The translations under genes and the position numbers were made by a program. From Clostridiaceae bacterium (GTDB taxonomy: Bacteria > Bacillota > Clostridia > Lachnospirales > Lachnospiraceae): DNA of 64,000 nt. The notes beneath the pieces are model-generated. The model searched no databases. It was given only the letters and a program-made list of their open reading frames with translations, and was not told where the DNA came from. The DNA is taken from positions 62,001 to 126,000 of the forward strand of contig CAJSZV010000007.1 of assembly GCA_910574345.1 (NCBI GenBank). The letters are read 5' to 3'. This document shows, one piece after another, positions 1-64,000 of the stretch (position 1 is its first letter; the number at the start of each line of letters is the position of its first letter).

Positions 1-50
1 GTGCTTTATTAAAAGGTATCATAATTACATCGCCCCTCTATAAATTTAAA

Positions 51-782
51 TCATATATTATCCTTATGCTTCACAAAAACATGACTTATTTTCGACACAT
101 AATATCCGGTATAAATCAGATTTTTCACCTGCCCTATATTATTTGAGGACACCATTGAATGCAGCTGTTTTCCGCTAAGTTCCTTAATTCTTTCAAGTAT
201 TTTAAGCACACTTACTGTTCCTATACCGCCTAATCTATACCTGTTATATATCCCCCCAAGAAATGACGTATACACACCATCCCTAATTTCTCTCAATCCA
301 AAAAAGCCAACATTTTTCCCCTTATAAACATAGTTATACAGTTCTGTCCCCCGCTCAAGTTCATCCATTGTCCAATTAACATATCGTTCTGCCGCCGCCT
401 CTTTTGAAAAATGTTCATCCAGACTAATACGGTCTGTAGAAAACATACCCTTTCTGATCTCTGTATATATCTCCTCTATATCTTCTTTCTCCGCTCTTTT
501 AACCGAAACCGCATCATACAATCTCTCCATGGCCTTTGATTTATTTACTATTTTTAAATCACTTACAAATAAAATCAGATCTTCCATATATTCATACTGG
601 TATTCATACAATAAATGGGTAATATCCGCCCTGCTCGTTGGGACCTTGGCCACCATATATTCTCCATGGGTATTCTTCAGGCATTTCTCCACATCCTCTA
701 ATCCATCCGCCTCTTCAAACTCAATTTCCTTTGTCTCAACACCCAGATTCCTTTTCTCCCAAACAGCATCAATCACTCTCAT
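51..782 (-). CDS. GNAT family N-acetyltransferase
   Basis: A 243-residue protein whose C-terminal two thirds (about residues 92-240) resembles a Gcn5-related N-acetyltransferase of the WecD type, with a GGIYNRYRLGGIGTVSV stretch that corresponds to the acetyl-CoA pyrophosphate loop and a typical terminal beta-strand pattern. The N-terminal 90 residues are a non-catalytic extension. It would transfer an acetyl group from acetyl-CoA to an amine, plausibly an amino sugar. It is the last gene of the long minus-strand biosynthetic operon that lies inside the window, 56 bp after the LuxC gene, and the operon may continue to the left. The gene is clearly more AT-rich than the ligase/LuxE/LuxC genes before it. 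The acceptor is unknown; the family call is good but the WecD-like role is inference. Confidence 0.7.
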   Translation of the reverse strand: MRVIDAVWEKRNLGVETKEIEFEEADGLEDVEKCLKNTHGEYMVAKVPTSRADITHLLYEYQYEYMEDLILFVSDLKIVNKSKAMERLYDAVSVKRAEKEDIEEIYTEIRKGMFSTDRISLDEHFSKEAAAERYVNWTMDELERGTELYNYVYKGKNVGFFGLREIRDGVYTSFLGGIYNRYRLGGIGTVSVLKILERIKELSGKQLHSMVSSNNIGQVKNLIYTGYYVSKISHVFVKHKDNI

Positions 783-838
783 CGTTTCCCATATCCACCT
801 TTACCCATGATTTCCTATCCAAATAAATCCAACCTTTT

Positions 839-2047
839 CTATAAAGGCAGATCTACCCTTCTCGTCAGCCTCTCCCTCAAATCATACCCATCCCACACAA
901 ACCCAAACTCCATACTCTTCCCAACCTCCACCACCCGGTCAATCCCCTTCACGCCAGACATAACCAAAGGCTCCATTCTCTTTTTATCCCCCACCATCAC
1001 CACCGTCTGCACCTTCCCGTTGCAGATCGGCGCCAATTCCATAACATCCCCAATCTCACACTCATAGAACATCCCCGAATCCCCCCGGTACTCCTGAATC
1101 ACCGGGTCTAAGCCCTCCACCTCCACCCTCACAATCCGGTTGTCCCTCATTCTCACCACATGCATGCCCTCCACACCCACAGCCGCCATGCAGCATTCCG
1201 CCAGCTTATCCACATACTGAACCGGCTGAAACACATACCTTTCCGATACCACTCTCCAAAGCCGCTCCCAGAACAACTCCCTTGCCTGCCCCATATTTCC
1301 CCTCTCCCCCAGCCAGCACACCAGCCTGGGAGACGTGCAGGCATTCTGATCCGTCAGATAAGAGTCATTATAAAAATCCACAGCCAGCCTGTCCTTATCC
1401 TCCACCCTCATATACGCTTTTGCGTCAATCACACACAAAGAATACCGGTCTCCAAAGGTAATCTCCCCGGCCCTGGCCGGAAGCTCTGACCTCCTGATCT
1501 CCCCGATCGTGCCGTCCCCTCCCCAGATCACACGCACATCACAGATCGAAGACAAATAATCATTGATCTCCCGGCTCCTCTCATACCTCACAAAAACAAT
1601 AAAATCCCTCCACTTCCCATACTCCCCTCTCTCCAGCACTCTCCTCACAGCCCCGTTAATGATCCTCACCTGAGGAAACTCCTTAGAAGGCAGACGCACA
1701 ATCCCCCCATTCCCCAGCACAAATCCCACGGCAAACGAATAAGCATAATTCACCGCCACATTAGACGGTGCAATATGAAACACCACTCCCCGCCCCATCC
1801 GAAGCCCGCCGCCAGATGAAAACTCCCTCTTTTCCCTCTCCATGCTGCCTCTCCGAATCCAGAAAGCAAAAGTCACCACATCCGGATACTCCTTCGCCTC
1901 CCGGTTCCCCAGAAGCTCCTTCGACACCCGGTTTAAAAAATCAATCCGCCCCTCATCAAAAGGCACCCCCGCCGGCAGTCCCGGCATTCTCCCTATAATC
2001 CCCTCATCACCAAGCTCAAACCGAAGCCCCTTAAAAATTCCCTCCAT
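839..2047 (-). CDS. Acyl-CoA reductase, LuxC family (copy 1)
   Basis: A 402-residue protein of the LuxC/aldehyde-dehydrogenase fold. It carries the DQNACTSPRLV motif with the catalytic cysteine near residue 237, and the conserved HIAPSNVAVN nucleotide-binding stretch near residue 91. LuxC takes an acyl group from LuxE or CoA as a thioester and reduces it with NADPH to an aldehyde. An upstream in-frame ATG exists at 2077. I chose 2047 because it gives a 17-nt overlap with the preceding LuxE gene, exactly the overlap found between the second LuxE and LuxC pair (10377-10393), and because the second LuxC also starts at the equivalent residue. The two copies are clearly divergent paralogues, so they may act on different acyl groups. 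Confidence 0.88.
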   Translation of the reverse strand: MEGIFKGLRFELGDEGIIGRMPGLPAGVPFDEGRIDFLNRVSKELLGNREAKEYPDVVTFAFWIRRGSMEREKREFSSGGGLRMGRGVVFHIAPSNVAVNYAYSFAVGFVLGNGGIVRLPSKEFPQVRIINGAVRRVLERGEYGKWRDFIVFVRYERSREINDYLSSICDVRVIWGGDGTIGEIRRSELPARAGEITFGDRYSLCVIDAKAYMRVEDKDRLAVDFYNDSYLTDQNACTSPRLVCWLGERGNMGQARELFWERLWRVVSERYVFQPVQYVDKLAECCMAAVGVEGMHVVRMRDNRIVRVEVEGLDPVIQEYRGDSGMFYECEIGDVMELAPICNGKVQTVVMVGDKKRMEPLVMSGVKGIDRVVEVGKSMEFGFVWDGYDLRERLTRRVDLPL

Positions 2048-3134
2048 AAGTATCACTGCACCCCCTGATCTCCGCATTCTTCAGTCTCCCCCTTACGGAA
2101 AAATACTTACCCTTCCGCCCGCAGGGACAATCATCCTCCCCCAGAATCATCCCCTCATCCTCCGTCAGAAGACAATGACCAGGATAAGACTCAGGAATCG
2201 CCGACACTACCTGGATAATTCCCTTCTCTCCAATTCCGCACACCGAAAAATCCTCCGGCCTCCGGACAATCACATCCGAAAAAACACTGGCATGAAGATG
2301 CCCATACTCACACTCCATGTAAATGCACCCAGTCTGCTCCACCATTCCATAATAATCATGAATCTCCTTAAGGCCGCACACCTCTCCCAGCCTGTCACAA
2401 AACTCCCGCCGCGACACCGCCTCACTCTCCAGCCTCTTCCAGCCTCCCCCGTGAATCAGTATCCCATTAGACAAATCCAGCCGGACTCCCCTCTCCTTTA
2501 GCCTTAAAAGCTCCTTATAAAAATGCTGCCAGATCATGAAGGTAAATCCAAAAAGAAAGATCCGCTCTCCCTTATGCCTCTCCAAAAAAGAGACAACCCC
2601 CTCCACATCCAGCCTCATCTCATCATCCAGTCCATAGACCCTGTCCCTGCCCAAAATCGAAAACCCAAGGATTCCCACCCCCCTGGCGCTGAACATGGCC
2701 CGGTTCTTCACCACAGAAGGACAATCAAGAATCATCATAGGCATCCTAGCATTTCCCGTAAAAGAAGACACAAGCTTCACCAGCACCTTCTGCTGATACC
2801 CCGCCGTCCTCCGGTCCACATAGATTTTCGACACCCGCTGCCCGCTGGTCCCCGAAGAAGTCATGGTCTTTACAATCTCCCCCTCAGGAACACTCCTTAA
2901 CTCCAGCTCCTTAAACAGCCGCACAGGAAGAAAAGGCAGGTCATAATAAGAATTCACCCTCCCCAGATCAACACCAAAAGCGTCAACCACCCTCTGGTAC
3001 TCCTCACACGCCCCATAATGCTGCCTGGAAAGACCAATCAACCGCTCCCCTAGAACCCTCTCTTTCTCCCCCTTTTCAAGAGAATAAGGCTTTAGTTCCA
3101 ACATCTCCTCAAAGCCGCCCATGCCATCACCCAT
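2031..3134 (-). CDS. Acyl-protein synthetase, LuxE family (copy 1)
   Basis: A 367-residue ANL-related enzyme. It has the adenylation loop MTSSGTSGQ at residues 91-99 and the LuxE-type C-terminal region with the CPCGRKGKY and RLKNAEIRGCSDTYGG motifs. LuxE uses ATP to activate a carboxylic acid as acyl-AMP, takes the acyl group onto its own cysteine and passes it to LuxC. It sits 17 bp after the AMP-dependent ligase gene and overlaps LuxC by 17 nt, which points to translational coupling and a working complex. Alternative starts at 3122 and 3104 are possible; I kept the longest because a GGAAG sequence precedes it. The substrate cannot be read from sequence. Confidence 0.85.
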   Translation of the reverse strand: MGDGMGGFEEMLELKPYSLEKGEKERVLGERLIGLSRQHYGACEEYQRVVDAFGVDLGRVNSYYDLPFLPVRLFKELELRSVPEGEIVKTMTSSGTSGQRVSKIYVDRRTAGYQQKVLVKLVSSFTGNARMPMMILDCPSVVKNRAMFSARGVGILGFSILGRDRVYGLDDEMRLDVEGVVSFLERHKGERIFLFGFTFMIWQHFYKELLRLKERGVRLDLSNGILIHGGGWKRLESEAVSRREFCDRLGEVCGLKEIHDYYGMVEQTGCIYMECEYGHLHASVFSDVIVRRPEDFSVCGIGEKGIIQVVSAIPESYPGHCLLTEDEGMILGEDDCPCGRKGKYFSVRGRLKNAEIRGCSDTYGGNF

Positions 3135-3151
3135 ACTTCCACATCCAATCC

Positions 3152-4567
3152 CTACTCTTCCATATATTTGTTCAGTTCCTGATACAGCACCTTCCCCGAA
3201 TCATTTCTGGGAATTTCAGGAATCACTCTCACCCGAAAAGCCGAAGGATTCAGCCCCGTCTTATGAGAAAGAAATTTCCTCACTTCCTCCTCCAAAGCCC
3301 CCTCCGTAATAAAACAATACATCTCATCATCACGCCCAGAGCTTACACAGTCAAGATTCCCGAACCCCGCCTTCACCAGACGATCAATCTCATCCAGATT
3401 CACCCGGTTGCCAAAGATCTTCAAAAACCGCTTCTTCCTCCCCACAATATAGTAATACCCGTCAGAATCAAACTTGGCCATGTCCCCTGTCTCCAAACGC
3501 CCATGACGCTCATCACCCTTAGCCAGGTCCTTTCCACACTCTCCATAACCCAAAGTCACATTGGGCCCCTCATACACCAGCTCCCCTACCCGGTCCGGTT
3601 CCCTGATTTCCCTCCCATCCACATCCACAAGAGAAAATTTCCCACCCGGTATAGCGATCCCCATACTCCCGTACTTTTCCAGAGACCGCTCATAAGGCAG
3701 ATAAGACATTCTGGCCGTAGCCTCCGCCTGCCCGTACATCACATAGAACCGCTTTCCTTGCTCCATGGCATACTCCGCAAACCTCCTGTGAAGCTCCGGC
3801 TGCAGCTTTCCCCCCGCCTGAGTCATGGTCCTAAGAGAAGGAAGCTCCATTCCAAAAAACCGCAGCTTCTCCAGCATCTCATAAGTATAAGGAACCCCTC
3901 CAAAAGAAGTAGCCCCCTCCCTCTTAAAAAATGTCCAGAAATCCTTCTGCATCAGTCCCTTGTCCGTCAGCAGAATCTCCCCTCCCACCAACAAATGACT
4001 GTTGATAATCGACAAACCATATGTATAATTCATGGGAAGAGTCGTAATGGGCCGCTCCCCCTCATCCAGCTCCAGATACTCCACAATGGCCCTGGCATTG
4101 GACAGCACATTCCCATAGCTCTGCCTCACTAACTTCGGACTCCCCGTAGAACCAGAAGTCGTAAGCAAAAGACACAGCTCCTCATACAACCCATATTCCC
4201 TCTCATACCCTGTTCCAAGAAGCACATACCCAAAAGCCTGATACCTGACAGCAAAACCCTCAAACCTGTGCGCCAGCTCCTCCGGCACCCACAGATAATC
4301 CGGCCGGTAAATCTCCATAAGCCCTGCAAGAAGCTCCTCATCCAGATTCCGGGCCAAAAGCAGAGGCACCGAGCCCCCGTTAATACACCCCGTGTACCCC
4401 GCCAGACTTCCCATGGTATTAGAACACAAGACAAAGACCAGACTCCTTTCCCCAAGCGCCTCTTTAAACCGCCGGTTCTCCTCCTCCAGCTCTTCATAAT
4501 ACAAAGTTCTTCCCCACTCATCAGCGGCGGCCACACGGCCAGAAAACTGTCTGAAATCCCACATCAT
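3152..4567 (-). CDS. AMP-dependent acyl-CoA/ACP ligase
   Basis: A 471-residue adenylate-forming enzyme with all the ANL core motifs in order: TTSGSTGSPK (136-145, P-loop), YGQAEAT (A5), LETGDMAK (A7), GRKKRFLKIFGNRV (A8 hinge) and a C-terminal PRNDSGKVLYQEL with the catalytic lysine. It should activate an acyl or aryl acid and load it on CoA or on the carrier protein encoded two genes upstream. At about 470 residues it is slightly shorter than stand-alone acyl-CoA synthetases and close to a free adenylation domain. Its neighbours are a type II thioesterase and an ACP upstream (13-bp gap) and LuxE/LuxC downstream. That suggests a pathway in which a carrier-bound acyl group is made, edited and then reduced. 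The substrate is not known. Confidence 0.85.
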   Translation of the reverse strand: MMWDFRQFSGRVAAADEWGRTLYYEELEEENRRFKEALGERSLVFVLCSNTMGSLAGYTGCINGGSVPLLLARNLDEELLAGLMEIYRPDYLWVPEELAHRFEGFAVRYQAFGYVLLGTGYEREYGLYEELCLLLTTSGSTGSPKLVRQSYGNVLSNARAIVEYLELDEGERPITTLPMNYTYGLSIINSHLLVGGEILLTDKGLMQKDFWTFFKREGATSFGGVPYTYEMLEKLRFFGMELPSLRTMTQAGGKLQPELHRRFAEYAMEQGKRFYVMYGQAEATARMSYLPYERSLEKYGSMGIAIPGGKFSLVDVDGREIREPDRVGELVYEGPNVTLGYGECGKDLAKGDERHGRLETGDMAKFDSDGYYYIVGRKKRFLKIFGNRVNLDEIDRLVKAGFGNLDCVSSGRDDEMYCFITEGALEEEVRKFLSHKTGLNPSAFRVRVIPEIPRNDSGKVLYQELNKYMEE

Positions 4568-4580
4568 GCTTCTTCCTTCT

Positions 4581-5270
4581 TCACAAATATTTTTCCAAAT
4601 GCCTGTTCACAATCTCCGCCATTTCCCTGTAATACTGATGAACAAAAAAATGGTTATCCCCTAATTCATAAAAATCAATATTTCCCTCCGTCAAATCTCT
4701 CCAGCCATACGCATTGACAGCCAAAGGGTCCTTAGGACTGTACATAACCGTTGTATCACAAGGAATTTTCTTCCCGATTTCCCTGTACTTATACTGAGAC
4801 CAGACCATATAATCCCTTCTCACCGGTTCCATATAAATCTTCAAAAACCTTTGATTCCCAAGAATCCTCCGGTCAAATCCCCCCAGTTCTATCATCCGCT
4901 TAACAAACTCATCATCCGACAACTCGTGATACCTCTGACTTGCGCTCTCGTCCCTCAAATCCCCCCGGGCACAGATAAAGCAGTGCTTCAAATCTCCCCC
5001 AATCTTCCCTTTCGTAATAAGATCAAAAGCCAAAACACTCCCCAGACTATATCCCAGAACTGCTATGGGGAGACCACTGCGCCTTCCACAGATGTAACTG
5101 GCCGTATCCTCCAAAAACTCCCCATAATCCGTAATATAACCCTCTTTATGCCGACCCAGCCTTCCCGCGTACTCCACACTGACCGCCTCTATACGTTCAT
5201 CCAAAAGCTCCGTCATATGCTTAAAAGAGCCAGAATTTCCTCCCGCAAAGGGAAGAAGAAAAAGCTGCAT
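4581..5270 (-). CDS. Type II thioesterase (GrsT/RifR-like alpha/beta hydrolase)
   Basis: A 229-residue alpha/beta hydrolase. It has the N-terminal LFLLPFAGG oxyanion region, the nucleophile elbow GYSLG with serine near residue 75, SPKDPLA as the acid position and GDNHFFVHQ with the likely catalytic histidine. Such enzymes remove wrong or stalled acyl groups from carrier proteins. The start at 5270 lies one base after the ACP stop codon (TAG-G-ATG), so the two are probably translationally coupled. An upstream ATG at 5288 would overlap the ACP gene by 17 nt and is less likely. The pairing with a free ACP and an adenylating ligase fits an editing role in a small nonribosomal-type or fatty-acid-type system. 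Confidence 0.85.
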   Translation of the reverse strand: MQLFLLPFAGGNSGSFKHMTELLDERIEAVSVEYAGRLGRHKEGYITDYGEFLEDTASYICGRRSGLPIAVLGYSLGSVLAFDLITKGKIGGDLKHCFICARGDLRDESASQRYHELSDDEFVKRMIELGGFDRRILGNQRFLKIYMEPVRRDYMVWSQYKYREIGKKIPCDTTVMYSPKDPLAVNAYGWRDLTEGNIDFYELGDNHFFVHQYYREMAEIVNRHLEKYL

Positions 5271-5271
5271 C

Positions 5272-5511
5272 CTAAAACTCAATCTCATAATTCTCCGATA
5301 AAATGCTCATACCCTTCTCAAAAGAATCCAGCTCAATAATATCATCCGTATCCATCATAATATCAAAAGCCTCCTCAAGAGCCGCAATCAACGACATATG
5401 TCCAACAGAATCCCACTCCTCCACAGACTGATATTTCAGCTGCTCCACAGACTCCTCCCCAACATTCAATGCCTCCACAAATGCCTTAACATACTTTTCC
5501 TTATTATTCAT
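5272..5511 (-). CDS. Acyl carrier protein
   Basis: A 79-residue acidic protein with the phosphopantetheine attachment region EEWDSVGHMSLI. Serine 35 in the DSV motif (a variant of the usual DSL) would carry the prosthetic arm. Length and helix pattern match a stand-alone ACP. Set between an FkbM methyltransferase upstream and a thioesterase plus adenylating ligase downstream, it is most likely the dedicated carrier of this operon rather than the housekeeping fatty-acid ACP, because no fab genes are nearby. The acyl chain it carries is unknown. Confidence 0.9.
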   Translation of the reverse strand: MNNKEKYVKAFVEALNVGEESVEQLKYQSVEEWDSVGHMSLIAALEEAFDIMMDTDDIIELDSFEKGMSILSENYEIEF

Positions 5512-5540
5512 GACTTATCTCCTTCTATATTTCCTTGATA

Positions 5541-6617
5541 TTATTTCAATCTTTCATTTGGTATCCCATACAGAACAGCATCAATAGGGTGAGTTTTATG
5601 GCATCTGAAAAAATACGAATAATCTTCTGCTATACTATTTATAAATTGATAAATATTATAAATATCATCCCTTTTGTGATAGGCAGAAATCATTAACATT
5701 GGCCTGTACCTTCTAATTGTATTTTCAGCTCCCCTTAATGCTTCCATTTCAAAACCCTCTATGTCCATTTTAATAATAGAAATCTCTTCACCTTTTGATA
5801 TATTATCAATCGTATCAACATCTATTTTTTCATTGCCTTCCTCACTGATCTGGGAATACATATCTCCAGACGCCTGAAACATAAAGGTTCTTTTTACATC
5901 CGATACACCAGACAGATAAGGCTCCACTGCCCTCCATCCATTTCTTTCTATATTATCCAACAACCGTTTATAATTATTTCTATCCGGCTCACACGCAATT
6001 ATCCTTTTATAATCACCCACTATATCTATAAAATCCTGAATACTATCTCCATCATAGGCCCCGCAGTCAAACAGCACCTCATCCCTACTATAGTTCCATG
6101 GTGCATCTCTGAAAAAATATTGCGGCTCAACCACATATGGAAGAATTAATCTGTAATCGCCAGAGACCTTTTCATCCAAAAAAGCATTAAACGATTGTTT
6201 TGAAAATTCATCAAACAGCACGTTCCTCACAGCACTAAATTCTTTTTCCCTCTCTTTGTAAAACTCCTCAGTAATAGGTTCTGTAGCCTTTATGTCATAT
6301 ACATCCGGAAAAAAATAAATTTTCTTACATCCCTTCCAATGGTCTTCTATGTCCTGCTGCGATCGATAAAATAATTCTGTATATCCGCAAATTATATTAT
6401 ATTCCTCATAGTTTTTCATAAGAAAACTGCGGGCTATTACATTCCTTGCTCCCTCTGACATATATTCATCATCTACAACGAATCCATCCACTTCAATATC
6501 CTGAACTGCTAATCTTGCATAAACCAATTCAGCCATTCCCTGAGCTCCCCATATAAAAGTCGGCAGTCCGCTCTCTTTTATCTCATCACAATACTGTTCC
6601 GTCAGCTTCATCTTCAT
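5541..6617 (-). CDS. FkbM family methyltransferase
   Basis: A 358-residue protein with an FkbM-type SAM-dependent methyltransferase domain in its C-terminal half: VLFDCGAYDGDSI as the SAM-binding motif I, ACEPDRNNYKRL as motif II, and IIKMDIEGFEMEALRGAE, the FkbM signature. The N-terminal half (about residues 1-130) resembles the nucleotide-sugar-associated segment often found before FkbM domains in glycan loci. It probably O-methylates a sugar or polyketide-like hydroxyl group. The gene is noticeably more AT-rich than its neighbours, which may mark a separate origin. It lies 14 bp after the SDR gene and 29 bp before the ACP gene, inside the same operon. Confidence 0.85.
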   Translation of the reverse strand: MKMKLTEQYCDEIKESGLPTFIWGAQGMAELVYARLAVQDIEVDGFVVDDEYMSEGARNVIARSFLMKNYEEYNIICGYTELFYRSQQDIEDHWKGCKKIYFFPDVYDIKATEPITEEFYKEREKEFSAVRNVLFDEFSKQSFNAFLDEKVSGDYRLILPYVVEPQYFFRDAPWNYSRDEVLFDCGAYDGDSIQDFIDIVGDYKRIIACEPDRNNYKRLLDNIERNGWRAVEPYLSGVSDVKRTFMFQASGDMYSQISEEGNEKIDVDTIDNISKGEEISIIKMDIEGFEMEALRGAENTIRRYRPMLMISAYHKRDDIYNIYQFINSIAEDYSYFFRCHKTHPIDAVLYGIPNERLK

Positions 6618-6631
6618 TCCCTGATCCCTTT

Positions 6632-7369
6632 CTATTTTCTGCCGCCATCAATCCTTATCACTTCCCCATTAATATAGGACGACTCCTCCGTTGCCAAAAA
6701 ATAAACCACATTCGCAATCTCCTCTGCCCTTCCCATTCGCCCCATGGCAGATTTCTCCTCCATTACATGAGGAGCAATCCTTTTCAAATGAATATTCTCC
6801 AAAAGATCCGTCCTCACCGGCCCTGGAGCCACGGCATTGACCCGGATTCCAAACCTTCCCACCTCGGCCGCCAGATCCCTTGTCAGCATATTCAACGCAG
6901 CCTTGGATGCCCCATAAACACAATCCCCCTCATTTACATCCAGAGAAGCAATCGAAGACATATTAATCACAGCCCCCTTTTTCTGTAAAACCATTTTCCG
7001 CAGCGTCAGCTGAATAATCTCATAAGGAGCAAAAAAATTAATATCAAACAGTTCCCTCGCCTTCCTCACTGGCGTCCTTTGAAACGTATCATAATATCCC
7101 ATCCCCGCATTATTCACCAGCACATGAATCTCTTCCTTATCATCAAAAATACGCTTCATTCCACTTTTAATCTGCCTGTCATCCCCCAGCTCAAAATACA
7201 CAGGCCTGATCCATATATGATTCTCAGAAGCAATTCCGGAAATATAATCCTCAAACTCCTCATTCCTTGCTCTCCCATGAGCCCAGATATTCCAGCCATT
7301 GACAGCAAACTTCTCCAGGACTGCCTTGCCGATACCCCTGTTAGACCCCGTTACAATTACATTTCCCAT
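6632..7369 (-). CDS. Short-chain dehydrogenase/reductase (FabG-like)
   Basis: A 245-residue classical SDR with TGSNRGIG as the cofactor loop, VNNAG, and the catalytic Y152-x-x-x-K156 in a YGASK motif. It ends with NGEVIRIDGG, typical of FabG-like reductases. It would interconvert a ketone and an alcohol with NAD(P)H. I placed the start at 7369, where TGA-T-ATG links it to the transketolase C subunit gene; a longer frame from 7405 would overlap that gene and lacks the usual SDR N-terminus. It is a paralogue of the SDR at 12486-13220: catalytic residues fall at the same numbers. Two SDRs, two LuxC and two LuxE suggest a duplicated reduction pathway. Confidence 0.87.
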   Translation of the reverse strand: MGNVIVTGSNRGIGKAVLEKFAVNGWNIWAHGRARNEEFEDYISGIASENHIWIRPVYFELGDDRQIKSGMKRIFDDKEEIHVLVNNAGMGYYDTFQRTPVRKARELFDINFFAPYEIIQLTLRKMVLQKKGAVINMSSIASLDVNEGDCVYGASKAALNMLTRDLAAEVGRFGIRVNAVAPGPVRTDLLENIHLKRIAPHVMEEKSAMGRMGRAEEIANVVYFLATEESSYINGEVIRIDGGRK

Positions 7370-7370
7370 A

Positions 7371-8342
7371 TCACTTTCCCAACGCTCCCTCGATTTTCTT
7401 TGCAATCTTTACGGCTGACAACCCACAGACATCCAGCAAATACTCATAATCCCCTGCAAGAGGCACAAAATCCCCAATTCCCATTAACATATGAGGCGGT
7501 TTATTAGAAACCCCTGCAAGCAGTTCTGCCACCCCGCCTCCCAGTCCGCCCATCACATTGTGTTCCTCAACTGTCACAATCAATTTGTGATTCAGCCTTC
7601 CAAGTATTGCCTCCGAATCCAAAGGTTTTATGGTATGCATATTTACAACGGTGCAGCTTATATCCCGCTCCCGCAAAAGACGCTCCGCCTTCAAACACTC
7701 ATACACCAAAATACCACACCCAACAATAAGAACATCCTCCCCCTCAGTAAGTACATTCCCTTTCCCAATTTCAAAATCATAATCAAGATCCGAATTAATA
7801 ATAGGAAGTCTGTCCCCTCCCGTCAGTCTTATATAAACAGGCCCCTTTGCCTTCATAGCTTCACAGACACTGTAATAGATCTCTATCCCATCGCCAGGCG
7901 CCACAATTGTCAGTCCAGGTATGCCTCTAAGAAGCGCAAGATCACCAATCCCATAATGAGAACCACCAAATCTTGATATAGCCAGTCCGCTCCCCATGCC
8001 CACTATCTTCACATTACAGCCCATCAAACCCAAAAAAGTACGAATCTGATCCGCACATCGATAACTTGCAAACGCACCCCATGAAGTTGCAATAACCGGC
8101 AGGTCCTCACTCGATATTCCCGCAGCGATTGATATTAAATTCTGCTCCGCAATTCCCACATTCACATAATTCTCAGGAAAATCCCTGATAAATCTCGAAA
8201 ATCCTGAGGCAACCCCAAGGTCGGCAGACACCGCAAAAAAATCATATCCGTCCTTGGCCATATCATACACCGCCTGGCCAAGAGAACCCTGAGCTCCCAT
8301 ATGGGCAAGAAACATACAATTTTTCTTTGTAACAGTAAACAT
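7371..8342 (-). CDS. Transketolase, C-terminal subunit
   Basis: A 323-residue protein with the pyrimidine-binding domain (FAVSADLG, NVGIAEQNLISIAAG) followed by the C-terminal transketolase domain. The conserved glutamate in GIAEQN activates the thiamine diphosphate of the partner. It forms the second half of a split transketolase whose N-terminal half is encoded just upstream. The start at 8342 follows the stop of the N subunit as TAG-T-ATG; a start at 8354 would overlap it. Split transketolases occur in archaea and many Firmicutes, and those inside glycan clusters are thought to make or extend special ketoses. The place between LuxC and an SDR suggests that its acceptor may be an aldehyde made by LuxC, which is inference. 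Confidence 0.88.
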   Translation of the reverse strand: MFTVTKKNCMFLAHMGAQGSLGQAVYDMAKDGYDFFAVSADLGVASGFSRFIRDFPENYVNVGIAEQNLISIAAGISSEDLPVIATSWGAFASYRCADQIRTFLGLMGCNVKIVGMGSGLAISRFGGSHYGIGDLALLRGIPGLTIVAPGDGIEIYYSVCEAMKAKGPVYIRLTGGDRLPIINSDLDYDFEIGKGNVLTEGEDVLIVGCGILVYECLKAERLLRERDISCTVVNMHTIKPLDSEAILGRLNHKLIVTVEEHNVMGGLGGGVAELLAGVSNKPPHMLMGIGDFVPLAGDYEYLLDVCGLSAVKIAKKIEGALGK

Positions 8343-8343
8343 A

Positions 8344-9159
8344 CTATAAACCAATCTCCATCCTCGCCTGCTTAAGCAGCTCCTTATTCAAAACCCTGTC
8401 ATGCCAGGAAAAATCATTCTCCATAAACGAAATTCCCTTCCCTTTTACAGTTCTCGCAATCACAGCCTTCGGTTTATGCCCCACAGCCCGGAGCGCCAAA
8501 TTCAGTTCCTCAAAATCATGACCATCCACAGACCTTACATCCCAGCCAAAAGACTCAATCCGCGCTTCCATATTATCCCAAGCAATAATCCCCTTCGTAT
8601 CCCCATCCGCCTGCAGGCCATTAAAATCCACAATCAAACTCACATTACTCAGCCTCTGCTGTCCCGCAAACATAATCGCCTCCCACACAGAGCCCTCATC
8701 ACATTCTCCATCACCTACAACACAAAAAACTCTCCGGTTCCTGCCACGCCTTTTGGCTAAAAATCCCATGCCGACCCCGTAAGGCAGCCCTAATCCCAAG
8801 CTTCCCGTAGAACACTCAATCCCCAATCTCTCATCCCTTACAAGCTCCTCCGGGTAATCAGAACCATTCTTTTGATAAGAACAGATAAAATCCCCCTCAA
8901 TGAGCCCCAGCTCACTCATAACCCCATAGTATGCCAGCGCGGCATGACCCTTACTCACAATCAATACATCCCTGTCCCCCTGTTCAAGTCCCTGATCCGC
9001 AAAATTTGACACCTCCGCCATAACAGAAATCAGAATCTCCACACAGGACAACGAACTTGCCCAATGAACCTTCTCTGAGCATACATCCGCCGCCGAAATA
9101 ATTGTCTGTCTCACACGTCTCGCCTGTTCCTTATGTAACGCCAACCGATTGCTATCCAT
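8344..9159 (-). CDS. Transketolase, N-terminal subunit
   Basis: A 271-residue thiamine diphosphate binding subunit. It contains the GDGECDEGSVWEAIMFA motif with the metal-binding aspartate and the downstream VDFNGLQADG element, plus HKEQARRVRQTIISA at the N-terminus and CSTGSLGLGLPYGVGMG in the middle, all typical of the transketolase N domain. The start at 9159 is preceded by GTAAGGGAG three bases upstream; the longer frame from 9210 would overlap LuxC and adds 17 residues unlike the family. With the next gene it makes a complete two-subunit enzyme that moves a two-carbon ketol unit between ketose and aldehyde. Confidence 0.88.
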   Translation of the reverse strand: MDSNRLALHKEQARRVRQTIISAADVCSEKVHWASSLSCVEILISVMAEVSNFADQGLEQGDRDVLIVSKGHAALAYYGVMSELGLIEGDFICSYQKNGSDYPEELVRDERLGIECSTGSLGLGLPYGVGMGFLAKRRGRNRRVFCVVGDGECDEGSVWEAIMFAGQQRLSNVSLIVDFNGLQADGDTKGIIAWDNMEARIESFGWDVRSVDGHDFEELNLALRAVGHKPKAVIARTVKGKGISFMENDFSWHDRVLNKELLKQARMEIGL

Positions 9160-9199
9160 TTTCTCCCTTACTTCCAAATCTATACCCGATTCACACTGC

Positions 9200-10393
9200 T
9201 CAAGTAACACAAACTCTCCTCGAAAGAACCTCTATCATGTCAAAACCATCCCATTCCAGCGACAGCTCCTGGGCATGTCCTATGGGGACAATCCTGTCAA
9301 CACCTCTTACCCCATATTCGCGAATCAGTTCCCTGATTTTATGAGGATTCACTCCATAGTAGCTCACAGTCTGACACGTTTTTCTCAGCAGCGGAACAAT
9401 TTCCTCCAGCCCCTTTGCCCGGTACTCAAAAAAATATCCCATACCAGATTTATGATCCAGCAGTTCCTCCCAGATACGATCAACCTCAACCCTCACTAAC
9501 TTTGCCCCGTCACTGCAATATGTAACATTCCTATTTTCCGCCGCCAGTACGCAAAATCTCAGCAGCTTCTCACTGCCCCCAATAGGCGGCAGACTATAAT
9601 CCTCCAGTTTCTCACTAAGCTCCCTCCAAAATACCTCTTTCGCTTCCTCCACCCGCTGACCCAGCCACACAACCAGCCTGGGTGAACTACATGCATTCTG
9701 GTCCACATCATAAGTATCCTTATAAAAATCCCTTGCCAGCACCTTTACATCCGCCAGCAAATACTCATCCGCGTTGATCACACAAAGAGAATCCCGGTCC
9801 GCAAAACAGATCTCCACTGCCCTTGGCGGCAAAGAGAAGCTGCGGATATGCCCAATGGTCCTGTTGCCTCCCCAGACAATCCTCGCGTCACAGATTTCCG
9901 ACAGCTGTCTGGTCACCTCATCATCATGGCCATACCTGACAATGCAGATATAATCCCTTAAAAATTCAAAAGGCTCCTCCACGAGAAGTTCCCCGATCAC
10001 CCTGCAGATAACCTCCACCTCCGGAAACTCCCTGTCAGAAATTCTGACAATATTTATATTTCCCGAAAGCAATCCGTAGACAAGCGACACCGCGAACTGG
10101 ATTGGTATGTTAGAAGGTGTGATATGAAAGACTATCCCCCGCCCCAGCTTCAAGCCAGAATCCTTATACCTTTCTCCCATACTCTCCAAATTCCGCCGCC
10201 TAATCCAAAACGCAAAAGAAATAATGCTCGGATACTTCCGCAGCTCTTTATCCCTTAACAGTCTTTCTGATAAACTGCCCAGAAACTCTATAATTCCCCC
10301 ATGAAAAATATCCAGAGATTTCACTGCCGGCATATTGCTGAGAACCTCACTGTCTCCCACAAGAAACCCTATCTGTCTATCTTTCAGCTCCAT
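9200..10393 (-). CDS. Acyl-CoA reductase, LuxC family (copy 2)
   Basis: A 397-residue LuxC-type reductase with VDQNACSSPRLVVWLG (catalytic cysteine 235) and HITPSNIPIQF near residue 90. It shares with copy 1 (839-2047) the YP-x-x-x-FAFWIRR motif, the WGG-x-x-TIG motif and the overall length, but is clearly diverged. It overlaps the preceding LuxE gene by 17 nt, the same overlap seen in the first pair, so the pair was probably duplicated as a unit. It is predicted to reduce an activated acyl group to an aldehyde. Downstream lies the split transketolase. Confidence 0.88.
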   Translation of the reverse strand: MELKDRQIGFLVGDSEVLSNMPAVKSLDIFHGGIIEFLGSLSERLLRDKELRKYPSIISFAFWIRRRNLESMGERYKDSGLKLGRGIVFHITPSNIPIQFAVSLVYGLLSGNINIVRISDREFPEVEVICRVIGELLVEEPFEFLRDYICIVRYGHDDEVTRQLSEICDARIVWGGNRTIGHIRSFSLPPRAVEICFADRDSLCVINADEYLLADVKVLARDFYKDTYDVDQNACSSPRLVVWLGQRVEEAKEVFWRELSEKLEDYSLPPIGGSEKLLRFCVLAAENRNVTYCSDGAKLVRVEVDRIWEELLDHKSGMGYFFEYRAKGLEEIVPLLRKTCQTVSYYGVNPHKIRELIREYGVRGVDRIVPIGHAQELSLEWDGFDMIEVLSRRVCVT

Positions 10394-11462
10394 AGGTATC
10401 GCTGCACCCCCTTATCTCCGCATTCCTGATTCGCCCCATGATCCTTACATACTTCCCTTTTCTCCCGCATGGACAGTCATCCTCCCCTAGCACCATTCCC
10501 TCATCCTCTGTTAAAAGCGAATTGCCCGGATAAGATTTCGGAAGCACCGACAACACCTGAATGATCCCCTTTTCCCCTATATCACATGGCGAAAAATCCT
10601 TTATCCTGCGCGGAATTATATCCGAATAGATACTTGCATGCAGATGCCCACACTCACATTCTCCGTAAATACATCCAGACTGTTCCGCCATACTGTAGTG
10701 ATCCATAAAATGTATAAGACCACATACCCGATTACCCCTTTCCTTAAACAATTCAGAAGTAACCGCCTCCGACTGCAGCCTCTTCCAGCCCCCGCCTGTC
10801 AGCAAATATCCATTAGAACAATCCAACTTCAGCCCCTTATCCTCAATCTCATCATAAAACGACTGCCATATCATAAACGTAAAGCCAAAAATCAAAAACC
10901 GGTCACTGCCATACTCCTCAATAAACCTCCTGACAACCTCCACATTCAATGACATATCATCATTTAATGCAAAAACCATCTTTCTCGCCGCAAAATCCAA
11001 CCCCATTATCGTTGCACCCCTGGCCGTAAACATCCTTCTGTCGCGAATCACCTGAGGCGTATCAATTACCAACATAGGCATTCTCTTTTTGCCCACAAAA
11101 TCCCCCAGAAGACGAAGCAATACCTTCTGCTGCAGAATCGCCGTCTCTTTATCTAAAAAAATTTTTGATTGCAGCTGCCCTGTTGTACCAGAGGACTTCA
11201 TGACCTTAAAAATTTCATTCTCAGGAACGCTTTTCAGCTCCAGCTCCTTAAAAATCCTGACCGGCAAAAAAGGAAAATCCTCAAGTCTTTCCATTCTCTG
11301 AATCCGGCTTTCATCATATCCCAACCCATAGAGAATATTTCCATACATTCGGCAATGATTATAATGAAAACAGATCAAGGACTTCAATTCAGAAATCAGC
11401 ATAGATTTCTTCTGCTGTGCATCAAGAGAATATGGCAATATTCTGTGAAAATCCTCAATCAT
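10377..11462 (-). CDS. Acyl-protein synthetase, LuxE family (copy 2)
   Basis: A 361-residue LuxE-type enzyme with MKSSGTTGQ as the adenylation loop and the same C-terminal CPCGRKGKY and NAEIRGCSDTYG motifs as copy 1. It overlaps the NeuB gene by 8 nt upstream and LuxC copy 2 by 17 nt downstream, so NeuB-LuxE-LuxC are tightly coupled. It activates a carboxylic acid with ATP and hands it to LuxC. Whether the acid is a fatty acid, an amino acid or a sugar acid cannot be told. Confidence 0.86.
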   Translation of the reverse strand: MIEDFHRILPYSLDAQQKKSMLISELKSLICFHYNHCRMYGNILYGLGYDESRIQRMERLEDFPFLPVRIFKELELKSVPENEIFKVMKSSGTTGQLQSKIFLDKETAILQQKVLLRLLGDFVGKKRMPMLVIDTPQVIRDRRMFTARGATIMGLDFAARKMVFALNDDMSLNVEVVRRFIEEYGSDRFLIFGFTFMIWQSFYDEIEDKGLKLDCSNGYLLTGGGWKRLQSEAVTSELFKERGNRVCGLIHFMDHYSMAEQSGCIYGECECGHLHASIYSDIIPRRIKDFSPCDIGEKGIIQVLSVLPKSYPGNSLLTEDEGMVLGEDDCPCGRKGKYVRIMGRIRNAEIRGCSDTYGAER

Positions 11463-12486
11463 ACAAATCCGTCTCCCTGATTATTTCATCTTTATCAATC
11501 CTTCGATTAACCCTCCGGCCAACCACCTCGGTATAATTTTCAGGCGCTATTCCAGTCCCCGGACGCTTCGCGTCCAGATCCTCCACCCTTACAATCCGCC
11601 CTTTCTCCAAAGGTTTCCCAGCCACAATACTCCTGCACATTTTTTTCTTCTGTTCCAGCTCTTCCAAAGAAACCATTCTGTCAAAAGATCCCAAAGACAC
11701 ATATACAGACAAACATTTTTCCACCAATCTCTTCATGGCTTCCGGTTCCGTAGCCATCTGGTTATCCCACCCGATCTTGCTGCTGTCCAGCGTAAAATGC
11801 TTTTCAATCATAGCAGCGCCCAGAGCCACTGCCCCACATGCCACCTCAGTTCCTATGGTATGATCCGAATATCCTATAGGATATTCGGGGAACTCTTCTC
11901 GGAGCATCCGAATATTATTCAAATTTACATGCTCCGCCTTGACAGGATACACAGAAACACAATGAAGAATACAAATGTTTTTGTTTCCCGTCTCCTCAAT
12001 CGTCCTTACAGCCCGGCGAATCTCCTCAATAGTACTCATCCCCGTAGATAAAACCACCGGCAGTCCTTTACTGCCAATATATCTCAAAAAAAGAAGATTA
12101 CTTAAATCCATGGAAGCAGCCTTAATATACTCAGCATTTATTCTTACCAAAAAGTCTACCTCAGCCTCAGAATAAGGCGTTGACGAAAAAGCGATCCCTT
12201 TCTCCTGGCAATATGCCGCCATTTCCTCCAAAGCCTCCTCCTTTAGAGCAAATCTGCCCACCATTCTCTTGGCAATGGGATTTTCCCTGTAATAATCAAG
12301 AGAATAGAGAGTCTCGGCAGACCAGGACTGAAATTTCACCCCGTCACATCCACATTCTACTGCCGCATCAATCATTCTCTTTGCTGTCGCTATATTCCCA
12401 TTATGGCTGGAATTCATCTCTGCAACAAAATACGGCCTGCAGCCATCGCCTATTCTTCTTCCCCCTGTCAATTCTATATCAGCCAT
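11455..12486 (-). CDS. N-acetylneuraminate synthase family protein (NeuB/SpsE type)
   Basis: A 343-residue NeuB-type enzyme: a TIM barrel with FVAEMNSSHNGN, GCDGVKFQ, FSSTPYSEAEVDFL, KAASMDLSN, LSTGMST, ILHCVSVYP and GYSDHTIG, then a C-terminal SAF/antifreeze-like domain (RPGTGIAPENYTEVVGRRVNRRI). The family condenses phosphoenolpyruvate with an aldehyde sugar (ManNAc, or bacillosamine-derived hexoses) to give nonulosonic acids. No epimerase (NeuC), CMP transferase (NeuA) or pseudaminate gene is visible beside it in this window, so the acceptor may be unusual. The start overlaps the SDR stop as TGATG. Family assignment is strong; the exact product is open. Confidence 0.85.
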   Translation of the reverse strand: MADIELTGGRRIGDGCRPYFVAEMNSSHNGNIATAKRMIDAAVECGCDGVKFQSWSAETLYSLDYYRENPIAKRMVGRFALKEEALEEMAAYCQEKGIAFSSTPYSEAEVDFLVRINAEYIKAASMDLSNLLFLRYIGSKGLPVVLSTGMSTIEEIRRAVRTIEETGNKNICILHCVSVYPVKAEHVNLNNIRMLREEFPEYPIGYSDHTIGTEVACGAVALGAAMIEKHFTLDSSKIGWDNQMATEPEAMKRLVEKCLSVYVSLGSFDRMVSLEELEQKKKMCRSIVAGKPLEKGRIVRVEDLDAKRPGTGIAPENYTEVVGRRVNRRIDKDEIIRETDLYD

Positions 12487-13220
12487 CAGGCCAGCCTCCC
12501 TCCATCAATTATCAAGTTGCTTCCTGTAATATAAGACGCAGCATCGCTGGCTAAAAACCAAACAGCTTTAGCAATCTCCTCAGGAGTACCCTGCCGTCCT
12601 AATGGCGTCTCTGCCAAAATCTTTTCCTTTAATTCTCCTGGTCTTTCTGCCCACAAATCCGTATCAATAAATCCAGGACAAACCGTATTCACCCGGATCC
12701 CATACTGCCCCAGTTCCATAGACAATGTTTTTCCCGCAAAAATAAGGGCCGCCTTGCTGCTCCCATAAGCAATTCTTCCCCTCTCATTTTCAATTCCTGA
12801 AACAGAAGCAATGTTAATGATACAGCCTTGTCTTTTCCTAACCATATATCTTGCCACAAGCTGGGTAACATATAGAGGAGAAAAAAAATTCACATGAAAT
12901 ACCGTCTCCAACTGATCAAGGGAAGTCATTAAGAACAGTGATTCATCACTGATTCCCGCGTTATTGATAAGAATATCTATGCTTCCCCCTTTTTTATAAA
13001 CAGACATTACACTGGATTTCGCTGCAGCTCTGTCTGTAATATCAAAATATACCGGCTCTGCAATAACCCCGGCATGTTTCGATAGCCTGCGCAGCTCATC
13101 TTCAAACCCTTCAGACTCCCTGCGGGCACACGCCCAAACGTTGACACCGTTATTCGCAAACTCTCTGACAATACTCAGCCCTATTCCTCGGTTGGCTCCA
13201 GTGATAACCGCATTTTTCAA
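12486..13220 (-). CDS. Short-chain dehydrogenase/reductase (FabG-like)
   Basis: A 244-residue classical SDR with TGANRGIG (7-14), LINNAG, the YGSSK catalytic pair Y152/K156 and a C-terminal TGSNLIIDGG. It has the same residue numbering as the SDR at 6632-7369 and is its paralogue. It is the second gene of the operon, 18 bp after the glycosyltransferase-like gene and coupled by TGATG to NeuB. It probably reduces or oxidises an intermediate of the same pathway. Confidence 0.87.
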   Translation of the reverse strand: MKNAVITGANRGIGLSIVREFANNGVNVWACARRESEGFEDELRRLSKHAGVIAEPVYFDITDRAAAKSSVMSVYKKGGSIDILINNAGISDESLFLMTSLDQLETVFHVNFFSPLYVTQLVARYMVRKRQGCIINIASVSGIENERGRIAYGSSKAALIFAGKTLSMELGQYGIRVNTVCPGFIDTDLWAERPGELKEKILAETPLGRQGTPEEIAKAVWFLASDAASYITGSNLIIDGGRLA

Positions 13221-13238
13221 ATTGTCTTTCCTCCACTG

Positions 13239-14603
13239 TCAATGCATATTAAATGGTATCCCCACATCCTGTATCATCACCGGCTTCCCCGCCTCCCTGC
13301 ACAGCCTTACCAGAGAACTATGGTCCCCATAATAAGCATCACACAGGGCAATGGCCCGGTCCATGTCCGGCGTATTGTCATAGATCCCCCAGCCGGCCTC
13401 ACGGTACTCCTTCACTATCTCCTCATACTCTTCCCACAGCTGAGGCCTCATGGCCTCTATGGTAGCCCGAATCAGCGGATGGGGCCTCCACAGCAGTGCC
13501 ACCTCATCCACATTCTCCCGAAACACCCCAAACACATACCTCATCTTTCCAAGCATTCTCTCGCTGTTACGCAGAAGCGCTGTTACGCTGGTATTATAGA
13601 AGATAATCTTTTTCCAGCTCCCATCCGGCTTCTCGATAACCTTCAGCCACTCCTTCGGCACTTCCACGTTCTCTTTCCTGGTGTCAAGTACTTTATCTAC
13701 CTTAGGTGACCCCAGCCCCAAGATCTTCCCGTCCCAGTAGGCCCGGTCGGCGGAGGTGGTCTTCGTAAATTCCGTCAGCACATTCACATAGATCTGCCGC
13801 ATCTTCTCCGACTGCACGATTATCTTATCTGCATAGAGCATTGCCGGATTGGTACAAAAATGTGCCATATCTTCCACTGCCTCCTGATTGTCCGGCTCTA
13901 TCTCTTCCAATATAAAATAAGGTATATATACTAACTGATCTGTATATTGTTTCAAATTCTTGGAATAAAAGAAAGGATGAACACTTGTCAGGTAATTGCA
14001 CTCATCATAGGGGTTATGTATAAAGATCATATCCGGCCTGTGCTCTTCAAAATCATAGTCCTTATAACCGGTCACAGGCACATAGTCCGGGTACAGATCC
14101 CCCTCATAGTGCTCCTCCCGAAAACTGCCATCCGGGTTCTTTGTATAATATGGAATGGGAATCACATAGGCGTCACAGTCCGGATCTTCATCCGCCGCTT
14201 TCCAGACGCTCTCTAAGGAATCCCACATAGACGCTTTATATGGAAGAAAAACCGCTTCCGTGCGGGCCTTGATATCCTGTTTCACGCTGTTCTCCACCTG
14301 AATCAGGGATTTGCGAAGGTTCTTGCAGGCCCGGCCTCCATTCACTGCCTGGCCCTGGCCTAAAAGGGCATAGAGTTCATAGACGGTCTCGCAGTACCCT
14401 TCCAGAAGAGCGACCGTCACAAATCCCTCCCCTTCTGTCTCCTCTATGGTCTCACCCAGATGAATGGCACTTTCCTGACACTGAGCCAAAAGCTCCTGTG
14501 CACTGTCATACTGGCCTTTTTCTATGGCCTTTTTGATTCCCTCGTGAACCTGGCCTAAGAGCCTTATAAGCTCCAGCGCCTGTCCCTTCTGTGCCTTCCT
14601 CAT
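13239..14603 (-). CDS. CDP-glycerol glycerophosphotransferase-like protein
   Basis: A 454-residue soluble protein. The N-terminal third (about 1-140) is helical with many Glu/Lys/Gln residues. The rest has a GT-B-like pattern: VIPIPYYTKNPDGS, PDMIFIHNPYDE, YADKIIVQSE, LGLGSPKVDKVL, and near the end LLWRPHPLI, ALCDAYYGDHSSLVRLCREAGKPV. The RPHPLI and D-x-YYGDHSS motifs are those of CDP-glycerol glycerophosphotransferases (the H in RPHP and the D-x-S segment). It would transfer a glycerophosphate or sugar to a glycan. It is the first gene of the operon; the ATG at 14603 follows a weak, distant GAGAGGAA sequence, so initiation may depend on the structured leader. The superfamily is likely, the substrate unknown. 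Confidence 0.65.
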   Translation of the reverse strand: MRKAQKGQALELIRLLGQVHEGIKKAIEKGQYDSAQELLAQCQESAIHLGETIEETEGEGFVTVALLEGYCETVYELYALLGQGQAVNGGRACKNLRKSLIQVENSVKQDIKARTEAVFLPYKASMWDSLESVWKAADEDPDCDAYVIPIPYYTKNPDGSFREEHYEGDLYPDYVPVTGYKDYDFEEHRPDMIFIHNPYDECNYLTSVHPFFYSKNLKQYTDQLVYIPYFILEEIEPDNQEAVEDMAHFCTNPAMLYADKIIVQSEKMRQIYVNVLTEFTKTTSADRAYWDGKILGLGSPKVDKVLDTRKENVEVPKEWLKVIEKPDGSWKKIIFYNTSVTALLRNSERMLGKMRYVFGVFRENVDEVALLWRPHPLIRATIEAMRPQLWEEYEEIVKEYREAGWGIYDNTPDMDRAIALCDAYYGDHSSLVRLCREAGKPVMIQDVGIPFNMH

Positions 14604-14664
14604 AACTTACGATTATTCCTCTCTGTCCCTTAAATTATGATTCTTACTTAAATACAAGATACCA

Positions 14665-14834
14665 GGGTCAAAAGGTCGTGTATGACATGCTTACATGTCA
14701 ATACATGACTTTGGGACCCGCAAAAACATGAAAAAGTAGCCCGATAGGGCGGATTTTGAATGTTTTTAGGATTGCGGGAGCATGAAATGCGAAGCAATCC
14801 GTAGGCATCAGGGGTCAAAAAACCTTTTGACCCC
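14665..14834. repeat. 170-bp hairpin-rich element with 11-bp terminal inverted repeats, in the operon leader
   Basis: The element begins with GGGTCAAAAGG (14665-14675) and ends with its perfect complement CCTTTTGACCC (14823-14833). Inside are a long hairpin (GTCGTGTAT-GACATG at 14675-14689 against CATGTC-A-ATACATGAC at 14694-14709, loop CTTA), closed by GGGTC/GACCC (14665-14669 and 14715-14719). There is also GCCC-GATA-GGGC at 14739-14750 inside AAAAACA/TGTTTTT (14722-14728, 14761-14767), then GGATTGC/GCAATCC (14769-14775, 14794-14800). On the minus strand the first arm can pair either with a neighbouring arm as GGGGTCAAAA-GGTT-TTTTGACCCC (14834-14811) or with the far end. Either a mobile MITE-like repeat or a structured RNA; it lies between the promoter and the first gene of the operon. 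Confidence 0.7.
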
Positions 14835-14860
14835 AACATCTTAAATACAACATAAAAAAT

Positions 14861-14889
14861 ATTCTAATACAATATCGTCAGAAAATCAA
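14861..14889 (-). promoter_or_regulatory. Promoter of the LuxCE/NeuB operon
   Basis: Minus-strand TTGATT (14889-14884), a 17-bp spacer and TAGAAT (14866-14861) make a good sigma-A promoter. Transcription would start near 14854 and give a leader of about 250 nt that contains the whole hairpin element before the first ATG at 14603. Seen in sequence; activity is inferred. Confidence 0.6.
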
Positions 14890-15113
14890 GAAAGTTAATC
14901 ACTTTTTCCCAGCCAGATTCTAACAGCCGGCAGCAGTCGGAGCTTTCAGGCAAACCCAAAAGCCCCAAAAGCCGCTGCTGCCATAAATCTCTTATGCACA
15001 GGCAATATGACCGTCATATAACTTCGTTCCTCATCTGTTTCAAAAAACCGGCGGCTCAGAGCCATTCTTTTCCAGTGCCCTGAGGATCGTAGGATTACAG
15101 TCATCCTTTGTCT
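14890..15113. other. Intergenic stretch between the recombinase and the operon promoter
   Basis: No gene is seen here. The only structure noted is an 8-bp inverted repeat, GGCAGCAG (14929-14936) and CTGCTGCC (14975-14982), separated by a loop rich in AAAGCC/AAAAGCC; it could be a weak terminator for the recombinase gene or a recombinase site. Nothing else stands out. Confidence 0.3.
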
Positions 15114-15722
15114 TCACTTCACCTCCCCCTCCTTCCATCTCTCCCCCTTCCGATAGAACGACGTCACAGGCATACCGCACATCTTCGCCGCTTTCCTTCC
15201 CGACAGCTCCCCGGCAATCCACTGTCTGCATGTCTGGTCAAAATTATCCGGCAGCGGTTTCCTTGGCCTTCCGAACTGAACCCCCCGCATTTTAGCAGCC
15301 TCAATGCCTTCCTTCTGCCGTTCCCTGATATTCTTGCGCTCATTTTCTGCCACGAAAGAAAGGACCTGAAGCACAATATCGCTTAAAAAAGTACCCATGA
15401 GATCTTTACCCCGGCGGGTATCCAAAAGAGGCATGTCCATGACTATGATATCCACTTTTTTCTCCCTGGTCAGCACTCTCCACTGTTCCAGGATCTCCTC
15501 ATAATCGCGGCCTAAGCGGTCAATACTTTTAATATACAGCAGATCATCTTCCTTGAGCTTCTTCACAAGACGCCTGTACATGGGGCGGTCAAAATCCTTG
15601 CCCGACTGCTTGTCCACAAAAATATTTCCCACTGGCAGTTTCATCTGGGAAAATGCATACAGCTGTCTGTCTTCGTTCTGCTCTCTTGTGCTGACGCGGG
15701 CATATCCGTACATATTCTTCAT
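15114..15722 (-). CDS. Serine recombinase (resolvase/invertase)
   Basis: A 202-residue small serine recombinase. The N-terminal catalytic domain shows YGYARVSTREQNEDRQ with the nucleophilic serine near residue 11, then the IKSIDRLGRDYEEI and FLSDIVLQVLSFVAENERKNIRERQ helices. A C-terminal helix-turn-helix follows (GELSGRKAAKMCGMPVTSFYRK). Length matches DNA invertases/resolvases such as Pin or Tn3-type resolvase. The start is set by AGGAGGAAGAC before ATG at 15722. It sits alone next to a surface-glycan type operon, a common arrangement for phase-variation invertases, but I found no clear pair of inverted crossover sites, so it may equally be a remnant of a mobile element. Confidence 0.85.
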   Translation of the reverse strand: MKNMYGYARVSTREQNEDRQLYAFSQMKLPVGNIFVDKQSGKDFDRPMYRRLVKKLKEDDLLYIKSIDRLGRDYEEILEQWRVLTREKKVDIIVMDMPLLDTRRGKDLMGTFLSDIVLQVLSFVAENERKNIRERQKEGIEAAKMRGVQFGRPRKPLPDNFDQTCRQWIAGELSGRKAAKMCGMPVTSFYRKGERWKEGEVK

Positions 15723-15802
15723 GTCTTCCTCCTTTTGTAAAATTCAATTCTTTTAAAGACCATAAATGGATAATAAAAGAATATGATAAAAAGAGAAAGA
15801 CA

Positions 15803-15838
15803 CAAAATACAGCCCCTTTCCTTTCCTGAAAGGGGCTG
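15803..15838 (-). terminator. Rho-independent terminator after the solute-binding protein gene
   Basis: An 11-bp perfect stem CAGCCCCTTTC/GAAAGGGGCTG (15810-15820 and 15828-15838) with a 7-nt loop. On the minus strand it is followed by TATTTTG and lies 22 bp after the stop of the solute-binding protein gene. It ends the ABC importer operon. Confidence 0.85.
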
Positions 15839-15860
15839 CATCCTCCTGTCCAATCTGTTT

Positions 15861-17537
15861 TTATTTACCTTCAAACTCCGCGATAATCTCTTCCAATGGC
15901 TTAAGCTTTTCCAGCTCATCCATCATCTTATTATATCCCAGACGGTCAAGTTCCGTCAGATAGCCGTCCCAGGTGGCGTCCACGTCAATCTGCCCAAGAA
16001 CAGCCTGGGTCCGGTAATTGGACACATAGGCCTCAAGGTCGCTGTTGATCTCCTGCCTGATGATCTCATACTCAGTCTCTCCGGCCAGGTCTTCCTTGTA
16101 GGGCCTGTGCTGCCATTTCAGCCATATGCCCTCATCTCCCTCTGACCAGTACTTGCTGCCTGCCTTAAACAGTTCCTCCTCACCGATCCAGCTGGTAACT
16201 TCCTTTGTCTGGCCGAACTGGCTGAAGCTCCAGGTTCCCTTCTCACCGGACTTCATGACATTAAGTTTCTCCGGCGTTTCGCCGTCTGCGTTCCATTTCC
16301 AGTCGAGATCCTTCTCTCCGAAGAACAGGCTGGCCGCCACATCCTTGTCCCCATTTCCGAACAAAGAGTAATCCACAAACTGCAGGATCTTGGCCAGTTT
16401 TTCATCATCCACATTGGCATTGACAAAGAACCTTCCGTAGGCCGGGGAAGGATTCACGGTAGCTCTCACTTCACCCCCGTCAGGTTTGATGCCCGGCGTC
16501 ACAAGAACCTTGGCTTTGGGATCCCGCTCCAGAATCGTAAGGGGCGGGCGATCCGATGCCCAGCTGTTTAAGGCGTTGGTGGAAGTAATCCAGTATCCGG
16601 CCACGCCTGTATTTACCTTATCCCAGGCCACATTTCTGTCATTGTTGATGATCTCAGGGTCCAGAAGGTTTCTTCCGTATAATTCCTGGAACCCTTTTAA
16701 GAAATCCTTGTATTTGTCTGTGGCGTAGTATTGTTCCGCCCTGCCGTTCTGATCGTTGACACCAGTGCCGAATCCATAAGCGGAGAAGAAAGCGCCTTGG
16801 GCGATATTGGGATTGGTGGCACCTCCTACAGCCCCGATGGTATCATTCTTTCCTGTGCCGTTGGGATCTTTATTGACAAATGCATCCATAATCTCAACAA
16901 ATTTGCTCAGTTCAATACCGTCCTCAGCCACATAAAGCCTGTCAGCCACCTGTTCAACATTGACCCCCAGGTCGATCCCTAAGTTTTCAATCCAGTCATA
17001 ACGGTAGAAATCACCGGGAAGATAATAATCCACAAACTGGAAGGTCAGACCGGCTAGGTAGATAAATTCCTCTTCATTCTCCGGATTCAGGGTCTGCTTG
17101 TACAAAAGAGGATACTGATCATAGTAGGCCATCAGATTGGGGCAGTATGTTTCCGCCATTTTTTTTGGAATGGTCCTGATCAGTTCCTGCTCCATCATCC
17201 AGCTGGGAGTCTTTACCTCGGTCCACATGCAGTCCGGCATCTCCCCCGATGCCAGGAGAAGGTCCACTGTGTCCGATGTCTCCGCCTTCTCCACAGTCAG
17301 GTTAATATTCAGCGCATCCTCAATCATTTTCTCCACATAGGAGCCGTCCTCATAATCCGCGTAGCACCATTGCCCTGTATAAGTAATATCATAGGTCTTT
17401 TCCGGGTCCGGCTTTGCCCCTTTGTCCCCGGAGGAACCTGCAGGCCCTGATACCTTGCCTGAAGAACCGGAACATCCTGACAGTGCCAAAACCGTGCACA
17501 ACCCTGTTGCCAAAATCCTTTTGCCATGTTTTCTCAT
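15861..17537 (-). CDS. ABC transporter substrate-binding lipoprotein (LplA-like, family 1)
   Basis: A 558-residue secreted protein. It starts MRKHGKRILATGLC and has a lipobox LALSGC with the lipidated cysteine at residue 22, so it is anchored to the outer face of the membrane. The mature part has the long extracellular solute-binding fold of LplA-type proteins that serve oligosaccharide or uronate importers. I set the start at 17537 because AAGGAG precedes it and the signal peptide begins there; the frame is open further upstream but that part overlaps the sialidase-like gene. It is the last gene of the operon with LplB and LplC permeases. The ligand is unknown; the sialidase-fold neighbour hints at a complex host or plant glycan. 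Confidence 0.87.
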   Translation of the reverse strand: MRKHGKRILATGLCTVLALSGCSGSSGKVSGPAGSSGDKGAKPDPEKTYDITYTGQWCYADYEDGSYVEKMIEDALNINLTVEKAETSDTVDLLLASGEMPDCMWTEVKTPSWMMEQELIRTIPKKMAETYCPNLMAYYDQYPLLYKQTLNPENEEEFIYLAGLTFQFVDYYLPGDFYRYDWIENLGIDLGVNVEQVADRLYVAEDGIELSKFVEIMDAFVNKDPNGTGKNDTIGAVGGATNPNIAQGAFFSAYGFGTGVNDQNGRAEQYYATDKYKDFLKGFQELYGRNLLDPEIINNDRNVAWDKVNTGVAGYWITSTNALNSWASDRPPLTILERDPKAKVLVTPGIKPDGGEVRATVNPSPAYGRFFVNANVDDEKLAKILQFVDYSLFGNGDKDVAASLFFGEKDLDWKWNADGETPEKLNVMKSGEKGTWSFSQFGQTKEVTSWIGEEELFKAGSKYWSEGDEGIWLKWQHRPYKEDLAGETEYEIIRQEINSDLEAYVSNYRTQAVLGQIDVDATWDGYLTELDRLGYNKMMDELEKLKPLEEIIAEFEGK

Positions 17538-17604
17538 AATAATCTCCTTATTCACCACTGTTAATCTGTGTTTCTGTCCTCTTTCCAGGCCAAAGGCTGC
17601 CTTC

Positions 17605-18693
17605 TTAAAGCCCGGCAATCTCTTCCCTGGCAATTCTCCTGACCCTGAACCTGGCCAGACAGCTTCCATCTTCCGGACCTCCTGCACAGTATCCGAGAAG
17701 AATGGCCTCCTCTGTAAAATGAATGGCGCAGTAGCAGTATCCGTGATCTTTTTTTGTCTCAAAAGCAGTCTCCTCTGAGAATGTCCTTCCGTTGTCACGG
17801 CTCACAGCCATGACAAAAGGTGTCCTTCCCCCTGTAAAAATCCCGGTTTTCTCTCTTCCGTTATACTCAGGCACCGGATTCCACACTGCGTAGACATATC
17901 CTGTCTTCCCATCCCGTTTCATGCTTAAGGGGCTGTTGGGAGCCGTAAACCGGGAGGGCTGGGCCTCGGTCCAGGTGCTGCCGCTGTCCACGGAATACAT
18001 CTCGTACTGTCTTCCCAGGTCCGTCCTTGCAAATCCCCACAAAATCCCCGGAGATAGTTCAAGAACTCCCGGCTCCTGAAGTCCTGACTGACAGTTGGCC
18101 ATGTGGGGCATAGAGCATTTTCCCTCCGCCTCATTCCAGGTAATTCCGTCGTCGTCCGAGTAAAAAAATACGACTTCCGACCGGCTGTCAAAATAGTCCT
18201 CTCCCGTTCTGTGGCTTGCAGCCGGAATCAGAATCCTTCCTCCCGATAGCCGGACGACTCTGTCGTTATTCACCACATAGAACCCTTCACGGGGGGTACA
18301 TAATACCCGTTCCCCCCATGTTGCTCCTCCGTCTTTCGACCTTCTCACATACATTTGAAGCAGAGTATAGGTGCGGCGTACCAGATAAAACAGACCTATA
18401 TCCCCGTTCTCCATATGCATCAGGGAAGGGCACATGACATTGACCGCCTCTTCCCTGCCGCAGTCCACCAGAATTCGTTCCCCGCCAAAGGTACTTCCTC
18501 CGTCTTTTGAAGTCGCTATGCAGATATCCGCAGGAGCCCAGTCCGCAAAGCTTTTCCCTCTGTACTTACTGTAGGCAAGGATAATCTCTCCATTCTTTCC
18601 TGTGAGAAAAGCCCCCTCACTGTTTCTGGGATTCCCTTTTTCGGCATCCGGCTTAAACTCTGCTGCCACAGTTCCAAGTTCCATCTCTCTCAT
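17605..18693 (-). CDS. Sialidase-fold (BNR/Asp-box) glycoside hydrolase-like protein
   Basis: A 362-residue protein without signal peptide that has five Asp boxes (S-x-D-x-G-x-T-W/F) at about residues 62-70, 119-127, 179-187, 234-242 and 298-306, the hallmark of a six-bladed sialidase-type propeller. The N-terminus lacks an obvious F/Y-RIP arginine motif, so true sialidase activity is uncertain; exo-acting hydrolases or epimerase-like members of the same fold are possible. Being cytoplasmic, it would act on a saccharide brought in by the importer encoded in the same operon, between the LplC permease and the binding protein. Fold call is good, the activity is inference. Confidence 0.75.
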   Translation of the reverse strand: MREMELGTVAAEFKPDAEKGNPRNSEGAFLTGKNGEIILAYSKYRGKSFADWAPADICIATSKDGGSTFGGERILVDCGREEAVNVMCPSLMHMENGDIGLFYLVRRTYTLLQMYVRRSKDGGATWGERVLCTPREGFYVVNNDRVVRLSGGRILIPAASHRTGEDYFDSRSEVVFFYSDDDGITWNEAEGKCSMPHMANCQSGLQEPGVLELSPGILWGFARTDLGRQYEMYSVDSGSTWTEAQPSRFTAPNSPLSMKRDGKTGYVYAVWNPVPEYNGREKTGIFTGGRTPFVMAVSRDNGRTFSEETAFETKKDHGYCYCAIHFTEEAILLGYCAGGPEDGSCLARFRVRRIAREEIAGL

Positions 18694-18761
18694 TGCGCCA
18701 CCTTCCGTTTCTCATGGTTTTTCTTTAGCCGTCTCCGGGCCCTTTTCCTTTCACAGCCCGG

Positions 18762-19670
18762 TTATCCCTTAACCGCCCCCACCATGATTCCTTCCACAAA
18801 ATACTTCTGCAGGAAGGGATACACAGCCACAATAGGCAGTACCACGATAATGGTTGTGGCCGCCTTTATGGTATCCGGATTGGCATCCACCAGGGCTCCG
18901 ATGGCCTCCACGCCTCCTGAGGCCGCGGAATTGGCCATGGTGTCAAGCATTCTTCTGAGAAGATACTGCAGGGTAGTCAGGCTTGCCGTTCTTCTGCAGT
19001 ACACCATGTTATCAAACCATGCATTCCACTGTCCCACCATCTGCCACAGGGCCACTGTGGCGATAACCGGTTTGGACAGAGGCATGATAATGGACGTAAA
19101 GATTCGTACCTGGGAGGCCCCGTCGATGCTGGCCGCCTCCTCCATTCCCTTGTCTATGGAGAAAAAATAATTCCTGATGATAATGGTATTGTAGATGGAA
19201 AAACCTGAGGGCAGGATATACACCAGGAAATTATTTAAAAGCCCCAGCCGTTTCATGTTCAGATACGCGGGAATCATGCCTGCGGAAAAGAACATGGGAA
19301 TGAGAAGCACTGCTGTAATAAATCTTCGAAAAGGCATCTCCGTCCTGGTAAGGGCATAAGCCGCCATACAGCATACCAGGGCATGGACCGCTGTACCAGA
19401 CACGGTCCTGAGCACGGATATGACAAAGGCCATGACAATCTCGCTGTCCTGGAAGCACTGCTTGTAGGCATCCAGAGTCCACACTTTGGGCACCAGGTTA
19501 ATGTGCATGTAGGAAATATCCTGGGCCCTGGAAAACGACCGGACCAGCACATCCCAGAAGGGGATCAGTACGGTGATGCAGAACAACACCATAAACACAA
19601 TATTGCAGATATCAAAGATGCGGCTCCCCGCAGACTGCTTCATCTTTCTTCTTGGTATCTCGTGTGCCAT
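18762..19670 (-). CDS. Carbohydrate ABC transporter permease (LplC/ YtcP type)
   Basis: A 302-residue membrane protein with about six transmembrane helices. It carries the EAA loop of the binding-protein-dependent permease family in the form MEEAASIDGASQVRIFTSIIMPLSKPVIATVALW. It pairs with the LplB-type permease encoded 12 bp upstream. No ATPase is in the operon, as is usual for this class, which relies on a shared MsmX/MsmK-like ATPase elsewhere in the genome. Confidence 0.9.
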   Translation of the reverse strand: MAHEIPRRKMKQSAGSRIFDICNIVFMVLFCITVLIPFWDVLVRSFSRAQDISYMHINLVPKVWTLDAYKQCFQDSEIVMAFVISVLRTVSGTAVHALVCCMAAYALTRTEMPFRRFITAVLLIPMFFSAGMIPAYLNMKRLGLLNNFLVYILPSGFSIYNTIIIRNYFFSIDKGMEEAASIDGASQVRIFTSIIMPLSKPVIATVALWQMVGQWNAWFDNMVYCRRTASLTTLQYLLRRMLDTMANSAASGGVEAIGALVDANPDTIKAATTIIVVLPIVAVYPFLQKYFVEGIMVGAVKG

Positions 19671-19682
19671 AATCCTTCCTCC

Positions 19683-20624
19683 TTAAATAATCTTATATTC
19701 CGGGTTGGCCTTCCTGGCGAACCAGTTGGCGAAAAGTACCAGGGCCAGACTCACCACATTCTGGAACAGGCCGATGGCTGTGGAAAAATCATACCGGCTT
19801 TCCACCATACCTTTCCGGTACACATAGGTGGAGATCACATCCGCCGTCTGATATGTGGCGTCATTGTACAGGTTGAACACCGGGTCGAATCCCACGCTCA
19901 CAAGGCTTCCGATATTCAGAATCAGCATGGTGCACATGGTCGGGAACATGGCCGGCAGGGTTATGTAGAGAATCCTGTGAAACCGGTTGGCCCCGTCAAT
20001 ACTGGCCGCATCGTACATGGTCGTGTCAATCCCCGCAATGGTAGCCAGGTAGATCACGATGCTGTAGCCCGTGGATTTCCACAGGTTGGTAATCAGATAG
20101 ATCGGCACAAACATATCTTTCTGGGCCATGAAATACAGCGGTTTTTCAAGAATCCCCAGTTTTATTAAAACTGCATTGACCACGCCGCCTGTGGGCGACA
20201 AAAGCTGATACACAAATGTGCCGACCACAACCCATGAGAGGAAATGGGGCATGTAAGTGATGGTCTGAACCGTACTCTTAAATCTTTTGCTGCTGATCTC
20301 ATTGACCAAAAGGGTGAAGACAATCGTCACCGGAAATGTGGTCAACAGGGTCAGAATGCTGATCTTTAAGGTATTTCCCAAAACCCGGTAAAAATTGGGA
20401 TCGGAAAATAATGCCTGGAAATGTTTAAACCCCACCCAGTCGCTGGCTTCAATTCCCCTTGCCATTTTATAATCCTTGAATGCGATGGCCAGACCTTCCA
20501 TAGGCATATAGCAGAATAAGACCACAAGGATCAGTGCCGGAAGCAGGAACATGTAAAACGGCAGATATTTTTTCATCTCTTTTAACAGCCCTTTATTTCC
20601 CATAGTTTTTACTTTACCCATCAT
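19683..20624 (-). CDS. Sugar ABC transporter permease (LplB/YteP type)
   Basis: A 313-residue membrane protein with about six transmembrane helices, a FYMFLLPALILVVLFCYMP first helix and the EAA loop MYDAASIDGANRFHRILYITLP. It is the first gene of the importer operon and forms the heterodimeric channel with the LplC protein. The start is preceded by AGGAAAG. Upstream lies a 342-bp divergent promoter region shared with the AraC regulator. Confidence 0.9.
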   Translation of the reverse strand: MMGKVKTMGNKGLLKEMKKYLPFYMFLLPALILVVLFCYMPMEGLAIAFKDYKMARGIEASDWVGFKHFQALFSDPNFYRVLGNTLKISILTLLTTFPVTIVFTLLVNEISSKRFKSTVQTITYMPHFLSWVVVGTFVYQLLSPTGGVVNAVLIKLGILEKPLYFMAQKDMFVPIYLITNLWKSTGYSIVIYLATIAGIDTTMYDAASIDGANRFHRILYITLPAMFPTMCTMLILNIGSLVSVGFDPVFNLYNDATYQTADVISTYVYRKGMVESRYDFSTAIGLFQNVVSLALVLFANWFARKANPEYKII

Positions 20625-20827
20625 AGCTTTCCTTTCTTTAAAAGCTCAGTCGCTTTGCCACAACAGTTACCGCGCCCCCGGGTGCGCTTTATATAAATCT
20701 GTTCCCTGGGCCTTTTGGCGCCTGCCCTCAGAAACAGGAATATGCACTTTTTTTAATTCCAGGTGAATCCTGGATTTCTCCATATGTAAGCGGTTTTCAT
20801 AAGTTTAAGCCTGGCACTGTAAACGCT

Positions 20828-20877
20828 CATGAACAGTAATTAGTATAGGGGATTTTGAGACTGCCGTCCATGAACAG
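20828..20877. promoter_or_regulatory. Two direct repeats CATGAACAG in the divergent regulator/importer region
   Basis: CATGAACAG occurs at 20828-20836 and again at 20869-20877, 41 bp (about four helical turns) apart, in the 342-bp space (20625-20966) between the importer operon and the araC-type gene. Direct repeats on one face of the helix are what AraC-family proteins bind, so these are candidate operators. The rest of this space holds the regulator promoter and no gene that I can see. Confidence 0.4.
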
Positions 20878-20879
20878 CA

Positions 20880-20909
20880 TTGGACAAAACATACACAAAA
20901 TGATATAAT
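20880..20909 (+). promoter_or_regulatory. Promoter of the AraC-family regulator
   Basis: TTGGAC (20880-20885), an 18-bp spacer and a perfect TATAAT (20904-20909) lie 57 bp before the ATG at 20967, which has AAGGAGGG ahead of it. The second CATGAACAG repeat ends three bases before the -35 box, which would allow autoregulation. Confidence 0.6.
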
Positions 20910-20966
20910 GGGAGCACAGACAAAGCCTTACGGCCTCATATTCCTGCAAAAAGGAGGGCGCCCCCT

Positions 20967-21812
20967 ATGTACATGAACTCTGGATATCTTAACAATTCTT
21001 TGGTAGACTTTAAGGACAAATCAAAACCTCTCGTCGTAGGAAGCTGCGGAACCTACCGCCTTTACAGCCGTCCCAGACTTCCCACCTACCGCCCCAGAGG
21101 CCGACTGGATTATCAGCTTCTTTATATTGCGGCCGGGAAAGCCCATTTTTTTCTTGGGGGAGAGGACGTGACAGTCTCAGCCGGCCACATGGTTTTATAC
21201 CAGCCGAAAGAGATGCAGCGCTATGTTTACTATGGAGTTGACCAGACAGAAGTATTCTGGGTTCATTTTACGGGAAATGATGTGAAACGGATTTTAAGAA
21301 GTTACGGATTTCGTTTGGAAGAACATGTATTTTACTGCGGCAAATCTCCTGAATACCGGAAGATTTTCCAGGAGATGATTCAGGAACTGCAGCTTATAAG
21401 GCCCCATTATGAGGAACTTCTGGCCATGCTTCTGCGCCAGCTTTTTATCCTGATCAGCCGCCAGTTCAAAGGGGGCTTTAAACTGGCGGACTACGTTCAG
21501 GATGAGATGGAGGCAGCCATCCGGTATTTCGGCGAACATTACAGCACCCCCATTGTCATAGACGAATACGCTGCCGGCATGCACCGAAGCACCGCCTGGT
21601 TTATCCGGAGCTTTAAGCAGTACACAGGCATGACTCCCATGCAGTATATTATCTCCATCCGTCTTGCCAACGCCAAACGGCTGCTGAGCACGACCGACTA
21701 CAATGTAACGGAGATCGCCTCCATGGTGGGATATGACAATCCTCTTTATTTCAGCAGGCTTTTTAAAAAACAGCTTGGAATAGCGCCCTCGGATTATAAG
21801 AAAAGCCTGTAA
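20967..21812 (+). CDS. AraC family transcriptional regulator
   Basis: A 281-residue regulator: an N-terminal cupin-type sugar-binding domain (about 25-160, with LYIAAGKAHFFLGGEDVTVSAG and an FWVHFTG motif) and a C-terminal double helix-turn-helix (about 175-281: DEYAAGMHRSTAWFIRSFKQYTGMTPMQYI, then VTEIASMVGYDNPLYFSRLFKKQLGIAPSDYKK). It is divergent from the LplB-LplC-sialidase-binding protein operon and is its likely sugar-responsive activator. It ends 34 bp before the valS stop codon; the two are convergent, with a small AAAGCC-TGTAA-GGCTTT hairpin over the stop codon. Confidence 0.9.
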   Translation: MYMNSGYLNNSLVDFKDKSKPLVVGSCGTYRLYSRPRLPTYRPRGRLDYQLLYIAAGKAHFFLGGEDVTVSAGHMVLYQPKEMQRYVYYGVDQTEVFWVHFTGNDVKRILRSYGFRLEEHVFYCGKSPEYRKIFQEMIQELQLIRPHYEELLAMLLRQLFILISRQFKGGFKLADYVQDEMEAAIRYFGEHYSTPIVIDEYAAGMHRSTAWFIRSFKQYTGMTPMQYIISIRLANAKRLLSTTDYNVTEIASMVGYDNPLYFSRLFKKQLGIAPSDYKKSL

Positions 21813-21846
21813 GGCTTTCCTTATAAGGGCTGCCGGACTTAAGGCT

Positions 21847-24489
21847 TTACTGCCCCAGCTGCGCAAGTCTCTCCTTTACCTGCTCCATCATCTGGCTGTA
21901 CTTAGCCTCCTTCTCCCGCTCCTGGGCAATCTTGGCTTCGGGAGCGCGGCTTAAGAATTTTTCATTGTTCAGCATCCCGTTTACCCGGGCAAGCTCCCCC
22001 CTTAACCGTTCCTCTTCCTTTTTCAGGCGCTCGACTTCTTTTTCGATATCCACCAGCTCTGCAAAAGGCATATAGATTGTGGCCTGATGAATCACAGCGG
22101 ACACCGCGTCGCCGGCAATTCCCTCTTTGTCTTTCTGAAGCACAACCTCATTGGCATATCCCAGGGTGGCAAAGAAAATCCTGCTGTGTTCAAAGATATC
22201 CAGCACCTCCTGCTTTTCAGATACCACATATACCTTAGCCTTCCTGCTTGGCGGAACATTCATGGATGTGCGCACATTGCGGATGGCTCTTACGGCTTCC
22301 TTCATCACCTCCACTTCGTGTTCCTCCACAGGGAAATTCCAGTCCCCCCTGTACTCCGGCCAGGAAGAGATCATGACAGACTCTTCCTCATCCTGAAGAT
22401 TGCAGAATATCTCTTCCGTCACGAAAGGAATGTAGGGATGCAGAAGTTTTAAGGACTGAATCAGCACAGTCTTTAAGGTGTATATGGCCGCCGCCTTGGT
22501 GGTATTATCCTCCTCCCACAGTCTGGGCTTTACCATCTCGATATACCAGTCGCAGAACTCTTCCCACACAAAGTCGTACACTTTCTGGAGGGCAATGCCC
22601 AGTTCATAGCGGTCCAGATTCTCCGTCACCTCTTTTGCCAGGCCGTTAACCTTAGACAAAATCCAGCGGTCCGCCATGGTCAGATCCTTTAACTCCGCCT
22701 TGCTTGCGCCTGCCTTTTCAATGTTCATCATAATGAATCTTGAGGCGTTCCAGATCTTATTGGCAAAATTGCGGCTGTTCTCCACCCTCTCCCAGTAGAA
22801 GCGCATGTCGTTGCCCGGAGCATTTCCCGTAATCAAAGTCATGCGCAGGGCGTCGGCGCCGTACTTTTCGATCACCTCCAGAGGGTCAATGCCGTTGCCT
22901 AAAGATTTGCTCATCTTCCGCCCCTGGGAGTCTCTCACAAGGCCATGGATCAGCACGGTATGGAAGGGCGTTCTGCCGGTCTGCTCAATCCCCGAAAATA
23001 CCATCCGGATCACCCAGAAGAAAATAATATCATAGCCTGTTACCAGCACATCCGTGGGATAGAAATACTCAAGATCCTCTGTCTTGTCCGGCCACCCCAA
23101 AGTGGAAAAAGGCCACAATGCCGAGCTGAACCAGGTATCAAGAGTATCCTCATCCTGAGTCAGATGCCTGCATCCGCACTTGGGACAAACTTCCGGCTGC
23201 TCCCCGGCCACCACGATCTCTCCGCACTCGCTGCAGTAATAAGCCGGGATCCGGTGTCCCCACCACAGCTGTCTGGATATACACCAGTCCCTGATTCCCT
23301 CCAGCCAGTGAAGATAGGTCTTTCCGAAACTTTCCGGAACAAATTTCAGTTCTCCTGTCTTTAAGGCTTCGACAGCCGGCCTGGCCATCTCGTCCATTTT
23401 CACAAACCACTGGGGTTTGATCATAGGCTCCACTGTGGTCTTGCACCGGTCATGAGTCCCTACGGCGTGAGTATGGGGAACCACTTTTACCAGAAGCCCC
23501 ATCTCTTTTAAGTCTTCCACTATGGCCTTCCTTGCCTCATACCGCTCCATGCCGTCATACTTGCTTCCGGGCAGACGGATGGTGGCGTCGTCATTCATAA
23601 TATTGATCTCCGGCAGACTGTGACGTCTTCCCACTTCAAAGTCATTGGGGTCGTGGGCCGGGGTAATCTTCACGCACCCGGTTCCGAACTCCTTATCCAC
23701 ATAGGCGTCGGCGATGACGGGAATCTCGCGGTCCGTCAAAGGCAGCTTAAGCATCTTCCCAATCAGATCCTCATACCTTTCATCCTCCGGGTTCACTGCA
23801 ACCGCCGTATCCCCCAGAAGCGTCTCAGGCCTGGTAGTGGCGATCTCCACAAACCTGCCCTCCTCCCCGACGATTGGGTAATTGATATGCCAGAAAGACC
23901 CTTCCTGATCCTCGTGGATTACCTCCGCATCGGAGATAGAAGTTTTGCACACCGGACACCAGTTAATAATACGGGAGCCTTTATAGATATATCCTTTTTC
24001 GTAAAGCTTAATAAATACTTCCTGAACCGCCTTGGAACAGCCCTCATCCATAGTAAAGCGTTCCCTCTCCCAGTCTGCGCTTGACCCCAGCTTGTGAAGC
24101 TGATTGATGATCTTTCCGCCGTACTCCTTTCTCCAGTCCCAGCATTTCTCAAGGAATCCGTCCCTGCCCAGATCCGCCTTCTCGATCCCCTGTTTCTTCA
24201 GGCTCTCGATCACCTTCACTTCCGTGGCAATGGCCGCATGGTCTGTTCCCGGCTGCCACAAAGCCTCATACCCCTGCATTCTCTTATACCGTGTCAAAAT
24301 ATCCTGCATGGTATTGTCCAGAGCATGTCCCATGTGAAGCTGCCCCGTAATGTTCGGCGGCGGCATGACAATGGTAAAAGGTTTCTTATCCTTGTTTGGT
24401 TTTGCATGAAAATAGCCTTTGGCCAGCCATCTCTCGTAGATCTTTTCCTCAATGGCCGAAGGATTATAGGTCTTTTCCAGTTCTTTCAT
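21847..24489 (-). CDS. valS: Valine--tRNA ligase
   Basis: An 880-residue class I aminoacyl-tRNA synthetase. It has the HIGH-type motif in PPPNITGQLHMGHAL, the editing domain (around 200-340), KMSKS in GRKMSKSLGNGIDPLEV, the anticodon-binding domain and a C-terminal coiled coil (EKEVERLKKEEERLRGELARV) typical of ValRS. It charges tRNA-Val with valine. The start at 24489 has GGAGAATGAAACG upstream; the frame is open further but that part lies in the region between genes. It is co-transcribed behind the small Cys-rich gene and a T-box leader, so it should be induced by uncharged tRNA-Val. Confidence 0.97.
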   Translation of the reverse strand: MKELEKTYNPSAIEEKIYERWLAKGYFHAKPNKDKKPFTIVMPPPNITGQLHMGHALDNTMQDILTRYKRMQGYEALWQPGTDHAAIATEVKVIESLKKQGIEKADLGRDGFLEKCWDWRKEYGGKIINQLHKLGSSADWERERFTMDEGCSKAVQEVFIKLYEKGYIYKGSRIINWCPVCKTSISDAEVIHEDQEGSFWHINYPIVGEEGRFVEIATTRPETLLGDTAVAVNPEDERYEDLIGKMLKLPLTDREIPVIADAYVDKEFGTGCVKITPAHDPNDFEVGRRHSLPEINIMNDDATIRLPGSKYDGMERYEARKAIVEDLKEMGLLVKVVPHTHAVGTHDRCKTTVEPMIKPQWFVKMDEMARPAVEALKTGELKFVPESFGKTYLHWLEGIRDWCISRQLWWGHRIPAYYCSECGEIVVAGEQPEVCPKCGCRHLTQDEDTLDTWFSSALWPFSTLGWPDKTEDLEYFYPTDVLVTGYDIIFFWVIRMVFSGIEQTGRTPFHTVLIHGLVRDSQGRKMSKSLGNGIDPLEVIEKYGADALRMTLITGNAPGNDMRFYWERVENSRNFANKIWNASRFIMMNIEKAGASKAELKDLTMADRWILSKVNGLAKEVTENLDRYELGIALQKVYDFVWEEFCDWYIEMVKPRLWEEDNTTKAAAIYTLKTVLIQSLKLLHPYIPFVTEEIFCNLQDEEESVMISSWPEYRGDWNFPVEEHEVEVMKEAVRAIRNVRTSMNVPPSRKAKVYVVSEKQEVLDIFEHSRIFFATLGYANEVVLQKDKEGIAGDAVSAVIHQATIYMPFAELVDIEKEVERLKKEEERLRGELARVNGMLNNEKFLSRAPEAKIAQEREKEAKYSQMMEQVKERLAQLGQ

Positions 24490-24529
24490 CGTTTCATTCT
24501 CCTTTTTCGTTTTTGAAGCATATCCTCTT

Positions 24530-24727
24530 TTACATCTGGTGCCGCACCACTTTGTACTCGTCATCCAGGCGGTAAAAAGCACACCCTGGATTCTGTCCGC
24601 TCAAAAACCGCACCATATCGTCCTCATCCAGATTGGCCTCGCAGACATAATACTGACACTCCTCGTCAAACATAAAGTTTACGCAGCTGTCACAGCTGCC
24701 GCCATACTCCCCTGCCCTTTTGGCCAT
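24530..24727 (-). CDS. Small Cys-rich protein (DUF6472-like)
   Basis: A 65-residue protein beginning MAKRAGEYGGSCDSCVNF with a C-x2-C pair, a further cysteine in DEECQYYVCEANLD and one in NPGCAFY, so five to six cysteines that could bind a metal. I recall this as the DUF6472 family of Clostridia, whose function is unknown. The start at 24727 follows AGGTGAGG; the longer frame from 24787 starts close to the T-box terminator and is unlikely. It lies between the T-box leader and valS and is therefore under the same control, which suggests a link to translation or amino-acid supply. Confidence 0.7.
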   Translation of the reverse strand: MAKRAGEYGGSCDSCVNFMFDEECQYYVCEANLDEDDMVRFLSGQNPGCAFYRLDDEYKVVRHQM

Positions 24728-24796
24728 GGCCTCACCTGCCTTTCCCTCATTCCCGCAAAACATCTGCTTAATATAATTTACCGGCACTCAACCGCA

Positions 24797-25146
24797 AAAA
24801 CGCCCTCTGCACAATCACTCATGCAAAGGGCGAAAACTTCCGCGGTACCACCTTTTTTACAGAATCCCCGGCTCTGTCCATTCCCACGGGAATGGGAAGG
24901 GCTGTCCTGTTTCTGTCACTCCTTCAGTCCTTTAACGCTGACCAGGCGAAGACAGCTACTTGATGCCAAAGTCCAGGGAGATGTCCTCTAAATCTGCACT
25001 TCGGTGCGCCATGTACTGGTTTTCACTGTCCCGGCTCCAAAGCTACCTTCCGCCTTCCCTTCCTGAGACCGCCTTTCAGCCGGTGAACGGTCCTCTCTGC
25101 CAGTGGTTCAGGGCGTACTCCTCTTTTTCACAGCCATTCTTGTATG
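24797..25146 (-). promoter_or_regulatory. T-box riboswitch leader of the valS operon
   Basis: On the minus strand the leader contains AAGGTGGTACCGCG (24854-24841), the near-universal T-box that pairs with the tRNA acceptor end. It is followed at once by an intrinsic terminator, CGCCCTTTGCA/TGCAGAGGGCG then TTTTTG (24832-24796). Upstream are GGCAGAGAGGACCG, which resembles the AGAGA-type stem I element, and further paired segments. Uncharged tRNA would stabilise the antiterminator and turn on the Cys-rich gene and valS. Valine specificity is inferred from valS; I could not place the specifier codon with certainty. Confidence 0.88.
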
Positions 25147-25152
25147 TCTGTA

Positions 25153-25181
25153 ATCATAACCAATTTACATCTGTTTGTCAA
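25153..25181 (-). promoter_or_regulatory. Promoter of the T-box/valS transcript
   Basis: Minus-strand TTGACA (25181-25176), exactly 17 bp, then TATGAT (25158-25153): a near-consensus sigma-A promoter. The -35 box lies inside the last codons of the MATE gene. Transcription should start near 25146. Confidence 0.75.
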
Positions 25182-26538
25182 ACTCTTTTTTTACTTTTTT
25201 AAGCACCAGAAGATAGCACACCATATGGGCTGCAAAGGTAATGCCCCATGACACCGGATAAGAGATATAGAGAGTGGGCAGAGTCCGGTTCATGGCAAAA
25301 ATCGTGTAGATCCACAGGATACGGAAGGCGCAGGCGCCGGTGAGGGACACAAGCATAGGCATAATCGAATATCCCATTCCCCTTAAGGCCCCTACCATAC
25401 AGTCCATAATACCGCAGACAAAATATGTTGTACCGATAATCCTCATCCTGTTTAACCCGTACCGGATTACCTGGGCATCGGAAGAATAGATTCCTAACAG
25501 CTGATTCCCGAAGAACACGGCCCCATTACCCATAACCAGTCCCACAGCGGTGGTGAGAAGCAGACAGTATATGAGAATCTTCTTCATCCTCCCATACTGC
25601 CTTGCCCCGAAATTCTGGCTGGTAAAGCTTAATGCTGTCTGATAAACCGCATTCATGGAGGTATACACGAACCCTTCGATATTCTGTGCCGCCGTGTTGC
25701 CCGCCATGGCCACGGAACCGAAAGAATTCACCGAGGACTGAATCAGCACGTTGGAGATGGAGAAGATGGCTCCCTGAAGCCCTGCCGGAAGGCCGATTCT
25801 GATGATGGAGTACATCTTGTTCTTCACAACTCTCAGTTTCCTCACCACCAGTCTGTATCCTGCGTCGGTCCTGATCAGACATCTTACCACAAGATAAGCC
25901 GAGATACACTGGGACGCCACTGTTGCCAGAGCGACTCCGGCCACTCCCATGGAGAGAACGATAACAAAAAACAGGTTGAGAACCACATTGACGATTCCCG
26001 CCAGCAAAAGGAAATACAGGGGCCTTTTGGTATCGCCTACAGCCCTGAGAATCGCGCTTCCGAAATTGTAGATTAAGTTGGCCGGCATGCCCACAAAGAA
26101 TATCTTCATATACAACGCAGCAAGGGGAAGCACATCGTGAGGGGTGCCCATAAGCTCCAGCATAGGATCCGCCAGAGTCACTCCCACCGCGATGAGGATC
26201 AGGCCTCCTGCCCCGGCCATAACCATAGCTGTATGTACCGTCTCCTCCAGGTCCCGCTGCAAACCTGCCCCGTAAAATCTGGCCACCAATACGTTAGCTC
26301 CTACGGACAGACCGATGAACACATTGATCAGCAGATTGATCAGCGCCGATGTGGAGCCTACCGCTGCCAGGGATTCGCTTCCCGCAAACCTTCCCACCAC
26401 GATGATGTCAGCCGCATTAAACAAAAGCTGCAGAATACCGGACAAAATCAGAGGGATTGCAAATACGACGATCTTGACGAAAATCGGACCGCTGCACATG
26501 TCCATCTCATAGGTCTTTGTCTTCTTACGTAATTCCAT
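25165..26538 (-). CDS. MATE family efflux transporter
   Basis: A 457-residue membrane protein with twelve predicted helices in two similar halves. Motifs such as GPIFVKIVVFAIPLILSGILQLLFNAADIIVVGRF and GSTSALINLLINVFIGLSVGANVLVARFYGA are typical of the NorM/DinF-like MATE group. It exports organic cations or drugs in exchange for sodium or protons. It stands alone between the DUF operon and valS; upstream is a REP-like repeat with a terminator. The substrate cannot be told. Confidence 0.92.
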   Translation of the reverse strand: MELRKKTKTYEMDMCSGPIFVKIVVFAIPLILSGILQLLFNAADIIVVGRFAGSESLAAVGSTSALINLLINVFIGLSVGANVLVARFYGAGLQRDLEETVHTAMVMAGAGGLILIAVGVTLADPMLELMGTPHDVLPLAALYMKIFFVGMPANLIYNFGSAILRAVGDTKRPLYFLLLAGIVNVVLNLFFVIVLSMGVAGVALATVASQCISAYLVVRCLIRTDAGYRLVVRKLRVVKNKMYSIIRIGLPAGLQGAIFSISNVLIQSSVNSFGSVAMAGNTAAQNIEGFVYTSMNAVYQTALSFTSQNFGARQYGRMKKILIYCLLLTTAVGLVMGNGAVFFGNQLLGIYSSDAQVIRYGLNRMRIIGTTYFVCGIMDCMVGALRGMGYSIMPMLVSLTGACAFRILWIYTIFAMNRTLPTLYISYPVSWGITFAAHMVCYLLVLKKVKKEFDKQM

Positions 26539-26677
26539 GTCCTTTTCCCCCTAAAACTTTGCCCTTTTATTCCCGCGAAGGCAGCGGGCCAGGGCCAGGC
26601 TGTCCTGGCTTTGCCTCCGCCTTCAGGCGTGTAAAACACAATATATCACTTTCCTCCGGGAATTTCAATAGATTCTT

Positions 26678-26702
26678 AAAAAGAGTCCGGCAAGCCGGAC
26701 TC
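26678..26702 (-). terminator. Terminator of the DUF5717 operon, part of a REP-like repeat
   Basis: GAGTCCGG-CTTG-CCGGACTC (minus strand, 26702-26683) is a perfect 8-bp GC-rich stem followed by TTTTT (26682-26678). It lies 112 bp after the stop of the TPR gene and would end that operon. The hairpin is the last stem of the repeat at 26683-26804; in the second copy of the repeat this stem is degraded. Confidence 0.75.
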
Positions 26703-26804
26703 CCGCGCCGGAGCGCGGCTGCGACAGCAGCCATTTTCCTTATGCGCGCAGTGCGCATCCTAAGCGGAGCGTTTTTGTTCTATAGGACGAACTTTCCTAT
26801 AGAA
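26683..26804 (-). repeat. REP-like intergenic repeat, copy 1
   Basis: About 122 bp that recur, at roughly 80 percent identity, at 55666-55786, both times downstream of a minus-strand operon and in the same direction. On the minus strand it forms TTCTATAGGA/TCCTATAGAA (26804-26778), a TGCGC/GCGCA palindrome, GGCTGC/GCAGCC, and the terminal GAGTCCGG stem. Shared blocks include GCCGGAGCGCGGCTGCG and GCGCGCAGTGCGCATCCTAA. The remaining part of the gap (26539-26813) shows nothing else. Confidence 0.8.
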
Positions 26805-26813
26805 TAAAAAAGA

Positions 26814-27623
26814 TTACGCCATGTTTCGGTACTCCTGTTTCCACTCTTCCACCAGCACAGCCGACTCCTCCAGCCGTCTGATGGAGTCCTTTTGGAACAA
26901 TTCCTCAATCTCCAAAAGGGCCTCCCCCTCCTCTGCCTTCTCCTCTGCTCTGGAAAACTCCTTATCCCACTCTTCCTGCAGCTGGCCCGTAACCAGAGAA
27001 CGATGCCGGTCCTTAAGCTCCAGAGACGGACTCATGCGGGTCAGGTAGTACATCTTCTCTATAACCTTTAAATCCCTGCTTTTTGCGTAGGCCTTATCAT
27101 AGGACTCCATGGCTTTCACAAACTGAAAGATTCTGGCATAGCAGGCACCTAAGTTGCTCCACACCTTCCCTTCCAGCTGGTCGTCGGGATTTTTGGCAGC
27201 GGCTTCCAGAATCTCCTGGTATCCGGCAATGGCTTTTCCGTACTGCTTAAACTCCGCCAGATAATCGGCCTTCTTCTTGGCGTATTCCAGAGGGGACAGC
27301 CTCCTTATGGCAGTAAGGGTCTGACGCAGTTTGCCTAACTCCGCAGCCGTATAATAATCGCATTCCTGCATGAACATAAGCAGTATCTCATCGGGCTTGT
27401 CGCCCGTCTTGATGCGCTGCTCCATTCTGGCCGCCACGAAGCCCATTCCCAGCTGGTCACGGACAAATTCCGTGAGACTTAAATCCACGAATCCGTCTGT
27501 GAAAAACAGAGGATGATGATAGACGGCATAACAAAGTTCCTGGGAGGAATGAATATTTACTCCCAGGCCTTCTATATAATATGGATTTGTCACCTGTTCA
27601 CGTCTGCACAATATTACGCTCAT
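26814..27623 (-). CDS. TPR-repeat protein of the DUF5717/DUF5716 operon
   Basis: A 269-residue soluble protein. The middle (about 120-200) has tetratricopeptide-like helices (AEFKQYGKAIAGYQEILEAA, GKVWSNLGACYARIFQFVKAMESYDKAYAKS) and the C-terminal 60 residues are a charged Glu/Lys-rich helix likely to form a coiled coil. The N-terminal part (GLGVNIHSSQELCYAVYHHP) is conserved in Lachnospiraceae homologues as far as I recall, but has no assigned function. It overlaps the DUF5716 gene by 4 nt (ATGA), so the two are made together and may bind each other. Confidence 0.6.
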   Translation of the reverse strand: MSVILCRREQVTNPYYIEGLGVNIHSSQELCYAVYHHPLFFTDGFVDLSLTEFVRDQLGMGFVAARMEQRIKTGDKPDEILLMFMQECDYYTAAELGKLRQTLTAIRRLSPLEYAKKKADYLAEFKQYGKAIAGYQEILEAAAKNPDDQLEGKVWSNLGACYARIFQFVKAMESYDKAYAKSRDLKVIEKMYYLTRMSPSLELKDRHRSLVTGQLQEEWDKEFSRAEEKAEEGEALLEIEELFQKDSIRRLEESAVLVEEWKQEYRNMA

Positions 27624-28843
27624 AACATAACCTCTTGTCTGATCTTCGCCTCCGTGGCCGGAAAAAATTCTCCAAACCCCTGATCCTTTACAGTCACCGC
27701 CATGGTCCGCTCATCTAAAAATCCCACCTGTACCAGCACTTTGAGAGTCTTGTCGTCTCTTTTTGGGAATCCCTCCAGCACCATGCGCATCAGTTTCTTT
27801 TTTTTCGAATCCAATGGTGTGATCATGAATTCCAGATAGTCCTGATGATCCAGAATCATCTCCACATCCGCCCCGGCCTCATACCAGACATCCCCGGCCT
27901 TTGCCAGAAACAGCTGACTCTCCTGGCCTTTTGACAAGACCTTCATGGACACGCTGCTGTCCAGTCTGCCTTCGCAGATGCAGGTGTAGGGATAAGCGCT
28001 TTTTTCCCTTAAAAGGTCCATTCCCTGATACATGGCTCCGCTGGCAAACAAGGTGTCTTCCATATACACTTTTCTCCGGCTGCAGATCAGTTTCATGAAA
28101 TTATCCGCCCAATTAAGGTTTCCGAATCCCTTCCCTGTGAGAAAGATGGCGGAATACAGCTTCTTCTGTATCAGCCGGCTGCCGCAGGAGCATAAGATCT
28201 TGTCTGCCATGCGGGCTCCCTTGTCGGAATTTAAGATGTTTAGGTCAAAGCTCTCTTCCAGACGCTCCCACTCGGCCAGAACCGTGTTCTGCCTCATGCC
28301 CCGCTGCATCTTCATCTCATAATAACACAAACCGTCCTGAGACAGGTCAAACATCCCTACCTGATTGGTCCAGACTTCCCTTTTTTGGCTTAACACATAA
28401 TAGATAAAGCTTTCCGTATGGCTTACGATATGGATTCCTTCGGGATCCGCCCCCAAGTACTCCCCGCATCGCCTTAAGCACTCCAAAAGCCTTATCTCCA
28501 CTTTGGGAACCGTAATCACAAGCTTTTTGATCTTGTCTGTCCCATATTCCTCCTGGGCCAGACGAAGCACCTGTACAAGAAACCGGACCATCAGCTGCAT
28601 ACCGTCATATTTAATGCCTGCGATGGTCGACGTACCGTCCTTCTTCACCAGCTTTACCAGCTTATCCACTATGATGCCGTCGCCTTTCAGGGCGCTTGCA
28701 TAAGCCGGTTCTCCTACCAGCCACACATCTTCCTCTTTCTTTTTACAAATTACCGTGGGCATTATCCAAGATTTCTCTCCTGCATCACAGACCAGCTGTG
28801 TATAGGCGTCGCACAAATCCAACCCCAATATCAGTCCGTCCAT
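27620..28843 (-). CDS. DUF5716 family protein, actin/Hsp70-like fold
   Basis: A 407-residue protein with an N-terminal ILGLDLCDAYTQL phosphate-1-like loop, a KLVITVPKVEIRLLECLRRCGEYLG segment and GMFDLSQDGLCYYEM, which together recall the two-lobed ATPase of Hsp70/actin proteins in diverged form. The C-terminal 100 residues have beta-rich character like a substrate domain. I recognise it as the DUF5716 family that is found beside DUF5717 in Lachnospiraceae; no function has been reported to my knowledge. It lies 36 bp after the DUF5717 gene and overlaps the TPR gene. Confidence 0.65.
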   Translation of the reverse strand: MDGLILGLDLCDAYTQLVCDAGEKSWIMPTVICKKKEEDVWLVGEPAYASALKGDGIIVDKLVKLVKKDGTSTIAGIKYDGMQLMVRFLVQVLRLAQEEYGTDKIKKLVITVPKVEIRLLECLRRCGEYLGADPEGIHIVSHTESFIYYVLSQKREVWTNQVGMFDLSQDGLCYYEMKMQRGMRQNTVLAEWERLEESFDLNILNSDKGARMADKILCSCGSRLIQKKLYSAIFLTGKGFGNLNWADNFMKLICSRRKVYMEDTLFASGAMYQGMDLLREKSAYPYTCICEGRLDSSVSMKVLSKGQESQLFLAKAGDVWYEAGADVEMILDHQDYLEFMITPLDSKKKKLMRMVLEGFPKRDDKTLKVLVQVGFLDERTMAVTVKDQGFGEFFPATEAKIRQEVML

Positions 28844-28879
28844 CCATACTCCTTTTTATGACTGTTTTCGCTTAGACCT

Positions 28880-31800
28880 TTACTGCAGCTGAAACAATTC
28901 TTCAACTGCGGCAGTTTTTTTCACGTACTCTTTCATGGCTGTCAGAAGGCCTTCCTCTTCCTTCAGACTCAGACACAAAGACATCCGGTTCAGCAGGCTG
29001 AATCTGCTGTTCTCATCTTTGGAGTCCCTGAGCTCGCAGGTAACGCTTCCTTCCTTCACAAGCACTTTCTTGCTGCCCCTCTGTTCATAGATCTCATACT
29101 CCATGATCTCTCCCTCAAACAATATCTTCTGTTTGACGAAAATCCCCTGGTAAACCCGCTTCATCTCATCCCTGTGGAACTGTTCCTCATTGGGAAGAAT
29201 GCGGATCATGAGTTCTATTTTATCGCTTTTCTGTCCCACATACTGGAACATGGCTTTGTCCAGAATCTCCTCCGGAATCCGTATCTGGCCTGCCAGGCGT
29301 TTAAAATAGGGAAATACCATTCCCTTCTCCAAAAGATAATCTATGATGGACTGGCACAGCTTTTTCTGTTTTTCCGACAGTTTCGCCTGTTCACTGTAAT
29401 ACCTGCTCAGGGCCAGAAGATAGATATCGGATATTCGCCCCTTCTCAATGGCATTCTGAATGAGACTTTCCAGATAGGCAAACACCCTCTCCGCCGCCGG
29501 CTGGTCGTGGAGGAAATACTCCGTGCTTTTAATGGTAAAATAAGCTTTGACAATACCTTCCCCTGTCTTTTTCCTGGTGACATAGAGAGCAAATACCTTG
29601 TCAATGCGGGCCGCTTCTCCTGCAAACATCATCTGGGCCAAAAGCCGCTCTTCCATGTCATAGGTTTCCACCTGCTCCTTCACGCTCTTTAGAAGAACCC
29701 GGTACATCTGGTCACAGGTGCCGTTAAAATGCTCGCACAGATAATCAAGGATCACGCTGTCCGCCAATTTGGCCTGATAGACTTGAAAGGCCATATCCAA
29801 AAGCATCTCGTCCTCATGGAACATCTGGTCCGGAATCATATGGCTGCACAGCTTCTTAAGGCTCTCTGTCTTTACCTGGCATCCAAACCGTTTCACCAGG
29901 TCATAGGCCTCCTTGATGTAATTGTGGCTGATAAGCGCCTCACAAAGCCCGTTCTTCTGCTTCTTTGACAGCACTTGAATATCCGCTGCCAGAAGGGGCA
30001 GAATCTTCCCGTCATGGCCTGTATGATTCTCATAATAGGATATAAGCTTGTCCGTCATCTGCCGCCGGTACAGGGGGTGAAGCCGCAGCTGGCTTAAAGC
30101 CTGCTCCATAACGTCTTTCTCCGCCTCCCCTGTCACTTCCTTTAAGGCGGCCTCCTTGCAGGCGGCTAAAAGAAGCATGGGATGATCCGGATCCAGTTCA
30201 AAGCACTTCTTCTCCAGTTCCGGCTTGTCAAGTATTCTGGTCTTCACATGGTTAATGCCCGTATACCGGTTGCCGTAGGCATCCTGAAACATAATGGTCA
30301 CTTCTTTGGAAAAGATAGGCACATAGGCCGCCTGATCCTTCAGCGGGTACACTCCCTCATCCGTCAGTTCCTCATAACAGACCACCACATGCCGCATCTG
30401 AGGATTTTTGCACACAATCCTGTAGGACCGGAGAATGGAGGGCAGAACCCTTGCAAGGGATGAATCCACCATGTCCGGATAGATCATCTCATCATAGATG
30501 GCAGCCAGCCGTCTGCTGATCCTGGAGTTTAATGCCTGCTCCACAGCAAACTGGCTGATGGTTCTCTCAAATTCCTGATAAAGAGAAGATTCCGTACTCA
30601 CATACCGGATAATATTTTCATACAGAACTTCCCTGCTTTCCTGTTCCAGATCATGGCCGTAGGAAAAATACATGAGCACCTGTTTCGGGATAGCCTGTTT
30701 ATAATCCCTTGGAAGGGAATACAGGAAATATTCATACAACCGGGTCAGACTTAGCTTTTTATGGACCCCTCGCTCATACCAGACAAAATCCGACTCTCTT
30801 CTGCACTCTCCCCGGATCATTAAGCTGCACACTGCCTCTAGGATCTCCTGGTTCGGAAACACCTCATAGAGGGCTTTTAACATGCGGCAACACAGAGGCT
30901 GAAAATTCTTATTGACGCCGGACAGCCTGGCGGCCTTTACGGCCAGTTCCTCCCCCACCAGTTTCTTTCTGGCTCCATAGTTCAATGCCTGGAGCTCCAT
31001 GGCTCCGATTCCGTACAGAAGCTGGGGCATCTGATTCCACACTTCCAGAGCCTGCTGATATAAAAAAGGACTGCGGCAGCCTTCCCCGAACAGCACCTTC
31101 ATCTGGCTCAGCACCTCGCCCGGATTCTCAAAGCACCAGTTTTCGTCGCACATGGTATAGAGATAGAACAAAAGATAGTCCGCCTTTCCCTCCTCCACGT
31201 ATTTTATGAGAAGTCTCCGCAAAGAATCCTTTCGTTCCGGATCCTTGTCCACAAGGACAGCCGCATATTCATACAGACAGTACCACTGCGGATTCTCCAT
31301 CCGGCTTTCATAAATCTTGTCCTTACACTCTGACAGATATACCCTTGCCTCATCTGCTCTTCCCAGAACCGCCATAAGCTCCGCCTGGGCCAAAGACAAC
31401 AGGGCAGATGGTCCGCCGCTCATGCGCAGCTGTTCCAGCTCCTCTGCCATAAGGGTTTTCAGGCGGTCCTCCTTTTCATTCTGTGCCTCATAGGCAAGGC
31501 GCAGAGACAGATATCTTCCGTAGCGCTTATATTCACTGTCCTTCTCTTTCACCGGCACTCCGTGGGCCTCCACCGTCACCCGGATCACTTCATACATGGT
31601 CTCCAGGGTAATGCTTCCGAAATTCTTCCCGCCGTGGAGAAGAGCCGGGTTGATCTCATAGGGAAAACGGCACACGCCTCCCTCAAAATCCTCATCCGTT
31701 ATGGTTCTTTTCAGGCTCTGAATGAATCCCCCTTCTATCTTTATGGAGACAGGCAGGTATCCCCACCCGGTTTTCTTGATCTCCACCACATCGGATATCA

Positions 31801-32422
31801 TGGCATCGGCTGCATAATACTCTCTGTTAAGCCTGTCAACAGAGAGCCGCACCGGATCCTTGATCCCCAAAGCAATAAAGAACTGCTCCAGCTGTCCAAA
31901 ACGGTTCCCCTGCCCGTGAAGGCCGTCGTATACAGCCCTGATATGTATGTCCTGCATAAAAGGCGCTTCCGTGAAATCCCGAAACTCAAAAAGCCTTAAT
32001 GCCAGGTCATAATCCCGCCTTGCCAAAGCCGCAAAATCTCTCGGTTCCTTTAACTGAGAGAGAATCTTCCCGGAATTGCCTGTCTCCACACGAAAAGAAT
32101 AAGGAACCTCTTTCTCCCCGCCGTTGGTTACCAGATAAAAAGCTCCTTCTATCGTGTCTCCATATTCCAGATACTTGCCGTCCACTTCATAACCGATATG
32201 ACTGCGCGTCCCTCCAAAAGAGGAATTCAGCACTTTTACTCTTGGATTGGAAGAATATACCAGGCCTTTTGCATGAATGCCGTTGTCGCTGTTTGCCAGC
32301 AGTTCCTGTCTGATCTTCTCCCCTGCCCTTATCTCTTCATCTATAACAGAAGGCTGGATTGTTAAAACCGGCTCTTCCATCTCTATTATGCCTTTTGCCA
32401 GGCGGTTGATCCGCTCTCTCAT
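28880..32422 (-). CDS. DUF5717 family large protein
   Basis: A 1180-residue soluble protein with no signal peptide or membrane helix. The first 320 residues are beta-rich, with segments like YSSNPRVKVLNSSFGGTRS and pairs of strands that recall Ig-like or chaperone substrate domains. From about 330 to 1050 the sequence is almost all helical repeats of TPR/HEAT type. The last 130 residues are again beta-rich (KRVYQGIFVKQKILFEGEIMEYEIYEQ). It is the first gene of a three-gene operon with DUF5716 (Hsp70-like) and a TPR protein. A scaffold or chaperone-like assembly is suggested by this layout but not shown. Confidence 0.65.
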   Translation of the reverse strand: MRERINRLAKGIIEMEEPVLTIQPSVIDEEIRAGEKIRQELLANSDNGIHAKGLVYSSNPRVKVLNSSFGGTRSHIGYEVDGKYLEYGDTIEGAFYLVTNGGEKEVPYSFRVETGNSGKILSQLKEPRDFAALARRDYDLALRLFEFRDFTEAPFMQDIHIRAVYDGLHGQGNRFGQLEQFFIALGIKDPVRLSVDRLNREYYAADAMISDVVEIKKTGWGYLPVSIKIEGGFIQSLKRTITDEDFEGGVCRFPYEINPALLHGGKNFGSITLETMYEVIRVTVEAHGVPVKEKDSEYKRYGRYLSLRLAYEAQNEKEDRLKTLMAEELEQLRMSGGPSALLSLAQAELMAVLGRADEARVYLSECKDKIYESRMENPQWYCLYEYAAVLVDKDPERKDSLRRLLIKYVEEGKADYLLFYLYTMCDENWCFENPGEVLSQMKVLFGEGCRSPFLYQQALEVWNQMPQLLYGIGAMELQALNYGARKKLVGEELAVKAARLSGVNKNFQPLCCRMLKALYEVFPNQEILEAVCSLMIRGECRRESDFVWYERGVHKKLSLTRLYEYFLYSLPRDYKQAIPKQVLMYFSYGHDLEQESREVLYENIIRYVSTESSLYQEFERTISQFAVEQALNSRISRRLAAIYDEMIYPDMVDSSLARVLPSILRSYRIVCKNPQMRHVVVCYEELTDEGVYPLKDQAAYVPIFSKEVTIMFQDAYGNRYTGINHVKTRILDKPELEKKCFELDPDHPMLLLAACKEAALKEVTGEAEKDVMEQALSQLRLHPLYRRQMTDKLISYYENHTGHDGKILPLLAADIQVLSKKQKNGLCEALISHNYIKEAYDLVKRFGCQVKTESLKKLCSHMIPDQMFHEDEMLLDMAFQVYQAKLADSVILDYLCEHFNGTCDQMYRVLLKSVKEQVETYDMEERLLAQMMFAGEAARIDKVFALYVTRKKTGEGIVKAYFTIKSTEYFLHDQPAAERVFAYLESLIQNAIEKGRISDIYLLALSRYYSEQAKLSEKQKKLCQSIIDYLLEKGMVFPYFKRLAGQIRIPEEILDKAMFQYVGQKSDKIELMIRILPNEEQFHRDEMKRVYQGIFVKQKILFEGEIMEYEIYEQRGSKKVLVKEGSVTCELRDSKDENSRFSLLNRMSLCLSLKEEEGLLTAMKEYVKKTAAVEELFQLQ

Positions 32423-32534
32423 GTTCCTTCACCTGTTTCATTGGTTCAAATCTTGTTTTACATCATTCTAGCACATTTTTCTTTCTTTTACTACACGAAA
32501 GTTTATTCCCCGTAAAAATGTTGTCGTTTAGCTC

Positions 32535-32562
32535 TTGCATTTTTCTGACAACGTGATAAAAT
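32535..32562 (+). promoter_or_regulatory. Promoter of the tRNA pair
   Basis: TTGCAT (32535-32540), a 16-bp spacer and TAAAAT (32557-32562) lie just before the tRNA-Ala gene at 32571, a distance normal for a tRNA transcript. A moderate sigma-A match in the 148-bp space that separates the tRNAs from the divergent DUF5717 gene. Confidence 0.5.
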
Positions 32563-32570
32563 AGAGCCAT

Positions 32571-32643
32571 GGGGCATTAGCGCAGTTGGGAGCGCGCAAC
32601 ATTCGCATTGTTGAGGCCGTGGGTTCGAATCCCATATGCTCCA
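32571..32643 (+). tRNA. tRNA-Ala (anticodon CGC)
   Basis: A 73-nt cloverleaf: acceptor GGGGCAT/ATGCTCC with the G3-U70 wobble pair that marks alanine tRNAs, D-arm GCGCAGTTGGGAGCGC, anticodon stem CAACA/TGTTG around TTCGCAT with CGC at positions 34-36, and GGGTTCGAATCCC as the T-arm. It reads GCG codons. The CCA end is not fully encoded (discriminator A then TAT). Confidence 0.95.
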
Positions 32644-32649
32644 TATTAT

Positions 32650-32723
32650 GGAAGCATAGCTCAGCCGGGATGAGCGTTCGCCTCACACGCGAGAGGTCAT
32701 GGGTTCGAGCCCCATTGCTTCCA
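32650..32723 (+). tRNA. tRNA-Val (anticodon CAC)
   Basis: A 74-nt cloverleaf six bases after tRNA-Ala: acceptor GGAAGCA/TGCTTCC with discriminator A, D-arm GCTCAGCCGGGATGAGC, anticodon stem TTCGC/GCGAG around CTCACAC with CAC at 34-36, and a GGGTTCGAGCCCC T-arm. It reads GUG codons. It is followed by a run of T residues. Confidence 0.95.
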
Positions 32724-32756
32724 TTTTTTTATGGCAATTGATAAGGGGTGCGCAAG

Positions 32757-33275
32757 ATGCTGTCAGATCCCATGACGTTGTACAAGCTGATGAATCTCTA
32801 TATGCTGAAACAGGTAAATTTTCCGCTGACCAATTCCCAGTTGACGGATTTTTTTCTTGCGCACGAATATGCCACCTATTTCACCCTTCAGCAGGCCCTC
32901 AACGAACTTGCGGAGGCCGGTCTCATCAAGGTAAAATCCAATCACAGCACAACCCGCTATGAGATCTCCACAGAGGGGGAGGACACTCTGGATTTTTTCG
33001 GAAAGAATATTCCTCCTGCCATTGTATCGGATATGGATCAGTATCTGAAAGAACACCGGTTCCGCATGCGCAACGAAGCCGGTATGGTATCCGACTATTA
33101 TAAGTCCACCAATCAGGACTACATCGTCCACTGCGAACTGCGGGAGGGCAGAAACCCTCTTCTGGATCTCAGCCTTTCGGTTCCGGACAGAGAGCAGGCG
33201 GAAGCCATGTGCAGTCAGTGGAAAGAGAAAAGCCAGGCGATCTATTCTTACATCATGAAGTCTCTCATGGAATAG
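32757..33275 (+). CDS. DUF4364 family protein (winged-helix, PadR-like)
   Basis: A 172-residue protein of the DUF4364 family of Firmicutes. The N-terminal 80 residues form a winged helix (MTLYKLMNLYMLKQVNFPLTNSQLTDFFL, YFTLQQALNELAEAGLIKV, TRYEISTEGEDTLDFF), followed by a mixed C-terminal domain with RNEAGMVSDYYKSTNQDYIVHC. It is probably a DNA-binding regulator of the PadR type. The ATG at 32757 is preferred because AAGGGG lies eight bases upstream; a GTG at 32748 overlaps that site. It begins 33 bp after the tRNA pair and may be read from the same promoter. Confidence 0.8.
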   Translation: MLSDPMTLYKLMNLYMLKQVNFPLTNSQLTDFFLAHEYATYFTLQQALNELAEAGLIKVKSNHSTTRYEISTEGEDTLDFFGKNIPPAIVSDMDQYLKEHRFRMRNEAGMVSDYYKSTNQDYIVHCELREGRNPLLDLSLSVPDREQAEAMCSQWKEKSQAIYSYIMKSLME

Positions 33276-33294
33276 GAAAGGAGAAAGGAATCTT

Positions 33295-33582
33295 ATGAAG
33301 CTCCATGGATTTTTAGAAGAGATAAAACGCGGATACAGAAAGAAAATGAAACAGTTGAAAAGAAAGGCTTTTTTCTTAAAAGCCAGGCTCTTACTCACCT
33401 TCGTCCTGCCGGTGGTGATCATTCTTCTGGCTGTGAAAGTGATTAAGACCCTTCTGCGCATGAAACTGCGGGAGGCTGCGTCTTCTGTCCTGCCTCATGA
33501 GGAACCGGTCAGACAGCCAGTGACCCAGACTGCCCAAAAGCCTGAGTTTGTCACTCCTGTTCCTGTAGATACCTCCCTGTGA
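33295..33582 (+). CDS. Small single-span membrane protein of unknown function
   Basis: A 95-residue basic protein: a positively charged N-terminus (KRGYRKKMKQLKRKAFFLKAR), one hydrophobic segment of about 17 residues (LLLTFVLPVVIILLAVK, residues 32-48) and a Pro/Gln/Thr-rich C-terminal tail. It starts 19 bp after the DUF4364 stop with AAAGGAGAAAGG ahead of the ATG. I do not recognise the family; by charge, the N-terminus should stay in the cytoplasm and the tail outside. Confidence 0.6.
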   Translation: MKLHGFLEEIKRGYRKKMKQLKRKAFFLKARLLLTFVLPVVIILLAVKVIKTLLRMKLREAASSVLPHEEPVRQPVTQTAQKPEFVTPVPVDTSL

Positions 33583-33604
33583 CCCAAGAGTGAAACCTGT
33601 GAAA

Positions 33605-33650
33605 GAGAAGTCCCGATGGATAAACGCATCAGTCCTTCTCTTTTTCTTTT
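33605..33650 (+). terminator. Terminator after the DUF4364 pair, overlapping the GH25 3' end
   Basis: GAGAAG (33605-33610) pairs with CTTCTC (33635-33640), with an inner GATG/CATC stem, and TTTTTCTTTT follows. It ends the plus-strand transcript and lies partly within the last codons of the convergent lysozyme gene. Confidence 0.55.
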
Positions 33651-34516
33651 GCCTCGCAAAGGCCGTTCTTGTCAAATACATAGGAAGTCTCATCGATTCT
33701 GGCTTTCGTATTCTTCAGCATCCTGTAATCTTTAAAATAATAATTCTTCCCGTTGATCACTCTCCAGCCCGTTCCGGGAAATGTCTTGCTGTAGTCTTCA
33801 AAGGCAAACTCCAGACACACGTCGCCCTCAATCCCTTCTACCCTTCCTCTGTCCGTACAGCGCCACAGAGTCCGGTTTTCAAAACTGTTGGCTAAGCCGT
33901 AGCGGCTGTACCAGATATCATAGGGAAGTTCTTTGGTGTCCATGTGCTTTGTGAGCCAGTCATTGCTGCCGAATATAACCGCCTTATACCCGGCATCCTC
34001 AATCACCTTGCAGAACGCCCCCACCTGCTCCGTGATCTGATCCTTCGTAAGCCCGGATTCCAGCAGTTCCTCTGATTCCACGTCATAAGCGATGGGATAG
34101 GAAACCCGGTACTCCTTCACGATATCCAGAACGTACCTTGCCTCTCTTCTCGCGCTTTCCACATCATGGGCATCCCCGTAAAAACAGACTCCGGTGTCGA
34201 TTCCGGCTTTCTGCGCCCCTGTCATATTTTCTTTGAAATAAGGATCCGGATCATCATAGTACCCAAGGCGCACCATAGCAAAAGAGATCTGGCTCACAGC
34301 CACCTGCTTCCAGTCAATCATCCCTGCCGTGTTCTGATATTTGGTCACGGTAATCCCCTTTTCCACAGCGCCCTTAATAGGCGTTCTGCCGTCTGCGGAG
34401 ATCCAATATCCCCCCACCTTCGTCCACGGCTCAAAAGCCAAAGTCTCCATAGGACAACAACACAGCATAAACAAAACAGCCAGCCCAAGGGCTGTCACTC
34501 TGCGTCCTGCTTTCAT
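33629..34516 (-). CDS. GH25 family lysozyme, secreted
   Basis: A 295-residue protein with an N-terminal signal peptide (cleavage near residue 27, after PMETLA) and a GH25 muramidase domain at about 52-235: GITVTKYQNTAGMIDWKQV, FAMVRLGY, CFYGDAHDVESARREARY and the catalytic D-x-E in YPIAYDVESEE. The last 60 residues (GWRVINGKNYYFKDYRML, TSYVFDKNGL) look like a cell-wall or choline-binding type repeat. It would cut peptidoglycan outside the cell. It starts one base before the stop of the AI-2E family gene, so they are transcribed together. Confidence 0.9.
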   Translation of the reverse strand: MKAGRRVTALGLAVLFMLCCCPMETLAFEPWTKVGGYWISADGRTPIKGAVEKGITVTKYQNTAGMIDWKQVAVSQISFAMVRLGYYDDPDPYFKENMTGAQKAGIDTGVCFYGDAHDVESARREARYVLDIVKEYRVSYPIAYDVESEELLESGLTKDQITEQVGAFCKVIEDAGYKAVIFGSNDWLTKHMDTKELPYDIWYSRYGLANSFENRTLWRCTDRGRVEGIEGDVCLEFAFEDYSKTFPGTGWRVINGKNYYFKDYRMLKNTKARIDETSYVFDKNGLCEAKEKEKD

Positions 34517-34517
34517 C

Positions 34518-35645
34518 TCATGTACCCTCTTTTCGAAACCTGTTAATCTCCTGCGCCAGCATTCTTATCTCTTTTATGAGAGAATTAAAAGCGCCGTATT
34601 GATACAGCTTCACCGCTGCCATTCCCACAGGCACTGCCAGAATCATTCCGGACAGCCCATGAAATTTAAATCCCACATACAGAAAAAATAATGTCATAAG
34701 AGGCGGAAGCCCCATGGAATCTCCCACAATCTTCGGCTGAATAATCTGGCGAACCACCTGGGTAAGCACATACAAAAGGATTAAGCCTGCTGCAAAAGCT
34801 GCCTCCCCTGACAAAAGCTTTACCAGGGCCCAGGGAAACAAAGCTGTACCTGTGCCAAAGAGAGGCAGAAAATCAAGGACTGCGATCAGTATAGCCAGAA
34901 GAACCCCATACCGCACTCCCAGAATTATAAAACCAACGGCCAGAATGGCTGCCACTACAAACATAATACGAAATTGAGCCAAAAAGTAGCCGCCGATGAG
35001 ATTTTTTAAATCCTTTCGGAACAAATACAGATAGGAATCCATAGACTTTGGCATAATCTTTTTTACAAAATCCCGAATCTTATCCTGTTCCACGATAAAA
35101 AAGTAGGAAGAAAGAATCACCACCACCGAATACACCAAAGCCGCGGGAATTCCCTTGGCCACATTGCCTGCAACCGTCACCGTAGGAAAGGCGATTCTCT
35201 GCATCAAGCCGCTGAACATGTCCCCAAGGTTCTCATTGATCCGGTTAAAGCTTTCCTGAACCCCCTCAGGCATTCTGACCATAAGACGGTTTAAAGAATC
35301 CAGGGCCTTTATGACTTCCATCTTGCCCATCTCATAGATCTCCGGCAGATCTGTTGCAAGACCCTTGACCTCCATGACAATCTTCCCCAGAAGGAAATAG
35401 ATTCCGCCGATAACCCCGGCCAGCACTACCACTACTATGAGCACAGAGCTGTGTTTCCTCACCAGATTCAAGCGGCGCTCCAAAAGCTTCACCAGAGGAT
35501 TGGCCACCATGGCGATGAGCCAACCGATGACAAAAGGCATAAAAAACTTAAGAAGCCATGGCCCCACTGTACATATAAGTATGATTTTTGTTATGGGAAT
35601 CAGAATATTGAGGAATATCCGCAATATCCGTCTTCCATCTCCCAT
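34518..35645 (-). CDS. AI-2E family transporter (PerM/YdiK-like permease)
   Basis: A 375-residue membrane protein with about eight helices and the AI-2E/UPF0118 pattern: PFVIGWLIAMVANPLVKLLERR near the start, a central helical region, and the conserved DFLPLFGTGTALFPWALVKLL followed by RQIIQPKIVGDSMGLPPLMTLFFLYVGFKFHG. The family exports or exchanges small ions or signals; the true substrate is not known here. It lies between hisC and the lysozyme gene. Confidence 0.88.
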   Translation of the reverse strand: MGDGRRILRIFLNILIPITKIILICTVGPWLLKFFMPFVIGWLIAMVANPLVKLLERRLNLVRKHSSVLIVVVVLAGVIGGIYFLLGKIVMEVKGLATDLPEIYEMGKMEVIKALDSLNRLMVRMPEGVQESFNRINENLGDMFSGLMQRIAFPTVTVAGNVAKGIPAALVYSVVVILSSYFFIVEQDKIRDFVKKIMPKSMDSYLYLFRKDLKNLIGGYFLAQFRIMFVVAAILAVGFIILGVRYGVLLAILIAVLDFLPLFGTGTALFPWALVKLLSGEAAFAAGLILLYVLTQVVRQIIQPKIVGDSMGLPPLMTLFFLYVGFKFHGLSGMILAVPVGMAAVKLYQYGAFNSLIKEIRMLAQEINRFRKEGT

Positions 35646-35649
35646 ATTA

Positions 35650-36711
35650 TCACAATCCCTTCAGATAAGACGTCAAAAACTGATACATTGTTTCCATCTC
35701 TTCGTCTGTTCCTATGGTCACCCTCAGATAATTGTCCAGTCTCGGCACGGCAAAGTACCGCACATAGATCTGTTCCCTCTTAAGAGCCTCAAAGAGCTCC
35801 TTTGCCCCTGCCTTCTCATGGGTCACAAACAAAAAGTTGGTACAGGAATCCGTACAGGAAAATCCCAGTTCCCGAAACCGTATTTTTGCCGCCTCCCTGG
35901 TTCTTACAATATCCGCCACCCTTCTCTCAAAATATTCCCGGTCCTTCACAGCCTCCGTCCCCAGAATAATGGAGGGCTGATTCATGGTGTAAGAATTGTA
36001 GGAGTATTTTACATGTTTAAGAGCCGTGATCAGGGTCTCGCAGCCCATGGCAAAACCAATGCGCATTCCCGCCATGGACCGGGATTTGCTGAAGGTCTGC
36101 ACCACCAGAAGATTCTCATACCGATGGATGAGAGGTACGGCGGACTGGCCTCCAAAATCAACATAAGCCTCGTCTATGATGACCACCACATCCTGGTTGG
36201 CCTTTATGATCTCCTCCACCGCTTTTAAGGGAAGGGCTGTTCCGGTGGGAGCGTTAGGGTTGGCGATTACCACCCCTCCATTGGCCTTTTTATAATCTTC
36301 GGGGTTGATCCGAAAGGCTTCATCAAGCTTTGGAGTCTCGTAAGGAATACGGAAAAGGTCAGCCCACACCGGATAAAAGGAATAGGTCACATCCGGAAAA
36401 AGAATGGGTCTTTCGGAATTAAAAAACGTGAGAAAGGCCATTCCCAGCACATCATCAGACCCTACTCCCACAAAGATCTGTTCTTCTTTCACACCGTAAG
36501 AATCCGCCAGAGCCTCCACAAGCATGTTGGCCGAAGGATCCGGATATTTGCGAAACTGCTCTCCGTTCATCTCCCTCAAAGCCTTCAAAACGCCGGGAGC
36601 TGGCGGATAAGGATTCTCGTTGGTATTCAATTTAATAATCCGGTTTCCCTCAGGCTGTTCTCCCGGCACATAGGGAACTGCTTTCCTGATATACGCTTCC
36701 CATGGTTTCAT
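35650..36711 (-). CDS. hisC: Histidinol-phosphate aminotransferase (or related class I/II PLP aminotransferase)
   Basis: A 353-residue fold-type I PLP enzyme with KLNTNENPYPPAPGVLKAL, the IANPNAPTGTALPL substrate loop, IIDEAYVDFGG and the PLP lysine in TFSKSRSMAGMRIGFA, plus a C-terminal RVTIGTDEEMETMYQFL. These features match HisC, which makes histidinol phosphate. No other his genes are nearby, and HisC-like enzymes of Clostridia also act on tyrosine or phenylalanine, so the substrate is less certain than the family. The start at 36711 follows GGAGGAATTATGT; an in-frame ATG at 36726 lies over the ribosome site. Confidence 0.85.
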   Translation of the reverse strand: MKPWEAYIRKAVPYVPGEQPEGNRIIKLNTNENPYPPAPGVLKALREMNGEQFRKYPDPSANMLVEALADSYGVKEEQIFVGVGSDDVLGMAFLTFFNSERPILFPDVTYSFYPVWADLFRIPYETPKLDEAFRINPEDYKKANGGVVIANPNAPTGTALPLKAVEEIIKANQDVVVIIDEAYVDFGGQSAVPLIHRYENLLVVQTFSKSRSMAGMRIGFAMGCETLITALKHVKYSYNSYTMNQPSIILGTEAVKDREYFERRVADIVRTREAAKIRFRELGFSCTDSCTNFLFVTHEKAGAKELFEALKREQIYVRYFAVPRLDNYLRVTIGTDEEMETMYQFLTSYLKGL

Positions 36712-36734
36712 ACATAATTCCTCCATCTCTCTCT

Positions 36735-38015
36735 TTATCGCCGCCCACTGCTTACATACAGCGCCATAATCCCTGTCACCGCCAGATAAAACCAGGTGGT
36801 GGGGTTGCTGAACCAGGTAGTAAAAAATGACAGCATCATATATACGGCAAACTGCCCATAAAGAAGATACCCTATGGGATTCTTCATCTGATTCAGCCTG
36901 CTTACAAGAATTGCCCCTGCTGCCCCTGCCATGGATGCCAGAAGAAGAACCCCTATGACCCCAAAATCATAATAAGCATCATAAAACAAGGTTACTGTGG
37001 TAAGTTCCGTCTTGGTCACATACAGGGGAAAACTGATCAGATAGGGAAATACAAACTTAAGCCCTGTCAATGCCCACACAGGAAACAGCATGCGTATCCC
37101 AAAAGTATGTCTGGGCAGAGCCGCCACCAAGCAGTCAAAATTCTCATAATTATTGGCAATATAAATGTAGGGCTGTGAGATAAAAATGGGCATACGGCTG
37201 TTTTTCATCTCAAAAATCCCGTTGAGGTAAGTCACATCATGGCTCCTGGCCACTGTCAAAATCACATAAAAGGGAATGAGCAGGACCAAAAGAGCAGGCA
37301 GAATCAGAGGGTTCATTCTCCGCTGATATGCCCCATAGGTAAAACATGCCACAAGTACGGAAAAGACCAGTTGAAACCTGGAGACACACAGAAGAGGAAT
37401 CGCCAGGGATATTACTGCCATGACGATCACCATTACATTACGGTATGGCCGCCTGCTGCCTCCTTCCAGAAAGAAGAGCACGGCCAAAGACGGCACCAGC
37501 ACACAGGACACCGTAAAATAATGGACGCCGCTGATATGAAATTCTGAATATGCATGAGGCACCCCTCTTACAAACAGGGGGACAAAACCCAGGCGCAGGG
37601 CTTCAAAGAGAAATGCGCCAACAGATACCAGGGTCAGCACCTGAATACATATAAAAACGGAGCGTACGTAAGATTTTCTTCTCTGCCTTCTTCTGCCGTG
37701 TCTGTCATTCTCCCCCAGCAGCCGGTATACCGTCTCATAAGCCAGCCAAAAACCTGCAGTCGCCAGGTAAAAGCAAAGCCACGTCACAAAATGCCAGTCA
37801 CTTTGGAGATTGCTCAGTTTCAGGCAGGCTAACGCCTGGCCCCCCACCCAGAAGGCGCAGAACAATCCCCGCAAGTGAACCAAATTGCCAGACTTATGAT
37901 AATCGTTATAATATAGATAACCGGCTGCCACCAGGAGCGCCCCGCCGGAGGCGTAATACCATCCGAAGCGGGCAAGTCCATAGCTGACAGCGTAGCAGAT
38001 ACTATAAACTAACAT
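36735..38015 (-). CDS. O-antigen polymerase-like membrane protein (Wzy family)
   Basis: A 426-residue integral membrane protein with eleven or twelve predicted helices and a large loop between about 250 and 320 (TVARSHDVTYLNGIFEMKNSRMPIF, IANNYENFDCLVAALPRHTFGIRML). The helix pattern and this loop are those of Wzy-type oligosaccharide repeat unit polymerases. It would join glycan repeat units outside the membrane. It is found between ptsI and hisC, not in a visible glycan cluster, so it may act on a product made elsewhere. Confidence 0.65.
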   Translation of the reverse strand: MLVYSICYAVSYGLARFGWYYASGGALLVAAGYLYYNDYHKSGNLVHLRGLFCAFWVGGQALACLKLSNLQSDWHFVTWLCFYLATAGFWLAYETVYRLLGENDRHGRRRQRRKSYVRSVFICIQVLTLVSVGAFLFEALRLGFVPLFVRGVPHAYSEFHISGVHYFTVSCVLVPSLAVLFFLEGGSRRPYRNVMVIVMAVISLAIPLLCVSRFQLVFSVLVACFTYGAYQRRMNPLILPALLVLLIPFYVILTVARSHDVTYLNGIFEMKNSRMPIFISQPYIYIANNYENFDCLVAALPRHTFGIRMLFPVWALTGLKFVFPYLISFPLYVTKTELTTVTLFYDAYYDFGVIGVLLLASMAGAAGAILVSRLNQMKNPIGYLLYGQFAVYMMLSFFTTWFSNPTTWFYLAVTGIMALYVSSGRR

Positions 38016-38035
38016 ACGCCCCTGTCCTTTGTTCT

Positions 38036-39748
38036 TTACTGATTGATGAACTCCTTCATGTAGTCCTCCACCTCTTTTGCGGTAGTGAAGCTCATAGCCT
38101 TGTCAGCCACTGCCTGGAGTTCTTCCCTGCTGTATTCCGTAATCATCTTTCTGGACTTTAAGATGGCGGAAGCGCTCATGCTGAATTCATTAAGACCGAA
38201 TGCCAGCAAAAGAGGAATCATCATGGGATCGCTGGCAGCCTCGCCGCACATGCCTACCATAATGCCGGCTTCCCGCCCGCAGGTAATGATGTTGCGGATG
38301 CTGCGCAGCACTGCCGGGTTAAAGGTGGAATAGAGATAAGAAATCTTCTCATTCCCACGGTCAACAGACATGGTGTACTGGGTTAAGTCATTGGTTCCGA
38401 TACTGAAGAAGTCCACTTCCTTGGCAAATACATCCGCCATAAGGGAGGCTGCCGCAGTCTCCACCATGATGCCCACCTGAATGTCCTTGTTGTAAGCGAT
38501 ACCTTCTGCGTCCAGCTCGCCCTTGATCTCCTCGATCAAAGCCTTGGCTTCACGGATCTCCTCAAGACAGGTGATCATAGGAATCATAATCTTGATCTGA
38601 CCGAAATGGCTGGCACGAAGCAGGGCACGAAGCTGGGGACGGTAAATATCTTCCTTGCGGTCCAGACACAGACGAATAGCGCGGTAGCCCAGGAACGGGT
38701 TCTCGTCTTTTGCAAGACCCATGTAGGGAATCTCCTTATCGCCGCCGATATCCAGGGTACGGATGATAACCGGCTTGCCGGAAAGACCTACGGCCACCTT
38801 CTTATATGCTTCGAACTGCTCTTCCTCCGTAGGCATGGAATTGCGGTCCATGAACAAAAACTCCGTGCGGAACAGGCCCACGCCCTCTCCGTCATACTGA
38901 AGAACCTTTGCCACATCATCGGGATTGCCGATATTGGCAACCAGTTCAATATGTTCTCCGTCCTTTGTCATCGTAGGCATACCGATGTAGCGCTCCAGTT
39001 CCTTCTTCTCCTGAAGGAATGCATTTCTCTTGGCAGCATATACTTCCGTCTCAATATCCGTGGGATTCACAATCACAACGCCCTCGCTGCCGTCCAGAAC
39101 AATGGAATCGCCGTCCTTTATGTGATCCAGTACATTGCTCACTGCCACGACTGCCGGAATCTCCAAAGCCCTTGCAAGAATTGCGCTGTGGGAGGTCTTG
39201 CCCCCAAGCTCCGTCACAATGCCTGTCACGTTAGCCGGATTAATGCCTGCTGTCATAGACGGTGTCAGATCCTTTGCCACGATAACGCTGCCCTCCGGAA
39301 GAGAAGCGATATCCACCGGCTTGATCCCCTGCAGTACCTGCTGCATTCTTGTCTTAATGTCTCTCATATCTGTAGCCCGCTGCTGCATCAGTTCATCATC
39401 CATAGATGCGAACATATCCGCATAAGTGGTGCAGGTAGTCTCGATGGCGTACTCGCTGCAGATGCTGTCTCTCTTGATAGCCTCCTCAATCTCCCCCGTA
39501 AGCATAGGATCTGCAAGAAGCATCAGATGTCCGTTCATAATCTCCGCCTCTTTCTCGCCTACTTTGGTGGCCAGATCATCCCGCAATACCGTTGTCTGCG
39601 CTACCGTATCTGCCAGTGCCCCCCTGAAACGCTGAACTTCCGTCTCCACACTTGCCACTTTGTCCGGGCGGATCACCATCTCCACTTCCTTGATAACCGC
39701 CGCCTTGCCGATACCAATACCTGCTGATGCATTTGTTCCCTTAAACAT
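38036..39748 (-). CDS. ptsI: Phosphoenolpyruvate--protein phosphotransferase (Enzyme I)
   Basis: A 570-residue Enzyme I: N-terminal HPr-binding domain, phospho-histidine in GGKTSHSAILARALEIPAVV (His187), the PEP-binding RTLDIGGDKEIPYMG and EGVGLFRTEFLFMDR, and the C-terminal IGTNDLTQYTMSVDRGNEKISYLY motif. It takes the phosphate from PEP and passes it to HPr, the first step of all PTS sugar uptake. The HPr gene lies 29 bp upstream, so the two general PTS proteins form one unit here. Confidence 0.96.
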   Translation of the reverse strand: MFKGTNASAGIGIGKAAVIKEVEMVIRPDKVASVETEVQRFRGALADTVAQTTVLRDDLATKVGEKEAEIMNGHLMLLADPMLTGEIEEAIKRDSICSEYAIETTCTTYADMFASMDDELMQQRATDMRDIKTRMQQVLQGIKPVDIASLPEGSVIVAKDLTPSMTAGINPANVTGIVTELGGKTSHSAILARALEIPAVVAVSNVLDHIKDGDSIVLDGSEGVVIVNPTDIETEVYAAKRNAFLQEKKELERYIGMPTMTKDGEHIELVANIGNPDDVAKVLQYDGEGVGLFRTEFLFMDRNSMPTEEEQFEAYKKVAVGLSGKPVIIRTLDIGGDKEIPYMGLAKDENPFLGYRAIRLCLDRKEDIYRPQLRALLRASHFGQIKIMIPMITCLEEIREAKALIEEIKGELDAEGIAYNKDIQVGIMVETAAASLMADVFAKEVDFFSIGTNDLTQYTMSVDRGNEKISYLYSTFNPAVLRSIRNIITCGREAGIMVGMCGEAASDPMMIPLLLAFGLNEFSMSASAILKSRKMITEYSREELQAVADKAMSFTTAKEVEDYMKEFINQ

Positions 39749-39777
39749 AATGCGTCCCCTCCTTGAATTTGATTGGA

Positions 39778-40041
39778 TTATTCTCCCAGGCCGTCTGAAA
39801 CGACCTTAATCATGGAATCCAGCGCCTCCTGCTCATCCTCTCCCTCGCAGATAAATTCAATCTCGTCGCCGCTTTTCACACATGCCCCAAGAACACTTAA
39901 GACACTCTTGGCATTGGCCGTCGTGCTTTCTGTCTGAAACTGAATTCTGGACTTATAAAGAATCGCTTTATTACAAAGAACCCCTGCCGGTCTCAGGTGC
40001 AGTCCGGTCAGATTCCTGATTACAACTTTTGCTCTTACCAT
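39778..40041 (-). CDS. ptsH: HPr family phosphocarrier protein
   Basis: An 87-residue protein with TGLHLRPA (His15, the phosphate carrier) and NAKSVLSVL (Ser46, the site of HPr kinase control in Firmicutes). The start at 40041 is preceded by GAAAGAGGTAAAGGT; the frame is open for a further 58 codons upstream but that part lies in the 3' end of the cdaR gene. The stretch NAKSVLSV and the variant at 51-55 differ somewhat from the usual NAKSIMGVM, so a Crh-like side role cannot be excluded, but His15 argues for true HPr. Confidence 0.92.
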   Translation of the reverse strand: MVRAKVVIRNLTGLHLRPAGVLCNKAILYKSRIQFQTESTTANAKSVLSVLGACVKSGDEIEFICEGEDEQEALDSMIKVVSDGLGE

Positions 40042-40057
40042 ACCTTTACCTCTTTCG

Positions 40058-41377
40058 TCAACCCTGTGCGCTTGTCTCTTCCGTTTCCGTTTCCGCTTCC
40101 GTCTCTCCCTCTTCACTCTCTCCTGGACCTGCATTGGGATCCTCAATGTGAACAGAAAGCAAATCCGATTCAAGGATCTCAAAACCGTCCGCAAGATCAA
40201 TGACGACTTCCACACTGTAATATCCGGGGCCCATACCTGTCACGTCCGCCCGGCCTGTCAGCGCCCCCACATCCAGACGCTCCAGATCCTCCGGCAGTCC
40301 CCGTATCCAGACAGCGATCTCATCCTCTTCAAAATTATATTCATAATCCTGTGACGCACCCACAAGTTCCAGCTTTTGTACCTTTAATGTAACCATCTGT
40401 TCCGCCAGCGGTTCCACTTTCAGCACAATCATAGCGGTCTGAGCAGAGAAGGCAGCCATGCTTATATTATCAGGCAAAAGTTCATTTAAGTCAACCTCTA
40501 CCGTCACATCTGATGTGGCCCCTTCGATATTCAGCAGTTCTCCCGGAACAACAATGGTTCCAAGGGATGCCAGAACCGATCTCATACCCTCCACGGACAC
40601 AGTGCGCACATCACTTTCCACGCCTGTAAAGCGGTAGCCCTCCGCCACCTCTCCGCTGACCTGGAAATCAAGGCTCAGTTCCTTTACCTTTAAGATGCTG
40701 ACCTGATACTCTACTTCACTGCGGTTTAAGGTAATGTCATTTCCAAGATCATCCAGTTCATTGCCGTTGGCATCATACAAAATCACTCTGCTGCTTCCTG
40801 AGGTGTCGGAATCCGCGCCGGATGTATCAATCTCCACTCCCACGGAACTGATCTGTCCCACCACGGACACCGCTCCCGTCACATAGACATATTCCGGCCT
40901 GACAAGCACATTGCCCACTGCGTAACCGTCTTCCGGCTTCCCGTTTACGTGGGGAACCACCTCGAATTTCTTTCGCTGCAGTTCTTCCGTCTGAATCCGG
41001 ACCACGCCCGGCTTCACTGTCACACCGCCCTCAATAAGGCTTCTGGCATCGCGGTCTATCACCTCCACAGTCACTGGAATGGAACCGGTCACATCGTACA
41101 GATTAGCCAGGTCCGCGTATGCATAGAAATCACTGGCTGAGACCTTATAGCGGTCCCTTGTCCTTACCTCGTAAGTAACGGTAACCGTCTTTTTCCCTAC
41201 CATGTCATAAGTCAGATTGGCTTTGCTCAATATATCTTCATTGATCATCTCTACGGGGACTTCCTCGGAGTCCACCACCAGGGGATTGACCACATTGACC
41301 ACCATAAACCACGCAAAGATAGCCAGGGTGATGGACAGAAACTTAAGCCCCAGATTATTTGTCAGTTTTTCTTTCAT
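40058..41377 (-). CDS. cdaR: YbbR-domain protein CdaR, regulator of diadenylate cyclase
   Basis: A 439-residue protein with one N-terminal membrane anchor (LGLKFLSITLAIFAWFMVVNVVN) and repeated YbbR beta domains outside the cell (for example VPVEMINED, PVTVEVIDRD, VTLKVQKLEL). It ends in a Glu/Thr-rich tail (ESEEGETEAETETEETSAQG). CdaR binds and controls the membrane cyclase CdaA, whose gene overlaps its start by 23 nt. The extracellular tail might sense the wall, which is inference. Confidence 0.9.
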   Translation of the reverse strand: MKEKLTNNLGLKFLSITLAIFAWFMVVNVVNPLVVDSEEVPVEMINEDILSKANLTYDMVGKKTVTVTYEVRTRDRYKVSASDFYAYADLANLYDVTGSIPVTVEVIDRDARSLIEGGVTVKPGVVRIQTEELQRKKFEVVPHVNGKPEDGYAVGNVLVRPEYVYVTGAVSVVGQISSVGVEIDTSGADSDTSGSSRVILYDANGNELDDLGNDITLNRSEVEYQVSILKVKELSLDFQVSGEVAEGYRFTGVESDVRTVSVEGMRSVLASLGTIVVPGELLNIEGATSDVTVEVDLNELLPDNISMAAFSAQTAMIVLKVEPLAEQMVTLKVQKLELVGASQDYEYNFEEDEIAVWIRGLPEDLERLDVGALTGRADVTGMGPGYYSVEVVIDLADGFEILESDLLSVHIEDPNAGPGESEEGETEAETETEETSAQG

Positions 41378-42227
41378 CTCTCAGCCTTCCCTTCCATATC
41401 TTGAACCGGCCTGCAGATTCCGCCTGCACAAAAAGCGCACCCAGTTCCCTGCTTAGAGATTCAGCGTCATTTACCTTTCTCAGATTACCGTGGTCCGCCA
41501 CCGACACACGGCCTGTCTCTTCGGATACCACGATAGTCAGGCTGTCCGTCACCTCGCTGATCCCCACGGCGGCGCGGTGCCTGGTTCCAAGAGCCTTGTT
41601 GATGCTTCCGTCGTCAGAGAGAGGAAGATAGCAGGTGGCCGCCACCACCCGGTTCCCGCTGATCACCACGGCCCCGTCATGCAAAGGCGTATTATGCTCG
41701 AATATATTGATTAACAACTGGCTGGTCACAATGCCGTCAATCTCGATTCCTGTACGCTCTATATCCTTTAAGGAAGCGCTTCTCTCGATGACCATAAGAG
41801 CTCCTGTTTTTACCTTGGCCATCTCAAAAGACGCACGCACCAGTTCACTCACTGTCTTTTCCGTAAATTCATTATTGGCCTTTCCATCATCAAAGGGCAG
41901 CAGCATACTGGCCAGATTCTTGCTTCCCAGCTGCTCAAGGGCCCTCCTTAACTCCGGCTGGAAGATGATCACCAAAGCAGTCGTCGCCACCAGGGCAGTC
42001 TTCTCCAGTATCCACATGATGGTATCCAGTTTTAATATATACGTGAATATGGCAAATCCCAGAATCAGGACAATTCCCCGAAGGAGCGTCCATGCTTTGG
42101 TATTCTTTATCCATAACAAGATCTCGTAGATCAGGAATGCAATAATAATGATCTCCACGATATTCATATAGGTTATCTTCGGTAAAAAAGACATCCAGCT
42201 GCGAAACATTGTCATGATATCTGCCAT
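41355..42227 (-). CDS. cdaA: Diadenylate cyclase CdaA
   Basis: A 290-residue enzyme with three N-terminal membrane helices (about 20-85) and a DAC domain with NTPLHDGAVVISGNRVVAA (DGA motif) and LGTRHRAAVGISEVTD (RHR motif), the two catalytic signatures. It makes cyclic di-AMP from two ATP. The ATG at 42227 has GGGAGGTGAGAAT just upstream; a TTG at 42248 in the same frame is unlikely. It is followed by cdaR, then HPr and Enzyme I, so c-di-AMP and general PTS genes may be transcribed together. In many Firmicutes glmM follows; here it does not. Confidence 0.95.
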   Translation of the reverse strand: MADIMTMFRSWMSFLPKITYMNIVEIIIIAFLIYEILLWIKNTKAWTLLRGIVLILGFAIFTYILKLDTIMWILEKTALVATTALVIIFQPELRRALEQLGSKNLASMLLPFDDGKANNEFTEKTVSELVRASFEMAKVKTGALMVIERSASLKDIERTGIEIDGIVTSQLLINIFEHNTPLHDGAVVISGNRVVAATCYLPLSDDGSINKALGTRHRAAVGISEVTDSLTIVVSEETGRVSVADHGNLRKVNDAESLSRELGALFVQAESAGRFKIWKGRLRDERKTDK

Positions 42228-42327
42228 ATTCTCACCTCCCTTATTCAATCTGACGGCGTCTCTCAGGACGCATCCGGCTGCGAAACCTCCGTTTCACAGG
42301 TCTTCTTCCCGGTATATAGGCATACTC

Positions 42328-43287
42328 CTATCTCTCGTACATATCCCTGCTTCTTTTTTTCTTGGCCGCACTGATCTTCTGCACTTTTACATCCGGTGCG
42401 GAAACCGTGATCTTGGGAACCGCCTTTACATAGTAATAATAGTCGTCATCCTGAAACTGCAGGTACTCGGTTCTGCTGTAATCCACCGCAAAAACCATAA
42501 AATTATAGATAAATGCCAGCCCTGTGGAGACCACAGTCCCCACCAGCAGTTCCACAATGGGCACCGGTACGTCAAACACAAAATTGCCTATAAAAATCAC
42601 GCCCAGCTGCACCAGGGCTCCCGATACGATGGCAAGATGCCACGCATAATCCACAGACAGCATCCGAATCAGATATACAACCACAATCCCTACCGCACAG
42701 GCAGTGATCATCAGCATCATCAGATTGTTGGACATCATGTTCCTCATAACCTGTACATATCTCTGGATCATATCCAGAGAGGCATCATTGGTCAAAACCC
42801 CTGCATTCTGTTTCACATACTGAATGATATAATAGATGAACACACCGCATCCCACAGGGATCACACTTGTAAGTCCTCCTGACAGTCCCACTAAAAGAGG
42901 GATGGCATAGGGTATCCTTAAGTGGCAGAAAACCGGCGTCAGAAGGAGCAGATAGCTGTCCCCGGGCTGAAATCCATAGTAAAGAATGGCCAGCATAAGA
43001 AGGAGCACTGCCAAAATCAGCGTCATCTCCAGGGAAACGCTGCTGATATGGGCAAGCAAAAGGAGCCCCGCCAAAAATGATATGATACCGTAGGGCATAA
43101 AAGAACATATCACCCCTAAAATCAGGGGAAGCACCGGATTCTTCAGCTTGTCCATATATCCCACATTGCCGTTCAGCAGATAAAAAGACGCCAAACTCAA
43201 GGCAAACTTCATGAGAGGAATCAGGTACGCGTCATATTTCCCATAAAAGGACCTCAACTTCTCCCTGAACACCAACAGTCCCATCAT
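42328..43287 (-). CDS. Polytopic membrane protein of unknown function
   Basis: A 319-residue membrane protein with about eight helices and a basic C-terminal tail (KVQKISAAKKKRSRDMYER) that follows an Asp/Tyr-rich patch (FQDDDYYYYVKAVPKI). I do not recognise a named family, though proteins like it seem common in Lachnospiraceae next to cdaA. It overlaps the small membrane protein gene by 4 nt (ATGA) and ends 100 bp before cdaA. A role in the envelope or in c-di-AMP control is only suggested by position. Confidence 0.55.
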   Translation of the reverse strand: MMGLLVFREKLRSFYGKYDAYLIPLMKFALSLASFYLLNGNVGYMDKLKNPVLPLILGVICSFMPYGIISFLAGLLLLAHISSVSLEMTLILAVLLLMLAILYYGFQPGDSYLLLLTPVFCHLRIPYAIPLLVGLSGGLTSVIPVGCGVFIYYIIQYVKQNAGVLTNDASLDMIQRYVQVMRNMMSNNLMMLMITACAVGIVVVYLIRMLSVDYAWHLAIVSGALVQLGVIFIGNFVFDVPVPIVELLVGTVVSTGLAFIYNFMVFAVDYSRTEYLQFQDDDYYYYVKAVPKITVSAPDVKVQKISAAKKKRSRDMYER

Positions 43288-43703
43288 AGTTTTTTACCTC
43301 CATGCCCCAGTTTGCCCTGCAGATCATAGCGCTTCTCCAGCCTCTTAAGCTTTGCCACATAGACTTTCATCCCCCGCTTGGCATACTCATATCGTCTCCA
43401 GTATACCACAAAGGTAATCAAAAGATAGGCCAGAAGGCAGACGATGTAGGCGGCTACATACCACACTGCAAACTCCGGGAGTACACTAAAATCAACAGTA
43501 TTGAACAGATCCTCCGCCTTATAAAGCACTGCCAGAACCGTTCCCATGATCCAGCAGAACGTAAATCCCACAAAGGCCCTTAAAATATACTGTCCAATAT
43601 AATCGCTTCGAAAGAACCGGTTCATCAAAAAAACCCGCTTCCCCTCCCGCTTCTCAAACATCCCAATACTGGTCATCAGCTTAATCTTCTCTTCATTCAG
43701 CAT
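43284..43703 (-). CDS. Small membrane protein of unknown function
   Basis: A 139-residue protein with two hydrophobic segments (about 45-65 and 80-102) between basic regions; the N-terminus (MLNEEKIKLMTSIGMFEKREGKRVF) and the C-terminus (RRYEYAKRGMKVYVAKLKRLEKRYDL) should be cytoplasmic. The ATG at 43703 has GGTGAG before it; a GTG at 43712 is an alternative. First gene of the operon that runs through cdaA, and coupled to the next gene by ATGA. Confidence 0.55.
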   Translation of the reverse strand: MLNEEKIKLMTSIGMFEKREGKRVFLMNRFFRSDYIGQYILRAFVGFTFCWIMGTVLAVLYKAEDLFNTVDFSVLPEFAVWYVAAYIVCLLAYLLITFVVYWRRYEYAKRGMKVYVAKLKRLEKRYDLQGKLGHGGKKL

Positions 43704-43758
43704 AAATCTCACCGTCCCGTATCAGTTGATTCTATAGAAAATCAAAACATATCACTTT

Positions 43759-43787
43759 AGTATAGCACAAAAAATTCCTGGTGGCAA
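43759..43787 (-). promoter_or_regulatory. Promoter of the membrane protein-cdaA-cdaR operon
   Basis: Minus-strand TTGCCA (43787-43782), a 17-bp spacer and TATACT (43764-43759), a good sigma-A promoter 56 bp before the first start codon. Confidence 0.65.
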
Positions 43788-43831
43788 TGATCAGTGCTGA
43801 AATTCATATTTGTCAAGCGTTCTCCCGCATC

Positions 43832-45143
43832 TCAGTCTAAATTTCCCGGAAACACTGCCCTAAGTCCCATTTTTCGCAAATCATCCAAATACTCTATTAC
43901 ATCCCCGGCATTATATTCGGAATGTACCGTCTCGTCCCTCTGCTCCAACAGTGTCTGTTCAAGCAGTGCGTATTCAAATTCAAGAGATGTATCAAAAACA
44001 CCAAGATCATCTGTGTTGATGCATACCTGAAGCTGAGGACAGTCCTCATGCTTCGTGTCCTTTAGTTTACGGTTGTTAAATCTAAAAACAGGGTGATGTT
44101 CATATCTTTGAAATGTTCCGATAAGAACGTTTGACGAAGGATTGCATTCAATAACAATCCTTTTTCCTTCGATATATCGCCCAAGTGCATCCTGGGCCTG
44201 AACCATTAACCGAATGTAGCCTTTGGTAACCTCATATGTAATGACCTGCTGTCCGCAAATACCCTCAGCAGCGCCATAATGATAGTAGTAATACAAGCCG
44301 GAGACACATTCCCGCTTTCGATATTGCACAAGTTTACGGTTTTGATAATACAGAAAATTCTGAAATCCGGTCTGACCATTTGCCTGTATCATTTCACTTT
44401 TGAAATTGGTTTTCAACAGCAGATAGAGATAGAACAACTCCATCTCAAAAGAGGAAAAACCATCCGGTTTTATGCTCTCCAATGTGCACTGATACAACAA
44501 ATAACGCTCACCTGCCAACACCCTGGCGTGAGAACCGGCACAGTGCTGAAGCAGCTGCTCATCCATTACATAATCCAGGCAAAAGGCAGTTCCATCGGGA
44601 TAATCCAGATAACATCCTTTCACGGCCTTCAGACAGTCAACCACATCACAAAGGCTTTTTTTCAAAGAAAACGCACCTATGTATTCTTCTCTGAAAGCCC
44701 GCTCCCCACTGAACTTCTCCAAATGTTCCGAATTCAAACCAGTACTGAATTCATCGTGATGTACAGCCCGGAACAGGATTGTCCGAATCAGGGCCGCCAG
44801 TTCTAACTGCTCATATAAAGTCAAGCTGTTATCTTCTTTCCCCCGGCTTATTCTATAATGGAAATTATTCCCACAGGAAACCATCCGGGGCCGCTGTCTG
44901 TCTTTCCCAGCGGCTTTTCCTCTTACTCAGCTGACTGTAGAACATTCTCTGTTCATTCTCGGAATAACCGTCAAGGGAAGATTCCGCAAAATCCACAAAC
45001 AGCTTTTCCCTGTTTTGAGCCAAAGCTTTCTCTGTCAATACTGCCCCCGACTCCCCTGTTATGCGTTGTTTTAAACCATGCAGTACCCGCTCAGGAGATA
45101 TCTGGCGATAGAGAATATCAAGTATTTTGCCCTCCGTATCCAT
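43832..45143 (-). pseudogene. Remnant of an adenosine deaminase-like gene (RdrB-like)
   Basis: Two reading frames together make a broken protein. The first (45143-44865) begins MDTEGKILDILYRQ and ends at a stop after PDGFLWE. The second, in another frame (44884-43832), runs ELAALIRTILFRAVHH ... ELFYLYLLLKTNFKSEMIQANG ... IVIECNPSSNVLIG ... VCINTDDLGVFDTSLEFEYALL. The last two motifs are those of the C-terminal half of the adenosine deaminase family. The N-terminal metal-binding H-x-H is not found; NNFHYRIS near the join may be what is left of it. Because it follows and overlaps an ATPase-like remnant, I suggest an RdrB homologue of the RADAR phage-defence system. The frame change at 44865-44884 and the short length argue that it is dead. 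Confidence 0.6.
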
Positions 45144-45352
45144 CTTTTGTTTCCACATCCTTATTCTTCTGCTTCCCATAGAGCATCCGTCCTGCTGTAT
45201 CCCAGGAGGTATCCAATAACTCATTTAAGCTTTCCATGATTGCCTTAAAGTTCTCACTGTTTGTCACATTTCCATCATCATTATATTCCGGTTCAAAGGA
45301 TATCAGCTCACTTAGTTCTTCCCTGATCTCATCAGCTAAGGGCACATCATTT

Positions 45353-45372
45353 AAGTTCAAATAAGTTCAAAT
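45353..45372. repeat. 10-bp tandem duplication that breaks the reading frame
   Basis: AAGTTCAAAT occurs twice in direct succession (45353-45362 and 45363-45372). With one copy removed, the ATPase-like remnant reads through (KVEAYLNLNDVPLADEIREE); with two copies it meets a TGA at once. A direct record of replication slippage. Confidence 0.9.
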
Positions 45373-46439
45373 ATGCTTCTACTTTGCTGCAGCATTCTTC
45401 TTGGTCTTTTTTAAAACTCTTTAGCCGTTCCTTTGTCTGCGGCAGTTCATAATCTATTTTAAGCAGCTGTGACAAAAGCCCGGACATATCCTCCGGAAAA
45501 CCAGAAAAATATTTTTGTCTGCTCAATTCTGCTTTCAAATCATCTTCGCAGCCATTCAGCATATTCTTAGCAGAATCAGAAAGTCTCCAACAGGACTCCT
45601 CTTCTCCTTTTCCCTCATAGGATTCAAGCATCTTTCCGTTCATTCCGGCTATGGCATTCTGCATCAGCCCTTTTTCTACTGCCTCTTCCAAACTCCCTGA
45701 TTTATGGCCGGCCTTTCTTGCCTCTTTGGCAACAGCCTTTCTGGCGACCTCCTGTGCATCACAATTCGCCGCCAGTGGGCTTTTAATGAATCACTGTCTT
45801 CGAGGGTTCCCTGAATCCGCCGAATCATCTCGTCAAGAATCAAATAGGAAGGAGGCGTATTTTCAAAATAACCCGGCAGATTCTGTGTGGCATAAGCCTC
45901 AGGATTGTTTGTCTCGGATTTCTGAACAAAATAATAATTTCTCAGAGCGCCTATAATAAACTCAATTCTTTGGGCCGGAACCCGATTAGAAAGCTGCTCA
46001 ATCATTTCCACAAAATTCTGAGGAAGTTTGGAGTGAACCCAGTCATTCAAAAAATAGTCTTCAAACAAATTCAGATTTTTTTCCAAAACAGGAAGCTGAC
46101 GTTTCAGGCCTGATGCCATAGACTCTGCCATAGACTCCTCAGGTATATCCTTGGGAAATTCAATCTCCGGAATATCCTCCATCGTACTGAGCAGTTTCAG
46201 AAAATGGGAAAGTCCCCCGCAGTGTTGTGGGAATGATGTTATTTGCATACGCGCTGTGAGCCGGAAATACGATATGGTTTTTTCTGTAAATATAGCGCAA
46301 AACCGTTTTCTGAAATTCGCATTCCTTTCCATTACATACATTGCAGAGAAGATTTTCTTCTTTATCTTTATAAAAAAGCTGAATTGCATCCATTTTATCC
46401 CGGATCACTTCATCAATGTTAGGCAGATACCTGCTAATG

Positions 46440-46465
46440 GCTGATGATTTACATAAATCATCAGC
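46440..46465. repeat. Perfect 12-bp palindrome near the truncated 5' end of the ATPase remnant
   Basis: GCTGATGATTTA and TAAATCATCAGC are separated by only CA. It lies inside the first frame of the remnant (around GADDLCKSSA). It might be a recombination scar, a protein-binding site or chance in coding sequence. Confidence 0.5.
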
Positions 46466-46792
46466 TCCATCCGTTCTATTTTGTTTTGAACGATTAAATA
46501 TATCCTCATTTCCATAATATATGCGGGAAATAAGGGCCAAATCCTATCCGACTTAGGAATCCGAAATATCTGCCTACAAAAAAAACACAAAAACTACCCG
46601 TCCTTGTGCTTTCTTGATCTTCTATAGCAATGTAGGCTTTTTTCGAGCTTAATTATATTCTTTTTGGCTACTCTTTGTATAATAAACATAATATTGCTTT
46701 CCTTCGAGCGTGACTTTTCTTAAGCCATTCGATCATAATAAGCGCTTATCAATTTTACCATAAATTTATTATATTTGTCAATCCGCTTTTTA
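46466..46792. other. AT-rich stretch around the break between the kinase and ATPase remnants
   Basis: From 46541 to 46792 no gene can be read. The stretch is AT-rich, holds short A and T runs and a weak CACAA/TTGTG pairing around 46575-46600, and has minus-strand TATAAT-like boxes. It is probably the scar of the deletion that removed the 5' half of the ATPase-like gene, or its former promoter region. Confidence 0.4.
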
Positions 46793-47635
46793 TCATTCAC
46801 CCCCGCCATTCCCAAACAACAGCACAGACGCCCGAAATTCCGTCTCTGTCTTCTCAAATTCAGCTGTGCCGCCGAACCGGGCCGCAATGGAGCGGACAGA
46901 GGCCATCCCAAGGCCCAGACCCGGATGGTCATAATCCGGAAAACCTGCAGACAACATAAGGTTCTGTCCCGAATCCTACCCATTTTGCTGTTCTCTACTG
47001 AAACTGTTGTCCACCGTAAACGACAATGTGCAGGGCGGTGTGAAAAGCCCGTGTACCCGAATATAAGGGTTTTGGCAGGATTTTAGTTTACGGCAGGAAG
47101 TAAGCGCATTTTCCAGAAGATTGCCAAGAAGCACACACACAGCCGGTTCCGGTACGGGAAGCTGTCTGGGCAGGAGGAGAGAGACTTCCACCCGGATGCC
47201 CTCATCCTTTGCCTGGTTCAGATAAAACCGCACGATGGTATCCACAGCATAATTCTCGCAGTAAACAACCGTATCCGCCGACTCCGGAATGGACTGCCCG
47301 TAGATGCGCATATATTCCCGCAGAGCCTCCTTGTCGCCGCCTTCCAGATACCCCTGTATCAGCACCAGATGCTGGCGCAGGTCGTGTCTGGCCTGCCGGG
47401 TCTCCCCGATACGTTTCAGCATCAGAGCATACTGCTCCTTCTGCATGTCAGCCAGCAGCCTGTTGCTTTTCACCTCAGCTTCCAAAAGAGTCTGTCTGCG
47501 GGCGGCCTCCAAAAGACGTATCAGAATAATATATTCCGCCAGAGTGCCCAGGAACAAAAAGAGTCTGGAAAGTAGGAAGGGGAGGTCTCTTGCCCCCTCA
47601 AGCGTCATTTTTATACTGTAAACAAAGGAGGTCAT
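46793..47635 (-). pseudogene. Sensor histidine kinase remnant (AgrC/GHKL type) with in-frame stop
   Basis: The frame from 47635 has a membrane helix, a coiled coil (EAEVKSNRLLADMQKEQYALMLKRI), the H-box TRQARHDLRQHL, the N-box LLGNLLENAL and TLSFTVDNSF, then a TAG at 46978-46976. In the same frame after this stop, the reading continues as DSGQNLMLSAGFPDYDHPGLGLGMASVRSIAARFGG (the G-box) to a TGA at 46793. So a single nonsense codon splits an otherwise sound ATPase domain. At the 5' end the coding pattern goes on upstream (KPPPCFTENISHFWLIPALTLM) to near 47700 but runs into the MacB gene end, so the first membrane helices are missing. No response regulator lies next to it. Confidence 0.8.
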
Positions 47636-47736
47636 CAGAGTCAGGGCAGGTATAAGCCAAAAATGAGAAATATTTTCTGTAAAGCAGGGCGGCGGCTTCC
47701 ATATACGCGGCCTGATGCCATCCGCCCCAAGTCCCT

Positions 47737-48948
47737 TTACTCATATCTCAATGCGTCTATGGGATCCGCCTTAGCTGCCTTGGATGCCGGATACAGCCCA
47801 AAAAACACTCCCACAGCCGCGGAAAACGACACGGCCAGCACCACCACAGCCGGCCGGATAACCACGCCGATGCCGAAAGCCATGCCGATCCCCGACACCA
47901 GGCCCACGCCGATGAGGATTCCGATAATCCCGCCGCAGGCCGAAAGAATGGCTGACTCCGTCAAAAACTGGATCAGAATATCCCTGGTCTTGGCCCCCAG
48001 TGACTTTCGGATACCGATCTCCCTGGTCCGCTCCGTCACAGACACCAGCATGATGTTCATGATTCCGATACCGCCCACCAGCAGGGAGATGGCGGCGATT
48101 CCTCCCACAGCCGCCGACAAACCGCTCATCACCGAATCCACGCTGGTCATCTCCTCCATAGCCGTCACGAGCCGGTAATCCTCCGGATTCCTTCCCTTCG
48201 AATTGGCCACATAGGCCTTGAGCTGATTTAAAAACTCTGTAAGATTCACATCCTCGCTGGCATACAGATGAAGGTAATAAAAATAGTCATTGGGCCAGGT
48301 CAGCAGGGTATAGGGCACATAAGCGGATCCTCTGTCCGTGGACGTCCCCATCATAAGGGCCTGAAAAGGGCTGATCTCCTTCTTATACACGCCCACCACC
48401 GTAAACTCATCCACATTGCCGTAGAGGGAAGTTCGGAAGGTCATGCCTACTGCGTCCTCCACTCCGAACAGCAGCATGGCGCTTTCCGCACTCATGACCA
48501 CGTTCTTCTTGCGTCCCAGCACATCCCCCTCGTTGAGATACCGGCCGTAGATCATATTCACAGGCTGCACGTCAATATAGTTATAATCAATTCCTTCAAA
48601 ATCAAAGGCTACAGTCGTCTTCTTGTTGACGGCGTCGGCACTGGTGCTCATTCCGCTGTCAATGTAGGCAATCTGATCCCCAAATATCTCTTTCACTCTC
48701 TCCATCTCGTCCAGGGTAAAGTAGTCGCTCTGCCTTACCTCATCCACCCAGTAGCCGATGGAAATATATGCCTGGGTCACGCCCACATCCTTATACAAGT
48801 CCGCAAACAGGCTCCTCATGGTATCGCCGATAGAGACGATGGAGATTACGGATCCGATGCCGATTATAATGCCAAGCATGGTGAGAAACGACCGCATCTT
48901 GTTAACCTTGATGGCGGAAAATGCCATACTCATATTCTCAAACAGCAT
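47737..48948 (-). CDS. ABC transporter permease, MacB family
   Basis: A 403-residue protein: an N-terminal membrane helix (KMRSFLTMLGIIIGIGSVISIVSIG), a MacB-type extracellular domain (about 45-270) and three C-terminal helices of the FtsX fold with LLVGGIGIMNIMLVSVTERTREIGIRKSLGA. It forms the mechanotransmitting half of an exporter for peptides or drugs. It begins at the stop of the ATPase gene (1-nt overlap at 48948) and ends next to the truncated kinase. Confidence 0.93.
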   Translation of the reverse strand: MLFENMSMAFSAIKVNKMRSFLTMLGIIIGIGSVISIVSIGDTMRSLFADLYKDVGVTQAYISIGYWVDEVRQSDYFTLDEMERVKEIFGDQIAYIDSGMSTSADAVNKKTTVAFDFEGIDYNYIDVQPVNMIYGRYLNEGDVLGRKKNVVMSAESAMLLFGVEDAVGMTFRTSLYGNVDEFTVVGVYKKEISPFQALMMGTSTDRGSAYVPYTLLTWPNDYFYYLHLYASEDVNLTEFLNQLKAYVANSKGRNPEDYRLVTAMEEMTSVDSVMSGLSAAVGGIAAISLLVGGIGIMNIMLVSVTERTREIGIRKSLGAKTRDILIQFLTESAILSACGGIIGILIGVGLVSGIGMAFGIGVVIRPAVVVLAVSFSAAVGVFFGLYPASKAAKADPIDALRYE

Positions 48949-49646
48949 TACGTTGTCTCCCCCTTCCTTCTGTCACTGATAACCACCCCATCCTGAAAGC
49001 GGATAATCCGGTCCGTAAAATCCGCAATATTCTCCTCATGGGTAACTACCACCACCGTGGCCCCCTCTCTGTGGAGATCGGAAAACAGCTCCATGATCTC
49101 CTCCGAAGCCGCCGTGTCCAGGTTGCCCGTAGGCTCGTCTGCAAGGATCAGAGGCGGTTCGTTGGCCAATGCCCTGGCGATGGCCACCCTCTGCCTCTGC
49201 CCTCCCGACAATTCATTGGGCATATGCTCCGCCCTCACAAGGAGCCCTACCCTGTCAAGGAGTTTTAAGGCCCTCTCTCTCCTGGCCTTTTTCCCTACAC
49301 GGGCATAAGTCATGGGCAGTTCCACATTCTTAAGGGCCGATGTTCTGGAAATCAGGTTAAAAGACTGGAACACAAACCCGATCTTTTTGTTCCTGATCTC
49401 CGACAGTTCGTTGGGCGTCATGGAAGCCACATCAATGCCGTCCAGATAATAATGGCCCATGGACGGCCGATCCAGACATCCTAAGATATTCATGAGTGTG
49501 GACTTGCCCGATCCGGACTTGCCCATAATGGCCACGAATTCTCCTCTGTTAATGGTCAGATTAATGCGCTTCAGTCCCAGGACCTTAATGGCCCCTGTAT
49601 CATAGATCTTCACCAGATCTTTCAGCCTGATCAGTTCTTCCGCCAT
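48948..49646 (-). CDS. ABC transporter ATP-binding protein, MacB/LolD type
   Basis: A 232-residue ATPase with Walker A GKSGSGKST, the Q-loop FVFQSFNLI, signature LSGGQRQRVAIARAL, Walker B LILADEPTGNLD and the H-loop VVVVTHE. It drives the MacB-type permease encoded next. It lies 7 bp after the HlyD adaptor gene, so the three form one export operon. Confidence 0.95.
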   Translation of the reverse strand: MAEELIRLKDLVKIYDTGAIKVLGLKRINLTINRGEFVAIMGKSGSGKSTLMNILGCLDRPSMGHYYLDGIDVASMTPNELSEIRNKKIGFVFQSFNLISRTSALKNVELPMTYARVGKKARRERALKLLDRVGLLVRAEHMPNELSGGQRQRVAIARALANEPPLILADEPTGNLDTAASEEIMELFSDLHREGATVVVVTHEENIADFTDRIIRFQDGVVISDRRKGETT

Positions 49647-49653
49647 AGCACAC

Positions 49654-51171
49654 CTACCTTCCGGCTCCCAGATCCACGACCTTCATCCCGTCTGTCAAGG
49701 CCTCATTGGGCGCGGCCACGATTCCCATACCCTCTGTCAGAGTTCCCTCTTCCGTGGGGATGATCTGAACCTGAATATCGCTTTCCACTCCGGTTTCCAC
49801 AGGAATCCTCCTAATAAGCCCCTGCTCCACAGTCAGCACATAAAGACCTTCTTCCGTCTCAAGGACACAGGAAATAGGCACAATCCACGCGTCCTCCGCC
49901 TGATTCAAGACAATCCTTGCCCTTGCCGTGATTCCCGCGATGAGTCCCGTGTTGTCTTCCATTACCTGAATGGTAGTGGGAATCACCCGTTCCGTAGAGC
50001 CTCCGCCCTTCTCCTCACCTGTGGGCGAAATGGCGGCAACCTGCCCCTTTACGGTCTCACCGTTTAAGATGTCCGCGCTGATCACAGCCTCCTGTCCTGT
50101 CTTTACCTTGCCGATGGAATACTCGCTGACACTGACCTTCATCTCCAGCATATCCAAATTCTCAATGATAAACATAGGCTTATCATCCTCGATCTTGTCT
50201 GCAAAGCGTCCCACCTTGGCATTGACCCTGGTTACGGTTCCCGCAATGGGGCTGGTCACCTGGGTATCCTCCAGCTGCTCCTTCTTCTTCTCCAGCTCGA
50301 ACTCCGCGTTCTTCATCTGAAGAGCATAGGACTCGTTGGCCACAGCTTTCCCGTCAACCAGAGTAAAGGTACGGAGCTTTCTCTGAGCCTCCCACATCTT
50401 GTCTCTGGCCGTCTCCCACTCTAACTGTGACACGCTTCCCGCCTGATAGAGCACATTCGTCCGGTTAAATTCCTTCTGAGCCGCTTCCTGTTCCTGAAGG
50501 GCGCCGGCATAGCCGTTCTCCGCCAGTATCTGCTGTTCCTTGTATGTAGAAACTGCCAGGTCATATGCGTTCTGGGCCATATCCACTTCTTTTCGCACAT
50601 CGCTGTCATCGATAACCGCCAAAAGCTGTCCTGCCTCCACCCGGTCTCCCTCCTTCACATGGATATCTTTCACCTCCGCATGAAGATTGGATACCACTTC
50701 CACGCTGTCCGTACCGGACACAGGGCCGCTGATGGTCAGTTCCTCCTCTATGGTGCCTTTGGTCAAAGGCGCTGTGCTGACCATAGGAACCTGTTCTTTA
50801 TTGCCGCCGAAGATCTTAAATGCCCCTATGACCAGAACCACCGCCGCCGCTCCGGTTATGATCCTGCGCTTTTTGCTCCAGGGTTTTCTCTCTCCCTTTG
50901 TCGTTTTATCTCTCTTGCCCTTTTCCTTTTTCTTCTTCCCCTTCTTCTTACCTGACGGCTCCGTCTTCATAAGCTCTGCCAGTTCTTCCTCAAACTGCGC
51001 CTCTTCCCTGGCAAGCTGCGCCTCCTCTTCGTCAAGCCTTTCTTCTTCCTTCTGATCTTCTATATCCGGACCTTCCGGCATCCCCTGGCCTTCTGTTCCG
51101 CCATCCTCCTTAAGCATCCCCTGAATCTTGTGCTCCTCCGCCTTGTTTTCTTCCATGTTCTTATCTTCCAT
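49654..51171 (-). CDS. HlyD/MacA-like membrane fusion (adaptor) protein
   Basis: A 505-residue protein. The first 105 residues are a long, highly charged cytoplasmic tail: acidic (EEERLDEEEAQLAREEAQFEEELAEL) and then basic (SGKKKGKKKKEKGKRDKTTKGER). One membrane helix follows (RRIITGAAAVVLVIGAFKIFGG), then lipoyl halves around a coiled hairpin (VSNLHAEVKDIHVKEGDRVEAGQLLAVI; EKKKEQLEDTQVTSPIAGTVTRV) and a C-terminal beta-barrel. It is the adaptor for the MacB exporter. The long charged tail is unusual for this family. Confidence 0.9.
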   Translation of the reverse strand: MEDKNMEENKAEEHKIQGMLKEDGGTEGQGMPEGPDIEDQKEEERLDEEEAQLAREEAQFEEELAELMKTEPSGKKKGKKKKEKGKRDKTTKGERKPWSKKRRIITGAAAVVLVIGAFKIFGGNKEQVPMVSTAPLTKGTIEEELTISGPVSGTDSVEVVSNLHAEVKDIHVKEGDRVEAGQLLAVIDDSDVRKEVDMAQNAYDLAVSTYKEQQILAENGYAGALQEQEAAQKEFNRTNVLYQAGSVSQLEWETARDKMWEAQRKLRTFTLVDGKAVANESYALQMKNAEFELEKKKEQLEDTQVTSPIAGTVTRVNAKVGRFADKIEDDKPMFIIENLDMLEMKVSVSEYSIGKVKTGQEAVISADILNGETVKGQVAAISPTGEEKGGGSTERVIPTTIQVMEDNTGLIAGITARARIVLNQAEDAWIVPISCVLETEEGLYVLTVEQGLIRRIPVETGVESDIQVQIIPTEEGTLTEGMGIVAAPNEALTDGMKVVDLGAGR

Positions 51172-51247
51172 CTTGTACCCCTTTCTCTCGCTTTATATCT
51201 ACATAACTATAACGACAAACTTCTTTCATCGTCTTCAACATTTTATT

Positions 51248-51270
51248 CTGTACTAATTGTACTAGTACAG
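51248..51270 (-). promoter_or_regulatory. Palindromic operator upstream of the MacB-type export operon
   Basis: CTGTACTA (51248-51255) and TAGTACAG (51263-51270) form a perfect 8-bp inverted repeat with a 7-bp spacer that itself contains TTGTAC; a second inner palindrome TGTACTAGTACA lies at 51258-51269. It sits 77-99 bp before the adaptor start codon. Sites of this type are used by GntR (YtrA-like) regulators that control ABC exporters; no such regulator gene is seen in the window. Confidence 0.6.
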
Positions 51271-51324
51271 TTTACCTCATTTTCCATGATGATGCAAGCA
51301 CTTTTTTATCGGGATACTAAATAG

Positions 51325-51359
51325 AAAAAGGCACAGCCCCCTTCCCGGAGACTGTGTCC
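51325..51359 (-). terminator. Terminator after the cupin gene
   Basis: GGCACAG (51330-51336) pairs with CTGTGTCC (51352-51359), and on the minus strand TTTTTC follows. It lies 17 bp after the cupin stop codon. Confidence 0.7.
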
Positions 51360-51375
51360 TATATTTCTGAAATAT

Positions 51376-51708
51376 TTACACAAAATCCTCTCTCATCGGA
51401 TTAAAGATATCAAGGAGAACCCCTTCTTTCAGGCAGACGCAGCCATGTTCCACGCCGTCTGTTTTTAACATGGTGTCTCCGGCCTTCACCGTCTTCTTCT
51501 CCCCGTCAATCTCAAACTCGAAGACACCGCTGACCACGTAAGTAATCTGGGTGTGGGGATGATGATGAAGATTTCCCACGGCTCCCTCCGCAAAGGTGTT
51601 CTCCACACACATTAGATCCTTGCTGTAGGCCAGAATCCTCCTTACCACTCCCTCCCCCACAATCTGGGGCTTCGCGTCTTCATGAAATACCCATCTCTCA
51701 TTTAACAT
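51376..51708 (-). CDS. Cupin domain protein
   Basis: A 110-residue single-domain cupin with the metal-binding motif HHHPHTQITYVVSGVFEFEIDG and a second motif GDTMLKTDGVEHGCVCLKEG. Proteins of this size are often metal-binding isomerases or sensors in sugar metabolism (related to KdgF-like pectin-degradation cupins), but activity cannot be assigned. It follows the serine acetyltransferase gene by 14 bp and is probably co-transcribed. Confidence 0.85.
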   Translation of the reverse strand: MLNERWVFHEDAKPQIVGEGVVRRILAYSKDLMCVENTFAEGAVGNLHHHPHTQITYVVSGVFEFEIDGEKKTVKAGDTMLKTDGVEHGCVCLKEGVLLDIFNPMREDFV

Positions 51709-51722
51709 TATCTTTTGCTCCT

Positions 51723-52607
51723 TTATTCCTTATTCCTAATGCTCACTCTGCTGCCGGCCTCCACGGACCTGGTAATAAATGCATTGCCTCCGATAACCGA
51801 GTCTCTTCCGATCACCGTCTCCCCGCCCAGGATAGATGCGTTGGAATAGATGGTCACATAGTCCTCAATAGTGGGGTGGCGCTTTTTATCCTTTAATTTC
51901 TGGCCGCCGCTTGTGGACAGGGCTCCGATGGTTACTCCCTGGTAGACTTTCACGTGTTCCCCGATTATGGTAGTCTCTCCCACCACAATTCCTGTCCCGT
52001 GGTCAATAAAAAAGTACTTGCCGATAACGGCGCCGGGATGGATGTCGATTCCTGTCACACTGTGGGCGTACTCCGTCATGGTTCTCGGAATCAGAGGAAC
52101 CGACAGCAAAAACAGCTCGTGGGCCATGCGGTACACGGTTATGGCCAGCATGCCGGGATAGCACAGAATAATCTCATCCTTGCTTGCCGCTGCAGGGTCA
52201 CCGTCAAAAGCCGCCTCCAGATCAGTCTCCAAATATTCCCGGACAGAGGGAATCCGTTTCAGGAAAGCCTTGGTGATATCCCCGGCAGCCTCTTTTCTCA
52301 CATCCTCGCCGACCCCGGAGTATTCCCGGCTGTATCTCAAAACCTTGGCAATCTCTTTATTCAGATAGTACATCACGTCCTCAATAAGCAGAGACAGCTG
52401 ACTCGCCGCATTGTAAACCTTATAGGACTTATCCCGGTAGTATCCCGGAAAAAGGATCTTGAGCATCTTATTGACAATATTGATGATTACCTCTTTATCC
52501 GGCTGATCCACAAAATCTTCCATCTGGTCAATGGCCCTGTTTCCCTTATAATCTTCCAGGATATCTGCAACCAGTTCTTTCACTTCCTGTTCCAACGGTT
52601 TCTCCAT
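51723..52607 (-). CDS. cysE: Serine O-acetyltransferase
   Basis: A 294-residue enzyme: a helical N-terminal domain (about 1-170) and a left-handed beta-helix with hexapeptide repeats (GIDIHPGAVIGKYFFIDHGTGIVVGETTIIGEHVKVYQGVTIGAL) typical of CysE/EpsC. The catalytic histidines are in DIHPGA and DHGTG. It acetylates serine for cysteine synthesis. At about 290 residues it belongs to the longer EpsC-like group. No cysK lies next to it. Confidence 0.92.
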   Translation of the reverse strand: MEKPLEQEVKELVADILEDYKGNRAIDQMEDFVDQPDKEVIINIVNKMLKILFPGYYRDKSYKVYNAASQLSLLIEDVMYYLNKEIAKVLRYSREYSGVGEDVRKEAAGDITKAFLKRIPSVREYLETDLEAAFDGDPAAASKDEIILCYPGMLAITVYRMAHELFLLSVPLIPRTMTEYAHSVTGIDIHPGAVIGKYFFIDHGTGIVVGETTIIGEHVKVYQGVTIGALSTSGGQKLKDKKRHPTIEDYVTIYSNASILGGETVIGRDSVIGGNAFITRSVEAGSRVSIRNKE

Positions 52608-52636
52608 ACCTTTCCCTTTCCTGCCCTTATATCTGC

Positions 52637-53359
52637 CTATTTATTAAAGAGCACGATCCGATCCACCTTCTCTTCCTCATTCATCCATACAAGGCATTCC
52701 GATTCCCCTTCGATATCCTCCAGCCGTACCATCTGCTTTGTGAGGAAGGGAATAATGGAAACTTCCTCCGAAAGAGTATACTCTGTACCATCCTTTCCTT
52801 CAAGCACTTTCTGTCCGTCTTTTTCCTTTATGCTGTCAGCCGCGATGACATATTCCGCCGCGGTCACGCCCTCAGGGGTATTGACAATGACCACATAGGG
52901 CATGGCCTGAGGCGGAAGGGACATGGTCATAGCCGGCCCTAAATAAGCCTCAAAACCGCCTGGCTCAATATCCTTCAGATCCACAGGAAACCCGTTTACC
53001 CCGTCCAGAATCCGGGTGGTCTCCGGGTCAATGGTCAGTACAATCTCCCCGGTTGAGGAGTTGGGAGACTCATTGTCCACATAGATGGCCCTGTCCGTCA
53101 CCTCTGTAATGGTTCCCCAGATCTTTACAGGATCATGGACTGCGCTCTCCGGTCCTTCTGTCTCCTCCGGTGCACTCTCTTCCTTTGTCTCTTCCTTTGT
53201 CTCCTCCTTGGCAGTCTCCTTCTCTGTCGTCTCTGCCTCAGTGGTCTGCTCCGTTGTCTCCGCAGCGGACGTGGGAGTCTCCCCTGAAGGTGATGAACAT
53301 GCTGATGCCATCATGACGGCGGCAAGGCCTGCCGCCAGTACAAATTTTCTCTTTCTCAT
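52637..53359 (-). CDS. Lipoprotein with Thr/Glu-rich linker, unknown function
   Basis: A 240-residue protein with a signal peptide and lipobox VMMASAC (lipidated cysteine near residue 21), a low-complexity linker of Thr, Glu and Lys (residues about 30-75) and a compact C-terminal domain (about 80-240) with VKIWGTITEVTDRAIYVDNES, which resembles an OB-like beta fold. I do not recognise the domain. The linker should span the wall, placing the domain at the surface. Confidence 0.7.
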   Translation of the reverse strand: MRKRKFVLAAGLAAVMMASACSSPSGETPTSAAETTEQTTEAETTEKETAKEETKEETKEESAPEETEGPESAVHDPVKIWGTITEVTDRAIYVDNESPNSSTGEIVLTIDPETTRILDGVNGFPVDLKDIEPGGFEAYLGPAMTMSLPPQAMPYVVIVNTPEGVTAAEYVIAADSIKEKDGQKVLEGKDGTEYTLSEEVSIIPFLTKQMVRLEDIEGESECLVWMNEEEKVDRIVLFNK

Positions 53360-53499
53360 ATGGTTATTCTCCTTATATTCGATATATGATTCACTCTCCC
53401 TGTCGGTGAAAGCGCAGAGTCATTATAGCCCATTTGAGAAAGAATGGCTATTAAAGAACCATAAAGAATTCTTACAAAATCAGGTAGAAACCGGTGTTC

Positions 53500-55575
53500 C
53501 TAGATGAGCCTGCAGTCACATTGTTTCCGTCCCGACAAGGTGACGGCGCCGTCTGATGCAGCCGTAATTCTCGTGATTCCCTGTTCCATATCCATGTTTT
53601 TTGTGTATCCGTCGTCGTCATACCAGTCATAGGAAGCTTTTGTCCTGACAAAATGCAGGAGATTTACGGAGGATGTCTTAAGCTCTTCTACATTGCAGCC
53701 GCCTTTCGCAAAGGGAACCAGATGGTCCGGGCGAAGGAACACAAGAACTTCGTTTAACTCCGCCTTTACATAATGGTGGCCTGCAGGCAGAATCTCCGTG
53801 TCCATGGAAGTGGTGCTGCGCATCCGGTACAGCTTCATCTCCTCAGGAAGATAGACGTACCTGCCTGCGGCATTCTGCTTATAGACCGGGGCGATCATCA
53901 TGCTCTCGCCTGCCATAAGCTGGTCTTCCACTCCGGCGGCTGTCTCATCCTCAGGGTAGACAAAGGACAGGGGAAGGAACATCATGTCGTCAGTGACAGC
54001 CGCCTTTACAAACTCACCGTAAAGATAGGGCAGGAATCCGTACCGCAGACCGATGATATTGCGGAAATCTTCCCTGTGCCCGAACTGGTAGAATTCCTGC
54101 TGCCTCGTTCCCGCAGCCGAATGGTTGCGCATAAGAGGAGTAAAAATCCCCAGTTCCAGCCACCGAAGCATCAAGTCCTCTGTAGTGTCGGCGCCGAAGC
54201 CCCCTAAGTCCGCCCCTGTGTAGAGAAAACCGCACATATTCAGCCCCGGAAGCATCTGCAGGTTCATAAGAAGGTGGGACCACCAGGAACAGTTATCCCC
54301 CATCCAGATGCCGCCGTACCGGTGCATTCCGATATAGGAGGCCCTGGAATAGAGAAGAAGCCGTTTGTCAGGTTCTATTTTGTCAAAGGCTTCCCCTGCC
54401 GCTCTGGTCATGTAATAGCCGTAGAGATTATGTACACTGTCGTGGCGGACCCTCTCTCCTCTGTAATTGTGGTAAAAGGTCTTATAATCCTCAGGATAGT
54501 TGGCAACCCCCAGTACAGTGGCCTTCAATCCGAAAAAGGAATAGATATCCAGTTCCTTTTTCTGATACTCATTGAGTTCATGAAAGACTTCCTTCAGGTG
54601 GTCTTCTCCGTAAAACAGAGCCGGTTCATTCATATCGTTCCAGAACCCGTCGATTCCCTGGTCGGTCAGGAACTGATACTTCCGTCCGAACCAGGCTCTG
54701 GCCTCCTCATCAAGCATGTCGGGAAAATGAACGCGGCCGGGCCACACGCCGCCTACAAACTCGGTTCCGTCCTCTTTTTTACAGAAATAGCCTTTTTCCA
54801 CGCCCTCCTCATAGACCTCATAGCCTTCCTCGATCTTGACGCCGGCGTCAATAATGGGAACCAGATGAATATTCTGCTCCTGCATCTCCTTTACAAACTG
54901 AGGAAAATCCGGGAACTTGTCTTCATCTACTGTAAAATCCTTGAACCGCTCCATGTAGTCGATATCCATATACACGCTGTCCAGGGGCACTTGATTGTCC
55001 CTGTGCTCCCGAACCACCCGGCGGATATCCTCCGCGTTCTTATAGCCCCACCGGCTCTGTCCGTATCCCATGGCCCATTTAGGCGGAATATAGCTTCTTC
55101 CTATGGCGTGGCGAAACTCCTTTACCATCTGCCGCAGGTTATCTCCCTCCAGAATATAAAGAGCAAACCCGCCATGGGCCACGGTCACGGTCATAAGCTC
55201 CCTGTCGCTGTAGCCGAAGTCAAAGGTTACCTTCTGGGGGGCATCCACAAATACGCCGAACCGCTGTTTTCCGTCTACGAGAAAGAAGTTGTGGGCAGCA
55301 TAGAGGGAATGCTTGTCCTCCGTATGCTTGGGGTCGTCGGTACAGTTAGACTCGTAAAGCCAGCCCCGCTTGTTTATTCCCCTGATGTTCTCCCCCAGGC
55401 CGTAGATGATGTCGTGATCTCCCATCCGGTAGGTAAGGACATGGGCTTGTTCCTGGTCTTTACCGGAAAGACCTATGGAAAAATACGGTGTGCTTTCCTG
55501 TGAGCCGGTTATGACCTCTCCGAAGATTACGGCTTCCGTCTCTATGGGGGTGCCGAATGTGAACTTCTTTAGCAT
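53500..55575 (-). CDS. GH31 family alpha-glucosidase/xylosidase
   Basis: A 691-residue glycoside hydrolase of family 31: an N-terminal beta domain, then a catalytic barrel with WAMGYGQSRWGYKN, the nucleophile aspartate in the DIDYM/FWNDMNEP region (DGFWNDMNEPALF) and WMGDNCSWWSHLLMNLQMLPGLNMCGFLYTGADLGGF. It has no signal peptide and so acts in the cytoplasm on alpha-glucosides or alpha-xylosides. It stands alone; a REP-like repeat and a terminator separate it from the operon upstream. Both linkage and aglycone are open. Confidence 0.92.
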   Translation of the reverse strand: MLKKFTFGTPIETEAVIFGEVITGSQESTPYFSIGLSGKDQEQAHVLTYRMGDHDIIYGLGENIRGINKRGWLYESNCTDDPKHTEDKHSLYAAHNFFLVDGKQRFGVFVDAPQKVTFDFGYSDRELMTVTVAHGGFALYILEGDNLRQMVKEFRHAIGRSYIPPKWAMGYGQSRWGYKNAEDIRRVVREHRDNQVPLDSVYMDIDYMERFKDFTVDEDKFPDFPQFVKEMQEQNIHLVPIIDAGVKIEEGYEVYEEGVEKGYFCKKEDGTEFVGGVWPGRVHFPDMLDEEARAWFGRKYQFLTDQGIDGFWNDMNEPALFYGEDHLKEVFHELNEYQKKELDIYSFFGLKATVLGVANYPEDYKTFYHNYRGERVRHDSVHNLYGYYMTRAAGEAFDKIEPDKRLLLYSRASYIGMHRYGGIWMGDNCSWWSHLLMNLQMLPGLNMCGFLYTGADLGGFGADTTEDLMLRWLELGIFTPLMRNHSAAGTRQQEFYQFGHREDFRNIIGLRYGFLPYLYGEFVKAAVTDDMMFLPLSFVYPEDETAAGVEDQLMAGESMMIAPVYKQNAAGRYVYLPEEMKLYRMRSTTSMDTEILPAGHHYVKAELNEVLVFLRPDHLVPFAKGGCNVEELKTSSVNLLHFVRTKASYDWYDDDGYTKNMDMEQGITRITAASDGAVTLSGRKQCDCRLI

Positions 55576-55665
55576 GGCGCTTTCCTCCTACTGTTTTTAT
55601 AAAATATTGGCACTGCAATTGCTTTCTGTCAGTATACCACAATCTTCTTTTTTTTTAAAGAATAA

Positions 55666-55786
55666 AGAGACTGGCGAGCCGGAATCTGACGCCGGAGCGC
55701 GGCTGCGGCACCAGCCATCTTCCTTTGCGCGCAGTGCGCATCCTAATGGGAGCCTTTTTGTCTCATAGGACGCAATTCCTATGAAC
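55666..55786 (-). repeat. REP-like intergenic repeat, copy 2
   Basis: Matches the repeat at 26683-26804 along its whole length, with the same order of stems. The first stem is TCATAGGA/TCCTATGA here and CTATAGGA/TCCTATAG there, so two base pairs changed on both arms while pairing was kept. The last stem is degraded. It follows a terminator downstream of the HyuA operon and precedes the GH31 gene. Confidence 0.8.
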
Positions 55787-55797
55787 TGAAAACATCA

Positions 55798-55831
55798 CAA
55801 AAGGGACCGGTCTTTCCGGCCCCTTTTTGTG
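55798..55831 (-). terminator. Terminator of the FAD oxidoreductase-HyuA operon
   Basis: A stem made by AAAAGGG-A-CCGG and CCGG-C-CCCTTTT with a 5-nt loop TCTTT; T-runs flank it on both strands. It begins two bases after the last stop codon of the operon. Confidence 0.85.
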
Positions 55832-55832
55832 C

Positions 55833-56402
55833 TCACAGATGCCCTGCCTCCTCAAAATAGCACTCCTCAATGATTCCCGGTCTGTAATCCAGAGACAAAA
55901 ACTCTCTGGTAAACTCGCCTGCCGCGATCTCAGCTGCAGGAAGGATCTTTCTTTTTACAGGAATGCAGGAAAATATTTTTAATTCTCTCACAAACCGCTC
56001 TGACGTAAATCCCCATCTGGTACACTCAAAATGATGATAAAGTTCGTGGCTTAACACGATCTCCCTCACCAGTTCCGTCCCCATTGTCCTTCCCACGACC
56101 CCGATGGCTTCCATATTTAGCCGGATCTCTTTTGTCCTGGCCAAATACTCTCCGAATTTTACAAAATCCCGATCCCATCCCCTTCTTCCATGCTCCTCCC
56201 TTACAGCAATTCCCAAAGCCTGAATCAGCTGCCGGGCGGAACATGGGCCTGCTTCTTTTCGGATCTCAAGAGCGCGGCTCTTTCCCAGAAGGATAGCATC
56301 CATGGCAATCGTCTCCTTGTCTTCCCTGGCAAGAAGATCTCCGTATACAGACAGATTAAAATATTTCATGGCCCCATCCAGATCCAAAGCTTCTTTGTCC
56401 AT
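55833..56402 (-). CDS. HExxH-type metalloprotein (ImmA/IrrE-like)
   Basis: A 189-residue soluble protein. At about residue 118 it has VLSHELYHHFECTRWG, an H-E-x-x-H zinc-binding motif in a helix, as in ImmA/IrrE metallopeptidases; a RNMEAIGVVG-like strand precedes it (RLNMEAIGVVGRTMGTELVREI). The rest does not match a family that I recognise. It is the last gene of the operon with HyuA (9-bp gap). A protease role or an unusual hydrolase role in the same pathway are both possible. Confidence 0.6.
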   Translation of the reverse strand: MDKEALDLDGAMKYFNLSVYGDLLAREDKETIAMDAILLGKSRALEIRKEAGPCSARQLIQALGIAVREEHGRRGWDRDFVKFGEYLARTKEIRLNMEAIGVVGRTMGTELVREIVLSHELYHHFECTRWGFTSERFVRELKIFSCIPVKRKILPAAEIAAGEFTREFLSLDYRPGIIEECYFEEAGHL

Positions 56403-56411
56403 GATCTCCTC

Positions 56412-58562
56412 CTATCTTTTTTTCATGATTGCCAGATAAGGTTCCTCTTCCTTCAAACCCTTCAGTTCCAGATCCGCCAGGGAAAGAATCTGCTCCGGGC
56501 TGTCAAGGCCTGACAAATCCGCAAGTTTTCCGCTGATCAAAAGATAAATTTCCGGAGATGTTCTGCCCGACTCGTCAAATTTCATATGTTCCTCCAGGGC
56601 TTCTTCCAGTTTCTCCATATCCCCTTTTATCAATTCAAGGTAATCTGCGTTCTCCCCATGGAACCGGATAACGCCGCTGCTGTCAATGACGCAGATCATG
56701 TCAATCTTTCGCTTCATAAAGGGAATCCTTGACGGCTTTTGGGCCGTGAGATGAAAAGCATAGAGAATCCCTGAATCAAACACCAGCTCTCCTTTTATTC
56801 CATCATATTGGTCAAAGGCTTTTATCACCTTCTCCTTTAACTGCCCGGGTCCCAGTCGCTCTCCCACAGACGCCTTGGCGCTTAAATCCGTAGCCCCAAT
56901 AGCCACTGCGGTCACTGTATTCTTTGCCGCATCAATATCCACAGTCACCTCGATGGTGGAGGGGGAGGCTCCCAGGCGGATTGCCCCTGCTTCCGCCTCC
57001 CTTCGAATGGCCAGAATATCCTCCCTGGAAGGATTAATCACCGTTCTCTCCACAGTTTCCCTGACCATAGCCAGGGCCGCTCCTATGGTGGCGATAACAG
57101 GAGCGTTCTCGGCAATCCTATATTTCAGCCCCATCTTTTTGGCCACTGCCGGAACCACTGCGCCGGCGCCGCCTCCGCCTCCGGTGAGAACCAGATAATT
57201 CCGGGACAGACTGTACTCCTTTATAAATTCTTCCACTGCCGGAATTACCTTCCCTGCAGCTATGTTTACAATGTCCCAGGCCAAATCCCCGGCAGGCTTT
57301 TGAAATTCCTCTTCCAGAATCCCAAAGACTGTCTTTACGCTTTCCTCATTGCCCTTTGCATAGTCGCCTTCCTCCACAAGCCCAAGGAAATTGGCCGCAC
57401 AGGTCAGGGTCACGGCATAGCGGGTTTTGTCACGCCCCTCCAGAGCCAGAAAATCACATGTCCTGTCCCTGGGCGTGGACACGCTGACTACCTTCGCTCC
57501 TTTAAGCTTCCCAGGGTCCGCAAAGCAGGCATACTCAAGCCCTGCAATATGAGAACTTCTCGGCCCTGTATCTATGACGGAGCGGTTCTTATAACGCACC
57601 ATGCTTCCGCCGCCGATCCCTACGGTGTGGATATCCAGGGAGCTGACATAAGTATTATGGCCGCCGATTTTCGAATATTTTGTAATCACTTTTCCGTTTT
57701 GAATAGCCGAGATGTCCGTGCTGGTTCCGCCTACTTCCAGGAAAATGCCGTCTGATATTTTCTCATACATCAATGCTCCCGCCACCCCCGCAGCCGGTCC
57801 TGAGAGCACTGTGAGAATGGGGCGTTTCTTCACCTCCCCCACCTGCATGACTCCGCCGTCGCTGCGCATAATCATTAAGGGAGCCTTAATCCTGGCGTCC
57901 TTCACCGCCTGCTCCGTCATGGAAGCCGTCTGCATCATCTTCGGAAGAATGGAAGCGTTGATTACAGCCGTCTTCGTCCTCGCCTTCAGCCCATAAAGCT
58001 TGGACAGTTCATGGGAAGCCGTGGAAATCATGTCATGATCCGCCGCGATTCGAGACACCTTCCGTTCATTGGAAGGGTCGTCTACGGAAAATGCTTCCGA
58101 GGCCACGATCACATATTTTCCTTCCCGTCTGAACTCTTCCAAGACCTGTTCCACATGCTCCCTTTCCAGTCCCTTTTCCGTATTTAAAAACCGGTAGGAA
58201 GTTTTGATGGATTTCCCGTCCTCCAAGGCGATCTCTCCCACGTCCGTATCCGCCTTGATCTTAGCCGTGCCGATGCCCTTTCCCATACCCACGACTCCGA
58301 TATCCGCCACATCGCCTTCCAAAAGGGCATTGGTGGCCTGCGTGGTTCCGTGAGCGATAAAAACCACGTCCCCAGCATCCCTGCCGATGTCTTTTAAGAG
58401 CAGGTTTAAGATGTCAATAACTCCCTTTGTCACCCCTTCTTTTGCCTGGTGAGTCGTGTGAACCTTTTTCCTGCCGATGATCTCGTAGGTATCGTTGTCA
58501 AGGGCAATGGCGTCGGTAAAAGTCCCTCCCACATCAATTCCAATTCTGATTTTTCCTGCCAT
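56412..58562 (-). CDS. Hydantoinase/oxoprolinase family protein (HyuA type)
   Basis: A 716-residue protein of the HyuA family: RIGIDVGGTFTDAIALD at the N-terminus (ATP-binding actin-like fold), HGTTQATNALLEGDVADIGVVG, the core LSGPAAGVAGALMYEKISDGIFLEVGGTSTDIS and HTVGIGGGSMVRYKN, and LVLTGGGGGAGAVVPAVAKKMG. HyuA proteins use ATP to open hydantoin or oxoproline rings or to carboxylate ketones. The partner HyuB subunit, normally encoded next to it, is not present in the window. The C-terminal 150 residues are an extra domain. Its operon partners are a permease and a FAD oxidoreductase under likely IclR control. Confidence 0.88.
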   Translation of the reverse strand: MAGKIRIGIDVGGTFTDAIALDNDTYEIIGRKKVHTTHQAKEGVTKGVIDILNLLLKDIGRDAGDVVFIAHGTTQATNALLEGDVADIGVVGMGKGIGTAKIKADTDVGEIALEDGKSIKTSYRFLNTEKGLEREHVEQVLEEFRREGKYVIVASEAFSVDDPSNERKVSRIAADHDMISTASHELSKLYGLKARTKTAVINASILPKMMQTASMTEQAVKDARIKAPLMIMRSDGGVMQVGEVKKRPILTVLSGPAAGVAGALMYEKISDGIFLEVGGTSTDISAIQNGKVITKYSKIGGHNTYVSSLDIHTVGIGGGSMVRYKNRSVIDTGPRSSHIAGLEYACFADPGKLKGAKVVSVSTPRDRTCDFLALEGRDKTRYAVTLTCAANFLGLVEEGDYAKGNEESVKTVFGILEEEFQKPAGDLAWDIVNIAAGKVIPAVEEFIKEYSLSRNYLVLTGGGGGAGAVVPAVAKKMGLKYRIAENAPVIATIGAALAMVRETVERTVINPSREDILAIRREAEAGAIRLGASPSTIEVTVDIDAAKNTVTAVAIGATDLSAKASVGERLGPGQLKEKVIKAFDQYDGIKGELVFDSGILYAFHLTAQKPSRIPFMKRKIDMICVIDSSGVIRFHGENADYLELIKGDMEKLEEALEEHMKFDESGRTSPEIYLLISGKLADLSGLDSPEQILSLADLELKGLKEEEPYLAIMKKR

Positions 58563-58577
58563 ACTCTTCTTTTCTCC

Positions 58578-59858
58578 TTATGCCATGAAACAGATTACCC
58601 CTAAGATTACTCCTGCAAGAACCGCGGCGGCGTCCACAAGAAAAGTGCCCCTTGTGTATTTGCCCACGGAAATCTGCAGATAGCCGCAGGCCCATGTAAC
58701 CTGAGACGCCGTAGGGTCATTGACTGCCACATAATAGTCATAGAGCCATGCCAGGGTTACGATGAGCCCCAGAGGAAGGCTGGTGGTAAGAAGGATTCCG
58801 ATAAGAGCCGCTCCCAGTCCCCAGGGATTTAAGGGACCCCGGTACATCGTAAGGAAAGGTCCCGCCACTCCGAACAGCAGAATCACCAAAAGGGGAGAGG
58901 AAGGCACGATCATGTTTAAAAGCTCCTTGACGGGAGCTAAAAGGGCCTCCTGCTTCGCCGCCGCCAGGACCATACCGATTCCCATCATCAGCAAAATCGT
59001 CACCGCCACATTGGCAAAGCCGTCGTAAGCAGATTTGTTAATCAGGTCCAGAACGCCATGGAAACGATTCTTCCACTGAGTGGCGGACACGGCGTAGAGA
59101 ATTCCCGCAATCAGAGCCGCATTCACATTCCACTCAAAAGCCAGTACCAGAAAAAGGGGCACTACAGGCGCAAAGACTGCGTATAGGGGTACGTCTTTTC
59201 CTTTGCCGCCGTCTTCCCTCTTCGCCGCCCATGAAAACACGGGGCCTTTCACCTTAATTCCCGCCACAATGAGAAGAATGCTGATAATGGTGCAGGGAAC
59301 AATCACCATAAGGGCCGTCTTTTTCACAAGAGCATCCGCAGCCTCAAGTCCCACCAGATTGCCGATAAAGGTCCATCTCGACACATTCATAAAGTATCCC
59401 ACGGAAGTTCCCGCCAGCATGACAAAGGCGGCAATGACCCTTGGCACGCCTACAGAAAGCATAATGGGAAATACGATCAGTCCCAGCATGATCTTCGCTC
59501 CCACACCGTTAAGGCCGATGAAACAGAACCCGCAGGCCATGAAGCACAAAATGGCCATGACATAAGGGTTATCTCCCCCCAGCTCCGCCGCGCTGCGGAT
59601 GAGCTTTTCGGCAATTCCTGTTTTCCGTATTACCTCTCCTAAGACCGCTGCCAGAAGAGTGGAAAAAATAGCGCCTGAAAGCCCCGATATTCCCCCTCCC
59701 ACCACGTCATTCACAACAGTCTTAAAGGGCACGCCGGCAATGAGGCAGAGAGAAACTGCCATGAGAGGCAGAGCCGCCACTGCATTGATCTTGTCCGAAA
59801 CCATAAGTCCTACGATCAAAAGAAATATTCCTATAATTAACCATGTGGTTAGATTCAT
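58578..59858 (-). CDS. Permease of the ion transporter superfamily
   Basis: A 426-residue membrane protein with eleven or twelve helices. Its first part (WLIIGIFLLIVGLMVSDKINAVAALPLMAVSLCLIAG) and GGGISGLSGAIFSTLLAAVLGEVIRKTGIAEKLI recall the GntP/CitM/DctM branch of the ion transporter superfamily, which move gluconate, citrate or C4 acids. It overlaps the FAD oxidoreductase gene by 4 nt (ATGA) and precedes HyuA by 15 bp, so it probably takes up the substrate of this pathway. The substrate is unknown. Confidence 0.75.
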   Translation of the reverse strand: MNLTTWLIIGIFLLIVGLMVSDKINAVAALPLMAVSLCLIAGVPFKTVVNDVVGGGISGLSGAIFSTLLAAVLGEVIRKTGIAEKLIRSAAELGGDNPYVMAILCFMACGFCFIGLNGVGAKIMLGLIVFPIMLSVGVPRVIAAFVMLAGTSVGYFMNVSRWTFIGNLVGLEAADALVKKTALMVIVPCTIISILLIVAGIKVKGPVFSWAAKREDGGKGKDVPLYAVFAPVVPLFLVLAFEWNVNAALIAGILYAVSATQWKNRFHGVLDLINKSAYDGFANVAVTILLMMGIGMVLAAAKQEALLAPVKELLNMIVPSSPLLVILLFGVAGPFLTMYRGPLNPWGLGAALIGILLTTSLPLGLIVTLAWLYDYYVAVNDPTASQVTWACGYLQISVGKYTRGTFLVDAAAVLAGVILGVICFMA

Positions 59859-61240
59859 CTGTTTACCTCCGTTTCATATTTCAGGCATTGGCCCTGTTCT
59901 CTCAGTGTTCTTTGAAGCAGCTCCAGACTTACATCCTCCGGCTTCCAGCCATGTTTTATGCACAGCGCTGCCGCTGTGCCGGCAGCCTGAGCCATAGCAA
60001 AGACAGCGGGCATAATCCGGATAGCCCCTAAAGCCTCATGGGTCGCCGACACACATCTCCCGGCTGTCATAAGATTCTCTGTTCCCTGGGGAAGCATAAT
60101 GCGGTAGGGAATCTCATATACGTCGGCCACATCGGTTCTCTCCTTTTTGTAACTGGTTCCCGTGGCGCTTCCCGAAGAAGGGTGCAGATCCACGGGATAA
60201 CTGCACAGCGCTATGGTATCTTCAAACTTGGTGTTCTCCACAAGATCCCGTTCCGTAAGAATGTAATGTCCCCGGATCCTCCGGGATTCCCGGATGCCCA
60301 CACAGGCTCCGCTCTGAGCGATTCTGGCATGTTCCAGTCCCGGAAGAGTCTTAAAAAAATCCATAAGGAATTCCACCTGTCTCATGCCCTCTATATAGGC
60401 CTCCGTCATGCTTCTCTCTTCCACAGGACTTAATCCCTGGATCCTGGTGGTATTCAGACGCCACTGCCCTTCCTCCGGCATGTGATACAGACCGATCTTA
60501 TTTCGGTTAATGGGAAACTTCCCTTTCTCCCTGGCCTCCTCAATAAGCTTATGATAAGGCAGATATCTGTTTTCTTCATCCTGGCTTAAGTACTCTTCTA
60601 TCCGCTTGTCATCTGCATTGTAGATCCAGAAAAATAAGGTCATGGGCTGCAGTCCGGTCTTCTCATCTTCCATCTCACAGGGAACTCCTGCTTTTAAGCT
60701 CACATACCCGTCTCCGGTACAGTCTATAAATACCTCCCCGCCAATCTTTACCAAACCATTCCCGTCAAATGCCACCACAGAGTGAATACGGTTGCCCTCT
60801 TTCTCCACATCCAAAACAGTGACCCCCAGATGCAGCCTGACCCCTGCTTCCAATAGCATCTCCAGCATAACCATTTTTAACACTTCCGGGTGAAACGGGG
60901 TCAGATTGTTGTGCCTTAACCGGATATAGCAGCCATAGGAACTGACCTGCCCTGTCCTGGAGGGATGAATAGCGCCTCCCTTCTTCTCCATCCGCCGTAC
61001 CATCTCGTCAAATATACCCTTTATGATCTGCGTCTCCCCTTTTGGGTCATAACAGGTCATAAAAGGCCCCACGAGCCCATTGGCCGCGGTGCCGCCCACA
61101 CAGGATGTCTTCTCCAAAAGAACGGTTCTGGCTCCGTTCCTGGCACTGGCAATGGCTGCCATCACCCCTGCGCATCCGCCTCCGCATACCACCACATCCG
61201 CCCGGTAAGCGGAGGTTATCTTTCCGGTGTATGTTTCCAT
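59855..61240 (-). CDS. FAD-dependent oxidoreductase
   Basis: A 461-residue flavoprotein of the FAD_oxidored group. It has the dinucleotide-binding motif ADVVVCGGGCAGVMAAIASARNGARTVLLEK near residue 14-44, GGTAANGLVGPFMT, FIDCTGDGYVSLKAG and a C-terminal NLMTAGRCVSATHEALGAIRIMP motif. The start at 61240 follows GGAGAAGGAG directly; the longer frame upstream covers the promoter. First gene of the IclR-linked operon. Such enzymes oxidise or isomerise hydroxy acids or ring substrates; the reaction here is not known. Confidence 0.88.
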   Translation of the reverse strand: METYTGKITSAYRADVVVCGGGCAGVMAAIASARNGARTVLLEKTSCVGGTAANGLVGPFMTCYDPKGETQIIKGIFDEMVRRMEKKGGAIHPSRTGQVSSYGCYIRLRHNNLTPFHPEVLKMVMLEMLLEAGVRLHLGVTVLDVEKEGNRIHSVVAFDGNGLVKIGGEVFIDCTGDGYVSLKAGVPCEMEDEKTGLQPMTLFFWIYNADDKRIEEYLSQDEENRYLPYHKLIEEAREKGKFPINRNKIGLYHMPEEGQWRLNTTRIQGLSPVEERSMTEAYIEGMRQVEFLMDFFKTLPGLEHARIAQSGACVGIRESRRIRGHYILTERDLVENTKFEDTIALCSYPVDLHPSSGSATGTSYKKERTDVADVYEIPYRIMLPQGTENLMTAGRCVSATHEALGAIRIMPAVFAMAQAAGTAAALCIKHGWKPEDVSLELLQRTLREQGQCLKYETEVNR

Positions 61241-61250
61241 CTCCTTCTCC

Positions 61251-61288
61251 TTTCTAAAATTTAGAAACTCTGTTTCGTAATACGAAAC
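61251..61288 (-). promoter_or_regulatory. Two palindromic operators (IclR-type) before the FAD oxidoreductase operon
   Basis: GTTTCGT-AAT-ACGAAAC (61272-61288) and TTTCTAAA-A-TTTAGAAA (61251-61267) are both perfect inverted repeats. Their centres (61280 and 61259) are 21 bp apart, two helical turns, and both have the TTTC ... GAAA frame typical of IclR-family sites. They lie between the -10 box and the ribosome binding site, so binding should block transcription. Confidence 0.7.
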
Positions 61289-61301
61289 TACTTGTAGTCT
61301 T

Positions 61302-61330
61302 AGAATACACCATAAAAGAGAAAAAGTCAA
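61302..61330 (-). promoter_or_regulatory. Promoter of the FAD oxidoreductase-HyuA operon
   Basis: Minus-strand TTGACT (61330-61325), 17 bp, TATTCT (61307-61302). The first palindrome begins 14 bp downstream of the -10 box. Confidence 0.65.
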
Positions 61331-61340
61331 TGTTTTTATA

Positions 61341-61367
61341 CAAAAAGGATACCCTTTCAGGTATCCT
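61341..61367 (-). terminator. Terminator of the IclR regulator gene
   Basis: AGGATACC (61346-61353) and GGTATCCT (61360-61367) form a perfect 8-bp stem; on the minus strand TTTTTG follows. It lies 11 bp after the IclR stop codon, so the regulator and the operon behind it are separate transcripts. Confidence 0.85.
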
Positions 61368-61377
61368 GTCAAAAATT

Positions 61378-62139
61378 CTATATATAATTCACAAATCCCA
61401 AATCGCTGGAAATTCTGCCCACCAGTTCAAGAAGAATTAAAATACACTTTGCCTCCACACTGCGGTCCCGTAAACTCTCGGAATGGAGGCTGACCACATA
61501 CACCACATTTCTTGAGAAGTTAAAGACCGGAGCGGCCACTGCCGGGATTCCTCCTATATCCTCCATACATTCCGCATACCCCTGAAGAGCTGTCTGCTTT
61601 AATTCCTGCCGCAGAGACACATTCTCCTTCTTCGGCACGGAACGTGCATTCCTCCCTGACTGCCACAGTGCGGCGTTGGCTAAGAATGCTTTCTGTATGG
61701 CCTGGCCGGAAGCCAAAAACTCGCCTTCATACACTCCGGGAACCATCTCATTCCCCATATGGATGCAGTCCGTCACCAGATACTCCTGGTTCATCTCCTT
61801 CGTAACCAGCACCGTCCCCTGGAATCGGTCCGCCACCTGCTGAACATGCTTGCGCACAATGGCCCGGATATCCAGTTTCTCATACAATGCGCTGGCAATG
61901 CTGAGTATCTTAAGACCTAATGAGTATTTCCCGGACTTCTCATTCTGCTCTACAAAATCCTTCTCCATGAGGGACGTCAGAAGCCGGTACACCGTCGTCT
62001 TGTTCATGGACACCTGACTGCTGATCTCAATAAGCCCCATGCCCTCCGGTTCTTTGCTCAAAACCTCTAAAATTGTCAGTGCCTTGCTGACAGAAGCCAC
62101 TTTATCTTCGAATCGATTCGCCACGTTTTCCACCTGCAC
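61378..62139 (-). CDS. IclR family transcriptional regulator
   Basis: A 253-residue regulator with an N-terminal winged helix (SVSKALTILEVLSKEPEGMGLIEISSQVSMNKTTVYRLLTSL) and a C-terminal IclR effector domain (GTVLVTKEM, GQAIQKAFLA, GIPAVAAPVFN). The frame opens with GTG at 62139; a second GTG at 62124 has AGGTGG in better position and may be the true start. It lies directly upstream of, and probably controls, the FAD oxidoreductase-permease-HyuA operon through the two palindromes at 61251-61288. The effector is unknown. Confidence 0.9.
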   Translation of the reverse strand: MQVENVANRFEDKVASVSKALTILEVLSKEPEGMGLIEISSQVSMNKTTVYRLLTSLMEKDFVEQNEKSGKYSLGLKILSIASALYEKLDIRAIVRKHVQQVADRFQGTVLVTKEMNQEYLVTDCIHMGNEMVPGVYEGEFLASGQAIQKAFLANAALWQSGRNARSVPKKENVSLRQELKQTALQGYAECMEDIGGIPAVAAPVFNFSRNVVYVVSLHSESLRDRSVEAKCILILLELVGRISSDLGFVNYI

Positions 62140-62205
62140 ATTGCCTATAATGATTCTATCATACCCCAGACAGGAAAAGATTGCAATCTCTATTCTCAGC
62201 CAAAC

Positions 62206-62248
62206 ATAAAAAACAGACGGCCTCCACCCTCCCGGTTTCCGCCGCCTG
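62206..62248 (-). terminator. Terminator of the duplicated-domain lipoprotein gene
   Basis: CAGACGGC (62214-62221) and GCCGCCTG (62241-62248) form the stem; on the minus strand TTTTTT follows. It lies 15 bp after the lipoprotein stop codon. Confidence 0.75.
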
Positions 62249-62262
62249 CTTTCCCTATTCTT

Positions 62263-63408
62263 TTATTTTGCATTCTCCATTGCCTTTACGGCCGCTGTCT
62301 GATATCCGTCCACAGAGATGGTAACGCTTGTCAGAAGATCAGGATCCGTGGCCTTTCCGTCTCCGTCCACGGCAATCCCCGTCACCTCACCGGAGGTCTT
62401 TCCTACCAGGTAGTCCTCCATATCCCCTGCCTGCTCAAACCACTCCCTGCCGATACCGGAAGCCTTTCTCATACCGTAGTCCTCGCCCAGCTGTCTCTTG
62501 GTCTTCACGCCGGAAGTCAGATCCGAGGTGATCTTTCCGGAAGCGTCGAATTTAACGGTTCCCTGGGTAGCATCAATGACAGCGGCCGTTATCTTCCCGT
62601 CTTTGTCCGTGGTAACGGCCACATAAGTGGAATAAGCCTGGCACTGTCCCTCTTTGTCTCCCTCTGCATCTTTGGACTTATGCATGTCTGTGATGATGCC
62701 AAGGCCCAGTTTGTCCCCCGGCTGAGTTCCCACAGCCTCTGCATTCTGAACAGCCTCCACAATGGCTTCCTTATACTGGCCAATTTTAATGGTAACGCCT
62801 GCCACAAGATCCACATCCGTAGGTTTGGTGGTATCGTCAACAGCAATGCCTGCCACTTCTTCGGCAGTTTTGCCGATTACATATTCTTCCAGGGCCGCCG
62901 CCTGCTCGTCCCACTCTTTGCCAATACCGGAAGCCGCCTTCATTCCGTATTTTTCTCCAAGTTCCTTCTTGGTCTGGAAGTCCTCTTTTATCACCGCTTT
63001 TCCCTCAGCAGTGAATCCCATCTTATTCTGAGCCGTATCTATGTAGCAGTTCACAATCTTTCCGTCCTCGTCCACTACCACTGCCACCGCTACGGAATCC
63101 ACCTGAGCCGTGCCGTCTTTTCCGTCCGCCGGCTCTTTTGAACTGGCCATGGAAGATACGATGGCAAGGCCTGTCTTGTAACCGCCCTCAGCCCCTTTGG
63201 ACTCCTCCTTCGCAGCCGTTGTCTCCTGGGCTTTTGTGGTCTCCTCAGCCTTTGTGGTCTCTGCCGCCGTAGTGGCAGCTTCTGTGGTAGGTGCCGCTGT
63301 AGTCGGCTCAGCCGTAGTAGCCGATGCCTGAGCTTCCTTCTGTCCGCAGCCCGCTGCAAGTGCCATAACCATAAATGATGCCGCTATCATTCCTGCTTTT
63401 CTTTTCAT
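62263..63408 (-). CDS. Lipoprotein with two tandem FMN-binding-like domains
   Basis: A 381-residue protein: signal peptide with lipobox ALAAGC (cysteine 21), a Thr/Ala/Glu linker with many TT and AA steps (about 26-72), and two similar domains of about 150 residues (about 75-225 and 232-381). Both contain V-x-V-x-x-D-x-DGKI, then K-x-x-LGE-x-YGM-x-x-ASGIG-x-EW, EQA-x-x-x-E-x-Y and GKT-x-x-EV-x-GIAVD. The repeats look like the FMN-binding-type surface domains seen in Lachnospiraceae, but I cannot show that they bind flavin. Possible role in extracellular electron transfer or sensing, by analogy only. Confidence 0.7.
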   Translation of the reverse strand: MKRKAGMIAASFMVMALAAGCGQKEAQASATTAEPTTAAPTTEAATTAAETTKAEETTKAQETTAAKEESKGAEGGYKTGLAIVSSMASSKEPADGKDGTAQVDSVAVAVVVDEDGKIVNCYIDTAQNKMGFTAEGKAVIKEDFQTKKELGEKYGMKAASGIGKEWDEQAAALEEYVIGKTAEEVAGIAVDDTTKPTDVDLVAGVTIKIGQYKEAIVEAVQNAEAVGTQPGDKLGLGIITDMHKSKDAEGDKEGQCQAYSTYVAVTTDKDGKITAAVIDATQGTVKFDASGKITSDLTSGVKTKRQLGEDYGMRKASGIGREWFEQAGDMEDYLVGKTSGEVTGIAVDGDGKATDPDLLTSVTISVDGYQTAAVKAMENAK

Positions 63409-63603
63409 GAAATAAATCCTCCGCTTTTTTCATTTGAGCCGAAACGCTCATAATAACCGTTCCTTCTTATCATACTGACAAATCATACCGAAATTATGTT
63501 ATAAATGGTTCTATTTTGTAACAAAACAGAATGAAAAAGGCATAAAAAAGACACAATTTTGTGGTAAATTTATACCGTAACAAAATTTACAGGAGTAATC
63601 AGT

Positions 63604-64000
63604 ATGGATAAGATTTTGATTGCAGACGACAATCTTCAGATAACGAAAATTCTCAGCGAATTCGCCAAAAAAGAGGGCTACGAACCTGTGACTGTCCACA
63701 ACGGGGACGAGGTTCTGGAATTATTCAGACAGGACCAGTTTTCCATGATTCTTTTAGATGTGATGATGCCCAAAAAAGACGGCTTTGAGGTATGCCGGGA
63801 GATTCGGAAGGTTTCCAATGTCCCCATTATTATGATAACGGCCAGAGGGGAAGACTTTGAACGGATTATGGGCCTGGATATCGGGGCGGACGATTATATC
63901 GTTAAGCCCTTTTCACCCATTGAGGTCATGGCCAGAGTCCGGGCTGTTCTGCGCCGGGTGGATGTCTCCAGACAGGAAACCCAGCGATGCCTTGCCTACG
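63604..64000 (+). CDS. Response regulator, receiver domain (partial, runs off the right edge)
   Basis: The reading frame is open from ATG 63604 to the end of the window (132 codons), with AGGAG at 63591-63595. It encodes a CheY-like receiver domain: DD at residues 8-9, the phosphoacceptor Asp52 in MILLDVMMPKKDG, Thr79 and Lys101 in the KPF motif. The next residues (EVMARVRAVLRRVD) match the linker of OmpR/PhoB-type regulators, so a winged-helix domain should follow outside the window. The 195-bp space to the divergent lipoprotein gene holds both promoters, and the repeated TTTTGT/ACAAAA words there may be a binding site. Confidence 0.88.
   Translation, partial: MDKILIADDNLQITKILSEFAKKEGYEPVTVHNGDEVLELFRQDQFSMILLDVMMPKKDGFEVCREIRKVSNVPIIMITARGEDFERIMGLDIGADDYIVKPFSPIEVMARVRAVLRRVDVSRQETQRCLAY

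Follow-up and report, generated by a model that had tools for sequence, protein, structure and literature searches.

REP elements and REPINs are dispersed palindromic extragenic elements, often located just 3' of genes. RF01699 is listed as the Clostridiales-1 RNA in a table of Weinberg et al. 2010 (PMC2864571), where it is classed as probably an RNA and not as cis-regulatory; the portion of PMC3050895 covered here does not name the family. In the window, by which we mean the whole 64,000-nucleotide stretch of Lachnospiraceae DNA that was analyzed, a copy of this RNA lies just upstream of a large biosynthetic operon, in a region that an earlier note had read as the leader of that operon. We are highly confident that positions 14658-14840 of the window are a MITE insertion and not a switch built for the operon.

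Anatomy of the element

The element occupies positions 14658-14840 on the plus strand, which is the strand of the RF01699 RNA, and is delimited by inverted ends and a flanking direct repeat. Searches for end motifs and inverted repeats placed the left terminal inverted repeat, GATACCAGGGTCAAAAGG, at 14658-14675 (plus strand) and the right one, GATGTTGGGGTCAAAAGG as read on the minus strand, at 14823-14840. These 18-bp ends bound a unit of 183 bp, which is too short for a transposase gene, as expected of a MITE, and an inverted-repeat search of 13000-17900 found the slightly wider arms 14656-14676 and 14822-14842 to be complementary at 81%. Also as expected of a MITE, there is a target duplication on either flank, exact over 10 bp (no strand assigned), with TTAAATACAA at both 14648-14657 and 14841-14850. 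The plus strand from 14657 to 14810 matches RF01699 with a score of 128 bits (gathering score 48) over model positions 1-166 of 166, making it a full-length member of the Rfam family. Beyond the Rfam model there is a right-end hairpin at 14811-14834 (plus strand), in which GGGGTCAAAA (14811-14820) is paired with TTTTGACCCC (14825-14834). Folded alone, the plus strand of the element has a z-score of -11.3. Because RF01699 is on the plus strand and the operon on the minus strand, the operon leader would carry the antisense of the RF01699 RNA. Neither the 10-bp direct repeat nor the plus-strand location of a catalogued RNA appears in the earlier note.

That note had proposed two mutually exclusive pairings in the leader. 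Both sets of arms are present: the local hairpin is the right-end hairpin, and GGGTCAAAAGG occurs on the plus strand at 14665 with its complement at 14823. Both pairings draw on the inverted ends of a transposed unit. For the minus-strand leader (14854-14580) the folding z-score is -4.0, and none of 200 dinucleotide shuffles folds as well. In its minimum-energy fold the local hairpin is formed and the distant arm is paired elsewhere, so the predicted fold does not show an evenly matched switch. The promoter that the note described (TTGATT-17-TAGAAT, minus strand) is present at 14861-14889, beyond the element, as a promoter-like site of a kind that is no more frequent here than in shuffled sequence (1 found; mean 1.0 expected by chance). 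The 54 bp spanning this site are 89% identical at the orthologous locus of a congener, G022, which gives the putative promoter mild independent support. We found no plus-strand promoter-like site in 14400-15120.

The operon and its orthologs

The first gene of the operon (13239-14603, minus strand) encodes 454 amino acids, has no Pfam match, and has homologs in 15 of the 80 genomes searched, its own included. The operon as a whole (839-14603) encodes NeuB, two LuxE/LuxC-like pairs, split transketolase halves, short-chain dehydrogenases, and an FkbM-type methyltransferase, and has AMP-binding and thioesterase genes. Upstream of it is a serine resolvase-type gene (15114-15722), which is next to the promoter region in G022 too. 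We considered whether this nearby resolvase works an invertible promoter, and rejected the idea: in the inverted-repeat search of 13000-17900, no pair of repeats brackets the promoter-like site apart from the ends of the element itself and some long pairs of weak match.

The closest ortholog of the first gene (91% identity) is that of G022. RF01699 is absent from the leader of its operon, where the interval between promoter region and gene is instead about 1.9 kb long and contains a TnpB-type gene with a Pfam TNB domain (locus L360, 1727-3616, contig 93). As the G022 leader carries this different insertion and the other homologs have little upstream sequence in common with the window, the window copy has no clean empty counterpart among the loci compared, which counts against a MITE. 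When eight homologous loci were compared, the gene start was strongly common to one and the leader to none. Searching with our own model, we found the RNA at none of 20 loci within the stretch examined (14 loci around 11 first-gene homologs). A riboswitch or operon leader should be kept in front of orthologous operons, and this one is kept at 0 of the 11 first-gene homologs. To judge from sequence, the operon does not need the element; the congener ortholog keeps the promoter region without it.

The element moves as DNA

The earlier note had named many near-identical copies at unrelated places as an observation that would speak against a switch. We searched for such copies and found them. The genome from which the window comes has 24 matches to RF01699 (18 above the cut-off) and 47 BLAST hits to the leader DNA, of which many are short fragments. 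Among the matches listed, six others in this genome are near-identical (93-99% over 183-200 bp), and the best five of these cover the whole unit. The end motif, allowing at most two mismatches, occurs 131 times (68 + 63), compared with 49 (29 + 20) for the reversed motif. Many dispersed copies in one genome are what a MITE would leave. Sister copies are flanked by repeats of mostly 7-8 bp, for example ATCGTAT, ATGTCAT and ATAACAT.

To place these on a wider footing we collected 210 copies from this genome, related genomes and named genomes, of which 134 lack the right end, 11 lack the left end and 65 have both. Among the 65 two-ended elements (Lachnospiraceae), 37 have an exact flanking repeat of at least 6 bp, 32 of them of exactly 7 bp; with flanks swapped between elements (500 swaps) the mean was 1.2 and the maximum 5. 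AT closes the left flank in 49 of the 65 and opens the right flank in 49. Counting against a MITE, 28 of the 65 have no exact duplication, and the duplication in the window is 10 bp long compared with the usual 7.

Empty sites were sought by joining the flanks of 12 sites in the window's genome and comparing them with 25 congeners (hits counted by hand from alignment rows). For a full-length copy (L004, contig C16, approximately 35.2 kb) the junction aligned through in 22 of the 25 congeners, and for a 70-bp derivative consisting of ends (L080, contig C12, approximately 90.7 kb) in 5 of 25. End-only derivatives range from 36 to 83 bp (L072, 412-447; L080, 557-626; L037, 318-400; L046, 1468-1518), and flanking duplications of 7-8 bp are present at three of the four.

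The same genome has an open reading frame for a 536-residue DDE protein (contig C11, 107811-109418), inside an 1853-bp unit with similar ends. Its best NCBIfam model is IS1182 (NF033551), at 126 bits against a curated cut-off of 270, so we refer to it as IS1182-like and no more. The flanks of the C11 unit do not form a perfect duplication; CTATAAT, the sequence on its left, is found again beside an end on another contig. In a congener, G005 (contig C77), a complete unit of 1875 bp is bounded by GATGTTGGGGTAAAAA and GATGTAAGGGCTAAAA and has ATACTAT outside each end, which makes it an autonomous transposon with matching ends and a duplication; its transposase is 57% identical to the C11 protein. 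Because the G005 unit combines similar ends with a 7-bp duplication, an IS1182-like DDE transposase, such as the C11 protein, probably moves the MITE in trans. The 7-bp duplications argue against mobilization of the MITE form by a RAYT (HUH) transposase, the kind that mobilizes REP elements and REPINs. An attempt to link every genome that has RF01699 to a C11-type transposase failed: C11 homologs are present in 9 of 80 genomes and RF01699 in 38 of 99, so this transposase cannot account for all of them.

Range and orientation of RF01699 copies

Of 396 Lachnospiraceae genomes, 213 have RF01699 (184 above the cut-off), as do 5 of 398 genomes drawn from the whole phylum; four of these five (the window's own genome included) belong to the same family and one to the same order. 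In named genomes we found at least 119 stretches with the core pattern; 80 were made into loci, and the model confirmed 76 of the 80. From their titles we take the named carriers to be mostly Lachnospiraceae (for example Butyrivibrio, Lachnospira, Agathobacter, Hungatella and Muricomes). Some, though few, are titled only Clostridiales, Eubacteriales, Clostridiaceae or Mollicutes bacterium.

We divided the copies into three classes: A, with the right MITE end; B, starting with AAAGT or AAAGC; and C, with neither. Genes were called with a crude six-frame caller, and 35 of the 210 copies were set aside (23 lacked a flanking ORF, 9 lay too distant from one and 3 were duplicates), leaving 175; locus L401, cut by a contig end, was also excluded. 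Writing the orientation of the upstream and downstream genes relative to the RNA in the order '++', '-+', '--' and '+-', the counts are 13, 21, 21 and 8 in class A, 18, 6, 10 and 4 in class B, and 44, 16, 9 and 5 in class C. The excess of '++' over '--' is significant in class C alone (binomial P = 1 x 10-6; P = 0.23 in A and 0.18 in B), and class C differs from A and B combined (Fisher P = 3 x 10-4); the classes were defined after the data had been seen, and copies within one genome are not independent. The window copy is a class A copy in '--' orientation. That MITE-ended copies have no bias of '++' over '--' (13 versus 21) supports the MITE reading. Their placement is not fully random: '-+' exceeds '+-' (21 versus 8, P = 0.02), and 5 of the 21 with a sense gene upstream begin at its stop codon. 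Both points count against it.

Outside class A we saw no clear signal of target duplication. Flanking repeats of at least 8 nt occur at 3 of 41 class B copies (swapped mean 1.6) and 10 of 82 class C copies (swapped mean 3.0, maximum 7), and several of those ten are tandem copies. Another type of end, with AAAGTCC or AAAGCCC at the start of the RNA, recurs within genomes (L180-L184 in genome G054; L016, L018, L019 and L020 in the window's genome), and in copies of this type we found no clear target duplication. Some copies form arrays: 28 of 109 have a similar sequence in the same direction within 250 nt downstream (score at least 50), and the 8 of 109 with a similar sequence upstream are all later members of arrays. 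We aligned 15 such loci, and in several of them the first hairpin is missing from the later copies. Tandem arrays with the full RNA in first place are seen in L160 (2001-2445), L157 (2001-2437), L173 (2001-2269), L018 (1501-1958) and L176 (1822-2173).

RF01699 is real as a structure

We built a model, R1, from 25 copies and aligned 120 matches with it. All 36 model pairs have changed on both sides at least once, and pairing holds in 94% of cells. Covariation scores 0.545, compared with 0.174 for shuffles and no more than 0.081 when the structure is slid. Across 25 divergent copies, several bases outside helices do not vary or hardly do so. The RF01699 RNA is real as a structure.

With regard to strand, the core stems hold 21 G-U cells and 5 A-C cells (50 rows below 80% identity, summed by hand), and all stems hold 77 G-U and 42 A-C among 3528 cells (100 rows), counts to be read with caution since the alignment was itself fitted to the structure. 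The core-stem excess favors the Rfam strand as the putative RNA strand. By folding energy the RF01699 strand is the more stable in 160 of 167 copies, and since shuffles of the same composition already give 150 of 167, the test leaves a modest excess.

Copies without MITE ends often start at stop codons

Unexpectedly, many class C copies begin at the end of a gene. Where the upstream gene is in the sense orientation, its stop codon falls between -10 and +8 nt of the 5' end of the RNA in 27 of 49 class C copies, 5 of 21 in class A and 7 of 22 in class B, whereas for upstream genes in antisense the nearer end falls in this range in 0 of 25, 0 of 42 and 1 of 16, respectively. Overall, 40 of 184 copies have a sense stop codon in the range, and 34 of the 40 lack a MITE end. 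In these 34 we took the longest Watson-Crick helix that joins the two ends of the RNA and includes the stop codon; it has a mean length of 6.1 bp, compared with 3.7 bp (sd 0.2, maximum 4.3) in 300 trials with swapped 3' ends, and it reaches at least 6 bp in 18 of the 34 (swapped mean 3.6), a comparison that partly mirrors the co-variation of the element's own arms. The evidence for recruitment of the stop codon itself lies in native gene ends within the helix, and three such sites were inspected closely. For example, at purF-purB in Butyrivibrio hungatei, purF finishes in ...GAGCAATAA, and AGCAATA there pairs with TATTGCT. The arms of the closing helix can reach into flanking gene sequence.

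Flanking genes named by NCBIfam are purF-purB, panC-coaBC, argS-serS, alaS, and the pair of acetyl-CoA acetyltransferase and 3-hydroxybutyryl-CoA dehydrogenase; a further pair, below the NCBIfam threshold used, was taken by eye for atpE-atpF. Three sites out of five were inspected (purF-purB, thiolase and putative atpE-atpF), and at these the junction is the same in relatives, as a short gap with no RNA. Copies without MITE ends that start at stop codons, often between housekeeping pairs, include L287 (2227-2379), L142 (2001-2152), L140 (2001-2165) and L295 (6478-6626), among others, and in these the closing helix contains the stop codon. The class C geometry suggests a coupling to translation termination in operons.

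Discussion

The inverted ends, target duplication, dispersed copies, empty sites for two other insertions and the G005 transposon support what the earlier note had offered as its alternative, that a small mobile repeat landed here. On this reading a non-autonomous 183-bp MITE-like transposon inserted between the promoter-like site and the first gene, duplicating a 10-bp target. For the operon the element would be a passenger that adds approximately 190 nt of antisense, hairpin-rich leader, and any effect on operon expression would be incidental.

The note's main proposal, an operon-specific leader switch in which a local hairpin versus a long-range closure controls the biosynthetic operon, is by now scarcely credible. 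Its alternative pairings are real, its leader has a z-score of -4.0 and its promoter-like site is correctly placed, but copies are dispersed through the genome, a target duplication flanks the unit, RF01699 lies on the strand opposite to the operon, the RNA is missing from the stretches searched around all 11 first-gene homologs, and the predicted fold prefers the local hairpin. A riboswitch or attenuator for this operon is likewise rejected, given the dispersed copies together with the orthologous operon that lacks the element. A different role in place would be for the window copy still to make a plus-strand RF01699 RNA that acts where it stands, for example as an antisense over the leader. 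The absence of a plus-strand promoter-like site in 14400-15120, and of a '++' over '--' bias among MITE-ended copies, makes this quite improbable, even with full-length RF01699 kept in the window and all 36 model pairs changed on both sides across the 120 matches.

A third alternative concerns RF01699 as a whole. Covariation and the stop-codon helix could come from the perfecting of palindromes at the DNA level, that is, by template switching at quasi-palindromes, and not from RNA function. G-U cells are rare overall (77 of 3528, with 42 A-C), and closing-helix arms can run on into flanking genes, as such a process would allow. Against it, several unpaired bases stay constant, or almost constant, across 25 divergent copies, copies without MITE ends are strongly sense-biased and start at stop codons, and G-U exceeds A-C in the core stems (21 versus 5, in an alignment fitted to the structure). 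We regard it as an unlikely explanation, and one that could yield part of the pattern.

Setting the MITE insertion in the window beside the class C copies, we tentatively consider it possible that RF01699 is at root a putative intercistronic, translation-coupled RNA of Lachnospiraceae that transposons captured into MITE copies, in other words a mobile RNA element with a fold that reads out translation termination. It would begin at the stop codon of the upstream gene, and its closing helix would include that codon, at times together with the final codons of the gene, while the opposite strand of the helix would change in step. By opening this helix, a ribosome that terminates there would affect the downstream gene or how stable the message is. 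In the part of the literature that our search covered, outside which most subscription journals lie, neither mobility of RF01699 nor stop-codon coupling of the class C kind is reported.

These results matter because RF01699, which Rfam lists as a small-RNA gene of unknown role, has one form that travels as a transposon passenger. Genomes annotated with the family will therefore include transposon copies, which it would be a mistake to read as conserved genes. Once the MITE form is set apart from the sense-oriented form at stop codons, the role of the RNA can be tested, since the latter keeps a tight geometry to translation at housekeeping pairs such as purF-purB, argS-serS and panC-coaBC.

Compared with REP elements and REPINs, RF01699 elements are long multi-helix RNAs with covariation; the MITE form has a two-ended target duplication, and the other form a sense-strand bias. 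With the IS1182-like insertion sequences (C11 in the window's own genome and C77 in G005) the MITEs share the GATNNNGGGGTCAAAA-like form of the ends, and with the G005 unit the 7-bp ATNNNAT duplication as well, but neither of these transposons has an RF01699 RNA inside it. The RNA in the window is the same as RF01699 of Weinberg et al. 2010 (PMC2864571), being a full-length family member above the gathering score. The portion of that paper covered here makes no mention of mobility, whereas in the genomes we analyzed the RNA rides on transposed units that have target duplications, and is found elsewhere as sense-oriented copies at stop codons.
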